Shown here: positions 1-64,000 of the stretch, one piece after another | Layout: every line of letters starts with the position of its first letter | Numbering within the stretch: position 1 is the first letter of the stretch | Origin: Rhodamnia argentea | Lineage: Eukaryota; Streptophyta; Magnoliopsida; Myrtales; Myrtaceae | Direction of reading: 5' to 3' | Assembly: GCF_020921035.1 (NCBI RefSeq) | Contig: NC_063156.1 | Coordinates: 29,374,283-29,438,282 of the forward strand | Length of the DNA stretch: 64,000 nucleotides | Notes under the pieces: generated by a model | Database searches by the model: none | What the model was told of the DNA's origin: nothing | The model's input: the letters and a program-made list of their open reading frames with translations, nothing else | Program-made: the position numbers and the translations under genes

Positions 1-57
1 TAACATCATTCCGTGGTCGAACTTTACTGTTCATATACTTTCCTAGATGGGAAAGTT

Positions 58-795
58 TCAAATGACTCATTTATTACTTGTTCACACAGTTCCTATCTAT
101 ACTTTTGTTACGAAGGTCACTCAGAAGATGTTAGAGAGTCTACAGGCATGATTGTCATTTTCAAACCCTATTTTTCATCTTCCTCTGTGATGAAGCATGT
201 GTTTCTATTCTTATCTCTTACTGGTATAGGATTGAAGACCATTGTAGGTTTATCCGTTTTACCCTGTACAAGTATTTTTTACTAACTTAATGACACTACT
301 TTTCATTCCTTCTGTTTCTCTTTCTCTCTTTTGCAAGGGCTTGTCGTTGAAACCGTATTTGTGGAGAATCTTCATCCTCTGGCCTTGTCAAAATTTTCCT
401 CTTTTCTATTTTTTTTTAAATGGTATTTTTGGCTCCATCACCAAACGTGCAATTCACGCGTATGTCACATATGGTCAAAGGAGTGAATAAAAGTTTTTAT
501 GTTTATCCATAATATGTGTAATTTACACGAGTTATTAACTAGCTTTGCTTACGGCGAGACAATGTGTACGAGGCTTGAGAAGAGAAGTCTCGATCAAGAA
601 TCAAAGAACTTGAGATGCTTGCGATGAAAATTAGTGAAGAAATTGAGGTGGTCCATGTAATATCTCTTTTGACGTGGATCAAATGATTCATTTACCACCT
701 ATTCATACGGTTCCTATACTTTTGTTATCAAGATCATTGTGAAGATGTTAGAAAGTATAAATGTATGATTGTTATCTTCAAATCCTGGTTTTTTT
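58..795 (+). repeat. Dispersed direct repeat, about 115 bp, two diverged copies
   Basis: The stretches 58-175 and 680-795 align along their length. Shared blocks include tcaaatga.tcattta, ggttcctat/agttcctat, tacttttgtta, gaagatgttagaragt and atgattgt.at.ttcaaa. By eye the identity is about 75 percent. The second copy has stops in every frame, so this looks like an old repeat or decayed exon rather than coding DNA. Family unknown. Confidence 0.55.
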
Positions 796-1129
796 ATTGT
801 GTTGATTTTCTGTTTTGAATCTTGGTGAATATTGCATTAAGGGATTAATATATTTCATGCCTTTGGTTTAGTAAACTTTCTTATATTGAAAATTACAAAA
901 AAAAATTGCACTGCTTGTTAGGATAAATTAGTTTCCTAATTAGGATTTCATGTTTGGAAAATATGTGGTAGTTAGGAAAGTTTCCAAATTAGAATAGGAT
1001 TTGTTTAAATTATTTTCCTAATTTAAATTGCATAATCTCACACTTTAGATAGTTTTTATATTTTGAATTTAGAATAAAATACCAAAAAATAACACGAGCA
1101 TATCATATAGATTTAACGGCATCTTTCTT

Positions 1130-1256
1130 GTCATGTCATTATTCTTGCCATGTCATCATCCACCTAACCATTCTTGCCCTGTCATTTTGCCACGTCATCG
1201 TTTCCATGTAATTGCCATGTCATCATCATCTATGCCACGTCATATGCCATGTCATG
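1130..1256. repeat. Cluster of degenerate GCCAYGTCAT motifs
   Basis: At least seven GTCAT-ending units lie in about 127 bp, six of them starting GCC: near 1131, 1148, 1176, 1189, 1213, 1233 and 1246. Two are GCCACGTCAT, which contains the ACGT core bound by plant bZIP factors. Spacing is irregular (about 10-28 bp), so this is either a decayed minisatellite or a homotypic cluster of sites. No gene starts within 5 kb, so a regulatory role is only a possibility. Confidence 0.5.
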
Positions 1257-1803
1257 CAATCCAAGTCATATAGTGATTGCATGTTTAGTTTCATAAAATT
1301 CAAATTGCACGCTATCTTAGAAATTATAATAGTTTCTGTCATTAGGATTAGGTGTGTAGAATCTTTTGTTTGATAGGAGCAAGGATACCTAGGGCAAAAT
1401 GCATAAAAGCGAAACGTCAAAACTTTCCTGCTTTTTAATAGAAAGACAAGTAAGGCTATCTGTGTAAATGAAATATTTCACTCCATGTAGACTAGGATGG
1501 AGTAAGATTACTACTTCGCAGATAAAAACATCTTTGGTTGCCGGTTTGCCAAGATAATTTATTAGTTCAAGCCTCTGAGGAAGCTTTTAGTGTTTCAACT
1601 GGGGGAAGAACCGATACTAGATTTTTCTTTCACGTAAATCTCGGTCTGTTTGAGTGATTATAGCGGGACTGGGAATCTGTCAATTTCCCGTGAACTTACA
1701 AGCCATAACTAGAGCTGGCAAAATGGTTCCTAGACCCATTTTTTTATTCAGATTGCTATACGGATAACTTGTTTGTTGGTTTTGTTTATTGTGAAACGGC
1801 CTA

Positions 1804-1944
<141 letters not shown>

Positions 1945-2860
1945 TTAGGAATAGGCTATTCTTTAAAAAAAAAAATTACGTTGACCAAGAGATGTTAAAG
2001 CTGCATGGATTATTTGGATTGCGCCTACTATAATCATTCAGGGAGAAAATATAGAAAATCCCACGTACGGTTCTGGAATAGCCATGGAAATAGTGATGTT
2101 ATCATCGACTATGATTATCTAATAGTTCAAGTACTTGCATAACCCATATACAGATTAATTTTAAACCATCGAACTTTTGCTTCTTGCTCTAGAATCTGGT
2201 CCACACCTCCCTCATCCACACGCATCATCGATGCTCGGCGTCACGGTAAACTAATTGATTTCTTCTCCGTCGAGCTTTCATTATCCATCGTCAAGTCACG
2301 GACTCAAAAGGCAAACTTTCAGCTCTTCTTTATGGATGTTTGCTGGGTTTGAACCTGGCATTTTAACGTTGACAGACCGGACCAGGCCATACTTCTGATT
2401 CTGCAAAAGTTGATGCCGGACGGATCCTTTCCTCTGCTCTGGGCCTGGCCAGCCCATCGATTGCAAAGAGATCCAGCTTCACGGAGGGGGGAAAAGCATT
2501 CCTTTTGGACGTTTTACCTGGCCACCCCTCGATTACATGTAACTTCTTTGGAAAAATGAGTTCCTAAATTTATATATAAAAAAAAAGTCATAAATCTATT
2601 GCACTTTTACGAATTCATTTCTAAATCTTTTTAATTTTGTCAACTGAGTCTTCGGATTTTTCACGTTTTGTCGGTTGAGTCCGTCCGATCAATTTTGGTC
2701 GACAATCTCTAACGTGGACACCAACAGTCCTATATGACATGAGCAGCGTTAATGTAGATAATTTTTAACGATATTTTGATATTTTATGATTTTTTATTAT
2801 ATTTTATTTTTCTTTTCTTTCATTTTATGTTTTTTTTTTCAATAAAAAATGGCCAATGAG

Positions 2861-3642
2861 TAAGGATGAGATTTTCCTGTCCGGTCCGGTTAGAACCAGG
2901 AACAGGACCGATGGTCCCAGTTCTCAATTTCTGGAACTGGGGACCCGACCGAGCATCCCGAGAACCGATAATGAACTTTAAAATTTCATTTTCTTGTGTG
3001 GTTTAACGCATAGACTTTTAGCTTTCCTTTTGTTTGGCTTTGTTTAAGCTTTAGCTGCTTTACTTGTGTGATTCCTGAAATGTGAACAGTATCATTAGCG
3101 ACTGACGGCTCAATGTAGGTATCCACTTCTGGATTGCTCATATTTCTGGTTGTGGAGTCAGAGCTTGTGTTGATAGGATTAGGAATGGAGTCGTTACTTG
3201 CTCATTCAGGGGAACAAATGTAGAGAAGTGCATATCTGATTTGAGCATGACTTTACTTTCTTGGATTAATTTGTCAATTCATGGTGGCCAATGCGTGCCG
3301 CAAATACTAAAAATTGAGCTTGCATCATAGAAAAAACAGGGAAGAATCACCCATTTAGATGTTGGAAAGGATCCGATCGATGCTCGACAGATTTTGCTAA
3401 AAGATTGTGAGCTATCTGTACTAGAAAGATTGGGAAAGAAATATTACATTAATTAGATTAGGGCTACGTTTGACAATTAAAAAGAATAAAATAAATAAAA
3501 TCGGCTAGCCCAATCCTGTATGTCCGGAACCGAGAACTAGATCGCCCAACCATTGGTTCCATTTTTTAGGATCGAGAACCGGACCACCGGTCCGGTGCGG
3601 TCCGGCAATTCTTAGTCCGATCGATCCAATTTGCTCACCTTA
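2861..3642. mobile_element. Non-autonomous hAT-like element
   Basis: The left end reads TAAGGATGAG and the right end, reverse-complemented, reads TAAGGTGAGCAAA, giving imperfect short terminal inverted repeats. The flanks CCAATGAG (2853-2860) and CCAGAGAG (3643-3650) match at 6 of 8 positions, as expected of an aged 8-bp hAT target duplication. Inside are several GGTCCGG-type sub-terminal motifs and no transposase reading frame. About 782 bp. Confidence 0.55.
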
Positions 3643-3739
3643 CCAGAGAGTGTCATCGGGCTCTCGTTACCCATGCCATGTAGGACAACTATCGTCCAAA
3701 TCGGCTATTTCGATCAAAATTGATCGAGATGGACTTAAT

Positions 3740-4403
3740 TAGGGATGAGCAAATCGAATCGATCGGATCGAGAGCCACACGGACCAATGATCCGGTTCCC
3801 AACTCCAGAGGATAGTGGTCCGGTTCCCGATCCTTAATAACGAAACAAGTGGCCGTGCGGTCCAGTTCCCGATTCAGGGGTAGAGGACCGGACTGGACCA
3901 ATCGATTTTAGTTTTTTTTTTTTTTCACCCTCCTGCAAAACAAACTGCCACATTAGCTCAAGAAATCTCATATTGAAGGCCAGCCTTAACAGTAGCCTAC
4001 CTAGCCTTTCTCATCTCAGCCTCTTGATCGTCCAGCTCTCCACCAACGACGCAATTAGTGCCTGTCAATCGTCAATGCAACGTACATTTACCAGTTCAAC
4101 GGCTTTGAACTTACCGTAAGGAATGAAGCAAGAACGGAGCAATTATCCACACTTCAGTTCATAGAATAATACCTTTCCTAATCTTGGCATGAACTTGTCC
4201 ACCTGCTTCCTCAATTTTTGATTTCCACTTAGTCTGCACAAACACTACCGCAATAAATTCTACATCCAACGCGACTATAAGTTGGTTCAAAATGCTATTA
4301 TGCATATTTCCATGATTGTTCTCTAAAAAGCACGAAGAGCAAGAATCATACAATTGGATCACCAGGAACTGGATCGGACCGGACTGGGAACTGCTCGTCT
4401 CTA
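3740..4403. mobile_element. Non-autonomous hAT element with intact 8-bp target duplication
   Basis: The element is bounded by perfect GACTTAAT duplications at 3732-3739 and 4404-4411. Its left end is TAGGGATGAGCA and its right end, reverse-complemented, TAGAGACGAGCA: 12-bp terminal inverted repeats with two mismatches. This end sequence and the 8-bp duplication are typical of hAT elements. The interior carries GGTCCGGTTCCCGAT-type motifs and no transposase. It sits inside the older repeat that also received the 2861-3642 element. Length 664 bp. Confidence 0.8.
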
Positions 4404-4726
4404 GACTTAATTGACAGAATATAAAAAAATTTAGGACTCAATTAAAAAAAAAACTTAGGATTGAATTGGTATAAGTATAATAGGTTTAGAACTTTTAGAT
4501 AAATTCTCGTGTTTTGAGTGAGCCATTGTCGGTCATATAAAAATAAGTTCTTTTCCAACCACCAATCACAAGCAGAACTATTGCAATCGAGGCCGATAGA
4601 AGATGAGGAATAAATGTGTTTCCCCTAACTAAGCGCTATTGCTCCTAAGTATTTGCCCAATTTGGCCCTCTTGCATCCCAACTAGCATCCCCTACAGAAA
4701 GCTAAAACCTACCATAAATGATTTGA

Positions 4727-4922
4727 AATTTTTTTTTTCGAAAAATCATATTACTTGAAATAATTAGTTAATGAAAAGTATTTTCATTGTCGACAATAAT
4801 TTATGTCTAAATATTTTTGTAGAAGATGAAAATATTTTTCGTTAATTCACTTTCGTGAACAATACAATCGATCACTTTTTAAAAAATACTTTCAAAATCA
4901 TTTATTTTTTACGAAACAAAGG
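4727..4922. mobile_element. MITE, member of a three-copy family in this window
   Basis: AT-rich segment with the internal pattern ..aatga(a)aagtattttcatt..gacaataatt.. and an end resembling acgaaacaaag. It aligns by eye with 49438-49678 and 51153-51400. Those two copies have matching empty sites in the paralogous duplication, which supports the family being mobile. The ends of this copy are decayed and coordinates are approximate. Confidence 0.45.
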
Positions 4923-6160
4923 GAAAATTACCCTCATTTTTAATTCTTCTTAAACGGCGGTAGTAGTTTTACCCGAGAATTAGAACACGCTATCCATCCT
5001 CGCCCGGTTAAGTTGCCGACTAAGTGAGGAGTTCACTTAGAAAATCTAAAATTAGTTAGTCATTCTCTATTGTGCTCGAGTGTAGTGAAGTTATTGTGTT
5101 GGTAAAAATTACTAGCTAACAATCGGGCCTCTTGGAAAATTTTAAATCAGTTTGTAACCCACTATTAGATTTGAGATTCATAAAATCCTTATTTATTTTG
5201 GCACGATAGATGCTCAGTGAATTCGAAATTGTAAGTTCGGTGGGAAGATCATCACTGGCCAACTTCGTGACCAATAATGGTTGTGGTTGCGATTTAAGGA
5301 GGAGTAGCGACAGGGCAATTCATACACAAATTGAGTTGCAACCGTTATCTCCCTCTAAATTAATTGCCTAGCTAGTTATTTTACATACCTACTCCTCTAA
5401 AATTTTCGTTTTATCTAACGATGGATTGTCTAATGGCACGAAACGGACATAATTAACTAAACCATTTGTCCTTTCTGTGTCGTGTTTACCAAAATATATC
5501 CGGTCGGATCGATTGACGATACGAAAATATTGGAATCATGACAATCCCGAACATGATGTTTTAGGTTTGGTGGCCGACTCGATCCATCGATTGGTCGAGT
5601 TTACTTTTGACATTGGTAACCAGCAATGTCTTCTACTTTCGTGTTCCACGAAAACTAGTAAATATATAGGAGATGCGAATCTATAACTTGGAACAGGAAA
5701 AGACGAATATGCTCACGGGGTTTTATCTAACATATAACTTAGGTAAATATTGATAATTACATACTCCTCCATTTTGGATACGAGATATCGTGATATTTTC
5801 TTTTCAAGTGAAATAGATTTACTAACTTGTCCACAAAAAAAAAAGTTGTTGATGATGACAAAAAAAAAAAAAAAATAGCCAAGGAAAGTCTTTAATTAGG
5901 AAAGAAAATGGGTGGCCGGATTACGATATCTACCGACCATGCTTAACTATCGACGATAGCAACAAAATCAATCAAATTGGCTGTCAATTTTTATTTAAAT
6001 ATAAATTAGGGAAATATTTACACTTTTTTTTTGGTCGAAAAATATTTACAATTTAACGGTCAACATAATAAAGCGTGGGAATTCCAACCTGGAGACCTGT
6101 TAATGACTTTCCATTCCTTCCTCTCCGCCTGCCTCCAAAATTTCAAAATTGCTTTCCCAG
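4923..6160. other. Intergenic stretch without recognised genes
   Basis: I see no supported gene, RNA gene or complete repeat here. The 69-residue open frame at 5477-5686 starts from a non-ATG context and has no recognised similarity. Poly-A runs occur near 5833 and 5861. Confidence 0.55.
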
Positions 6161-6187
6161 TTTCGACCTCTCCGCCATTCTTCTCCT

Positions 6188-6339
6188 CCTTCAAGTTTCA
6201 TCCTCTCTCTCTCTGTCTCTCTAATCAATCCTGACATCAATGAGCGATCTTAAACCCTAACGTCCCTCTCGTCTCGAGCTCCAGTCATTGACTGGTGTAT
6301 ATATGCCGTTCGACTGGTGAACTCACGACACTTGGGAAA
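6188..6339 (+). promoter_or_regulatory. Leader of the coiled-coil gene: TC-rich tract and telo-box
   Basis: A CT-rich microsatellite-like tract lies at about 6203-6222, followed by AAACCCTAA (6252-6260). This is the plant telo-box, often found just downstream of the start site of housekeeping genes. Both precede the ATG at 6340. The exact transcription start cannot be fixed from sequence. Confidence 0.5.
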
Positions 6340-9300
6340 ATGGCGACGTCGGCGTTCAGGTCCACGACGAAGAGGACACCGATCGGGGCTTCCTCGGCCT
6401 CCACCGACGGCTCCGCTTCCTCTAATCGGAGTTCAGCTCACCGCCGGTCGCGGAGCGTGAGCCGCTTCTCCCACCGGCTGGCGGAACCAGAGGATTCATT
6501 CGGCAACGATAAACCGGCTCCCAGAGGACGGTTCGTGAACACCACGCGAGGATCGGGGTTGCCGGAGATCAGCCTCGATGATCTCGCTATTGAGTTCTTC
6601 GGTTCCGAAGATCGAGGTCGGTCGAGCTTGCGGAACACTGACGTCAGCCCTAAGAAAGGGGAAACTGCTTCGCAGAGGCGGGGGAGGTCGGTTTCCAGGC
6701 AAAGGTCGAGAGTTGGTGGTGGTAAGGGTAATGTGTTTGAGGGTTCTGGTGCGGGAAGGGTGGCTGCGGAAAGTAATTCACGGCGGAGGAGGTCGGTTTC
6801 GGTGGTCCGCTGCCAGATTAGCGATTCCGAGGTGAACTTCACGTTCTTCCATTCGCATGTTTTGAGTAATTTAGTCGTGTTTTACTGTAGATCACATGTT
6901 TTTAATGGGCAAAGAAGCTACTCACTTTTGAGCTGCTTAGGGCGCGGCGTGCATGACAATAATTTTGGAGTAAAATTTCTGCTTCAAAATGCTTTTGGAG
7001 CCAAAAATTCGTTTAGTGGTGCACATTTTGGAGCATTGTGTAACTTCATTTTTCTAGCATTGTTTTGCTCTATAAGTAGTTTTGGAGCCCCACGATGAGG
7101 TAAAAAGAAATTACTTTTGCTCAGAAGTAGAAGTAGAAGAAAAATTATTTTGCCAGAAGTTGATTTCTAGAGAATTGTTGCCAGGCACCCCCTTAATCTG
7201 TGAAAATTTCCTGTGTCATTTTGTTCTTGAATATGAGAAATGCTCATTTCCATTATCTAAATTTGAAAATGCTGATGATTGAAAGGAGTATGGATTTGCT
7301 ACTAGCTTTTAAGCACATAACTTTACACCAATTCCAAGAGCGTGTCAATTACAAAAAGAAATTGACTGGCTGTCATTCCATGCTCTGTCCTCCTGATATA
7401 AGTTGAATTGGATAGTCTTTCTGTAATATAGAATCAAATGGAGCACTATACTTATTCCTTTGCTTTGTTTGCACATGATAGAGTGATGTGGACAATTCTC
7501 GCAGTTCTCTTGGTTATCCTAATAACAAGATTGTGGGTAATGGAAACAAGCAAAAGCTGCCATCACAGAAACCCTCAGCTTCAAGCAACAGACAAGCACT
7601 GAGAAGGTCTTCGAGCCAAAAGGATCTCAAGTCCTATGATGGTTATTCTGTAAGTTCTCTCATTCTGCCTGTTCGTAGCATTCAAATTTATTGGTATGTG
7701 GCTGTGGTCGCATGACAGCGGCTAACTTTCAGTTTGAACTGGCCTGCTGGCCAGTTTATGTGCTCCCTTAGTGCAACTTTTAGGATATAAATTATACTTA
7801 ACAATCTATCTTATTCTTATTAGAGCCATTCATCTGCACTGACCGATGACGAAGCGAAGGATGCTTATTTTGGGAAAAACGGAAGTGAGAGAACAATACG
7901 AGCAGTTTATGCCCTGAAGACTGTAAGTGTTTCAAAATTAAAGCTATCGTGTGTCCAGCACACTGCAGTCCTTTGCCCTTTTGCTCACAAATCTCTTCCT
8001 TTAGGCCAACCACCCAACTGGAGGGGATGTTAACACTGGGTTGTGCGAAGCAATGCGTCAAGAATTCAGACATGCTATGGAAGAGATCAAGATGGAAATC
8101 GAACAGGTCTTAAACATTTCTGTCTTGATGGAACTGTTTGCTAACTCGATTCACCTCCAGTGAGTCCTCTGTTTGATTTTCGAGTAGTATCATCAAAACT
8201 TCTCTGTACTTTGGCAATGCTTGCAGGTTGTGTTGAGAAGTAAGCCTTCTGTTGGAGCGCACGACAATTATTTAGCTTTAGAAAATTCTGATGTTCGTCA
8301 GGCTGTCTCCACCATAAGAAGAAACTACGCAACAAAGCTAGAACAGGTATGTCAGATTACCTCAGCATCCTGCTGATGCTAATATTTACCTTATTCATTC
8401 TACTATGTAAGCTCCTGTTGTGCAATTCCATAAGGTGACAATTTTTGAACATTTACTGTACTGAGACATCGATCCTATTACTTTATCGCCACTGGATATT
8501 TGAGCAAGGACTTCTTTAGTACTCTGTCTTCTTGGAAGAAGATTAGTCAATGATTTCATTACAGATTTCACTTGACACATTGACAGTCAGAGAAGCGTAA
8601 AAAGGATTTATTAGCTGAAATTATGTTGGAAGAGCAGCGTGGGAAAGAGCTCAGTCAGATTGTAAATGAATTACCTCCTGATGCAAAATCCCCTGTACTG
8701 GATAAACCGTCGCGAAACAGAAAGGTAACATTCTTTCTCTTGATTTTCAAATTTGGAATATTTACTGTTGAGTTCTGCCGCTTGGTAACTTTAGCTCATT
8801 CTCTCTCTTATAAAATCACCAGAGTAGTAATGACAAAAGCAGGACGTCTAATCATCTGGCTGACGAGGCCGAGAAATATATCCAGGAGTTCCTTTCCAAT
8901 GTGGAAGATACAGATATATCATCGTTAGATGGAGAAAGAAGTGATACAAGCTCAACTTTAGGAGGGACAACTAAGCTAGATACTTTTCAGAATCTTGCAA
9001 AATCCATGCCTCTTCCCATTGAAATGGACGGGGTTGTATTGCCATGGTTACAATGGGAAACCAGCAATGACGTCTCTCCACTATCGAGCAAGAAAAAGAT
9101 GCAGTCGCCAATGGCTTCAAGAGGTGGAATGTTGGATGCAGCTCAGGTAATGGATAGTTACTACCTGTGTCCTTTTGTTTCTTTGCTAAAAAGATTGACA
9201 GTTGATTTTTTCCCGGGTGTTGTGCTTGTATTTGTTGTCCGCCATCTTGTCGGTGGAACTTATGTTCTCGTGGTTAATCCTCCGCCCGTCCTTGTTATCT

Positions 9301-9624
9301 CTGTTTCATCTGATTTCATACCGTATCACATTTGTGAAATAGGAAGTCAATATTGCACGGGACCCGAGCTATTTTTCCTCCAGCAGTCATGGTAGTTGGA
9401 GTCCAGTAATCGTAGATAGCCCTGTAGTGGTGGTCGGAGAATCCACTGGCAGTCAATCAGGAGAATCTAGAAGATATAGTGGTAAATATCACTCAGGCTG
9501 CGAGTTTGACCTGGATAAGTACCTGAAATTTTCAAATGACGAAGATTTTCTGGTAGAAAGGTGGAGACAAAAACAGAGAATCGATTCAGGAGGTCTGCTT
9601 CTCTGTCACCAAACATTTTTTTGA
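6340..9624 (+). CDS. Uncharacterised Ser/Arg-rich coiled-coil protein, 8 exons
   Basis: Exons by consensus GT-AG sites, all introns in phase 0: 6340-6831, 7482-7649, 7824-7922, 8005-8106, 8227-8346, 8587-8724, 8823-9146 and 9343-9624. The joined product is 574 residues. Residues 1-165 are basic and Ser/Arg-rich, with repeated RSRSVSRF, RRGRSVSR and RRRRSVSV blocks resembling SR or microtubule-binding tails. Residues about 265-365 are charged and helical (EFRHAMEEIKMEIEQ, LLAEIMLEEQRGKEL), probably coiled coil. The C-terminus has DLDKYLKFSNDEDFLVERW. The ATG at 6340 is chosen because it directly precedes the conserved-looking MATSAFRSTTKRTP start; the longer frame begins at a weaker upstream codon. 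The acidic 374-481 exon carries VVLPWLQWE. It looks like a plant-specific conserved protein, but I cannot name the family or function. The clean, uniform splice pattern argues that it is a functional gene. Confidence 0.85.
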
Positions 9625-10084
9625 CCATCCACTTGTTAAGGACTCTTCCTTTCTATCAATTTTATATGCTGCATCTCTGTATAGACAATCTGGACGTATA
9701 AATTGTCTAAGTGTTGTCAGAATAAAACTTCACTTACCTAGTTATTCTTCCAAAAGATCCTGATGATTTTGTGGCTTCCGCTAATGATGCTTGTGTTTCT
9801 TTATCTTGAGATGGCTATTATGCAGAGGATGGAGAGGGGTAAATACAGCCTTGAGCAGCCTAAGTTGTTCTTTCATGACTTAATAACTATCAAATCTCTC
9901 AAATTGATCGAACCTGCCCTCTTGCATGTCTCTCCAGTTGCATTTGTAGCTCCCACTTAATCATCTAAGTCTTAACGCTTGATTGGGATACTTTGTACTT
10001 CTCTATTTCATCACTAAAAGGAAAGACCTTGTTATCCTTTTTCAGATAGTCTGATAGACAAACTGATCTTGTCATGAAAATGAT
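9625..10084 (+). other. 3' flank of the coiled-coil gene
   Basis: This stretch probably includes the 3' UTR. The open frame 9763-9960 has stops just upstream and no plausible splice link to the preceding exon, so it is not annotated as coding. Confidence 0.5.
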
Positions 10085-10572
10085 GGGAAAAGTGTCAAAA
10101 AAGTCCTAAACCTATTGCATTAGTGCCAATTAAGTTCAAAACCCTTTTTTTGTGCCAATTTAATTCTAAACTTTTGGCATTGGTGCCACTTAAGTCCTAA
10201 ACATTTTATTGGTGTCAATTTAGTCTAAACCTTTAGCATTGGTGTCAATTTAGTTCCAAATCTTTTGTATTTATGTCAATTGAGTTAATTCGGTTAATTT
10301 TGGCTGAAAATCGTTGACATGGACGTCGATTGTCTTACGTGACACGGTTGGCGTTGACTTGGATATTTTTTCATATTATTCTAATATTCTAAATAATTTT
10401 TTAAAGAATATTTTGGTTTTTTAAAAAATATTAAAAATATTAAAAAAATTCCACGTTAGCACCAGCGGTGCCAACGTAGAAATTGGTTTAGGACTGAATT
10501 GATATTAATACAAAAGATTTATGATTAAATTAACATCATTAATAGGTTTAGGAATTTTTTGACACTTTTCTC
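10085..10572. mobile_element. Long-TIR MITE, MULE-like
   Basis: The left end (GGGAAAAGTGTCAAAAAAGT) and the right end reverse-complemented (GAGAAAAGTGTCAAAAAATT) form inverted repeats that extend about 31 bp, through a CCTAAACCTATT block. The flanks (tgaaaatga against ttaaaatgg, 9 bp) match at 7 of 9 positions, consistent with a worn MULE-type 9-bp target duplication. The interior repeats phrases such as ttaagtccyaaa and gtgccaattta and has no coding potential. Relatives occur at 2550-4560 and about 51475-51660. About 488 bp. Confidence 0.7.
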
Positions 10573-12211
10573 TTAAAATGGCCGTTACTTATCACTCATT
10601 TGTTTCTCAGGGATTTGCTTAGCTTGCTTGCTTCTTTAGCCTCTTTTATCTTTTACCGTCGCTCCTCTAGCGATCACCTGCATCAAAATGTCCAGCCAAA
10701 AAAGAATTTATGTCCGAGTAAGCACAAGTCACGGCTAATTAGCGAGCTATACTCTTGTTAGAGATTGTTCTTCGAGAAATAAAAATATTGGACTCAGCAT
10801 TGATCACAACGCAGAACCGAATTTCCCTCACACCATCATTGCTGGGAAAAGATGGAAGATGCAGACGGAACTTGCTTGTGCCAATTTGCTGTGTTATTTA
10901 TTGCCAATCCATGATAAGTCGGGCCAAAACATGCCTTTCAAAAAGGGTTTAAAATCTATCTTATAGACCCGGTTTCCAAACTCAAGTCAAGAGAGTAATT
11001 TCTAAGTCCTTCAATTTTATTAAACCGAAAGTCGCACTTTGTCCAGTCCTCCAGTGGGCAAAATCTGTCCTGAAATGGTCTACAGACTCTTCTCGTTTTT
11101 AAACGAAGCAAGTATGGCTCGTGTGATGCTGGGAAAGAGGGGATCATCATGTCTATCTTGAAGGACGTTTATGGATAAACTTTGAGTGAGTTTCATTATC
11201 GCCAAGGAGTTCTTCAATAACATCCTTTTATCTCAACAAAAGAAAAGATTCAAATACATGATTTGGGCGCCGTAACTCAAATGATTGTGTTTCTATCTAC
11301 TAATTCGTCGCCGAATCAAATTTGAAGTTATGATGGATTATCGAGATCAGTCAAATTTAAAATTACATTGATAGGAAAATAGCTTAGCAATTTTCTTTTA
11401 AAAATAAAACACAAGAGATAGAGAGAGAAATTAATTATATCCATATATGTGTAATTCAAGATCACTTGGAGGGGTCTAACCCACATAAAAAGAAGAAGAA
11501 GAAATTCGCTTGGCAGGAAAAAGAAAAGAAAAACCAAATCAAGTACAAAGCGCACCAGTTCCCTACATTTGCCTTGAAATGACATGTTCACTAGGAAGTA
11601 CCGACTGAACAAAATGAATCTACCATAATGGAATCGAGGCCTGGAATATGATTCCGATACAACTTTGATAGGTTAATGGATTCAAAATCTAATTTTCAGC
11701 AAAAAGATGGGGGAATAAATTTGACAGACACACAGAGAAAGAGCTGAACAGTGAACAAAGTCAGCTTTAATATTCTTAAGACTTGGTCACAATTCTCTCA
11801 TCAATCTGGAAGCCACATAAATTCCATATTGGCCCCAGTCCAAATCGGATCCAAGCTCTCCTTAGAGAGTTACGTAGTCGTATAGAATTGGATGCACCTA
11901 TTCATGTTAACTCAATACATCACGATCGTCGGATCGTGTGAATCCCACGTTGGATCTAAGAAAATCAAGGGCTTTGGTGCATTGACTCGCATGAACTCGA
12001 TGTATCTTAAAAATTTTCCTAGATTCTGTTGCTAACAGAATAAAAGATCCCGAGATATTTCGAAACTCTTAGCTATCTTTTCCATCTCTACACACCTTAC
12101 TCGTTCCCTTAGCTTTTTCTACAGAAATTCCTGATGTGAAAAGATAAGAAGAGAAAGAGAGAGAGGCAGAGATTGAAATCAAGGATCAATCGCTCCCCAA
12201 CAAGAAGAAAA
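10573..12211. other. Intergenic and leader region upstream of the LHT gene
   Basis: No supported gene. Minus-strand frames at 10956-11150 and 11328-11612 are low-complexity and unrecognised. The last 100 bp (about 12110-12211) are purine-rich (gagaaagagagagag) and probably form the 5' UTR. A short ATG-TGA upstream frame occurs at about 12134. Confidence 0.5.
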
Positions 12212-14341
12212 ATGTCAGAGAAAGATATCAATGACTGGCTTCCAATCACCAAGTCCAGGAAGGCCAAGTGGTGGTACTCTGCTTTTCACAATGTCACTGC
12301 CATGGTTGGAGCTGGGGTCCTAGGGCTTCCTTATGCCATATCTCAACTTGGGTGGTCAGTTTTTCCTTTCTTTTTTACATACATCAGCACATTCACTAAT
12401 CTTCTCATCTAGGTCTAGGTTTTTGTCTGGTTGCCAATATTTACTATTCCAGGGGACCTGGGGCCGCTGTCATGATCCTGTCATGGATCATCACACTATA
12501 CACTCTCTGGCAAATGGTGGAGATGCACGAGATGGTCCCCGGGAAGAGATTCGACCGGTACCATGAGCTAGGACAACACGCCTTCGGCGACAAGCTGGGG
12601 CTCTGGGTGGTGGTGCCACAGCAGCTGATGGTCGAGGTCGGGGTGAACATCGTGTACATGATAACTGGTGGTAAATCGCTCCAGAAATTCCATGACACGG
12701 TGTGCCCCGACTGTAAGCCGATCAAGACGACCTACTTCATCATGATCTTCGCGACGGTCCATTTGGTCCTCTCTCACCTCCCCAGCTTCAATTCCATCAC
12801 GGGCGTCTCTCTCGCCGCGGCCGTCATGTCTTTGAGGTATTAAATTCTTCAGACTCCCAAATAATTTTTTTGTGTCTGTTTATTGTAACCAGAGGAAATT
12901 ATATTTCTATAAATTAATAGTCCAAACACTATGTTTTGGTTCTTCTGATGCTGAAAGGATGCCTTTTGTCTCTCTTTTGGATACGCTTAGAATTAACCTG
13001 GGAGTTCATGTCAGGGTAAATTTTAGGTAGTTCCGTCTAATGTTTTAACTGATGAAGCGCTTTCGTTGTGGATCCAACACTGTCTGAAATTTTCATTGTT
13101 CAGCCTGCCATTTTTTCATGTTAATCTTCTTAAAAGAGCAACCATAACATGTAATTTCGCAGTTACTCGACAATCGCATGGGTAGCATCAGCAGACAGAG
13201 GGGTTCAACCAGACGTTCAATACGGAAGTAGGGCTTCGACAACCCCGGGCCGAGTGTTTGGGTTCTTCAGCGCGCTGGGCGATATTGCGTTTGCATTTGC
13301 TGGTCACAATGTCGTCCTGGAAATCCAGGCCACGATCCCTTCGACGCCGGAAAAGCCGTCCAAGAAACCGATGTGGAAGGGAGTGGTTTTAGCTTATGTG
13401 ATCGTCGCCTTGTGCTACTTTCCAGTCGCATTCGTTGGCTACCGGGTGTTCGGAAACTCGGTCCAGGATAACATCCTCATATCCCTCGAGAAGCCCCGTT
13501 GGCTCATCGCCGCGGCTAATATGTTTGTCGTGATTCATGTGATCGGGAGCTATCAGGTATAGATAGATAATTTCAATCCTCTCTCTCCATTCGATTACCC
13601 ATCTTTGTATGCTTTTCTTCCTCGTTCTCTTTTTGCCGACGAGGTGTCGTGTGGATATCAGGTGTTTGCGATACCGGTGTTCGATATGATAGAATCGTGC
13701 TTGGTGAAGAAAATGAAGTTCAAGCCGACTAGAATGCTCCGGTTCATTGCTCGCAACTCATATGTTGGTGAGTCATCCGAACTCGTTCCGACCCGAACCC
13801 TCATCTTATCTTTTTTATCAGATAGTCTTTCAAAATTGTCTCTTTCGTCACTCGATTAATCGGATACGAATTGTGTTTCACGATCAGCTTTGACAATGTT
13901 CCTGGCCATCACATTCCCATTTTTCGGAGGGCTTCTCAGCTTCTTCGGAGGATTTGCTTTTGCTCCCACAACATATTATGTAAGCAATTGGCACTATATT
14001 CACTAACTCGTATATCTTAACTTATACGCTGATTATTGTGGATTTTTTTTTAACTTTTGTATGATAATTTCAGCTGCCTTGCATCATGTGGCTTGCCATC
14101 TACAAGCCAAAGAAATTCAGCTTATCTTGGTTTGCTAACTGGGTATATTGGTTAATACACATCTTCTTCGTTTAAGTGATATTGCTTTGGCACTTTGTGC
14201 AGCTAAATCTAACATTTTCCTGATGAAAGTGCCTTTTTTCAGATCTGCATTATACTTGGCGTTTTGCTCATGGTCTTAGCCCCCATTGGTGCGTTGAGGG
14301 AGATCATAATTCAAGCCAAGAGCTTCAAATTTTATTCTTGA
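12212..14341 (+). CDS. LHT1-like: Lysine/histidine transporter 1-like amino-acid permease
   Basis: Exons: 12212-12354, 12453-12836, 13163-13556, 13662-13767, 13888-13979, 14074-14142 and 14243-14341, all with GT-AG junctions. The joined product is 428 residues, slightly shorter than Arabidopsis LHT1 (446). It matches the LHT branch of the amino acid/auxin permease family: DWLPI near the N-terminus, [80 protein letters not shown] and a C-terminal [11 protein letters not shown]. These proteins are plasma-membrane H+-coupled importers of neutral and acidic amino acids with about 10-11 membrane helices. The start at 12212 ([12 protein letters not shown]) is the first ATG in frame; the longer frame starts at TTG. 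The gene runs towards the DUF7950 gene, with 442 bp between the stops. No lesion is seen. Confidence 0.93.
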
Positions 14342-14783
14342 TACATAGTCCTATTGGACAGAGGGCAAAGATGGAAAGGAATCGTGTGTTAAGTTGATAG
14401 GATTTTTCTTAATTCATTCGTGTCAAATACTATTAATGTCCATAGGCTTTGGAGATGAAATTCTTTTATCAAATTATGAATTGATGTCTATTCATTGTTT
14501 TCCTCAGTTTATATTTTGTCTACTCTTATGATCGCATCTTCTCTCGAGATAAATATCGAACCAAAGCGATATTTCGGGCATTCTTCGATTTGTCCGTCCT
14601 CAAAATCCAACAATGCTTCAAAAATTTAAATAGAAAAAACCAATATTACTATTACAACGCAAATATGTTGCGAAACAGCAGATATTAACAAATATTCACA
14701 ACTTTTAAGCGTCCCACGATTTTTGTTTTCCCATTTTTCCTTTCATTATTGTCCCTCTCCTTTGGGAAGGGGTGATTTTGTAA
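14342..14783. other. Intergenic spacer between two convergent genes
   Basis: This 442-bp AT-rich spacer separates the stop of the LHT gene (+) from the stop of the DUF7950 gene (-). It must contain both 3' UTRs and polyadenylation signals. No separate gene is seen. Confidence 0.6.
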
Positions 14784-17551
14784 TTAAAGTCCCAAACCGA
14801 GAGTTAGAGCGGCGTCGACGTCGAGCCTCCATGCAAAACCACCGCCGTCCATCCTCCACACATCGCACGGCAGCGTGAGCGAGTAGCTTCTCCCCTCGCC
14901 ACTTCTCGCGTACTGCATCCTCACCCTGCACGCGAACGCCGCCGTCTCAGGCGCTCCCTCCTTCGCCACCAGCCACACCATGAGCTTGCTCCGGTCCTCC
15001 GCCGCACCCACCATCCTCCTGAACGCCCCGTTAGCCCACGTGACCCTTCCCCAACCGTCGGATGTGAATCCCGGACACGTGTCTGTCTCCAGGTTGCTCC
15101 TCCTCTCGGCGTCCGTGCGCCCCAAAGCATCCGAAGCCACCCACGTGTCGGCCACCCATTCGACGGTGATCGTTGACGCCACTATTGAGTTTCGTGGCGT
15201 CGCCTGGTTCTGCACAGCTGACGTCCGATGCACTGGACTGAGCACACGTGGCATCATCGACGGCTTCTCGGGAAAGTAGCTCTCTTTGGGGGGGGCTCCG
15301 TCTTTATTGCCGAAGCCGAGCCATTTGAGGGAGCGAGGTCCTGGAGTCTCTCCCAAGTCTGCATAAAGATTATAAAAAATAACTAAGTTCACCTTCTTTA
15401 CCATTTGTAGACAAAAATAAAAGTTCATTAGCATCATGTCTACACCAAAATCGATGCATAACCTATATGGTGAAGATCTTAGTCTAAACCAAAAGATGCA
15501 ACACCACACTTTAAAAAAAAAAACTTATTTAGCTTAAAAGAAAACCTAAGATGTACACGTGCATATAATATGAAATTTAAAGCTTGTTTAGCTTTCTTGT
15601 TTGACAATGTTTCGTGGGTCTCATATTGATGTAAAACGAAACTAATCTCAAAGGACTGTATCGCGTCAGCAACTGCAACTATATATTATTTAGAAAGAAG
15701 TCGGATAAAAAAATGAAGTTGTTTACTAGTTGGCGATGATGTCTGTTTGGATTAATCATGCTTTTTTGGGTACAATTGTTTTTTTAGATGTTTGGCTATT
15801 TTTTCGTGAAATTTCCCTTCTACTCTTTATCACGTTGACGCCTGAGTAATTGAAACGACTTTGTTAAAGAACCACTTTGAGCACTTGTTAAATATAGAAA
15901 GGAAACTTATTCTTTTCACCGCACTAAATTATTGGTTATTGCAATTAATGCTGCGAAGTCACATTTATTATTTCTTTTTTTTTGTCATAATTATTTTTTT
16001 TATTAAGTATGCCTTTAACAAACACCCTAAGAAAGCTCATTAAAGCGATCCTCCTAACTATAATATAGGAACTTTTGTTTGCTTGGTACAATTATATACA
16101 ATCTAACTATAATACACACACGACATATGTTGGAACAAGAGTGTCAATGTATCATATATGTTTTATTCTATCACCGATAGATCATAGAAAATTCTTTAAG
16201 GAAAATGCTTTCTTAATAGTACTGAACAAGACAGTAGTGTTAGGTACGATATAATTTCAATCGTAGATCCACCCATAATCACGAGTATTTTGAATAAAGC
16301 ATTCATTAATTAGGAGGTCGTGTGGTCAGAAATAATAAACAATATTTCAGGTTCATAGACTAGCAGCTCCTAATGCTTTACTAACTATTCAACTACCTTT
16401 TTAATTCTAAAGACGTTATTTCAAATTGACTTCATTCATTTCCCTTTTTGCCTACACCTGCTTTGGCCACGTGAATTAGAAAATTTGGAAAAGGAATTTT
16501 CTTTTTTGGGTGCAGATAGGACTGCATATACTTAAAGTCTAAAAAGATTTATAGAAATCTTTTTGAAGTTATTTTTTCACATAAATTATTTGTGCATCCT
16601 TGATGATTGTGAGAAAACTAAAAGCAAAGGGCTTCCTTTGTAAAATCATTATTCTTACTTATCCATGATAACTTCATAAATCATCGTCCTTTTGAATCTT
16701 TCCAATCTAGATGAATAATGAATCCTTTTTTGCTCCCAATGTCACATAGCACGCAAAGATTATTATTCTTAAATTATCCAGCATAACTTTATATAAAATA
16801 CCTATATTTATCATTCTATCTATATAAAGAGCTAGAAAAAGCAGTTCATCAGAAGAACATGCGTGTATTAAAACATGAACCTACTTCATTTGTATATTAA
16901 CACGTGTCTTAAGAACGTTCGATAAACATACTTATAAAAGTATTAATTTAAAAGAAGCTGCTAGCCCGACAATTTGACAATACCATCAGCTATTTCCGAT
17001 CATCCGATCTTCCAATCAACGTGTGCTTTATGCAAAACACGCGGTGATAGCTTGTGAATCTACCGTTTAGATTATACCATTTATAACAATACTGTCATAA
17101 AAACATTTCCGTAATTCTAAATCATTTTCATATTTATCGAGGAACAAAACCCATAGAAATAACAAACATGCATCAGATAATTGCACTTCTTAGTGATCTG
17201 GGAAAAGAAAAAAGCACGGGTCATTAAGATAATCCATCTTATTAAGCCAAGGGAATCTCTCTCACCTGATGATCCATACACGATCTTCTCCTCACAACCC
17301 GGCTTTCGTTTTCTGTTGCGTCGTGAGGCGGGCTTCTTGCTGTCGTCGTTCCCACGCTTGCTGCGTCTCCTCCTCTTTTTGATCCCCGGCTTGATGTTAC
17401 AGAGCCCGCTGTTCTCGGGCGAGGAACTAGATCCGCCAGAAGCCGACCCACTGGCAGCCGGCTTCGGAGCGATCGGCCGGAATCTGAGCAAGATCCTGTC
17501 CATCTCGGACGCCGACATGGAATAATAATAGCCACTTCTCCCGGTTGCCAT
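14784..17551 (-). CDS. DUF7950-type plant protein, two exons with a long intron
   Basis: Exon 1 is 17551-17266 and exon 2 is 15358-14784. The donor ATCAG|GTGAGA and acceptor TATGCAG|AC join in phase 1 to give 286 residues. The N-terminus has the family-typical MDRILLRFRPIAPKP, then a Ser-rich and a Lys/Arg-rich segment (KKRRRRSKRG, RRNRKRKP) that could act as a nuclear localisation signal. The C-terminal domain holds VEWVADTWV, NLETDTCPGF, GWGRVTWAN, the stretch around MVWLVAKE, and LPCDVWRMDGGGFAWRLDVDAAL, which I recognise as the conserved plant domain now called DUF7950. Its molecular role is unknown. The start at 17551 is the first in-frame ATG; an upstream GTG-initiated extension is unlikely. 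The intron is about 1.9 kb and holds nothing I recognise. Confidence 0.82.
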
Positions 17552-17760
17552 GCTCAACACCCCTCCTCCTTCAACATGTTTCACGGTATATATCTACAAA
17601 ACGACATACGCATAAAACGTACTCTGCGTTGAACTCTCCCCCTCACTTATGATCCTCTTGGGGCCTGAACAAGTTCATGTCTTGCTTGAGGTCCGAGAAA
17701 ACAACAGAGGAGGAACCGATTGGCTTCACTTTGCATGGAGCTATGACACATGCCACTAAT

Positions 17761-17801
17761 AATATATAGAGAGAGACAGTGTGGGCACGGCGACCCACGT
17801 G
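17761..17801 (-). promoter_or_regulatory. TATA box and G-box of the DUF7950 gene
   Basis: On the minus strand TATATATT occupies 17768-17761, about 210 nt upstream of the ATG at 17551. A G-box, CACGTG, lies just upstream of it at 17796-17801. G-boxes bind bHLH and bZIP factors and are common in light- and ABA-responsive promoters. The arrangement is plausible, but the start site is not proven. Confidence 0.45.
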
Positions 17802-17899
17802 ATTGCGTACGCGTGTTTGAGTCAATGTAGCGAGGCGAGGGAACCATCCGATTAGGGAAGGAGAGTAATAATTGGTTGAAGGACGGGCTCAAACTGGGA

Positions 17900-20800
17900 C
17901 CCGCCCGGAGAGACGCGTCTCATTGATAGAGGTGGACACCAAAAGGGAGTTATTGAAAATTATTAATCAAGGGAAGTTCCTTCACGTTCTTTGTGATTCT
18001 CTAAACAAACCGCGACGATGACCATAGTGAAAATAATGATACTAATTATAATAGAAAGACCGAGGCAATTAGGGGACTGGCCTTGGCCAAGACATTATAC
18101 AGTTCTATAGAAGTTAGGCCTTTTGGCAAGATATTATTCAATTTTCAAGAAGTTTATCTGATATGAACATATGTCAAATTCGATATCATCCGGAGAACAC
18201 GTCTTCTCAATCTCTCTTGAACGAAATACGTAGCATTGGTGCACATTCTATGTATATACTTGCCTTTTGTTCTTCTGTGCTTTAATATTTTGAAAAATCC
18301 ATGCTTCATCGGCTTTTCCATGAAGCTGCTAGTGCCAAAAAGAGAGAAATTACTTCAAAACTTCAAGCAAGTTTGAAAATTACCATCACTAATCAAAATT
18401 TACCAACCATAGATGAAAAGTCTGTGATTTTAATCAACTGCTAATCTTGGCTTATGCTAACGACGATATATTTGCCCAATAATAGAGGACGAGGCAATAT
18501 AGCAAACTATGTTAATTCATCTACAGAGAAAACCAGCAAATAAGTGCCAATATTCCTAGTGAATACTCGCTCAATTACGCATTACTCTTTGCAACCCTTA
18601 ACGCTTTTTGTTGAATTATTCTGTCATCTTAAAGCTGCTCCAAAGCTAGGTTGACTCTGTTAAAAGGAGAAGAAGGAGAGTAAGGTTGGTGCACTTCAAC
18701 ACTCTCACGTTATGTCTTTGCCAAAGTCACATGGGAACTTGTCTAGATATGTATGAGATCGACCTTTTATAACACTCCGATTAATTTCATCGGTTCTCAA
18801 AGAGCACTATCTTAAACCACACAGTTACAATTACTAAGGCAAGAGACGCCTTGGACTAGTCTCGAGAAAGTTACTTGTCACAGTGCTCTAAGCCGTGAGA
18901 CACTTTTCAGCTATCAACGTGATGTCATGTCTTGAATAAATCGGCTGAATTATCGATGATATATCATATGTTATATAGATGACCCGTGAGAATATCAGAC
19001 AATTGCATGTTTGAGCATCACGGATCTAAGTTTTGGGATTTGCTTGTTTCTTTTGGTTAGTACACTGATTAAACAATAATTGACGTGCTTATGCTTAAGC
19101 ACAAGGTAAGACATTTCATAGGATGGTTCTACAAGGCACAAGTTGAAATCATTTTTGGTCAGTCAGCTTCATAGAGTGATAGCAAAGTCATAGCCAATGA
19201 CCGAAAGCAGTGTAGCTGTCCACCCACAAAAGGAGAAAAGCAGGCTATTTACGTGTCCCTGATGTCTCTAGCACCCCATTATTTTGTGTCAATCTAAACG
19301 TGAATTTATGAAAAATATCTCAAGATAGGGTAGATAAGCACAAAATCCATGCATTTTTCTCGTTCTTTCGCTTGTAGGCAACGAACCTCCAGAGACATTT
19401 TGACACGTTCTGAGCCCGTACTTCTCTCGTCATGGAGTCATCAATTGGCTCTCTCCAATGCCTGCAGGCCAAGCTATCGACTCAATCATTCAACGTTCTA
19501 TCCAGAAATTGAGATAGGCTTCTCTCTCTGCGCCACGTTCCCCGAGTCAATTATTGTGAAATAGGCAAACGGCCATTTTGTTGATAATGACAAGGACCCA
19601 AACCTTCCCTTGTTCAAACTCTTTGCTATCTGTCCATGGCAATTGGCAAGAACCCCAACACCCCACCCCCACCACCCCCCCAAAAAAAAAGCAAAAATGA
19701 CTACATGATCTGCAAAAATCTTCTTGGTTTCTTACATCCTCCGCCTATCTTGTCAAAGTGGTGCTATTCCAATGTGGCCGTTTACCAGAACAGAACCGAA
19801 ATGGTTGGTACAAATGAAGAATGTTTCCCTCATAAGAGAAACAGAATTCGTGCAGGTATACAAGGCAGATCTCTCTTGTTTTGTTAGAATATGAGTTGTT
19901 TTTTTGTTTTGTTTTTTTTTTTTTTGTTTTTGCGTGGTAAATTGAGTTGATCAGGCAGCTTCCTTCGTGACCAAAAGTTTTTAACTTGAAGATGCATCTC
20001 ATGTACTCCTCATTACAATTTAATCAATTTTAAATAATCACGCATTATCTTATAAATGGCATGATAATGATATGTACCCATGTTTTATCTTGGACTAAAT
20101 TAGTTTGGATAAGTCGAAGATGAAGTGACAAAGAAGGAAACTTCTCTTGCGTATGTCCCGAGTCTCGGAGTAGATGATCGTCTATGCATTAGAACAACCT
20201 GTGATACTAAGCTTCGCTCGTGTCCAAAAATCTAATCTGCCACTTAAATGGAGTTATGTGATTGGAGATGAATTTTATGCCCTAACACTTTATGAAGCAA
20301 TATCTCGTGGATGGGACCATATGCTCATTACATGTCACACCAGAAGACAAGTCCATGCTTGACTCTCGGGTTTCTTTTTGGAGTGAAAGAACCTATCCTT
20401 TACAAGAATGGCAGCTCCTGGAATTTGGTTGGTCCAACACCAACCAATTACGAGACCAAACATCTCTTGAAAAGAGAGAAATGCATGTCATGTATTGACT
20501 CATAGTGTACCTCTCAAACATATAATTATCCTAAGAGACACGCCAGGCACGAAACTCCCAAAACCCTAATGGATCATCAATCGCCTCTTCAACTGCAATT
20601 ATAAGCATACTCGGGGTCTTCTGAAATCTAATTATAAGAATATTAGTATTAATGATAAAATTGAGAGAGACACGCGATGTGAACGGTCCATGTACATTTA
20701 GCATTAACAAGCCATAAACCAAAAAAAAAAAAAAAAATCGGTAGACACAGCTCTGATTGTGGAAGTTAGGACCTATCATTGATTCATTTAATATTAATAA

Positions 20801-22586
20801 AAATGCTTGCCGAGATCATATGTCTGGCCAAAAGTTGCAGATACTGTGTGATCTTTGATCTAGAGGAGTTAATAATTAATCTGCCTTAAAGGGGAACCAA
20901 AGTCACCAAAGTACAACTCTTCCCGCACGTCTTGTAGATTTCGTAGTTGCTGTCTTTGGAAGGAAATCCGATCTACCACCATGATTTGAGCCGTGTGAAC
21001 CAGTGGTTTTAGAGCACGTCAAACGAAAGAGTCACGAGTCATAAAAGTAAACAACATTGATAAATTTGACTTTTAACTAAGCTGTCAAATATCCTCGGAA
21101 CACCGCCACGTGTCCGCGTGGGTACCGACTACTCAAAACTTGTATTTTCCCATGAAGCCACTAGAAAGAATGTCTCTCTAGGGCAACGAAAAAGAGGCCC
21201 AAGCACCGGTTTGGATAATTTTCTTTGTTTGAAATGCTGAGTGTGAATACTATAGTAAGACTTGCGTTTAGGAATTGCCATCTATCCGGTAACCCCTAAA
21301 TCCCCGGATGCCACCCGTGAGAAGTCATTTTTTTTATTTTTAATTCGAGTATGAAGATTGGAGAAGACAAAGAATGTTTATTTTGACTAATAATGACTCA
21401 GAATGTCGCTCATGAGTCGGAGAGAGTTTTAGGTATGCTCTCAAAATGAGAACTTGATCGTGTTTTCATTCGCTTGGATAGATAGGTATGGCATGCTTCA
21501 TGAGCACCTTCCGATATTTTCGCAGATCAACTTAGGGCAGACTAATTTCAGCTGGTCTACCTATACACATCTCAAGATGAGTTTACATTCCAAGTGGATA
21601 AGGAGCCATCTTCACTCTTTTTTAAGCAAAAGAGACAACAAATACAGATGATGAAATCGAAGAGGAAAGAACGAAATAGGAAGTTAACGTGGTTCAGCCA
21701 CTGGGACGACGTCCATGGGCGAAGCAGGAAGAACAATTTACTAAGTCAGAATATGAAGTATAACAACAGACAAAAGCTATCGAAAACCTAACATCAAATG
21801 TACCTAGTATATCTGAAGCACTCTAAAATATCGAAACTCAATACTTTGAACTAAAACTCGCAAAAAGAATACGCGACCAACTAGCTAGGCCCTAGGCTCC
21901 ATAAAAAAATTCATGGAAGCCGTATCTCGAATCGTTCATGTACATTAAGGAAAACAAAACCAAGGCATTATCATTGTGTTGAGGAGGAAAACAACATTAA
22001 AGTCTTACTTATGTAAAGAGTCATACTAATATGTATAATCAAGTGATCTTATTTGTTAATAATATGTCAACTTGCACCAAATCGAAGTTAATTATTGGAG
22101 ATAGGATAACTCGTGGACTTTCCTTTTCTCCCCTAAAGGCTTCCTTTGTTTTGTTTTGTTTTTTGTTTTTTTTTTTGGGTCATGAGACATGTTACATTTT
22201 GTTGGGCAAAGATGGGCCACCTCGGGCCTATAGCTGACTTATAAGCACAAAAAGCGGGTCGAGCCCCATCAAAGATGAAAGATCGCCTCCACTCTTTTAG
22301 CTACATGTTTCTTCTCTGCTTTCTAATCTACCAGACCGAGTGTAATTCAAATAATGCACGTTCCTTCCTTGTATACCAAGGAAGAATGCCGCTTAATTTC
22401 CAGCGAACCATTGATCTATCTCGTACAATTCTTCTACCATATCGCAGAAAAATCATCTGAAATTGCAGAAACAGAACAACTGGTGGTGGTCATAACACAC
22501 AATTTATTCATAACTTAGCAGCAGTAGGAAATTGGTAAAGGCAAAGCAATATGTCCCTTGGCCGTTCATAAGAGAGAAGCAAGCTC
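17900..22586. other. 4.7-kb stretch without recognised genes
   Basis: All open frames here are under 90 codons, many read through poly-A or poly-T runs, and none resembles a known family. 19636-19720 is C-rich and then A-rich low complexity. At about 21670-21730 the phrase taacgtggttcagcc...gacgtccatgggcg resembles sequence common in plant Copia-type LTRs, so a retrotransposon remnant is possible. I see no tRNA or CRISPR-like array. Confidence 0.5.
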
Positions 22587-24880
22587 TCAGAGCCTGGAAG
22601 ACCCCCTAGGATGATGCACGACGATGTGATTGTAGGCTTCGAGCGTCAGGAAATCATCCAACACCGGCGCAGTGCATTGCCTTGTGAATATCTTGCCAGC
22701 CTCCTTGTACATCCCACTCCTGAACTTGTCCTTCCCAACCTCTCTCTCAATCCTGGCCAGCTCTTCCTCCACCACCCTCCCGAACAGATCCAAGCTCGCT
22801 CTCACTCCAACCCCATCTCCGTCCAGCTCCACACCGTACTTCAGCCACTGCCAGTTCTGGACTCGGCTGATCTCGGCAGTTGCAGCATCCTCCATGAGAT
22901 TGTAAAGCGGGACCGACCCCGTCCCTGTGAGCCAGGCTGCCAGGTATTGGATCCCGACCCGAGTGTTGAGCCGGAGACCTTCCATAGTCCGGACCCCTCT
23001 CGGCCTCTGAAGGAGGTCTTCATCAGTTATGTTGGCCGCGTCCTCTCTCTTGACCGATTGGATCTGGTGCGGCGCGTTGCCCATTTGATTCTTGAAGACT
23101 TCCACACACGTCGGGATTAACCCTGGGTGCGCGGCCCATGTCCCATCATGCCCGGCCCTGACTTCTCTAAGCTTGTCCTTCCGTACTAGTTCCAGCGCCA
23201 CCTCATTGGCTGCGGGATCATCTCTGATCGGGATTTGAGCCGCCTGTCAGAAAATTAGGACAACAGATTTTCGTTAGACCGATAGCGAAAGGCTCAGCTC
23301 TACTTCAGTACTAAAAAGGAATTCCATACCATGCCTCCCATGGCATGAACACCGCGGCGATGGCAAGTCCGGATGAGGAGATCGGAGTAAGACCTCATGA
23401 AGTGCTGGGTCATCCCGACCTGAAACCTGTCGGGCAGGAGACGATCGGGGTGAGCCTGGAAGGTCTTGACATAGCTGAAGATGTAGTCCCATCTTCCGCA
23501 ATTCAAACCGACCGAGTGATCCCTCAGCTCGTACAGGATCTCATCCATCTGGAACACGGCGGGTAGTGTCTCTATCAACACTGTCGCCCTTATGCTCCCT
23601 CTCTCAATTCCTGCCATCTTCTCTGCCCTCTCAAAGACGCAGTTCCACATCTTGGCTTCCCTGTGGATCCCAATGCATGAATGCCTTTAGCTAATATTCA
23701 TGGAAAACTTCCGGAGGCACTCTGGCCTCGCATAGTACAGTAATACAGTTAATAAACCTTGATAAACTAACACAAGAAGGAAATGGACCATGCACCGAGT
23801 GTTGTAATGCTAATAGCATCCTATTTCACACAAACCAGGACATTTCATTGTCCATTGAGCGATCACAGACAAACTTACTTTAAACTCGCGGACTAATAGA
23901 TCATCAAATGTGAAATCATCCCCCGGTCTGCTGTTCGTCAATCCGATCGATGTTTCCCATAGATCGATATGTAAGAACAATCCGTCATGTAAAGTACCTG
24001 GAATGCTCCATCTTAGGGAGATAGAAGAAGGGCCCGAACCCCTCACCCTGCGTTTTCCTGAAGGAAGCGTAGTTGTGGAAGAAGTAGAGGCCGAAGTCGA
24101 CGAGGCAACCGGTCGCAGGCTCGCCGTCGATGAGGATGTGGGACTCGGGCAGGTGCCAACCTCGGGGCCTGACAAAGAGCTTGGCAATCTGGTCATTGAG
24201 CTTGTAGACCCTGTTTCGGGCCTCATCGTGGAAGGTTATGGTCCCATCCACCGCATCCTTCAGGCTCACTTGCCCTCTCATCAGGTTCTCCCAGCTCGGG
24301 GACAGCGCATCTTCGAAGTCCGCCTGTTTATACGAACGAAGCATGTCATTATCGTAATCACAATAGACTCCCAGACTCGAGCTCTAGCATCAAGTAAGTT
24401 CATTATAATTCTCCTAAATGAGTTGGCAATGTCAGATGAGCGTGATGATTCGATAGTGGATTTGAAGATATAGAATTCGCTCACCATGAAAACTTTGGCG
24501 CCGGAGTTGAGCGCGTTGATGATCATCTTGCGCTCGACGGGGCCAGTGATCTCCACCCTCCGGTCGGCCACGGCCGGGGGGACCAGCGCGCACGTCCACT
24601 CGCTTTCCCTCACGTACCTGGTGGCGGGGTCGAACCCGGGCAGCGCGCCCGCGTTGTAGCGCTGCTTGGCGTCACGACGGCACTCCATGGCGTACTTGAT
24701 GCGGGCCCTAAACTCCCTCTGCAGATCGGCGACGAACTGCAAGGCGCCCCTGGTGAGGACTTTGGCGAATTGGGCGTCATAACGCCCTCTGATGTCCACT
24801 CCCTCAGGGACGTCGAAGCCGGACTCGGTGTTGGCCTTGTTGGTCGCTGGCCCCTGGTATGTGAATGACCCAAGACCCAT
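22587..24880 (-). CDS. MLS: Malate synthase, glyoxysomal
   Basis: Exons: 24880-24485, 24323-23998, 23660-23330 and 23243-22587, with GT-AG junctions. The product is 569 residues, the usual plant length. It condenses acetyl-CoA and glyoxylate to malate in the glyoxylate cycle, which supports seedlings living on stored lipid. Recognisable blocks are YDAQFAKVL-like near the N-terminus, [37 protein letters not shown], the catalytic-region [45 protein letters not shown] and [28 protein letters not shown]. The last three residues are SRL, a type-1 peroxisomal targeting signal. The start MGLGSF at 24880 is the first in-frame ATG; the longer frame opens at TTG. No disabling change is seen. The gene is divergent from the CDKG kinase gene to its right. 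Confidence 0.96.
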
Positions 24881-24963
24881 AATCTTTTTCTCGGGACTGA
24901 TGGCGCTACTTGGCAAAGTTTCGAACGTCGATGTAAGGAATACAGGTGTTAGGGGTTGTGGAA

Positions 24964-24970
24964 TTATATA
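24964..24970 (-). promoter_or_regulatory. TATA box of malate synthase
   Basis: The minus strand reads CCTATATAATTCC, with the TATATAA core at 24970-24964. It lies 84 nt upstream of the ATG, which leaves a short leader of about 50-60 nt. Position and sequence fit a strong plant TATA element, as expected for an inducible gene. Confidence 0.6.
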
Positions 24971-24999
24971 GGAACGAAGCAAAGAGGCGAGTGGATAGG

Positions 25000-26580
25000 T
25001 ACAGCCAGCGACCAGCGTTACCGTTATGGTCTATATTTGGAGTTTTAATTGGCTTTTATGTACTTTTTCCATCCCTTTTATTTTTTTTTATACGGGAAAA
25101 CACCAAAATCATATTCTCTTTAGGCCTAATTACGAATACCATTCGCATGCCTCTAACCAATTTCAAACATAAGAAAGTTCAAATTGCGCTAATTTGCCAA
25201 CTCAATTTAACATCTTGCTTATCGTTTGAGTGATCGAGTGTTTAGTCGATTTTGGATTGTTTTAAGTGGACTTAAGAATTGTAAAGTATTTCTTTATGAG
25301 CAGAATTTAATTGCGATCAAATTATATCCGATCAATAGTGAAGGGGATAAGGATTAATACATGGAATAACTTTTTTTATCAAATGCTTAACATCTTCACA
25401 TACCACATAGCAGTAAATTAGTTTCGCGTACGTTCTCTTTTTTCATAAAATGGAGTCACGCGACGAGCAAATGAAATTTAGCTTGGCATTGTTATGCACT
25501 CAGGGCTGCGCAATTTCCAAGTGGGCAGAAGCGATGATAAGGGCTGACGTCTCGAAGTTTGCGCGCGCCTTGGGAGGTGCACCTCGTTTGGATGTGGTGG
25601 AAGTATGTGAGTGCTGGCACGTGGCGTGCATGTGGCCGTTCGATGTCCATCGCGGTTCCAGGATGTCCCCCTAGTTTTCGTACCCACCGATTTGATTGCA
25701 AGAGATAACATTGAGATGCACGTCTTTTCTGGAGTGACCAATCCACTTTGCCCCTAGGATGATGTGTTCCTGTCCGATTCGATTTCCAATAGATCCGACC
25801 CATCACTTTTTTTTTTTTATTGTGATGAAAGTCATGCTAAGAATCTAAGTACCTTATGTTTAGGTTTAAGTTTATATTTATGATTTTTTTATATTATTTG
25901 ATCCGATTCGAGTAGAACGATCGGTCCAATTCTCCTCTAGAACCGAAAATAAGACAGACCCTAATCGTTTTCAATTTTATGAAATCGAGACCTGAATGGA
26001 ATCTCGGGAAAAATTAATCGAATTAGCTAGTTTGATTCAGTCCGGGCAATTTTCGATTCAATCGGTCCATTATGCTTAGCCCAAGTTGTCCCGACAACAA
26101 AACCACAATCAAACTTCGAATACAATGGTTTTGATTTTGTAAACTTTCAGATTTTGGGTGCGATTAGGATCAATTCGTCATATTGTACCCTACCAAAAAA
26201 AATCAAAAATATAAAGATAAAAATCCTAGGAAATTACTGTCGAAGAGGATCATCCATGTGGGGGAAGTAATACTGGGCCTACCGCGCTGCAATCTTGTTC
26301 AGTCGGCCCGTCTATCCAAGGAATAGCCCCAAATATAGTCTGGCCCGTTATGCCAATTAAGGCCCTCAAGCCCAAGTACGACAGAAAAGAAGGCCTAAGC
26401 CCATGGTTGTGGTCGAGGGGCTAAAAACATGGATATCACATTATTTGGGGACCAAAATGAAAGAGGACAAATAGGAGCCGCCGACCTTGACATGGACGCG
26501 GAACAATAAGAAAGACGCCCCGAGATAAAAGCACTGCCGTCCATCGAGGAACGCACATTAACGCGTTGAGTTGACGAAAA
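25000..26580. other. Shared upstream region between divergent MLS and CDKG genes
   Basis: No supported gene. About 25880-26090 contains Gattcg/cggtcc-type motifs resembling hAT-derived debris. At 26270-26410, close to the CDKG start, are several GGCCC/GGGCC motifs (TGGGCC, GGCCCG), similar to the Site II elements bound by TCP factors in promoters of proliferation genes. Confidence 0.45.
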
Positions 26581-27090
26581 TTCTCTAGGGTTTCGTCCTC
26601 CTCTCGAAGCATCTTGCGATTGCGATCTACCGATTCTCTTCTTCGCGACGCCTCTCCTGTTTCTCTCTCTTCATCCTCCGGTAAGGCTTTCAGTACCTGC
26701 GGATTTCGAAGGAGTGACGTCCGAAAGCCCCGTTTCTTCGCATCTAGGTTTTCTGATTCCTTTCCGGTTTCGTTCCTGATTTGTCTGAATCGGTTGCGGT
26801 GTCTCTCCTTGCCGATTGGCGTCAGATCTGCAAGTTTCGTTTCGTGTTCTCTCATATATTTTAGATTGCAACTAGGCTCCTAGATGATCTGCTGTTGACC
26901 GGGGGGAAAGAAAAAAAAGTAAAAGTGGTCGGGCTATTGATTAGGTTCCTTTCGTAGAAGTTGTGTAGTTTTTCTGATTCTGATTTGATTCGGTTTGAAA
27001 GGGTGATTCGTTCAATTATTTCAATTTTACTATCGTTTTGGGGATCGTCAGTGTGGGTTTTTGATAAAAGGAGTTGTGGTTGCAAACAAT
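26581..27090 (+). promoter_or_regulatory. CDKG leader with telo-box and probable 5' UTR intron
   Basis: TAGGGTTT (26586-26593, the telo-box in reverse) sits at the likely start of the transcript. A good donor, CCG|GTAAGG, lies at 26681 and an acceptor, CGTCAG|TG, at 27051, which together would define a 5' UTR intron of about 370 bp. Telo-box plus upstream GGCCC motifs is a known combination in cell-division and ribosome-related plant genes. The intron is inferred from consensus only. Confidence 0.45.
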
Positions 27091-29684
27091 ATGGCAACAG
27101 GGAAATATCATGTTTCTAGGAGATTGGATTGTTACTCTTCCTCCAGAAGGGATGGTCGCAATACGATTCGCTCAACTTGTCGCGGCGAATTTAGCCAGTC
27201 CCGTGGCCATGAAGCTAAGCGGAATGATGGACGCAAGATGGTATCGAAGAATCGAGATAAGGAGCATCACCTCGTTGAGGTGCAGAGTGGTGCCAGATTG
27301 TACCAAGATGGTGTACGCCCAACTTTTGAGAAAAAGAGGAAGTTGTCCCCAATTTTATGGGATGTGGAGGACACGGAAATGTGGATATCTTCCAAGAACA
27401 GAGTGGTTTCAGCTGGCACTATTTTAAGCCCGCCCATGGCTACATTTACATTGTCATCAAATGATGAGTCAGGCGGCTGCGTTTTGAACTCCTCTATCTC
27501 ATTGGATCAGGTACATGGATCTGATCTTCCTATGACTGATCAATCTATATCTCTGAGTGGGTCTGGATGCAAGGCTCTGGCATTGCATCAGGAACCAAGT
27601 GAGGGTGGTGATCAAGACGGCAGTATGGTCGAGGATGGAGAATTTGTTCATGAGAGAAACATCTCAATGTCACGATGGGCATCCGATAGTGATTCACCGA
27701 GACTTATCTGTGCATCCGACGATGAAGAAATGACTCTGGAGAATAGAGCATTGGTCACAAAAAGGTCAAGTCCAGAGAGTGGGGAGTTTCTTCCAGGAGG
27801 CTCTGATCATCGGACCTCGTCCGCTGGATCTGATGAGATTGGGCTGGCTGGTGGAGCAAGTGTAGGTGATTCTGAATACAGTGATCAAGCTGTTGTCATG
27901 GATGTTGACCACACTTATCTTGGCAATGCAGATAACAACCAGGATGACACGGATGATGAGAACAATAGAGAGCATCAAGAGTTTGAAGTGTCGTCATTGC
28001 CTGCAAGACGAAGTATAAACATGCTTGATTCTTGCAGAAGTGTCTTCGAATATGAAAGACTGAACAAGATCAATGAAGGCACTTATGGTGTTGTCTACCG
28101 TGCAAGGGATAGGAAAACAGGGGAAATAGTGGCATTGAAGAAGGTGAAAATGAACAAACAGGACTCTGACGGTGGTTTTCCGCTAACATCATTGAGAGAG
28201 ATAAACATTTTACTGTCTTTAAATCACCCTTCCGTTGTAGGTGTTAAAGAAGTCGTTATGGGTGATGTTGATAGTATATTTATGGTCATGGAGTACATGG
28301 AACATGATCTCAAGGGGTTAATGGAGACAAGGAAGCGTCCTTTCAGTACAAGTGAAGTCAAATGCCTGATGCTTCAGCTATTGGAGGGTGTCATTTATCT
28401 CCATGATAATTGGGTGCTTCATCGGGATTTGAAGACATCAAATCTTCTTTTAAACAACAAGGGAGAGCTAAAAATATGCGACTTTGGGTTGTCAAGACAG
28501 TATGGGAGCCCATTGAAGCCGTATACTCCTCTGGTTGTTACCATGTGGTACAGGTGAGCTGCATTCTAGTAATAAAAACATGCGACATGTATGGGAAATT
28601 GGGCCCTTCTTACTTCTTGAGGATGACAAGAAGCCAAGTGGCACCAATTATTGGTTAATGATACTTCGAAATTCATGAGCATCTATTATTCCACATCACT
28701 AAATATAGTGCTCTTTTTGGGAATTTCTATTTGCTTTAAAGATTGTATTTTCCAACATAACAGCCTAGAGAATCCCGCACTTGTATACTTTAAGCTTGAT
28801 CTTCTTGGGAGTCTACTTGAGCACATAAAGATGGCTCAGTCACGCGATGATTCCTTTATGTACATTGTAGTTGCCTTTTCTTTTCCTTTCTCATGCACAT
28901 CACATTGGTTTACTTCTGAACTTTGCGGTATATACTTGTGGTTGAGCCTTGGCAGTGTTTCCTGATGTGCAGGGCACCCGAACTTTTATTGGGAGCAAAA
29001 CAGTACTCAACAGCAATTGATATGTGGTCAATAGGGTGTATTATGGCTGAAATGTTGGCCAATGAACCACTGTTCAAGGGAAATAGTGAAGTCAATCAGC
29101 TTGACAAGGTAGAAACTTTGACATAATAGGTCCTTTATCTTGTATTGTCAGACTCTTCATTCAGTCATTTCTTATTTGAAAACTGTGCTTTGCAGATTTT
29201 CAGGACTCTTGGCACACCCAGTGAGAAAATATGGCCTGGATTCTCTGAATTGCCTGGTTCGAAAGCGAACTTTGTTAAACAACCGTAAGTGTTCTGTAGT
29301 CATGGTATTCAATTTAGTGCTTGGGTGTGGCTCTTTTCAAGACATTATGTTTTTTCATTGTTTGAGTATGAGGTTTTTTCTTCAGGTATAATCTGTTGCG
29401 AAAGAAGTTTCCTGCCGCATCTTTTACTGGAACTACTGTTCTTTCTGAATCGGGGTTTGACCTACTGACCAGGCTTTTGACATATGACCCAGAGATGGTA
29501 TATCTCATGAAGCTTGTGCTTTCCTAGTACGTCCTTGTTATCCGTATTTAGCAATTTTTTTTTTCTCATGCAGAGAATAACAGCGGATGAAGCCCTTGAA
29601 CATGATTGGTTTCGTGAAGTTCCACTACCTACTTCTAAGGATTTCATGCCGACATTTCCCCCTATGCATACTATTGTCAGATGA
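27091..29684 (+). CDS. CDKG2-like: Cyclin-dependent kinase G-type (PITSLRE/CDK11-like)
   Basis: Exons: 27091-28553, 28973-29108, 29196-29284, 29386-29497 and 29574-29684. The product is 636 residues. The 315-residue N-terminus is hydrophilic and Ser/Asp-rich, with an [11 protein letters not shown] motif and a DDTDDENN acidic run. The kinase domain follows: glycine loop NEGTYGVVY (328-336), catalytic Lys350, the cyclin-binding helix PLTSLRE (364-370, a variant of PITSLRE), HRDLK (444-448), DFG (464-466), [14 protein letters not shown] and GCIMAEML. Such kinases act with cyclin L in pre-mRNA splicing, meiosis and flowering-time control. The start at 27091 is the first in-frame ATG; the frame upstream starts at TTG. 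The protein stops soon after the kinase fold ([15 protein letters not shown]), without the basic tail I remember from Arabidopsis CDKG2. Confidence 0.92.
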
Positions 29685-31451
29685 CTGCTTGCGGCCTGTT
29701 GGGATTATGGACGAAGAATTTAACCTGCAGTTGCTCCCTGGAACAATTTGATTTGTTTGTGATGGATGTCTTTTTAAACCTCCTGCTTTGATTTTTAGGC
29801 ATCTGGAAAGATTATCTCGCCGCAGGAGGAGTAACTGCAGGAATGCGTAATTGCATTTTCTGTCCTTGGCAGGAACCTAGATGAACCGTTGATGATAGTA
29901 ACAGTGGGAAACTGCTCCGGTTCGAACAATTTACTACTATTACATCTTCACACCTCCCTTGAGTCTGCAAGGTGTGCTAGTTGGTTCCCCACATTTTCTT
30001 TTCTTCTCTTTTGGTTGAACCATGACAGGTTCAAACTTGTGTAAATATGTGAATGTAATCGTCAAATTAAGTTTCGATGCAACCGTCTTTTTTTCTGATA
30101 AATGATGTTCACATCGTGATTTCTTGACATTATGTCTAGTAGAGCTCACTAACAGATGAAGAGATGCAAGCGATACTGGGTATTCGTGCCTACGAGGATC
30201 AAATCCCTTGAGGTATTGAATATGCAATGATCTAACAAAAGTTTTCGATTCCTTTTGCACGACGCATGCTTCTGTTGTTAGGCGGATTGCATTGAATTTC
30301 TTCTCTCGGTGTTTGTTAATCCATCTAACAGAAGTTGAGATGGCCATTTAGATTTCTTAGGGATGAGCAGAAGCCCTGAAATTCTATTTTCGTGTTACTT
30401 GTAAGGCAAAACTAATTTATGAGGCTTTGTATTCAATGATGATATTTTAGCATTTTTTCCTTTGTGGCACAACTGATGGAGAGGGGGTCTATTCTATTTT
30501 TGAGTTGACTTCTTCCTATTAAGCTGTTGATTTCCATTATTTAGTTCCATTATTTTGTGTCTCCATGCCTGTTCTTGTTCCTCTTTGCCTTAAAATTGGC
30601 CTCATGTAATCTCTGCTCATTTTACTGTTTTGTTGTTTTACCTGTTGTTGGAACCATCCAACTTCAGAAAAAAAAGGGTTGAAGTTGTAAGTGCTTCACT
30701 TGAAAATTCCCTTCCCTCTCCTTTTAGTCGAGTTGTGACATCCCTCGTCTTGTATTTATCTTTTGAAGGGGCCTCTTTTTTTTTTTTTTTGGGTAAAGAA
30801 AAAGAAAAGGGGGGGGGTGCTCTTTTTGTACTCATGCTTCTAGAAGATCCACTGGATGGTGGGATTGGGAGTGCAGGGATGCTTCCATATGATGCCTTTG
30901 AGAGTGGAAAGATTTTTCTTTGGGATGTCTTCTTGTTTTTCCGTTAGTTTCTTTTTTGGCATGGTTTACAATATTCGTTTTTATTGCTGTGATGAAGGTA
31001 GTCAATTGGCCTGCAATTGATGGAGCAGTTTCATCTTTGACAGCACTAGTTGGATGGCCTGCTTCTTTTCTCAAGTCTGCGTTTATCAGGGGGTCTTAGT
31101 CTTTAATTCTGTTGGCAGTGCTTACTCCAATATACTTATATGTTATAGGATGGTGTTTCTGCCAGATGTCATTTCTGCTGCAAAGATTTTTGGAAAGATC
31201 TTATATTCACCTGTGTATTGTGTTCAACAATGACAGATGAATTTCGCTAGATCAACCTTTCCGGAACACCAGCCATGCAGTATGACTTCCATGTGAATTT
31301 TCCAATTCACCTGTCTTTTCTGCTCCATGTCATTTATCAATTTAGAACCACATTTTTCTTGCATATGATGATTCTCTTCATGTTAAGTCTATTGGGTTGT
31401 ATTAACAGATGTATATGTTTAAGGAAGGCATCTTATGGAGCTGGTGCAGCT
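29685..31451. other. 3' flank of CDKG and gene-free sequence
   Basis: The first few hundred bases are probably the CDKG 3' UTR. Beyond that are T-rich tracts and a T-then-G homopolymer at about 30777-30818. The frames at 29940-30347 (-) and 30630-30947 (+) are low-complexity and unrecognised. Confidence 0.5.
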
Positions 31452-31826
31452 GCTGTAGTGCAAGGCGAGTGCTTCAATTTCAATTTCATGTTTCTTTTAT
31501 TGATCTCATTATTTGTTAGCTAGCAATGTTTGTGTCATACTACACACGACAGATAGCAAGGAGAAGTGTAAATTTCTTTACTGGTAGTTTTTCTGGTACT
31601 TTTTCTCTCAGTCGGAACACGAACTGAGGGGGACTTGCCTGAGCTGTAGCGCAAGGCGAGTGCTTCAATCTCAATTTCATGTTTTTCTTATTGGTCTCGT
31701 TATTTGCTAGCTAGCAATGTTTGTGTCATACTCTCACGCGACAGAGCAAGGAGAAGTGTAAATTCCTTTACAGTAGTTTTTCTGGTACTTTTTCCCAGAC
31801 AGAACAAGAACTGAGGGAGACTTGTG
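31452..31826 (+). repeat. Direct tandem repeat, two units of about 188 bp
   Basis: The unit at about 31452-31639 recurs at about 31642-31826 with small differences. Shared blocks include gcaaggcgagtgcttcaat, gctagcaatgtttgtgtcat, gcaaggagaagtgtaaatt and gtagtttttctggtactttt. Identity is around 88 percent by eye. It has no coding continuity and lies 2 kb past the CDKG stop. Probably a local duplication. Confidence 0.75.
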
Positions 31827-32099
31827 CTTTGTTGAATTTGGTGAGTTAAGCTTGTTGGTGTCCAATAGTTGAGGCTGTCTGCATGATCTTGTGACCCAAG
31901 TTCTTTAGATTTTGACTAACCATCTTGTCGTGGAGCTTTTTTATTATTGGTATTGAACGTGTTTTTTGGGGCTGCCTGACCACACTTCAGATTTATGAAA
32001 TCCGACTAAGCTTCGACTTTTACATGATGGACTACCGCTAATCTTGCAAGGGCCGCTGATAAATATGAAGCTTCATAAATGAGTAGCGCTCTACCAGTT

Positions 32100-33022
32100 C
32101 TCAATGGGCCTTGGCCATTGGTCCACTGGGAGCCTATGTGTCGGTGCGTTTATCGGAATGCATGGTAGGTGCTGAATACCAATAGTTGGCCTTCGGAGCC
32201 CCCAGCAAGGCTCGTTATGTTCCGACAGAAGCCAATTTTGGGTGATTCTTGAGCCCATTAGCTTATTTATGGCTATGAAAGGCCTATCGATGAGCCCAGA
32301 TTAGTGCCGAAGTAACTTCTATGTCCGTTTCATCTGCTGGACTCAACGGACGGGCCTTGGAGGCTCAGATACAAGGAAATACTTGATGCTAGATTGGGGC
32401 TTGTTGTTTCGTTGGGCCGAGCCCTATGGGCCTTGTCTTAGGCCTTTTCATTGGTCCACGAGCTGAATATTATGCCTTTCGTGGACTGTAGCCGAAGGTC
32501 TATAGTTGGGCCCAAATTATGCCCAGTCAGGGCGGATAATTTCATTGATGGGTCCCCATGGGCCTTAACTAAGGCCATCTTGCTGGTCCAGAAGCGTAGT
32601 CCCTGCATATAGGGCTCTAAAAGGCCATTGTTGGGCCTTCATACACCCATTTTAGGTGCCCAATGTATGGCTAAGGCCACGTACACAGGCCCGATAATTT
32701 CATGGGCCGCCATAGGTCCATTGTTGGTTCCCAATGTATGGCTTAAGGGCAAATACACAGGCCCGACAATTTAATGGGCCGGGCCCAATGGTCTGACCGT
32801 ATTACTTTGGGCGGCCCAAAGATGGTCGTAAATTAAGTCCATTGTGTTGTCTGTAAGGGCCTACAGGCAGGCCTGTTTATTTTTCTGGGCCACACTTCAT
32901 GGGCTGGCCCATACTCATCACTGTGGCAGAATACTTTGGGCCTGATTAAGCCCAATGAACGAGGCCCATATCTAGGCCTATTTTTTCAACGGCCAGTATT
33001 AATGGGCTTTCATGTGGCCCAG
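32100..33022. repeat. GGCCC/GGGCC-dense tract with a 70-bp degenerate tandem repeat
   Basis: More than twenty GGCCC or GGGCC pentamers occur in about 920 bp of otherwise AT-balanced DNA, commonly as TGGGCC or GGCCCA. Within it, about 32657-32717 and 32727-32786 are two copies of one unit sharing cccaatgtatggct, acacaggcccga and aatttmatgggcc. The tract may be a decayed minisatellite. GGCCCA is also the Site II (TCP-bound) motif, but no gene start is visible beside it. Confidence 0.6.
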
Positions 33023-33479
33023 TTGCACACCCATGCCTTCGACTTTTGGTTGATGTGCTTTAGGTCGTGGAGTTAAACTGAGTACAGGCCTAATAACCGA
33101 AGATTCTTAAGCAGCTAGCGATTCGGATCCAATCTATCCAAAAAGTCCCTCCCCCGAACTTCTTTCTCTTTATTTTTAATTACGATGTATGTGCCTCAAC
33201 AGTATTCACTCTCATGGATATATTTGCCTAATCTAAGATAGAATTTCATTGTTTTCCCTGAAGAAGTGGCCACTTGACAGAGCTGAAAAGATATTCGACC
33301 TTTCTCATGGGAATGCATTAATGGACCCTCCTCTTATCATGACATTTGCTCGTTTAGATGTTATGACCGTAATATCAAGAGAATTAGCTACTTGACCTCG
33401 TATTCTCAAAATAGAAGCTAGGCGACACATTTACAAGAAAAGGAACAAATTATACAAGCATTTAACACTAAAGGAAAAA

Positions 33480-36400
33480 AGAGGGAGAGATCAATGGACA
33501 GCTCTATCTCCACAAATATTACACCAAAGAGGTGCAGCCACCAACTTCTCATCAGTAATGTCCCACCAGTAATGTCCCACCATTCGAAACTGCAGTTGTC
33601 CTGCTAGCCTGAACTGTTTCAATACCTTGCTGGACACAAAACAATTCTGAGGAGTACAAGTGATGATCCCAACCAGAAGAGTTCAGACGAAATAAAGTAA
33701 ACAAATTGCCAGTAAAAATAAGTTTCCAAACGGAACAAATCCCTGACTAAATAACACAAGTACGACCATAAAAAGACGCTCTAGTTCTATGGAAATTCTT
33801 CTAGTGAAATTTGGGGCCCGTTCAAAACATCTTGAACTAAAAGTGCGTAGCAAAAGTGAGGATTCTTAATCTCCACACACAACTGCCAGACGATTAATAT
33901 CATGTTCAAATTTCATTCCCAACTGATGAACAAATTGCCTACTTTAGATGGAAAACTAGTCAAATGTATGAAAGCTCTTAAAATGAATGCTAGCTCTTTG
34001 TTTTGTAAAAGAAGTATGTCTAGTCACAAATCAATAAAACCATTATTTTCCTGACAGGTTTGTTCACACTAATAACTCGACATAAGGAAGCCTAAAATTC
34101 TATTCAAGAGATACTTGAAAACTTGGCTCAAAAGATTTCGCATGGACCCTTAGACAAGTTATTGAATAAGACAATTCCAAGGAAAATTTTGACATTCTAC
34201 TGGCAGAGCACCAAGAATTGTTAGCTAGAACAGGCTGCGCATGTTCTGCCTTTCGAGTCTTCTGATCTTCAACACTTCCAATCCATTTAAATTGGAGAAT
34301 TAGTCAACTGTCCTTTTCTGCCTTTATTCTGCATCCATATAATAAAACGTCTTATAGGATGATAGGAAACATGGACACTAGCCAACACACAGATTAAATT
34401 TTTTTTCAAACAAATATCAGTTTGTGCACGGATGATTAAAAGTTAGACTAGGAACTGATAAGAATTCATTCCTCATCGTGATTTCACCAAACTCGAGGTG
34501 AAGGGCATTTCTAATGATGTCCACGACGGCTGATATAGTCATGGAGGATTTGATGCAAAAAATGGCGGAGATAGCATCCAGATGTGTAACCTCATTTCTC
34601 AGCATTAGTCTCAAATGTGCTACAATTGGCATTAAAACGTTTTAAGGGAAACAAAGAGTATAATCTCGAAACAGTCAAACTTTGACAGGGTCATAAGCCT
34701 TACTTTTTTTGCAATGTAAGATAGTAATTGTCCTTAGCTCAAGCTAGGCGGATCAAACTTTCCAACATGCGCACAGTTGTCCTTGCTGCATTGTTAAGGA
34801 TTTCACAATACAATAGATGGAACAAAAAGTACATAAACTAAGAGAGGCGGTTGCTCCAACGTGCACTCTGAGTTGCAGATCTTTGTTGAAGTTGATAATG
34901 GCTCAATATAAATTTTTTGGCCTCCTTAGAAAGGGACGGTCTAAAGTAATCCTTTGAAAAGTGAATGTCCCCTACTAGAAATGCACAAATCCGTGTGCCA
35001 ATACATGTTCAAGGAAAAATTGTGCAGATCAAAAATTACACACACAACACATGCTATAGATAGAATCCATTCATGTTCCTTGCATGAAACAAGAAGACGA
35101 ACCAATATATCCATAGATTGTTGAAGCATCAAGCATAGTTTTCTTGGTTAGAGGAGGTTTAGATGATAAGACATGCTGAATACACCGATCTTATATTCCC
35201 CCAAAAGCTGAAAAGATATTGGAAATCAATGATTCTGTACATGTACGTTATGTTAATATTGACCTTCTGAGAAACACCTCCTACCTGCATATCAGTTTAA
35301 CTTGAATATAAAATTCTGTCGATTACAACTGAATGAACAAGAACTTCTTGCCCCTCAGTCCTGAAATCCAACAACCAGAATATCTGACTTTATAGTGGGA
35401 CTAGGAGTTTCAAGTTTCAGAAGATTTCATCTCTTCAACAAGTTTAATAATGAGCATAATGGCCCTATTGTTTCAATGGAGAGCAGAACCTATGATTATC
35501 TTTTCAGATTGAAGTAGAAAACTACGACAAGAGAAATCACGTCTTCATGGATCAGCTAAAAAGACCCAGAAGCCAGCTTAACTAGAGCAACTTGAAAGAC
35601 TAGCTACTTGTCGCTTAAGATGAATTCCAGTACATGTAAGACGCCTATGATGCTCAGATAGGAATACAACTAATTTCAACCTTTGTCACCAGCATTACCC
35701 TAATGGTATCTATAATGCTTCCACCTTTAGTTCCAGAAAGGAAGTCGCCGATGTTCTCGCACTTTGATCTTATCTTGAATCATTCCATGTGAAAAACAAA
35801 TGAGCTCTGCTAAAGTTAAATTAAAAAGTCAAGAAAAAATTACAAAACAGACTAGAACCAGCCCATTTGAAAGCAGTTATTCAGCTCTCCAGTATCTTCA
35901 GCTAGTGCAAATATTTCATAGGGAAATATGCCACTATATTGTTGGCCAAGATTTTCATATCATGTGGAGATACGACCTATCCACGAGAACTTACCTTCTC
36001 AACATTTCCAGTGCCCAAATATTTGCTAGATCTTCTTCACCACCAACATTATCTGACTTCCCCAGTCCATTTATTCCACAACCATTATTGATATGGAATA
36101 GTTCAAATCATTCATGCCGAAAAGGGAGTCAATTAGTTCAATTGATGACATCACGTCACTAAGGATGTGAGAATAAACAACTGCATCCTATTCTGGACTT
36201 TTTTGTTTCCAAGAAGCACCAGAACTATGTCAAATCTGCTTTAATAAGCGACCCGCATTGACAGACAGACCTATCGATTCATACTTATGTAAATCAAACT
36301 ATGATCTTTACACTGTTTTAGTTTGAGATGATATTGAGACATCGCTTCTCTATAACCAAGTGTATTGTGCTCTTGCTAGAAAATGTTATAGGGACTACTT

Positions 36401-39400
36401 GGTCCTGAAATCATTTATTTCGGGCTTTAATCTCCAATTTTAGATGGATATTGACGGATACAAATGAAGTGATCATGTCACGAGTTGAAAGTTAAAAACA
36501 TCGTTGATCAAGAAGCACATTACCTCATGAAACAGGCCAGTATTACCCATGAAAGGTTGTGGGTTGATGCATTGATCTGCTAACTTTGATACTCCTCTTT
36601 TTTTTTAACACTAAGGAGCCTGATGGAACTGGACGGAGTAGACTCAACAATTAAAAACTACAGACAATGAACGAAAGAGCTTTAGTAGAAGCGGGACATA
36701 TTCAACTGGGATAAGGGACCCCCAGGTAGAGTGAAAAAGGAGAAGGCTTTCTGTACTTAGAAGGTTGTTCAATTATTTTGTAAAGAGGGTGGGTGTGATC
36801 ACGATCGACTAAAAGGGAAGTCCCTTGATGGGGGAGATATCGGTCAAACCAGGACAGGGACATTGCTTGGGATCATACTGCCCCTTTGGTTTGTTGCACC
36901 AAATACAATTGTTTTACGGCTGAGAGCAGTTAGAAGACCAGTGTGCGAAAAAAATAAAATAAAGAGAACATAAAAGCATAGTTCAGTTAACTAGCTGACA
37001 GAAGATTAAAAGATTACTCTTTCAAGCATTTCTACGCAGGACTCTGCGGGCAAGCCCTAATGCAACTTCATTTTCATTCCTAATTTCAATGTCACAGGAA
37101 ATTTCTTTCTATTATACAGTCACTGTTAATCTATATGTTCCACTAGTGCTTCATTACAAAGGGTCACTGAAATCTGATAAATAAGCTGAATCAAGCTCGG
37201 ATTATTTGGTCGTTTTTTGCGGTGTGGTTGCTCCTATGTTTAATTCGAAGTATACCATGTGGAACAAAAGCATGTGAGGAAGACAAAATATTCACCTCAG
37301 CAATGCTTATAGTGAGCCACTCTATGGCCCACGTATGGTAACCCTGTCATGCTCCCTTATGCTGTCATTGAAAATGTATAGTGCGTTTGGTATTACAGGT
37401 CAGCAAGAAAACCTCATCACCAGCACAAGCCTTACAAATGCAGCTAAAACATAATCATTTTCATACACAGCATAGCCAAAAGTACCAAATAACACTGACT
37501 TTGAATCCGACAAGCACCGCTACCTAAGTGTGCAGGACTACATAATGCCTTGGAAGATCCAAGGGAAAGGTTTCCATGACAATGACAAGAAGATCCAAAG
37601 TGCCCAGATATAGCTCTAGATATGACAATCATCATGCTTCAAAGCATAAACACTTTCTCCAGGTGCAAGGAACTTCCCCAGCTGCAGATTTAGGGAAGGC
37701 CTTTCGAGCAATTTTATGTACACACTCCACTTGAGTTGAGCGTTTGAATATCCTCCCCCACCAGAATATTAACACTCATTAGCTGACACTCATACTAGCG
37801 AACTCCACCATCCGTACAGCATAAATATGTATCTTTTCAATACCAGTAAAAGAATGAGCACACTACAAAAACCCGTACTTTGGAAAGGTAAATATGAGTT
37901 GTAAGCAAGAAGATTTTTCCATTTCCCACTATCAGTTGATAGTGACTAACTAGTGAAGGAGAGGATCTTCCGTTGCCCCTCCCCTCCATTCATCAATTTA
38001 AATTCTCCATAATGAGCCTTTGTTATGACATTGCAATTTAGGTGAGTAAGCTACTATAACTTGCGAAAAAAATCATGCAATCCTCTTTCTAAATATTCAA
38101 TCGTACAGTTAACTGGAGTTCATTCTCACAGAAACAGGGGTCTTCTATGGTTAGATAAGTCACTTTAGCTTCTAAAACCTCCTTACATGTCCTAAGTTAT
38201 AATTTTGGAAACCGTGAGACTCTTATTGGGCAAAACCTGTTGGTTATAACATCAAAGAAGCAGGTGAGTTCCATTACATTATATGAGGACATCAGGTACA
38301 AACAAGGAGGATTGAGCAGGTTTCTGCAATTGGTTATCCCTTGTCACTGAAGATATGTTTGTGAAATATCTGTCACTCAGACAATAGCTAAAAGAATTTC
38401 AAGAACAATTACATATTTGACAACATATCGCAGAAGCCACATTCAATAATGAAAGTAATTTACAGGTTCCTGCTTTAAAAGTTTGAAATTGCTAATAGTT
38501 ATATGATGCTACTGCCTTTGGTGACTTCAAGCAGATCTTCAAGGGAAAGGATAAATTCGTTTAAAGAAGTGCATCTAAAATCAAACCAATTTGAAAAACC
38601 AATCACAGTGGCGGCCTGTTCATATGAACGAGTAGATGCATTAATAGACATTAACACACACACCCCAGCCCCAGGTGATTGAAGTGGAAGGGACACACAC
38701 GTATATCTCGGAGCTTCCAGGTTCAACTCCCTCCTAGTGCATCCATCCTTTTTACTAGATAACGATCATGCCCACTCAGTAAATTTGCTGCCATTCTTAT
38801 TCTACTGACATCATGTTTTCAATTGTTTAGGCATGCTAACTTATTCCAAGAAGGTGGGAGTGTCATCCCTGAATCAGTCCCTAACAAATTCGTTCTTCGA
38901 AAAAAAGCTATATCCAGTCAAATCAGGTTGACCAGTTGACTAGGTCACCGCCAACAACATTCTTTTTTCCAAGAGGCATATATAGAAAAACCAAACCAGA
39001 TGGTCCATTCTCAGTTTAACCAGTTCAACCACCCGGTCCAGTTTTCGATGATTGGAACCAAGTGAGGAGAACCGTTATCTGAAATCACAAAGAAGATCCT
39101 TCTGAAATCTCTATAGACCTAGACCAAGAGAACAAGCCATTGACAACTAATTCAGCTCAATACCTCACAAGATTGGCAACTAGCACTCTCGAGATCACAC
39201 CACACATCCTTCAGATCTGGAGACCACATCGCAGTCAAAATTCCTGTAACGATTATATCATCTGCACAAAAGAAAACGCCATCCTTAGTAAGAGCCAAAC
39301 TAGGTGGCAAAAAATTGAAGGCATTGTGAGGTGGACAACCGAGAAAATTTGTCATGACAGATACAACAGAAAATCAGCTTCTGTCTATGCCTTGATAATA

Positions 39401-40970
39401 GAAGGACAATAAACTGATTGCTATGTCCAAATCTTTGATATTCCCGCATTTATGAATATATGAGAATATGCATCTAAGTATGATTCAGGAGATTATGTTA
39501 CATCTCTTCTGTCAACCAGTTCATCCTTCAAAATAACAGGAATTGAACAAGAGATGGCCCCAACGCGCAACAATTGTGTGCTTTCTTGAATTTTTATTTC
39601 CTTTTAATCATGGCAAGTTATTCTGTCCTCTCTACAAATTGGAAACCTTCACATATTTCCTGTTATTGACATTGCAAGTCAAACACAGAGCTGTAAATGG
39701 ACTTTAAACTATAGATAGATAAAACCTGAGATGGGCAGATGGATAGCAGAACTATGCAGTTCCTCGTTTTCGGCTCACGATACACTGGAAAGCTACATAA
39801 GCAAGAGAAAATGAGAAACAAACAGGCAACTCAAAAGGTTGATTTGACAAACAGAAGATATGTGAAAATTGACTTTAAGAAGAACGAGAAGATATTGTTC
39901 TTAAGTTCCATCAAATGCAGAACCAGCCCGAACCGTAAATTGTTAAAAATGCACTCTGAGGTGGTTTGACATGGAAGAAGGTAGATAACACAAATTCATG
40001 AGAATTTATTGGATTGCCAGCCAAAATAGCAACTAGAAAAAAAAATATCGGTCCACTGTGCGCTTTTGCCATGCAATAAATGAAGAGTGCCGAGAAGGAC
40101 CACCTGTAATTACAGCTTCGACATTTATACCACCTTATTAACACATTTTCAGTGCTCCAGGCCTTATTAGAGTCCCATTGAGTGTAACTAGAATACCACA
40201 ATGCTTCGCTCTCCCATGCCCAATTCTTGTAAAAGTATCTTAATACAGCATAAAGCAACACACCATTATAGAAAATGGAGGGTAGAAGTAGATGGTCAAC
40301 ATGCAGAAATGTCCCAAAAGAGAAGCAAACCAGGGCTTTCAAGCGGGGATCCTACAATACTGATCGCCATGTGAATGAAATTCTTCTTAACTCCATCTGT
40401 TTCCTTTAAAGTTTCCAATACGACTCTCTGCACACACCGTCATATCAATTGAACATACATACTACATCAATGTTTAGACAACAAACAAGGAACTACCCAG
40501 GGCAAATTTCTCGAAAACATTGGAAAATATCCATATCATGCTTCGGTCGCTTCAATTAGAACACATTTTCCACCCGTTTTTAAGAATACCATGCCAGTTA
40601 GGGCGACGAGACAAATCCATCCACGAATTAGGCGCGTACGTGGGCCCAAACAGCCGCGCCGTCGAAATGCTTCAAGGACTGAGTAGGCTGAGAGGAAGAC
40701 GAAGGTGCACGAGAGGAGGATCGTAATTCAAAGGCTCTGCAAATCTGAAAAAGAGAACGAGAAAAGGAGAGATCCGAAACCTTTTCTAGACTCGATATGC
40801 TATCGTCAAATCGAATAGCAAAGTGAGGGGAATCACTCGATGCAGAGCTGGCGGGAGAGAGAGAGAGAGTGATCGAATAAAGCTGGTTCGAGTAGAAGAG
40901 TATCAGAAATGCCGCTATTGATTTCACGTGAGGGCTAGGGTTCTCCGCCAATTGCACCGACTCCATTGAT
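33480..40970 (-). other. Unresolved 7.5-kb region; possible minus-strand gene with small exons
   Basis: No family is recognised, but several clues suggest a transcribed minus-strand gene, intact or decayed. The right end (about 40850-40970) has an ATG-led frame MESVQLAENPSPHVKS preceded by an aaccctag-type box and a TC-rich run. A candidate exon at 39261-39164 has a good acceptor (TTTTGTGCAG|AT) and donor (GAG|GTATTG) and reads DIIVTGILTAMWSPDLKDVW. Near 35110-35050 one frame reads MLQQSMDILVRLLVSCKEHE, and 34617-34500 reads LRNEVTHLDAISAIFCI. These pieces look like helical-repeat protein, yet I cannot join them into one reading frame. About 38930-39060 also contains repeat-like ggtccagtt motifs. 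Confidence 0.3.
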
Positions 40971-41041
40971 GAATGCAGAGAGACTCGAAGCGAAGCACAG
41001 GAGCTTCTAGGCGGGAAATTCTGCTTACGCCAATTGATGTG

Positions 41042-41043
<2 letters not shown>

Positions 41044-41086
<43 letters not shown>
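41044..41086. repeat. (TA)n microsatellite
   Basis: About 21 uninterrupted TA units. Such tracts are highly variable in length between plants and are prone to assembly error. Confidence 0.95.
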
Positions 41087-41087
<1 letters not shown>

Positions 41088-41929
41088 TACTTTTGTGAAT
41101 TGAGATATCAATTTTGTCCGTGACATTTTGATAATTTATTAATGTAAATAACTTTTTCAGAATTTTTATTTTTCTTTTCTCTTTTTTTTTTTTTCAATAT
41201 GGCAGACGAGATTCGTCGGGACTTGCCGGCTGCTGGGTGAAGGCCAAGAAGCCCTCACCGGCCTTTCCGAGATCGACCTTTACATACAATAGTATAATTA
41301 TAGATTTTATGGGGTGAAACTATAAGCACGTAATGAATTTTGTGGTAAATCACACTTATAATTTATAAACTACTTTTCCTAGCAGTCATTGGGCTTTGGA
41401 TTTCGTATCATGAAACTGCTACGATTTAGTAATCAATCTCAAAATGACGTGACCATCTCAAGTTCTCAACAATCGTGATAGTGATTTCTTTGTAAGTTTT
41501 TGTAGATGAAAACTGATACTTGGCTCCTAAGTACGACTAATTTTACATAAAAGTAGCATTTACCTAATAAGACGTAATCTACCTTGAAAGTGGTATGTTT
41601 GCCTCATGGGTTGGTAATACGTCTTTGTCGGTTGTATCTTTCTCAAATTCCTCATGAATCAGTTGTACTTATGGCTAGTAATTACCTTTAATGGTAGTCT
41701 CTTAACTCAAATCACATGAGATGAGATTGCCATAAATTTAATAATTAACCTAAATTTTCTAATCATTTTAAAGAATGTCAATTTTCCTGTAAGTCAATTT
41801 GAATGACAGTCTATCCAATTTTTTTTTTTTTTAATGACAGTAATGTATGCGCTTAAAAAAAATGAATTGAATGACGATAGTTTTGCCTTTCGAGGGAAGT
41901 AACATTTATCGAAGCGATAACTTTGTCTA
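41087..41929. other. Intergenic stretch without recognised genes
   Basis: AT-rich sequence between the microsatellite and the left end of the segmental duplication. No gene or complete repeat is seen. Confidence 0.55.
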
Positions 41930-42171
41930 ATTGAAGGACTCAATTGGGGAATCCCCAACACGACCACATCGGACAAGTATTAACAAGCACGGCTTCCTTA
42001 AAAAGCTGGCATGCAATTCGGTCGGGAACGGACATTTCGCCGGGTTTTGCTTGTCGTCGATAAGGAACAACTACTACATACATGACATATAGCAGCAAAT
42101 TGCCAAATACAGAGGAGAATTGATAATATTGGCCTGTGTTTGATTGGAAAAACACTGGGATTTATAAGATT

Positions 42172-45100
42172 TTATAGTTTGGTTGAACCAGCAGATAAAG
42201 CATGACCGATGAGCTCCCTCCTCAAGATCTTTCCTGCGGGATTCTTAGGGATGCTACTGATGAAAGCGACACGCCTTATCTTCTTGTATGGAGTGACCTG
42301 CAAATCCAGTTTCATGTAATCAGATAAAAGGGTCGAGTTGTCTATGGGTTCGGACCGGGCTGAACACCCCGCAAATTTGATATGCACTCGAATGGTACAG
42401 TCATCCGATTGAGCTATAGGTATAATAAGCAAGCTTCAGCGAGCAGAACAAAGGTATAGTAAAAAGAATCCACGCCAATCTTGTTGGATAGATGTAGTAG
42501 CATTTACCGCTAGCCGGAAAAATACATGACAAATTGGGGTTAAAGGGGAGGGAAAAAAAAAAAACATTAGCAGCAAGGAATAGTACTAGAGTTGGAGAAG
42601 AGGCTAAGAACACCAGGTGCCTGGCGACTCAGTGATTGGGTAATCAAATAGTCCCTAATGAACTCAAGAAAAATAGAGTCTTAGTTGTTCTCACTGCCAA
42701 TGAATAGATGCCTCAACGTTTGCATTTAACATCTTCAAGACATCAACTCCTCTACTTCCCCGGGAGAATCTAAAAGCTGAAGAAGCGTCTTCCAAGACAG
42801 ATGAATCCAGGAGGAACATACCTGTTCAGCAATGAAATCCATGATTTCAGATTCTGCAACATATGCACCAGGCTTCCTCACCACAAAAGCCATGGGAACC
42901 TGCCCTGCCTCTTCATCAGGATACCTGATTCCAAGCAATACACTTGGATTAGTCTCGTTGGTTGTATACGCAGTGACTTAACCGAAAAGAAAGCACATTT
43001 ATGGATCTCACGACACACCAAAGTTTGACAAGCACATTTTAAGCAGATAGAGAATTGCTTCAAAAGTAAATGCGGATCCCAATAGGACATCTTCCAGGAA
43101 TCATCATTTTGCACAATGGCAGGATTACTATCCACCTTTTAAACTTTGAAATGTCCTCCAAGTAATCTAAAGATCACTGAATGCTGAACAAAAATAAGAT
43201 AGACAAACTTTGGCTCATGCAAACTCGATGCATCTATGGAGGTCATAACACAATCACTGGAGCGTACGGTATCACCGCGGCTTCCGCAATTTGAGGATGC
43301 GATGTAAGTAAATGCTCCAATTCAGCAGGTGGGACCCGTAGGATGGGATGTGAATGAGACGACAAAATCTGATTACGTAAATATTAGAAACATCAGATTT
43401 CATCAGCATAAGATTCTTTATCACAGCAGCTACCCGATACGCCTTGTATTTTATCAATTCCTTTAGCCTATCCACAATGTAGAGGAACCCTTCCAAGTCA
43501 AAGTAACAAAGGTCGCCAGTTTTTAGCCAACCATCAGGATCCAATGTATCAGCCGTTGCCTTGTCATCTCCAACATAACCTACATGGAATCGGGAAAGAT
43601 TCGGAACAACGTCCGAGTTTCGTGAGTGACACGTGAAGCTCAAAGAGGAGTTTTCGAGCAGTGAAATGAGGAATCCTTATGTGTGAAGAAGCAGCATATT
43701 AATCGCCGATGTCTGAAGTAACCAGGATCTCTAATTTGCACGGCAATTTTTTGTAAGCAAGTCAGTATTTCAATAGAAAGACGGCCATTTCCTAACTTGA
43801 TGTGCGTGGACAAGATGTGCAACAGAACTCCAGACAGGTTTTCTTCTCAGATTCCAGGAGGAAAGCAATCCAGGATGAGAGATTGTGGTATTACTATTGA
43901 CCTTTCATGATGGCTGGGCCACGCAGCCACAATTCGCCCTTGCAGCCTGGGGGTAGAGCTTCTCCAGTAACAGGATCGACTATTTTGGCTTCCATATTCG
44001 CGGAGAGGCGACCAACCGAGCCATATTGCTTGGTCTCATCAGGCCCCATCATCCCACTTCCTGATAGGCTCTCTGTCAATGCATAACCCTGAAAAATTCG
44101 TCCGCACATGTCACGGTTGACGAAGCCATTAGTCATTTACATCTATTGGTCTTTCGCATACATCGACTCAAAAACTACGTGCAGGATCTACTTCCTCACA
44201 TTCTCCAACTCCTTCGTGTCGTCTTCCAAAATTGCAGTACAGCACTGTCATGGTAGGCGCACAGTATCTATCGGGGTAAGCTTACTAGTACGAAGTTGAG
44301 TTTTGGATTCGATTTTCTTGTGTTAAAACTTTAGCTTGTACGGCAGTTATTTCAGGTCGGTTTTCAGTTTTATGGGAGAATCAGCCATTTCTTTTCAGGA
44401 TTGTAGTTAGGAGTTTAATCATCTTTTTGGCCAAATAAAATTTATAAAATATGAAAGCTACGTCGTCCCTTTTGAAGAGAAAAAACTCTCCTTTCATTCA
44501 ATGAATATTTTTTTTCTGTACATTTACAATACTCAATCCTATCATATATATATAGGACATCTGATAACCCTAATTTGGGGATATACAATAGGAAGGATTC
44601 TATACTAGGAAGCATACTATACAATAAAAAACTTCCTAACAAATAGGCTAAAATAACTCACGACCACACCTTTAGCACTACTAAGCGTTTTACCTGCTTC
44701 AGCTCCACGTTAGGGAATTTCTGCTGGAATCGCTCGGAAACCTCCTTCCCAAGCGGCGCTCCGCCACACAAGGTGGTGCGTAGCGAGCTGAGGTGATACC
44801 TCCCGACGTGCTCCGACTTCACCAGCGCCAGCACCACCGGCGGCGACAAAAGCAACGTGTCGGCTCCATACTTATCCACGGCCCTCAGCATGGCCTCGAG
44901 CTCGAACTTCCCCATCAAAAGCGCCGTCGCCCCCATTCCAAATGCTTTCAGTATCCACACGAACCCGTACACGTGGAACAGGGGAAGCGGAAACAGCCAA
45001 ACGGGCTTCGGGTCGGGCTCGGCTTGGTGAGGCCCGGCGAGCGCCGCGATCATGTTCCCGTGGGTCATGAGTACGCCCTTGACCCGGCCTGTCGTGCCCG

Positions 45101-45731
45101 AAGAGTAAAGAATCGTCGCGGGATCGGACTGTGTGACCCGGTTGACATTGCGGGGAATAGGACCGGTTTCCTTGGAGCCGTTCCTGGTCAAAACGGACTC
45201 GAACTCGGGCAAGTCAATAAGGATGGTGCCATGCCTGAGCGTAGGCAGCTTGTGAGATGTTTGGGAGGTGGCGAAAGCGACGACTGGCTTGCTGAGCCCG
45301 ACGAGGTGGCTGATCTCGGAGGCGGAGCTTAGGGGGTTGGCGGGGGACACGACGATGCCGAGAGAGAGGAGAGTGAAGTAGATGACGGGGACGTGGAGGG
45401 AAAGAGGCGGGAGGACGAGAGCGACGTCGTTCTTGGAGAGGGAAGGGAAGCGGCTGACGAGGAAGGAAGAGAGAGCGTGGCATTGCGAGATGAAGCATGG
45501 GAAGTTGAGGCGGTTGCCGGTGGCGGCGTCAACGAGGAAGGTGAAAGAGGAGGAGGAGGAGGAGGAGGAGGAGGAGGGGGGGAGGAGGGAGAGGAGGAAG
45601 TCGGTGAGCGAAATGGGGAGGGAAGGAGGAGGGAGAGGGAGGGAGGGCCTGAGGCTGTGGAAGGTCTTGGTTTTGGCGCAGAAGCCATTGGTGGGTTCGA
45701 GTTCTCGAGTGTGATGATTACTTTCCGCCAT
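42172..45731 (-). CDS. 4CLL: 4-coumarate:CoA ligase-like acyl-CoA synthetase, copy 1
   Basis: Exons: 45731-44694, 44088-43902, 43579-43434, 43335-43268, 42924-42822 and 42297-42172. Joined this way the product is 555 residues. It is an ANL-superfamily adenylating enzyme that activates a carboxylic acid with ATP and then CoA. The N-terminus has the family's [14 protein letters not shown], then a 10-serine tract (residues 53-62). The AMP-binding motif [10 protein letters not shown] is at 210-219. [25 protein letters not shown] and [10 protein letters not shown] (catalytic Lys537) follow. Most plant members read LPKG where this one has RVKG. The last residues, TKL, resemble a weak peroxisomal signal. 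One anomaly: the intron-3 acceptor expected before 43335 reads GG instead of AG. A usable AG 33 nt upstream would add 11 in-frame codons without a stop. Functional status is therefore likely but not certain. Confidence 0.8.
44478..44668. mobile_element. About 190-bp insertion in 4CL-like copy 1 intron 1
   Basis: Copy 2 runs directly from the gtcgtc region (about 55456) to tttagcacta, while copy 1 has about 190 bp of AT-rich sequence between the same points. Its style (ataggacatctgataaccc, aatataca.ataggaagg) recalls plant Copia LTR ends, but no target duplication or LTR termini could be fixed. It lies in an intron and should not affect the protein. Confidence 0.4.
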
Positions 45732-47295
45732 CACGGAAAGACGAAGAAGAAGAAGAAGATGGCAACCAGGACGACTTGTCGCCTCGCTATTTTCACGAGA
45801 TGATATGACATACCAACAAATTGTTATTCTTAATTACTAAAGTACTTTTGACCCAAAAAAAACAAAGTACTAAACAAACATTACTGACTTTTCTTACACC
45901 TCATACGGCAGGCTGAGAAGCTGACAGGTGACGTTCATGTTCATGCGTTCTCCCTAATAACACCTGGCCTATTCTCCTGTAGTCAATATTCCGGGGGATT
46001 CTCTCTTTCTTTCTAGCCGGAGTGATCGGTTTCGTTTCGATTCGATTTTCTTCAAAAATCGAGAATCGAATCGGTAATCTCTACTCCTAATTTTTGGAAT
46101 TGATGATCGGACCAGCCACCTTAGGGATCGAAAATCGGACCGGACCGACTGTTCCAAGCACTATAGGGTGGAACTTCGTTGAGCAGCTTCGGAAGGAACG
46201 TATTGCTCGTTGTGGTGCTGATGTCAGACTGGAACTCCGAGGTGACTAAGGCAGCGATCAGTGGAGTCGCAAAGTGGAAGAAGGAAAATCTCCCTTCTTT
46301 TTTCTTTAACTTTTCTTCTGGCTTTTGCTTCATTCTCTTGGTTTTCTGAGTGTGTGAAATCGTAAATCTCCAGCTCTCAATGTGGCCCACCCTCCTTCTG
46401 CTGCCGATGACCAAAGTGATGCAGCAGTTCAGCAAAAAAATTCAATAGGTCCGGTCCGAGCAATTCGATCCGATTTTATGTCCTGGAACCGGAAACGGAC
46501 CGTCCCGCTAACGGTTCCAATTTTAAGAAACGTGAACCGAACCGCCGCTCTCTAGAATCGGGAACTTGACCACCGGTCCCAACCCGATTCAGACGGTCCG
46601 ATTTGCTTATCTCTAATCTAGATTAATTAGTCCTGCCATGGGAAGTGAAAGGAGAATGGGTAAAAATTAATAATACAGAATGAATATTCCTTACGTGGAA
46701 TTTAAAGTCATCGAGTCATAAGTAAAAGTCAAAAATTATAATTAGGGAAAAATGCCTCAAATGGGCTGTGTCCGGGAACATCGATAATGAACCTGGAGGG
46801 GCTTACGCTTGAATTTAATATTCGTGGGGCATTTTAGGCCTAGGACACCTATCCCACGTTAGAGAGATTTCGTAGTTTCTGTACCTTTTTAACACATAGC
46901 TTCTTTCTTTAATGGTTTAAAAGTTGGATTCACTCGACGCACGACACTCTGGCTAATGCAATTTTTTTAGCCAAAAGCAAGAGGGATGAAGAAGGGATTG
47001 CCTCAATCATAGACCTTCATCAAACAATCCAAAGAGGAAGGTCAGGTTTGGAGGAAATGGAGTCCAAAACGCTACTCTTCTCCACTTACTCTCTCATCCA
47101 CGTGTAGCACGACACCCTATGATTTAATCAATATGCATAGAATCGATATCATGGGGAGTTCAAGAAAAGCTCAGAGATCAATATCAACGTCATCTTCAAT
47201 TTTGGTAAATTGATTGATCGACTCACATCTTATTTTGATTTAACTGGCCTCAGCCGAAATCAATGACATCCTTCTCTAAATAATTTGCTTTACGT

Positions 47296-48845
47296 TAGAG
47301 GTGTCAATATGGGTCTTTGACCCACATTTTAACTCATTTTTATTCATTTGGGTCAAATGTGGGTTCAATAAATTTAAAAAATGGATCAAATATAGGTCTA
47401 GGCCTATAATGTTTATTCAAATACGGGTTATAACTTAACTCATTTTTAAACCATTTTCGACCCGTGACCTATAACTTCGCAAGATAACGTTTATTCACTT
47501 GTAAACCGCCGCCCACTGCCCGCACACCGTCGTTGCTCGACTCCACCGCCCACCCCCCGCCGCCACCGCCACCAGCAGGCCGTCATCGCCGGACTCCGCC
47601 GCATGCTCACCACTGTCGCCCAACCGGTCGCCCATCGCCACCCGCCGCCGCCACCACCACCCACCCACACCCCGTTGCCGCCGCCTACCCGACCAACGCG
47701 CCACCCGATGAGCCCACTTATTACCAAAAGGCCAATTGGTTCTCGTTGAAGTTTGCGCAGAGCAGCGAGCAACAATTTCATCTTCGATACGAATTAAGCA
47801 AAATGATCTCCTCCTTCACCCCAAAAAGCACCAAACTTGGCGGGGGCATTTCCAAGTTCGGCGCCAACCTCGCTCTATTCTCCTTCTTCGTCCACGCGCT
47901 CAAGCATGTTTCATTCGGCATTGCATCTCCCCACTTAATTGTCTTCTCCCACCCGAGACTTGTGAACCATTGTTTGTCAAGAACGAAATGGCAAATGTAG
48001 TGGCCACCGGATCGGGTCAGAGCTCGTCGCTCTGTCTTGGCAACAGATCTCTAGAGGACGGGGTGGAGAAGCTGAGGCCTTCCCGTTTCGGCTCGAAGTA
48101 CCGGCCCGCGGTGACAAGAGAAGCCCCAAGGAGGTTTCCGGGAGCGCGAGGATCATCGGATGGGCGGTTGACGGCGGAAGTGGGGTTGATTTGGTTCAAG
48201 TCTATAAGTAGTTTCATTTGTGTTGTGGAACTGGTGCTGGATTCAAGTCTATAAGGAGGGGATTGGCTTTTGATCAGTGCACTCACCGGAACGACACTTC
48301 ATCAATTGATGGGGGTGATTACGATGTGAAGACTCGGGAGGGTGCTAACCAATCACATTGTGCTGATCTTAATGAGATCAAGACCCCATATTAAGGACCT
48401 GGACGCTATCGAGATTTTCCTATGTAATCGTTTTGGGAATTTTTTTTTTTTTTTTGTCAGCACATGGAGTGAGGGCAAGGAGCAAGCGGTTGAGGCGGTG
48501 GGTGAGCGGCAACGGTGGGTGGGCCAGCAGTGGGGCGGCCAAGGTGGCGCCACGCGGGCGGGCCACAGGGCGGCGGGGGACGAGCCACGGGGGCGGCGGT
48601 GGGCGAGCCACGATGGCGGCGGTGGGTGGTCTACGAAACAGTTTGACACAAATATTTCATGATTTAATTAAATATATATGTATTTAAAATATATGGGTCG
48701 AGTCGGGTTTGGATCGGGTTTGATATGGGTCATAAAATTTGTACTACGTGAAAATGGGTCAAAACGGGTTAAATTGGTCAATATGGGTCGGATCATATTC
48801 AACCCGACCTAAACCCAGTCCCAATCCACCCATTTGACGCCTCTA
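47296..48845. mobile_element. Complete hAT-type element with captured GC-rich interior
   Basis: The element is flanked by perfect 8-bp duplications CTTTACGT (47288-47295 and 48846-48853). Its left end is TAGAGGTGTCAA and its right end, reverse-complemented, TAGAGGCGTCAA: 12-bp terminal inverted repeats with one mismatch, the classic plant hAT end. Sub-terminal gggtc/gaccc motifs abound. The paralogous site at 58029-58036 has a single CTTTACGT and no insert. No transposase is encoded. The interior (about 47500-48650) is GC-rich, with CCG/CCACC arrays on one side and GGTGGCGG arrays on the other. Between them is unique sequence with exon-like frames, possibly captured host DNA. Confidence 0.92.
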
Positions 48846-49437
48846 CTTTACGTCAATGCATTTTCATAGTACTTGCTTAGACTATGTATTACACTCTTTG
48901 TGAACGGAAGATCTCAATGTAGCTAACCTAAAAAGAATTGATGGACGAAGATTTAGAACCCCGTACTCAATACGATGAATTTTATTCAAATGGAGCACAC
49001 GAGAATGCTCGTTAACTCAAGATTGGAATCAAACCTAAACCCAATCCAACATATTTGCGCTTAATGTGAAGTTTTGTCAGCCCGATTAGTTTAATCAGTT
49101 CCCAATCAACCCCAGAAGCCAATTCAAACGCATGACAAGCCAACATATGTGATAATACAGGCACTGCTCACCGATCCACAGAATTACTACACAGAAATTT
49201 GACCCAAAAAAATAAAAAAATATACACAGAAAAGAAGATGACTATAGACTGACATCAATGTGGGACCGCGATAATCGATTTATTTGATTTCCTGTTAATA
49301 GATGTTAATTAAATAACTTGCATTATCAATAAAAAAATATCTTGATTTATCTCTCGCGCACCATAAGCATGTGCATTTATTAATCATCTCCAAGCCCACC
49401 AATTATGACAGGACCCCGATAACCCAACCAACCACTA

Positions 49438-49678
49438 GCTTCGTTTATTTCTCAAAAAATAAATAATTTATAAAATATTATTTTAAAAATAATCGATTCT
49501 ATCATTTGAATAATTAATTAATGAAAAATATTTTTATTATCAACAATAATTATGCCTAATCATTATTGTGGACAATGCAAATATCCATCATTCATTCATT
49601 TTTACAAGCGGTACAAGTAATCATTATAAGAAAAATATTTTTCAAATCAGTTATTTTCATGAAACAAACAAACGCAAC
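49438..49678. mobile_element. MITE inserted in duplication copy 1
   Basis: The ends resemble gcttcgtttatttctca and, reversed, ttgcgtttgtttgtttcat. The interior has aatgaaaaatatttttatta and tcaacaataatt. Copy 2 (about 58645-58665) passes straight from the aacccagccagccaacc sequence to aaactaaact, without the insert. It belongs to the same family as 4727-4922 and 51153-51400. Confidence 0.6.
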
Positions 49679-49789
49679 TTAAACTAAATTTACTAGGGGA
49701 AAATTTCACCATGAAACCACACGAACTACTTCCCGTCACATCTCCTCACAAACAACTATTCTTTGACTAAATGATTATCATGCACAACA

Positions 49790-50768
49790 CGTTAGCATGC
49801 AAGCTTGAACTGAATCGAATCTTACCCTAAATTGAATAAGAACTTAACTAAAAATTTAGTATGATTCAGTTCAATTCAATTTTCATTTTTTTTAAAATTT
49901 TAAATTTTACTATTGTTTCCCCCTTTTTCTTTCCTTTTATTTTTACATTTTTATATTGTTTGGGCTGAGGATGGGAGAGGCCCTCGCCCAGGGGCAGCCA
50001 ACCCTCGGCCCCACCCAAAAAAAAGAAAGAAAAAAATGGGTTATTTTGGATATTTTCTGTCCAACATACTAGATTAGTAACTGGTGAAATACCAAAAAAA
50101 ATAAATAAATAAAAAATCAGTGAATTATTGAAGCTATCGGCGGTTTTGATCAGACAAGTACCAAGGGCTTTCTGATTCTTCTCAATGAAATTTTCCATGT
50201 TGCACTAAGTTACTCACGGATGTATGCATGCAGTCCGGGAACACTTTGGGGGTGACTCTTAGATCAAAGAAGACCCGAGCAATGCCAATCTCGATTCAAA
50301 AGCAAGAATTGAACCCAGGGATTCAACCAGCATCAGCTTATCCACAGTCGAGAATGCCAACTATGCCTAATCGGATCACAAGAGTCATCGTAGATAATGT
50401 TGATACTTTACAATAGATATGTAGCATCTTCTTTATTTAATATAATTTCTTTCCCAACTATCCGTGCAAGTCAGAGTTTACCTACTGATTGAAAAGCACT
50501 CTGCTTCCACCTACTAGTCAGGCAAAAGAAAGCCCTAAAGGTAGTGATTTGACCTTGAGCCCTGCACTGGACATACCTATTCCCCTATGTTTTTTAGGGC
50601 ATCATCACTCAATTCAAAGAATATCAAATTATGGGAGGCTTCAGGATAATCAAACTGAAAAAAAAAAAAAAACAATTATTTTTCAATTACCCGAACCAAA
50701 CCAAAATGCACTAAATTTTCAATTCAGTTTAGTTCGGTTCTCGGTTCGATTCGGTTTTGACACCCCTA
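49790..50768. mobile_element. Block of about 980 bp present only in copy 1, with a hAT-like right end
   Basis: Flanking sequence matches copy 2 around 58770-58790, but copy 2 lacks this block. The right end reads ttttgacacccctag, which reversed (CTAGGGGTGTCAAAA) is a typical hAT terminus. No matching left terminus or clean target duplication is visible, so the element is probably truncated or composite. The frames at 50228-50416 and 50489-50776 are not recognised. Confidence 0.45.
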
Positions 50769-51067
50769 GATCGTAATACTTGATCTCCACTTAAACTTTT
50801 AGATGAATATATGATTTGATATTTAATTATTATATCAATATATCATTGTGCATCCAAATCCAATAAGAGGTTAAGTTTCCCTGCAAGCATCACTTGCCGA
50901 AAGTAAATAGTCAATTACAACGCGAAAATATACAAATTAGATTGCGATGCTCAAGACCTGCCAATTACGGTTTAACTTTAGATAGCTGAAAGCAAACTCC
51001 TCAGGAACTCCTGTGAAGAAATCACCACAAGACCAATGAAATGGGAAAAGAAAGACCCAGCAACAAA

Positions 51068-51107
51068 TTATAGCGACGAGGCTTCGTCTTTCTTCTGGGA
51101 CAATTAC
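51068..51107 (-). pseudogene. Remnant of the last MPC1 exon in copy 1
   Basis: The minus strand reads the SQKKDEASS end of MPC1, then Leu and a TAA stop at 51070-51068. The TAC codon of the paralog is TAA here, and about 36 nt covering the acceptor are missing compared with copy 2. Only this exon and flanking intron sequence lie inside copy 1, because the duplication breakpoint falls in the preceding intron. Confidence 0.7.
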
Positions 51108-51152
51108 CCGTTTATGCATCTCACAGTCAAAGCCACAACCGCAACTAAAGAT

Positions 51153-51400
51153 TTGGATGCGTTTGTTTCGAAGAAAATTCAAAATTTAAAAAATATTTTT
51201 TGAAAAAATGATTGGTTGTATCACTTAAAAAAATGAATAAATGAAAAATATTTTCATTACCCATGTAAATATTTAGGCATAAGATGTTATCGATAATGAA
51301 TTTTTTTTTTCTGTAGGGTAATTTTTCTAAGCGATATAATCAATCATTTTTCGAAAAATATTTTTCACATCTTAAGTTTTCCATGAAACAAACGCACCCT
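51153..51400. mobile_element. MITE inserted in duplication copy 1 next to the MPC1 remnant
   Basis: The ends ggatgcgtttgtttc and, reversed, gggtgcgtttgtttc form inverted repeats with one mismatch. The body carries aatgaaaaatattttcatta. Copy 2 at about 59277-59285 (cactaaaatcaaatg) lacks the insertion. Third member of the family also seen at 4727-4922 and 49438-49678. Confidence 0.7.
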
Positions 51401-51465
51401 AAAATCATATGATACAAATCAAACCTAATAAGTTAAACATATCCATATGTGCATAGGTGACAAGT

Positions 51466-52504
51466 AGCGCCGACCATGCCACATAAGACGATCGGAATCC
51501 GCATCTACCTTTTCGGCTAGAATTGGTCGGATGGACTCAATTGGCAAAACGTGAAAAGATTTAGAACTCATGTGACAAAATAAAAAAGTTTAAGATTGAA
51601 TTGGAAAAAATACGACATGTTTAGGACTTTTTGGATACTTTTTCCAAAATCGACAATAGTCAAGAAATCATAAATTATTATTTCGAAAATCAAAGAAACA
51701 AAAATCAAGAGAACATTAAAGAAATGTATACGTGCACTAAAAGTCTTAAAACTTGTCGCGAAAGTGCACGTGAGTCCTAAAAGTTTCAAAAAGTGCAATC
51801 AAACTCTAAAATTTGTCAAATTGATGCAATTGAGTCCTTTCATTAACGCTATCAATTTGTATGACGGAAAGCTATGACGTGACATTTTCTAAATTATTTT
51901 CTCTCTCCTAGGTGGCTTTTTTCAAATTATTTTCTTTTCTTAAGTGAAATTCTTTATTATCACGTTCTTTAAATTTTATGCAAATTAGATTAAAAGATAT
52001 GGTTAATCGTTGTACCTTGGTTGCTCCTGCCTCGTCCGAGCACAAGGAGATTCAGGAAGAGTACCTTGTAGCTTAATGCTAACGGTAGCAGGTCGGGACT
52101 CCGTCCATACCCAAAGCTTATGGTCAATCGTGCAGTGAATCGTGTTCGACCACTTCAGATGAGTAAAACCATGTCAAATTCAGTCCATCGGTGTGAGAGA
52201 CAAGTCACGTTTATGAACATCTTCTGTCTCACCGCAAAATCGCCAAGTTGGTTTCCCAAGATCAACATCGGATTTCGATACGAGAGAAAGAGCAAATCAG
52301 AGGCACGGGCAAGAGAGACGACACCTACACAGCAATGTACACATTCACAGGAGGCTGCCTTGTATTTCGGCATTATAATCTGGAATGAACGATCATTTCC
52401 AACAACCGGTACCGCGTCCCATGGAGGACCAAACACAGAGGCGATGATAATGGCTCATTTCATCCAAAAACAATGACAAAAAGCAATAATGGGGTTAACC
52501 TTCG
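51466..52504. other. Spacer between the two duplication copies
   Basis: 51475-51660 resembles the right half of the long-TIR MITE at 10085-10572, and 51735-51960 resembles other parts of that family. 52120-52476 holds an open frame on each strand, neither resembling a known protein. No supported gene. Confidence 0.5.
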
Positions 52505-52761
52505 AGTCTAATTGAAAGACTCAAGTGGGGAACCGAACTCGACCGCTTTAGATGAAGTGTTATCAAGCACGGCTTCCCTAAAGAACAGGCATAACATTCA
52601 GTCGGAACAGACATTTCGCCAGGTTTATGTTTGTCTTTGGTTAGGAACAAGCACTACATCCATTCCATGGAGTAGCAAATTGCCAAATACAGAGGAGAGT
52701 TGATAATAATAGCCAGTTTTATTGGAATAAAACTGGCACTTATTTTCCTGGTTAATGATTT

Positions 52762-55700
52762 TTAGAGTTTAGCTGAAGCAGTAGATAAAGCATGACTGAT
52801 GAGCTCCCTCCTCAAGATCTTTCCTGCGGGGTTCTTGGGGATGCTACCGATAAAAGCAACACGCCTTATCTTCTTGTATGGAGCAACCTGCAAATCCAGT
52901 TTCATGTAATCAGATAAAATAGTCGAGTTGTCTATGGGTTCGGACAGGGCTGAACACACCGCAAATTTGATATGTATTCGAATGCAACGACTCATCCGCT
53001 TGAGCTATGTTATGAGTAAGTTTCAGCAAGTGGAACAAAGGTGTATTATGAAAGACCACGGCAATCTTGTTGGATAGATCTAGCAGCATTTGGGGTTCAA
53101 GGGGAGGGAAAAAAAAATTAGCAGCAAGGAATAGAACTAGAGTTGGAGAAGAGGCTTTCTTAGCCGATAATAGAACTCGTTGGGGTACTAGACCGATCAC
53201 CCAACATGCCGTTAAGAACACCGGGTGCCCGGCGAGTCGGTGATAGGGACTAGAGAAAAATAGTCCTAGCTATTCTCACTGCCAAATTGCCAATGAATAG
53301 ATGCCCCAGCGTTTGCATCTAACATCTTCAGACATCGACTCCTCTCCTTCCCCGAGAAAATCTAAAACCCGAAGAAGCATCTTGAAAAACAGGTGAATCC
53401 CGGGAGGATCATACTGTTCAGCAATGAAATCCATGATTTCGGATTCTGTAACATATGCACCAGGCTTCCTCACTACAAAAGCCATTGGAACCCGCCCTGC
53501 CTCTTCATCGGGATACCCGATTCCAAGCAATACACTTGGATTAGTCTCATTGGTTGTTTACGCAGCCACTTGGCCGAAAAGAAAGCACATTTATGGATCT
53601 CACCACACAACAAAGTTTGACAAGTACATTTTAAGCAGATAAAGATTTGCCTCAAAAATTAATGAGGCTCACAATAGGACATCTTCTGGCAATCATCATT
53701 TTGCACAATGGTAGGATTACTCTTGACCTTTTAAAGATTTGACTCACCAATACTATGAATGTCCTCCAAGTAATCTAAAGATCACTGAATGCTGAACAAA
53801 AATAAGATAGACAAACTTTGGCTCATGCAAACTCAATGCATCTATGGAGGTCATAACACAATCACTGGAGCGTACGGTATCACCGCGGCTTCCGCAATTT
53901 GAGGATGCGATGTAAGTAAATGCTCCAATTCAGCAGGTGGGACCCGTAGGTTGGGATGAGAATGAAACGACAAAATCTGATTACGTAAATATTAGAAACA
54001 TCATATTTCATCAGCATAAGATTCCTTATGACAGCAGCTACCCGATACGCCTTGTATTTTATCAATTCCTTTAGCCTATCCACAATGTAGAGGAACCCTT
54101 CTGAGTCAAAGTAACAAAGGTCGCCAGTTTTTAGCCAACCATCGGGATTCAATGTCTCGGCCGTTGCCTTGTCATCTCCAACATAACCTACATGGAATCG
54201 GGAAAGATTCAGAACAATGTCCGAGTTTCGCGAGTGACATGTGAAGCTCAAAGAGAAGTTTTCAAGCGGTGAGGAATCCTTATGCGAAAGCAAGCATAAT
54301 AATTGTCGATGTCCGAAGAAACCAGGATATCCAATTTTGCATGGCACTTCTTCTTTTTAAGCAAGTCAGTATTTAAATATAAAGGCGGGCATGCGCTCGA
54401 ACAAGATGTGCAACAGAACTCCAGACGGGTTTTCTTCCTAGATTCGAGGATGAGAGATTGTGGTATTACTATTGACCTTTCATGATGGCTGGGCCACGCA
54501 GCCACAATTCGCCCTTGCAGCCGGGGGGTAGAGATTCTCCAGTAAGAGGATCGACTATTTTGGCTTCCATATTCGCAGAGAGGCGACCAACCGAGCCATG
54601 TTGCTTGGTCTCATCATGCCTCATCATCCCACTTCCCGATAGGCTCTCTGTCAATGCATAACCCTGAAAAATTCGTTTGCACATGTCACAGTGGACAAAG
54701 CCATTATTCATTTACATCTATTGATCTTTCGCAAACATCAACTCAAAAACTACGTGCAGCATCTACTTCCTCACATTCTCCAACTCTTTCGTGTCGTCTT
54801 CCAAAATTGCAGTACAGCACTGTCATGGTGGACGCACAGTATCTATCGGGGTAAGCTTACTAGGACGAAGTTGAGTTTCCGAGTGTAATTCTGTGCACGT
54901 AATTCACCTTTTGATTGAAAACTTGATTTATTACATCTGACGCAACAGTGTGTCGTAACTTCCAGACCCCATCGTCCGGCAACTTCAAATTGAGCTCATA
55001 TAATGCAATCAGGTGTCCATAAGCAGACACAGTGCTCATCACTCCTTAGCTCATCCTAGGACAAAACTGGCTGCCGATGGAAGCAACAGCGTTGTGTCGT
55101 AAAATTGTCCTACTTAAACGAATAAAGAATCATGCCCGAGCATTTTGGCAGTTAAGTAATTCGTCCAGTTATTGGTCGCACATTGCACGAGTTTTGGAAT
55201 AGTAAGTTAAGCTTTCGACTGGATTGAAACGGATTGACATATGCAAAACTAACCGCTGTCACCTTGACTTAGCATGAAGCAAAGGAAAACAAAAGGATCG
55301 TCTGTATGGATTAACAATGATATCCAAAGCCGGCAGTTATTTCAGGTCGGTTTTCAGTTTTATGGGAGAATCGGCCATTTCTTTTCAGGATTATAATTAA
55401 GGGGCTAATTATCTTTTTGGCCAAGTAAATCAAACAAATATGAAAGTTATATGTCGTCTCTTTAGCACTACTAGCGTTTTACCTGCTTCAGCTCCACGGT
55501 AGGGAATTTCTGCTGGAATCGCTCGGAAACCTCCTTCCCAAGCGGTGCTCCGCCACACACGACGGTGCGGAGCGAGCTGAGGTCATACCTCCCGACGAGC
55601 TCCGACTTCACCAGCGCCAGTACCACCGGTGGCGACACCGGCAACGAGTCGGCTCCATACTTCTCCACGGCCCTCAGCATGGCCTCGAGCTCGAACTTCC

Positions 55701-56515
55701 CCATCAAAACCACCGTCGCCCCCATTCCAAATGCCCTCAATATCCACACGAACCCGTACACGTGGAACAGGGGAAGCGGAAACAGCGAAACGGGCTTCAG
55801 GCCGGACTCGGCGAGGCGAGGCCCGGCGAGCGCCGCGATCATGCTCCCGTGGGTCATGAGTACGCCCTTGACCCGGCCTGTCGTGCCCGAAGAGTAAAGA
55901 ATCGTCGCGGGATCGGACTGTGTGACCCGGTTGACATTGCGGAGCATGGGACCGGTTTCCTTGGAGCCGTTCCTGGTCAAAACGGACTCGAACTCGGGCA
56001 AGTCAATAAGGATGGTGCCATGCCTGAGCGTAGGCAGCTTGTGAGATGTTTGGGAGGTGGCGAAAGCGACGACTGGCTTGCTGAGCCCGACGAGGTGGCG
56101 GATCTCGGAGGCGGAGCTCAGGGGGTTGGCGGGGGACACGACGATGCCGAGAGAGAGGAGAGTGAAGTAGATGACGGGGACGTGGAGGGAAAGAGGCGGG
56201 AGGACGAGAGCGACGTCGTTCTTGGAGAGGGAAGGGAAGCGGCTGACGAGGAAGGAAGAGAGAGCGTGGCATTGCGAGATGAAGCACGTGTAGGTGAGGC
56301 GGTTGCCGGTGGCGGCGTCAACGAGGAAGGTGGAAGAGGAGGAGGAGGAGGAGGAGGAGGGGGGGGAGGAGGGAGAGGAGGAAGTCGGTGAGCGAAATGG
56401 GGAGGGAAGGAGGAGGGAGAGGGAGGGAGGGCCTGAGGCTGTGGAAGGTCTTGGTTTTGGCGCAGAAGCCATTGGTGGGTTCGAGTTCTCGAGTGTGATG
56501 ATTACTTTCAGCCAT
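52762..56515 (-). pseudogene. 4CLL pseudogene: 4-coumarate:CoA ligase-like copy 2, disrupted
   Basis: The exon series parallels copy 1: main exon-1 frame 56472-55483, then 54663-54477, 54187-54042, 53943-53876, 53516-53414 and 52887-52762. Disruptions: (1) the serine tract has 8 GAG units plus a 7-G run instead of 10 plus 6, so the frame of the conserved MAESNHH...[14 protein letters not shown] start (ATG 56515) ends in a leucine run and a stop. The rest of exon 1 is in the frame of an internal ATG at 56472, whose first 30-odd residues are unrelated. (2) The intron-3 acceptor is GG, as in copy 1. (3) The intron-4 acceptor before 53516 is GG where copy 1 has AG. (4) The intron-5 donor has lost one G (CAG|TATG against CAG|GTATG). 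The C-terminus would be SAKL. Core motifs such as [10 protein letters not shown] and [10 protein letters not shown] remain, so decay is recent. Confidence 0.85.
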
Positions 56516-56849
56516 CACAAAAAAGAAGAAGAAGAAGAAGATGGCGACGACAACGAGTAATCGCCATTTTCCTTTCCGCCCAAACTTAAAAAGCACGAGA
56601 TGATCTGACATATGAACAAATTGCCATTCTTAATTACGAAATTACTGAAAAAACAGTTACACTTTTCTTACACTGTTTATAGTCAGTCAGAGAAGCCGAC
56701 AGGTGATGTTCATGCGCTGTCCCTAATGACACTTGGCACTACAAGGCATGGCAAGCCTTCGCACCGTGACGTGTGCCTACTCTCTTCTAGACAGTCCGGG
56801 CGGTCCCAGTCGGGACTGTCCGATTTGCTCCCCTCCAGTCTAGATTAAT

Positions 56850-59161
56850 TAATCCTGTCATGGGAAGAGAAAGGAAATTGGGTAGAAATTTGTAATTCAG
56901 AAAAAAATATTCCTTACTTGGAGTTGAAAGTCATCAAGTCATAAGTAAAAGTCAAAAATCATAATAAGGGGAAAATGCCTCAAATGGTCTAAAAGTTGAA
57001 TCCACGTGAAGCACGACATGAAGGTTAAGGCAATTTTTTTAAGCCAAAAACAAGAGGGATGAAGAAGGCGCCGCCACAATAATAGACGTTCATCAAACAA
57101 TCCAAGGAGGACGCTTAGGTTCGGAGGAAATGGAGTACAAAACTTCACTCTCCTCCACATACTCTCGTCCACGTGTAGCACAACATCCTATGATTTGTTC
57201 AAGAGCTCCTTTAATAGCACTCCAATATGCCTAGGATAAAAAAATAGGAGTAATTAATTGTGACACGTTCATTAAAAAAAAAATCCTTTTGTAGCGAATC
57301 ATTTATTAGGAAAAATTGAGAAGTTTAATACAAAGGCGGAGAAAGAAATATTTCAATTCAATAACAATTTGAATCAAAATGATTCTACGTTCTATTAAAA
57401 GTAGAAGGCGCTTTAGTGGGATCCTCGCGGCTATGAAAAAAGAAAAAAGAAAAAAAGAAAGAGGACTGGAATCTACACATTGATTCTTCTTTTTTTTTTC
57501 ACATCTTAGGATGGTACCTTATATTTCTACCAAGCGTAAATGTATTTTTGCTTATTTCGATATTCCTCGATACAGAAAAAGCGACTTTCTACACCAAAAA
57601 TATTCTCTTAAATGAAGGTATTTTTGATTATTTCCATGATCCTCATTGAATTTGATTTTTCCACCATCATTATGGGAATGTACATGCAGTAGAAAAATTA
57701 TGTCATCAAATCATCTGGATTTATTTAGCAATAATGGAATTTGATTTTCTTCCCTATGAGTTCGAGTCTCAATAAGAATTGGAGTCCGAAACAATTGATT
57801 TTTTGTTTTTTGAGAATGGATGCGGTTATTACTTCATGATCCGACATGTACAGAATGAAAACCTCACTCTCGATTCTACGAGAGCTCGAGATCAATAACA
57901 TAAAAATAATAACCCGAGCCGAATTGAATATTAGCTCCAATTTGATAAATTAATTGATTGATTCACATTTTATTTTTATTTAACTTACCTCAACCGAAAC
58001 CAACCGACATCCTTTTCTAAATAATTTGCTTTACGTCAACGCACTTTTACAATTCGGGCATCGCCGACGTGTCTAGAGCGTTGACCACATGTCAATCGTA
58101 TGTCGAAAAGTGTCGAACATAACACGAAGGCTCCCGAAGAGTATCGGTGCTTCCTAGTCTGTTAATGAAAGATCTCAATGTAGCTAAGTTAACAGGGATT
58201 GATGGGCGAACACGAGAATGTTCTTTAACTTCACATTGGAATTAGACCTAAACCCAATCGAACAGATTTGCTCTTAACATGAAGTTTTGTCAGCCCAATT
58301 CGTTTAATTAGTTCCAGATCACCTCGAGAAGCCAATTCAAACGCATTACCAACCCTAAATCTGTGAAAATACAATCACTGCTTACCGATCCACACGGTTA
58401 CTTGAATCCCGATGCAAGAGCACCGGCCACATACATGCCACAATGAAACAGAGCTTGAACTAAACATAGAAAACAAGATGACAAGACCGATGTTCAATGT
58501 GGGATCACAAGGAATCGATTCATTTGGTTTCTTGTTCATACATATTGATTAAATAATTTGATTCGCCTCTCGCGAAACATAAGCATGCATTATGCAATCA
58601 TCTCCATTCCCCAAAGCCTACCAATTATTACAGGTTACCCAATAACCCAGCCAGCCAACCAAACTAAACTTGCTAGAGGAAAGTTTCACCATGAAACCAC
58701 ATCAATTGCTTCCTATCACATCTCATAAACATAAGCAAGTAATCTTTGACTAATTGATCATCATGCACGACAGTTTCAGAGATCCTAATACCTGATCTCC
58801 ACTTAAATTGCAGCAGACAGCGTAGACCTATGTGACGATAACTATAATCATACCTCCTCCTAAACCATGCCGACAAAAACCATGCTTGGTGCGCAACCAT
58901 ATTTCAATTTTTAAGGGCAATGCAACAGTTCAAGGCGTATATTATTGTGCATCCAAATCCAATAGGAGGCTAAGTTTCCATGCAAGAATCCTTGCTGAAA
59001 GTAAATAGTCAATGACAAAGTGAAAACATACAAATCAAGTCGCGATCACTCAAGACATGCCAATTACGGTTTAGATAGCATGAAAGCAAATTTCTCAGGA
59101 ACTCCTGTGAAGAAATCGCCACAAGACCAATGAAATGGGGAAAGAAAGATCCAGCAACATA
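56850..59161. other. Duplicated non-coding flank between 4CL-like copy 2 and the MPC1 pseudogene
   Basis: The stretch matches 46620-51060 of copy 1 in several long blocks interrupted by the copy-1 insertions. No gene is recognised. 57290-57800 has no clear counterpart in copy 1 and contains poly-A/GAAAA-rich sequence. Confidence 0.55.
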
Positions 59162-59882
59162 TTGTTGCGACGAGGCTTCGTCTTTCTTCTGGGACAAGTA
59201 CCTATAACAAAGAAAAGAGCAAGTCACACAATGTTTACCTATTTATGCATCTCCCAGTCAAAGCCACAACCGCCACTAAAATCAAATGTTACAAATCAAA
59301 ACTACTAAGCTAAACAGATCTACATGTGCATACTTGAGGTGACATATAGAGAGTGTATTAAACCAGTTTGCAATTGGAACTTGCCTCTGAGTCCTTGCCC
59401 AACGGGATAGTTGATAGAGCTGGACAGATTCATTTGAGGCATGGCATGCCAGAAGTAGGTAGTTCCGCGATTGCACCATCCATGCAAACCTCATAAACAG
59501 TGCGGAATATATTCATATAGCTGTAATCAAGACACAAAGATGAACACAGAATCTAGCTGGACAGGATAAGAAGATACTAACATTGATTGCTTTTTTAGGA
59601 ACAGAAATTGCTAACCTGCTGTCATGTTGCCCGATATCATCTCTGGTGGTTTCTGCATGTCAACCAATCCCTATTGGAAGCAACAAACAAGGTAAACATT
59701 AGTGAAAAAGCAGGAAGTCCAGGCTTTAAGATGTTTTATTGTGACTTTGTGATAACATGTGGAAGTAAACATTATGGAACAGAAGCATACAGAAGCCACA
59801 AATCCCCAGTTGCCACTGGTCCCAGAAATGAGTAGTTTTGGGGCCAACAGGACTGTTCAAGAAAGCTCGGAAAGAAGCCATT
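59162..59882 (-). pseudogene. MPC1 pseudogene: Mitochondrial pyruvate carrier 1 pseudogene, introns retained
   Basis: Exon-like blocks: 59882-59791 (FLNSPVGPKTTHFW), 59670-59616 (LVDMQKPPEMISGNMTA), 59520-59385 ([31 protein letters not shown]) and 59201-59162 (YLSQKKDEASSQ). This is the MPC1 fold, the subunit that with MPC2 imports pyruvate across the inner mitochondrial membrane. Damage: two one-base deletions after THFW, compared with the family's GPVANWGF; an in-frame TGA at 59515-59513, where the family has Cys; and loss of the stop, CAA at 59164-59162 where copy 1 has TAA. The third intron uses a GC donor in an ideal context (AGAG|GCAAGT). Retained introns show that it arose by DNA duplication, not retroposition. 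A functional MPC1 must exist elsewhere. Confidence 0.82.
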
Positions 59883-61940
59883 ATAGCAAGTAATCCCTGC
59901 AGAAAGCTCACGCCGGACGTATCAATGCCTCCCAATAATATGTAGAAGTAAATCTCATGCGAATTTGGAGAATGGTCAACCACAAAGGTTACGTTGGAAC
60001 AATTTTCTTGCAAAAAATAGTTTAAATTTGTGATTGACAGGAGATAGCCATAAATCTAGAAGAAGTCTGTTCTGCGCATATCACCATCCACTGCTCACCG
60101 GGTGCTTATAATAGGGCTTCCTTTGTTAGTAGAACTACGCCATCCTGAGTGCCCACTATTTTCAATGTAGATCAAATAAAAGCTACAAAAATGGCCACGC
60201 CGGACAGGCAGCAATAGAAAGAACAATTTCTGAACAATCCGAACTCTTACAAGAGCCTTTCCCGTGCACTGTTGAGTTGAGCTGTAACACCCAAAACTTC
60301 GTAATAACGCTATGTGCAAATGCCAAGAGGGCTACTATAAACCCACGGAGGAATACATGAAAGGATAATTTCATTGAAAAGGAGACAGAGTTCCCACTAC
60401 ATAGATGATATATCAATCAGCCTATAAAGCAAAGTCCTATTTTTCTCATAGCATGCATATATAAAAGGTATAGAGCAGGCCATGTCAAAAACAAACCCAA
60501 GGCCCGTTTACAAGTGTCAAACGGAAAAGCCTGGGAAGCACGCAATCGGCCGAAACTTAACTTCGAGACATTTACAGGACATGAACATTGGAGGTTCATT
60601 GTTGGCCACGATCGAACTAGTGATATTTGTACAACAAAACACGAAAAATTGGCCCACGCAGACCACAAATCAATTCTATACATATATAGGCAAGGGACAC
60701 CCTAAGTATTTGTTGCTCACTCAAACTAAATCCACTTTGACTTCTAGCGCCTAAGAATTTCCCAGTTAACTCTCCAGAAGTGACGAAGACACCATCTCAG
60801 CCAAATCTGAAAATGCTAAATATAAGGTGAGCAACACCTCCACAATCGATGAAATTTCAAGGTTTGAAAGAGATCACTTGATATAACTATAAGCGGTCAC
60901 CTTCACAATCACACACAAGGTACACCTGTATCAAACATAGAGATTGAAACGAGTTTCACATGAATGCTACAAACAACACATTAATAAAATGAAGTACATA
61001 TTAGTGGGTTCCCATAGTAGAAAATTTTATGGTATGGCTAGAGACTCATCCCGAGAGCAGGTCATTACTCTCATAGCAATTGAAAACGAATCAAATCAGA
61101 TGGTTCTACTCTTCAATCTTTTTAACTTGCTCCTACGGAACCAAGGTCAAAAGGAATGAGAAAAAATCAGTTATTCACGACCACCGATGAAGGATTCCTC
61201 GAAATAGCGGCACTTATCCATCTAGCTATGACTTCTTGTATTCCAATAACACCAAGGATCGAAGTCCAGTCACATAATATATAACACAGGTTCCCATTAA
61301 CTCACATAAAAAGTCCTTTTAATGACGTTGCCCGTGAGAGTGGCAAATAAGAATGACAGTGAGGTAATAGGTAGGTAGGACCCACGTAGACCTAAAAGCA
61401 CATAATGCGATTCACATCAATGCACACAGGCATATACCATAGCAATAGTCATATTGCCACAATTCATCAAACACATGTAATGTGATATACTCGCCGATCG
61501 TTTATTACATGTATAACACATTCACTTGAGGATAGAAAAATTCACCATAGTAACATTTAACTCTAACACTCAATCACTTGAGTGCTAGGGGGATCAAATA
61601 ATTTCACACCAAGAGAGTTAACTTACACATGGTCCAAGAACTTGATTGCAAGACAACCCAGCATCTTCAACCAATAACTTCTTTCTTCCTTAATTTCATT
61701 TAGATGCTTAAATTTTAGTCTTTTTTATTTCATGGATTAAATCCAAAAATCACATGTAAACACCTCGGACCACCTTCGGACAGATGGCATATCATTTTAA
61801 TTCTTCAAATTTCTTGACTCAAAACTCATTACCTTGAATTCTAATCACCAAATTACTTCAACAACTTATATGGATAAAAGTTAAGTGCAATTCCATTCAA
61901 AATAAAGCTTCATACGTCTATTTCTCGTTCCCAAAGTTCA
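59883..61940. other. Stretch without recognised genes
   Basis: The part just right of 59882 was probably the 5' region of MPC1: a TTTCTGCAG acceptor lies just upstream of its ATG, suggesting a 5' UTR intron. Beyond that no gene, RNA gene or complete repeat is seen. The longest frames (60417-60683 and 60482-60754) overlap on opposite strands and are unrecognised. Confidence 0.5.
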
Positions 61941-63030
61941 GGGAAAATTCCAATTAAGGGCCTCAAGTAGCCTGTTTTTTTCAAATAAGAACCCAAAGTG
62001 GACTTTGTTTCAAATAAGGGTCTAAAGTGCCCTTTTTGTTTCAAAAAAGGGCCTGATCGAAGGATATTTATGTCTTTTACTCTTTTTTATAATTTTATCT
62101 TTTTTTTCTGCTTTCCTTTTCTTTTCATTTTTTCCTTTCCTTTTTTCTTTTTCCCCTCCCCTCCTCTCACCTAGCCACGGTCCACCATTGATGAAGCACT
62201 CCTCTCTTCCTCCTCCACAGTGCACCACCGCCACCGGTGCTCCGATTCCATGGAAACGCCCCCGCCGTGTCCGCGAGAATCTCCCCTCCACCATGAAAAG
62301 CGAGCTCAAAGACCTCTCCCCCACTACCCCGCCGACAAGGACGACCGCCCCCTCCTCAACCCGGTCTGGGAGGCCGAGCCGGAGAACCTAGCCGAGCTCA
62401 AGAAGCGGTTCGCTACGTACATCCGCCGCAACGCCTATGACAGCATGGGCCATGACAAGCCCACACTACTAGAGAAGCTGCTGCTCGGCGTCGTGATGGC
62501 CATGCTCGTGCTCGTGCGCGTGGTTGCGATGATGTCGATGCTGGTGGTGAACTACCTAATATGTAGGGCCCGCACGCTGCTCAAGGCGCCGAACCGAGAG
62601 GAGCAAGGGGAGCGGGAGGACGACGCACACATGGGAGGGTGGAGCGGGGCCCGCACGCTGCTCAAGGGCCCGCCCTGCCATTCCCGATGGCCCTCTAGGA
62701 TCTGTTCCTCGCTTGCCGGGATATCTTCAAAGGCCCCCGCACGGTCCCTTCCCCGGAGGAGGGTGTTGTCTCGAGCCATGCTCTTCTTTTTGGGAGGATT
62801 CCAGGTGGACGTCAATGGTGGACCGTGGCTTGGTGAGGGGAGGGGAGGGGAGGGGAAAAAGAAAAAAGGAAAGGAAAAAATGAAAAGAAAAGGAAAGCAG
62901 AAAAAAAAATTGTAAAAAAGAGTAAAAGACAGAAATACCCTTCGGCCATGCCCTTTTTTGAAATAAAAGGCACTTTAGGCCCTTATTTGAAAAAATCGAG
63001 CCACTTGAGGCCCTTAATTGGAATTTTCCC
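61941..63030. mobile_element. Pack-MULE: long-TIR element carrying a gene fragment
   Basis: Perfect 9-bp duplications CAAAGTTCA flank the element (61932-61940 and 63031-63039). The left terminus gggaaaattccaattaaggg is matched exactly in reverse at the right end. The inverted repeats run about 255 bp on the left (61941-62196) and 219 bp on the right (62812-63030), ending at the shared ggtccaccattga block. They include the purine/pyrimidine-rich tracts at 62090-62160 and 62830-62910. A 9-bp duplication with TIRs above 200 bp is diagnostic of Mutator-like elements. No transposase is present; the centre is a captured host fragment. Length 1,090 bp. Confidence 0.93.
62293..62811 (+). pseudogene. 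LPEAT1 fragment: Captured fragment of an LPEAT1-like lysophospholipid acyltransferase
   Basis: From the ATG at 62293 the frame reads MKSELKDLSP. After a frameshift near 62330 a second frame continues with DDRPLLNP, RFATYIRRNAYDSMG, LLEKLLLGVVMA, VVNYLICRARTLL, APNRE and DDAHMGGWSG, then after a rearranged stretch LSRAMLFFLGG. This order (ELKDL, DRPLL, YLICR.TL..AP, AHM.GW, LSR.LLF) follows the N-terminal region of plant LPEAT1, an ER enzyme that re-acylates lysophosphatidylethanolamine. The catalytic acyltransferase motifs (NHxxxxD, FPEG) are absent, so it cannot be an active enzyme. The phrase gggcccgcacgctgctcaagg occurs twice (about 62567 and 62647), showing internal duplication after capture. 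The assignment rests on remembered motifs. Confidence 0.68.
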
Positions 63031-63039
63031 CAAAGTTCA

Positions 63040-63602
63040 CGACCAAGTTGGTCCAAGTGCTGGCCGCTTTTTCTTTTCTTTTATGTTCCTAATTTTCCTT
63101 CATTTTAGCACATCAAGCTTAAAAAAATAACTCACCAGCGATTCTGACATCGGACCACTTAGGGAGATGACTAACTAATTTATTTCAAGTCTCAGCGAAA
63201 ATGAAGCATAAAAGCTTAGCCTTAAAGCTAGACAACCTAAACCAAAATCATACTTTCAAATATTCGACCAAAAGTATACCCGCTCAACAGCAAGATCACT
63301 AGTTTAGCTCATCGTACAAAAAACCCTTTGAAACCAAGCTTGATGAAACTAGGGTTCAAATGATCTTGCCCCATCCAAGCTTCTCCTTTTACAGCTTAAA
63401 TCCCAGTTTGCAACCATCAAATCGCAACAGTAAAACTAAAATTTATCACAAAATCTATAAGGACTCCATGGAATCTTGGGAAAATAGAGTTGGGAAGAGG
63501 ATGACTCTTGTTGAGTATTACCTCAAAGAAGATATTCTTCAATATGGTTGATCATAGATTTCATATCACAACCTTCAATTTTGTCACCAGATGTGCAAGA
63601 TT
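63040..63602. other. Gene-free sequence right of the Pack-MULE
   Basis: No gene or complete repeat is recognised in this short stretch. Confidence 0.5.
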
Positions 63603-63694
63603 CCGGCCAAAAAACTCGAAGGAAGGCTTCCCTCCCCTATTTCTCTTTCCGGCCAAAAAACTCGAAGGAAGGCTTCCCTCCCCTATTTCTCTTT
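63603..63694 (+). repeat. Perfect 46-bp tandem duplication
   Basis: The unit starting ccggccaaaaaactcgaagg at 63603-63648 is repeated without change at 63649-63694. Perfect identity implies a very recent duplication or an assembly artefact. No gene is associated with it. Confidence 0.9.
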
Positions 63695-64000
63695 CTTTGA
63701 CTTTGGTGGTCCGTAAGCCTTTGCTTTCACTAGATGGGTTGGCCGTAAAGCCCCTCCCGTAACTTCATTCCTTTATTATTTTCTCAGAAGTCAAAACTTC
63801 CCTAAACCAATAACAGTTTGGCTCGACAAAAAAAAAAAAAATTGGGATCCAAAAACATTACGATATGTCGCCAAGTTATAAACTAACTTTGGTTTAAATC
63901 CTACAAAACCACACTAAACCTCCATTATCAATAATCGCGTTTCAACCAAAAAAATAATAAATAATAATAATCGCATGAATTTCATCGATACTGAAGGCCT
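63695..64000. other. Right edge of window, no recognised gene
   Basis: Contains a poly-A run at about 63828-63841 and short AAT repeats near 63952. No coding signal is recognised. Confidence 0.5.

Follow-up and report, generated by a model that had tools for sequence, protein, structure and literature searches.

A compact element of 1,090 bp occupies positions 61941-63030 of a 64-kb stretch of DNA, hereafter the window, where it sits between perfect 9-bp repeats (CAAAGTTCA). The window also holds a malate synthase gene at 22587-24982 on the minus strand, recognized by the Pfam families MS_N, MS_TIM-barrel, and MS_C, together with a DUF7950 gene. A tandem segmental duplication at 41975-51455 and 52555-59332 carries two AMP-binding gene copies on the minus strand, which we take to be 4CL-like. 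Together with the malate synthase and DUF7950 genes, we read these as plant genes. Its matching blocks are 69-98% alike, and their spacing is ~10.6 kb, dropping to ~7.9 kb further along. Because this tandem duplication ends before the element, it offers no empty site within the window. Two further tandem repeats were observed, a GC-rich 23-bp repeat (3.1 copies, 48556-48626) between the two AMP-binding copies and a perfect 46-bp repeat (2.1 copies, 63601-63695) ~0.6 kb past the element.

Boundaries and terminal inverted repeats

The target-site duplications (TSDs) that bound the element, to which no strand is assigned, lie at 61932-61940 on the left and 63031-63039 on the right, and the two copies are identical at 9/9 positions. 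Adjoining them, the ends of the element read GGGAAAATTCC on the left and GGAATTTTCCC on the right. The element opens with GGGAAAATTCCAATTAAGGG and closes with the reverse complement of GGGAAAATTCCAATTAAGGG.

We searched the 64-kb window for inverted arms that match exactly, are separated by 150-5000 bp, and are flanked by a perfect 8-11-bp repeat. At arm lengths of 10, 14, and 20 bp, the sole locus recovered was 61941-63030. Simulations were run for the first two of these lengths, and with arms of 10 and of 14 bp none of the 15 Markov-simulated windows contained any candidate. With 8-bp arms, the window yielded 2 candidates, while one or two were present in 3/15 simulations. A bounded element with a target-site duplication and inverted ends is real at this locus, beyond what chance would produce.

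The left terminal inverted repeat (TIR) spans 61941-62191 on the plus strand (251 bp) and the right one 62812-63030 on the minus strand (219 bp), each delimited by its alignment to the other. In this alignment, 204 of the 214 aligned columns are identical, with a further 42 gap columns distributed over 8 gaps, and the outermost 28 bp show no difference between the two TIRs. The outer 22 bp, with up to 3 mismatches allowed, are present in the window only at the two element ends and were not recovered in any of 100 shuffles. Both arms contain a 31-bp subterminal tandem repeat, with ~3.4 copies at 61951-62054 in the left TIR and ~2.4 copies at 62950-63020 in the right TIR. The largest gapped region of the alignment probably corresponds to one 31-bp unit fewer on the right. 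The perfect 9-bp target duplication and the inverted repeats of more than 200 bp described in the earlier note are both borne out by these data. One minor amendment to its bounds is that the arms extend inward as far as 62191 and 62812.

The GC-rich centre and its LPEAT1-like stretch

Between the two arms lies the presumably captured centre, 620 bp at 62192-62811 on the plus strand, with a GC content of ~63% and one frame without stops throughout. The GC fraction is 0.63 in the centre (62196-62822) compared with 0.41 in the window. The observed/expected ratio of CpG is 0.85 in the centre (62192-62811), 0.27 and 0.38 in the TIRs, and 0.79 in the window. The low CpG of the TIRs suggests that the ends may be silenced by methylation. 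The open frame spans 206/206 codons of 62192-62811, and 24 of 2000 simulated centres were equally open, so that openness by itself is just mildly unusual. The sole listed open reading frame of at least 150 aa inside the element is an LPEAT-like frame of 231 aa at 62220-62915.

As a reference for the centre we used Arabidopsis LPEAT1, a plant lysophospholipid acyltransferase, in a sequence that is provisional, including the matched N-terminal part. Pfam places PF01553 at residues 185-300 of this sequence, downstream of the part matched by the centre, which identifies the reference as an acyltransferase. By BLASTP, open frame P0001 aligned to the provisional LPEAT1 with 71.6 bits and 49/140 identical positions. 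The alignment covers P0001 46-177, and its final ~27 residues fall in the filler described below. When all 2,843 six-frame peptides of the window were ranked against the provisional LPEAT1, P0001 came first with a score of 182, and the runner-up reached 45. BLASTP and the window ranking, both against the provisional reference, define the main LPEAT1-like stretch (DKDDRPLL ... AHMGGW) at 62334-62642 on the plus strand.

Two shorter segments flank this main stretch. Upstream, the LPEAT1-like N-terminus MKSELKDL, at 62293-62316 on the plus strand, lies in a frame that differs from the rest of the fragment and scored 42 against the provisional LPEAT1 N-terminus, a value equalled in 4/5000 shuffles. 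Downstream, a probable LPEAT1-like tail, RVLSRAMLFFLGGF, at 62760-62801 on the plus strand, picks up LPEAT1 ~nine residues beyond the main stretch, with a score of 35 against the provisional sequence and 12/5000 shuffles equally high in the shuffle test. Unrelated peptides of the window score 43-45 with the LPEAT1 query, compared with 42 for the MKSELKDL peptide, so that, for the short start and tail, adjacency to the main match carries as much weight as score. Since MKSELKDL lies in another frame, a frameshift would fall between 62317 and 62333.

Judged by the provisional reference, the GC-rich centre corresponds to N-terminal coding sequence of an LPEAT1-type acyltransferase gene. This agrees with the earlier reading of the centre as an LPEAT1-like N-terminal region, with P0001 ranking first of the 2,843 peptides and reaching 71.6 bits by BLASTP against the provisional sequence. 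The frameshift proposed in that reading is probable, its basis being the short match MKSELKDL.

Pfam reported no family above the cut-off in open frame P0001; two short second-frame pieces of the centre were also scanned. Searches of Pfam and the PDB gave no acyltransferase match to the centre, with nothing above cut-off or credible. Such a miss is expected because the fragment ends upstream of the acyltransferase domain, although it still gives no support to the assignment. Comparison of the centre protein with IMG/VR viral contigs returned 2 stretches that fit a pattern, neither of them confirmed as a relative.

The filler and a possible second source gene

The LPEAT1-like stretch is interrupted by a filler of ~117 bp at 62643-62759 on the plus strand, which consists of a 21-bp re-copy followed by a peptide that weakly resembles plant cysteine oxidase (PCO). 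The re-copy is exact, 62647-62667 being identical to 62566-62586, and corresponds to the internal duplication that had been noticed before. The peptide, LFLACRDIFKGPRTVPSPE, is encoded at 62702-62758 on the plus strand in the second frame of the filler. It aligns to the N-terminal region of plant cysteine oxidase 2 (PCO2; PDB 7cxz_A) with a score of 35, which 3/5000 shuffles equalled and which places it at rank 4 of the 2,843 window peptides.

This alignment, together with the placement of LFLACRDIFKGPRTVPSPE in the filler, raises the possibility that the element is a chimeric Pack-MULE that combines pieces of LPEAT1 and of a PCO gene, the PCO piece being inserted into LPEAT1. We regard this possibility as less likely than not. 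Two or more parents are described as common in MULE-derived genes, 5-10% in Oryza (PMC4858842). However, the three window peptides that outscore LFLACRDIFKGPRTVPSPE against PCO2 are unrelated. With a longer PCO2 stretch as the query, LFLACRDIFKGPRTVPSPE was absent from the six best peptides listed. PDB and Pfam searches with LFLACRDIFKGPRTVPSPE returned no PCO, and an in-frame stop is found upstream of the peptide. A literature search on plant cysteine oxidase with VPSP gave no match. On sequence similarity, a PCO-like origin of LFLACRDIFKGPRTVPSPE is a weak lead.

A more specific version of this reading, which we consider unlikely, is that the centre is a two-gene chimera recording its own capture, running from the LPEAT1 N-terminal part to the 21-bp re-copy, on to a PCO-like gene, and back to LPEAT1. 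If true, such a two-gene footprint would argue that plant Pack-MULEs capture sequence through template switching while gaps are repaired. Elements and genes with several parents are already known, so that even a chimera would be nothing new in kind (PMC4858842; PMC8903248).

Classification, coding potential, and origin of the element

By its anatomy, the element is probably a non-autonomous Mutator-like element (MULE) of the Pack-MULE kind with a captured LPEAT1-type fragment. The hallmarks of MULEs are TSDs of 8-11 bp and TIRs that commonly reach hundreds of bp (PMC6446971). Here, the TSD CAAAGTTCA has 9 bp, with 9/9 positions identical, and the TIRs are long, at 251 and 219 bp with 204/214 identical columns and 42 gap columns. 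The interior is free of transposase, as the centre has only 620 bp and no Pfam family was found in P0001.

Long TIRs, a 9-bp TSD, a gene-like fragment, the lack of a transposase, and a GC-rich centre are shared with the Pack-MULEs of rice, maize, tomato, and Arabidopsis. The present element is not different in kind from these, and the 31-bp subterminal tandem repeats in its TIRs are a family detail. Tomato Pack-MULEs are commonest at 1000-1200 bp, a size peak that matches the ~1.1 kb of the present element, and GC-rich sequence is preferred by the Pack-MULEs of rice and maize (PMC3310237). The counts in the same source do not sustain the earlier statement that Pack-MULEs are known mostly from rice: rice leads with 2853, but tomato has 220, maize 276, and Arabidopsis 46 (PMC3310237). 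Repetition inside the ends is also a trait of the tandem-TIR MULEs, exemplified by PM-ZIBP of tomato (PMC3310237). There, whole TIRs are duplicated, whereas the present element has short 31-bp subterminal repeats.

The literature searched contained no case of LPEAT capture by a Mutator-like element. For acyltransferase capture by a Pack-MULE, the one study listed concerned a benzyl alcohol acetyltransferase, another acyltransferase. CACTA elements have a TSD of 3 bp. Pack-CACTA elements carry the ends CACTACAA, whereas the ends of the present element start with GGGAAAATT and its TSD has 9 bp rather than 3 bp. The likeness to Pack-CACTA and other Pack-TYPE elements is that of a TIR element capturing gene fragments, and pieces from several loci occur there as well (PMC8903248). 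The element is an ordinary example of a well-described class, and gene-carrying elements are already well known.

With respect to function, the fragment stops before the part that would encode the acyltransferase domain and probably contains a frameshift, so no working enzyme is expected. The captured piece is most likely inert cargo. We consider it highly improbable that the centre yields a functional small protein or a hairpin RNA regulating the parent gene. The 231-aa open frame at 62220-62915 could be read in favour of a protein, but it is not the frame of the LPEAT1-like start, it continues into the right TIR, and 24/2000 simulations of the GC-rich centre were equally open. The arms have a predicted duplex energy of -316.7 kcal/mol, in keeping with a hairpin, and work on Brassica napus proposes siRNA crosstalk from gene-capturing transposable elements to their donor genes (PMC11986588). 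Against this, the stem would consist of TIR sequence, without the LPEAT-like stretch.

Silencing of the parent gene by a TIR hairpin, as proposed in the earlier note, was examined as a direct effect and rejected. The stem would form between 61941-62191 and 62812-63030 and holds TIR sequence only, while the LPEAT-like stretch at 62293-62801 would lie in the loop. As the LPEAT-like sequence is outside the inverted arms, any siRNAs that the stem gave rise to would be directed at TIRs and not at the parent directly.

The description of the element as fresh is not supported by the TIRs, which differ at 10/214 aligned bases (4.7%) and by 42 gap columns. TIR divergence is an unsure clock for MULE insertion, since the arms need not start identical. 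A modest age is suggested only by the perfect TSD and by a CpG ratio in the centre (0.85) that is gene-like.

The same divergence of the arms (10/214 aligned bases and 42 gap columns), along with a centre that is scrambled and probably frameshifted, would also be expected from an old multi-copy MULE family in which LPEAT capture was ancient and then amplified. The centre would now be element sequence and the present locus one of many, with no separate capture behind it. We lean against this history. No second copy of the element was found in the 64-kb window, a small sample, and the sole match outside the element, at 2767-2840, is T-rich and without element ends. The centre, moreover, has retained its gene-like CpG of 0.85, in contrast to the CpG-poor TIRs.

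Returning to the favoured reading, a Pack-MULE, the long TIRs and the perfect 9-bp TSD indicate that the element inserted at this site as one unit. The LPEAT1-type fragment may have been gained when a break within an ancestral element was repaired and the polymerase used the gene as its template. During this repair, at least one further template switch may have taken place, which would have left behind the 21-bp internal copy and the filler. The element would then have been moved to its present site in trans, by a MULE transposase encoded elsewhere. Gap filling is supported as the origin of most animal Pack-TIRs that are single-copy, and whether it also acts in plant Pack-MULEs is called worth exploring (PMC8277862).

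Pack-MULEs move and recombine gene pieces. The chief value of this complete and small copy is the legible order of its centre (gene, 21-bp re-copy, filler, gene), which could be set against the parent at single-base level to look for polymerase template switching.

Elsewhere in the window, a 60-bp tandem repeat is present in 3 copies at 10106-10285, and its end, 10240-10285, is matched in inverted orientation by a partner of 46 bp at 10493-10538, with 80% complementarity. This repeat and its partner are perhaps the remains of another element.
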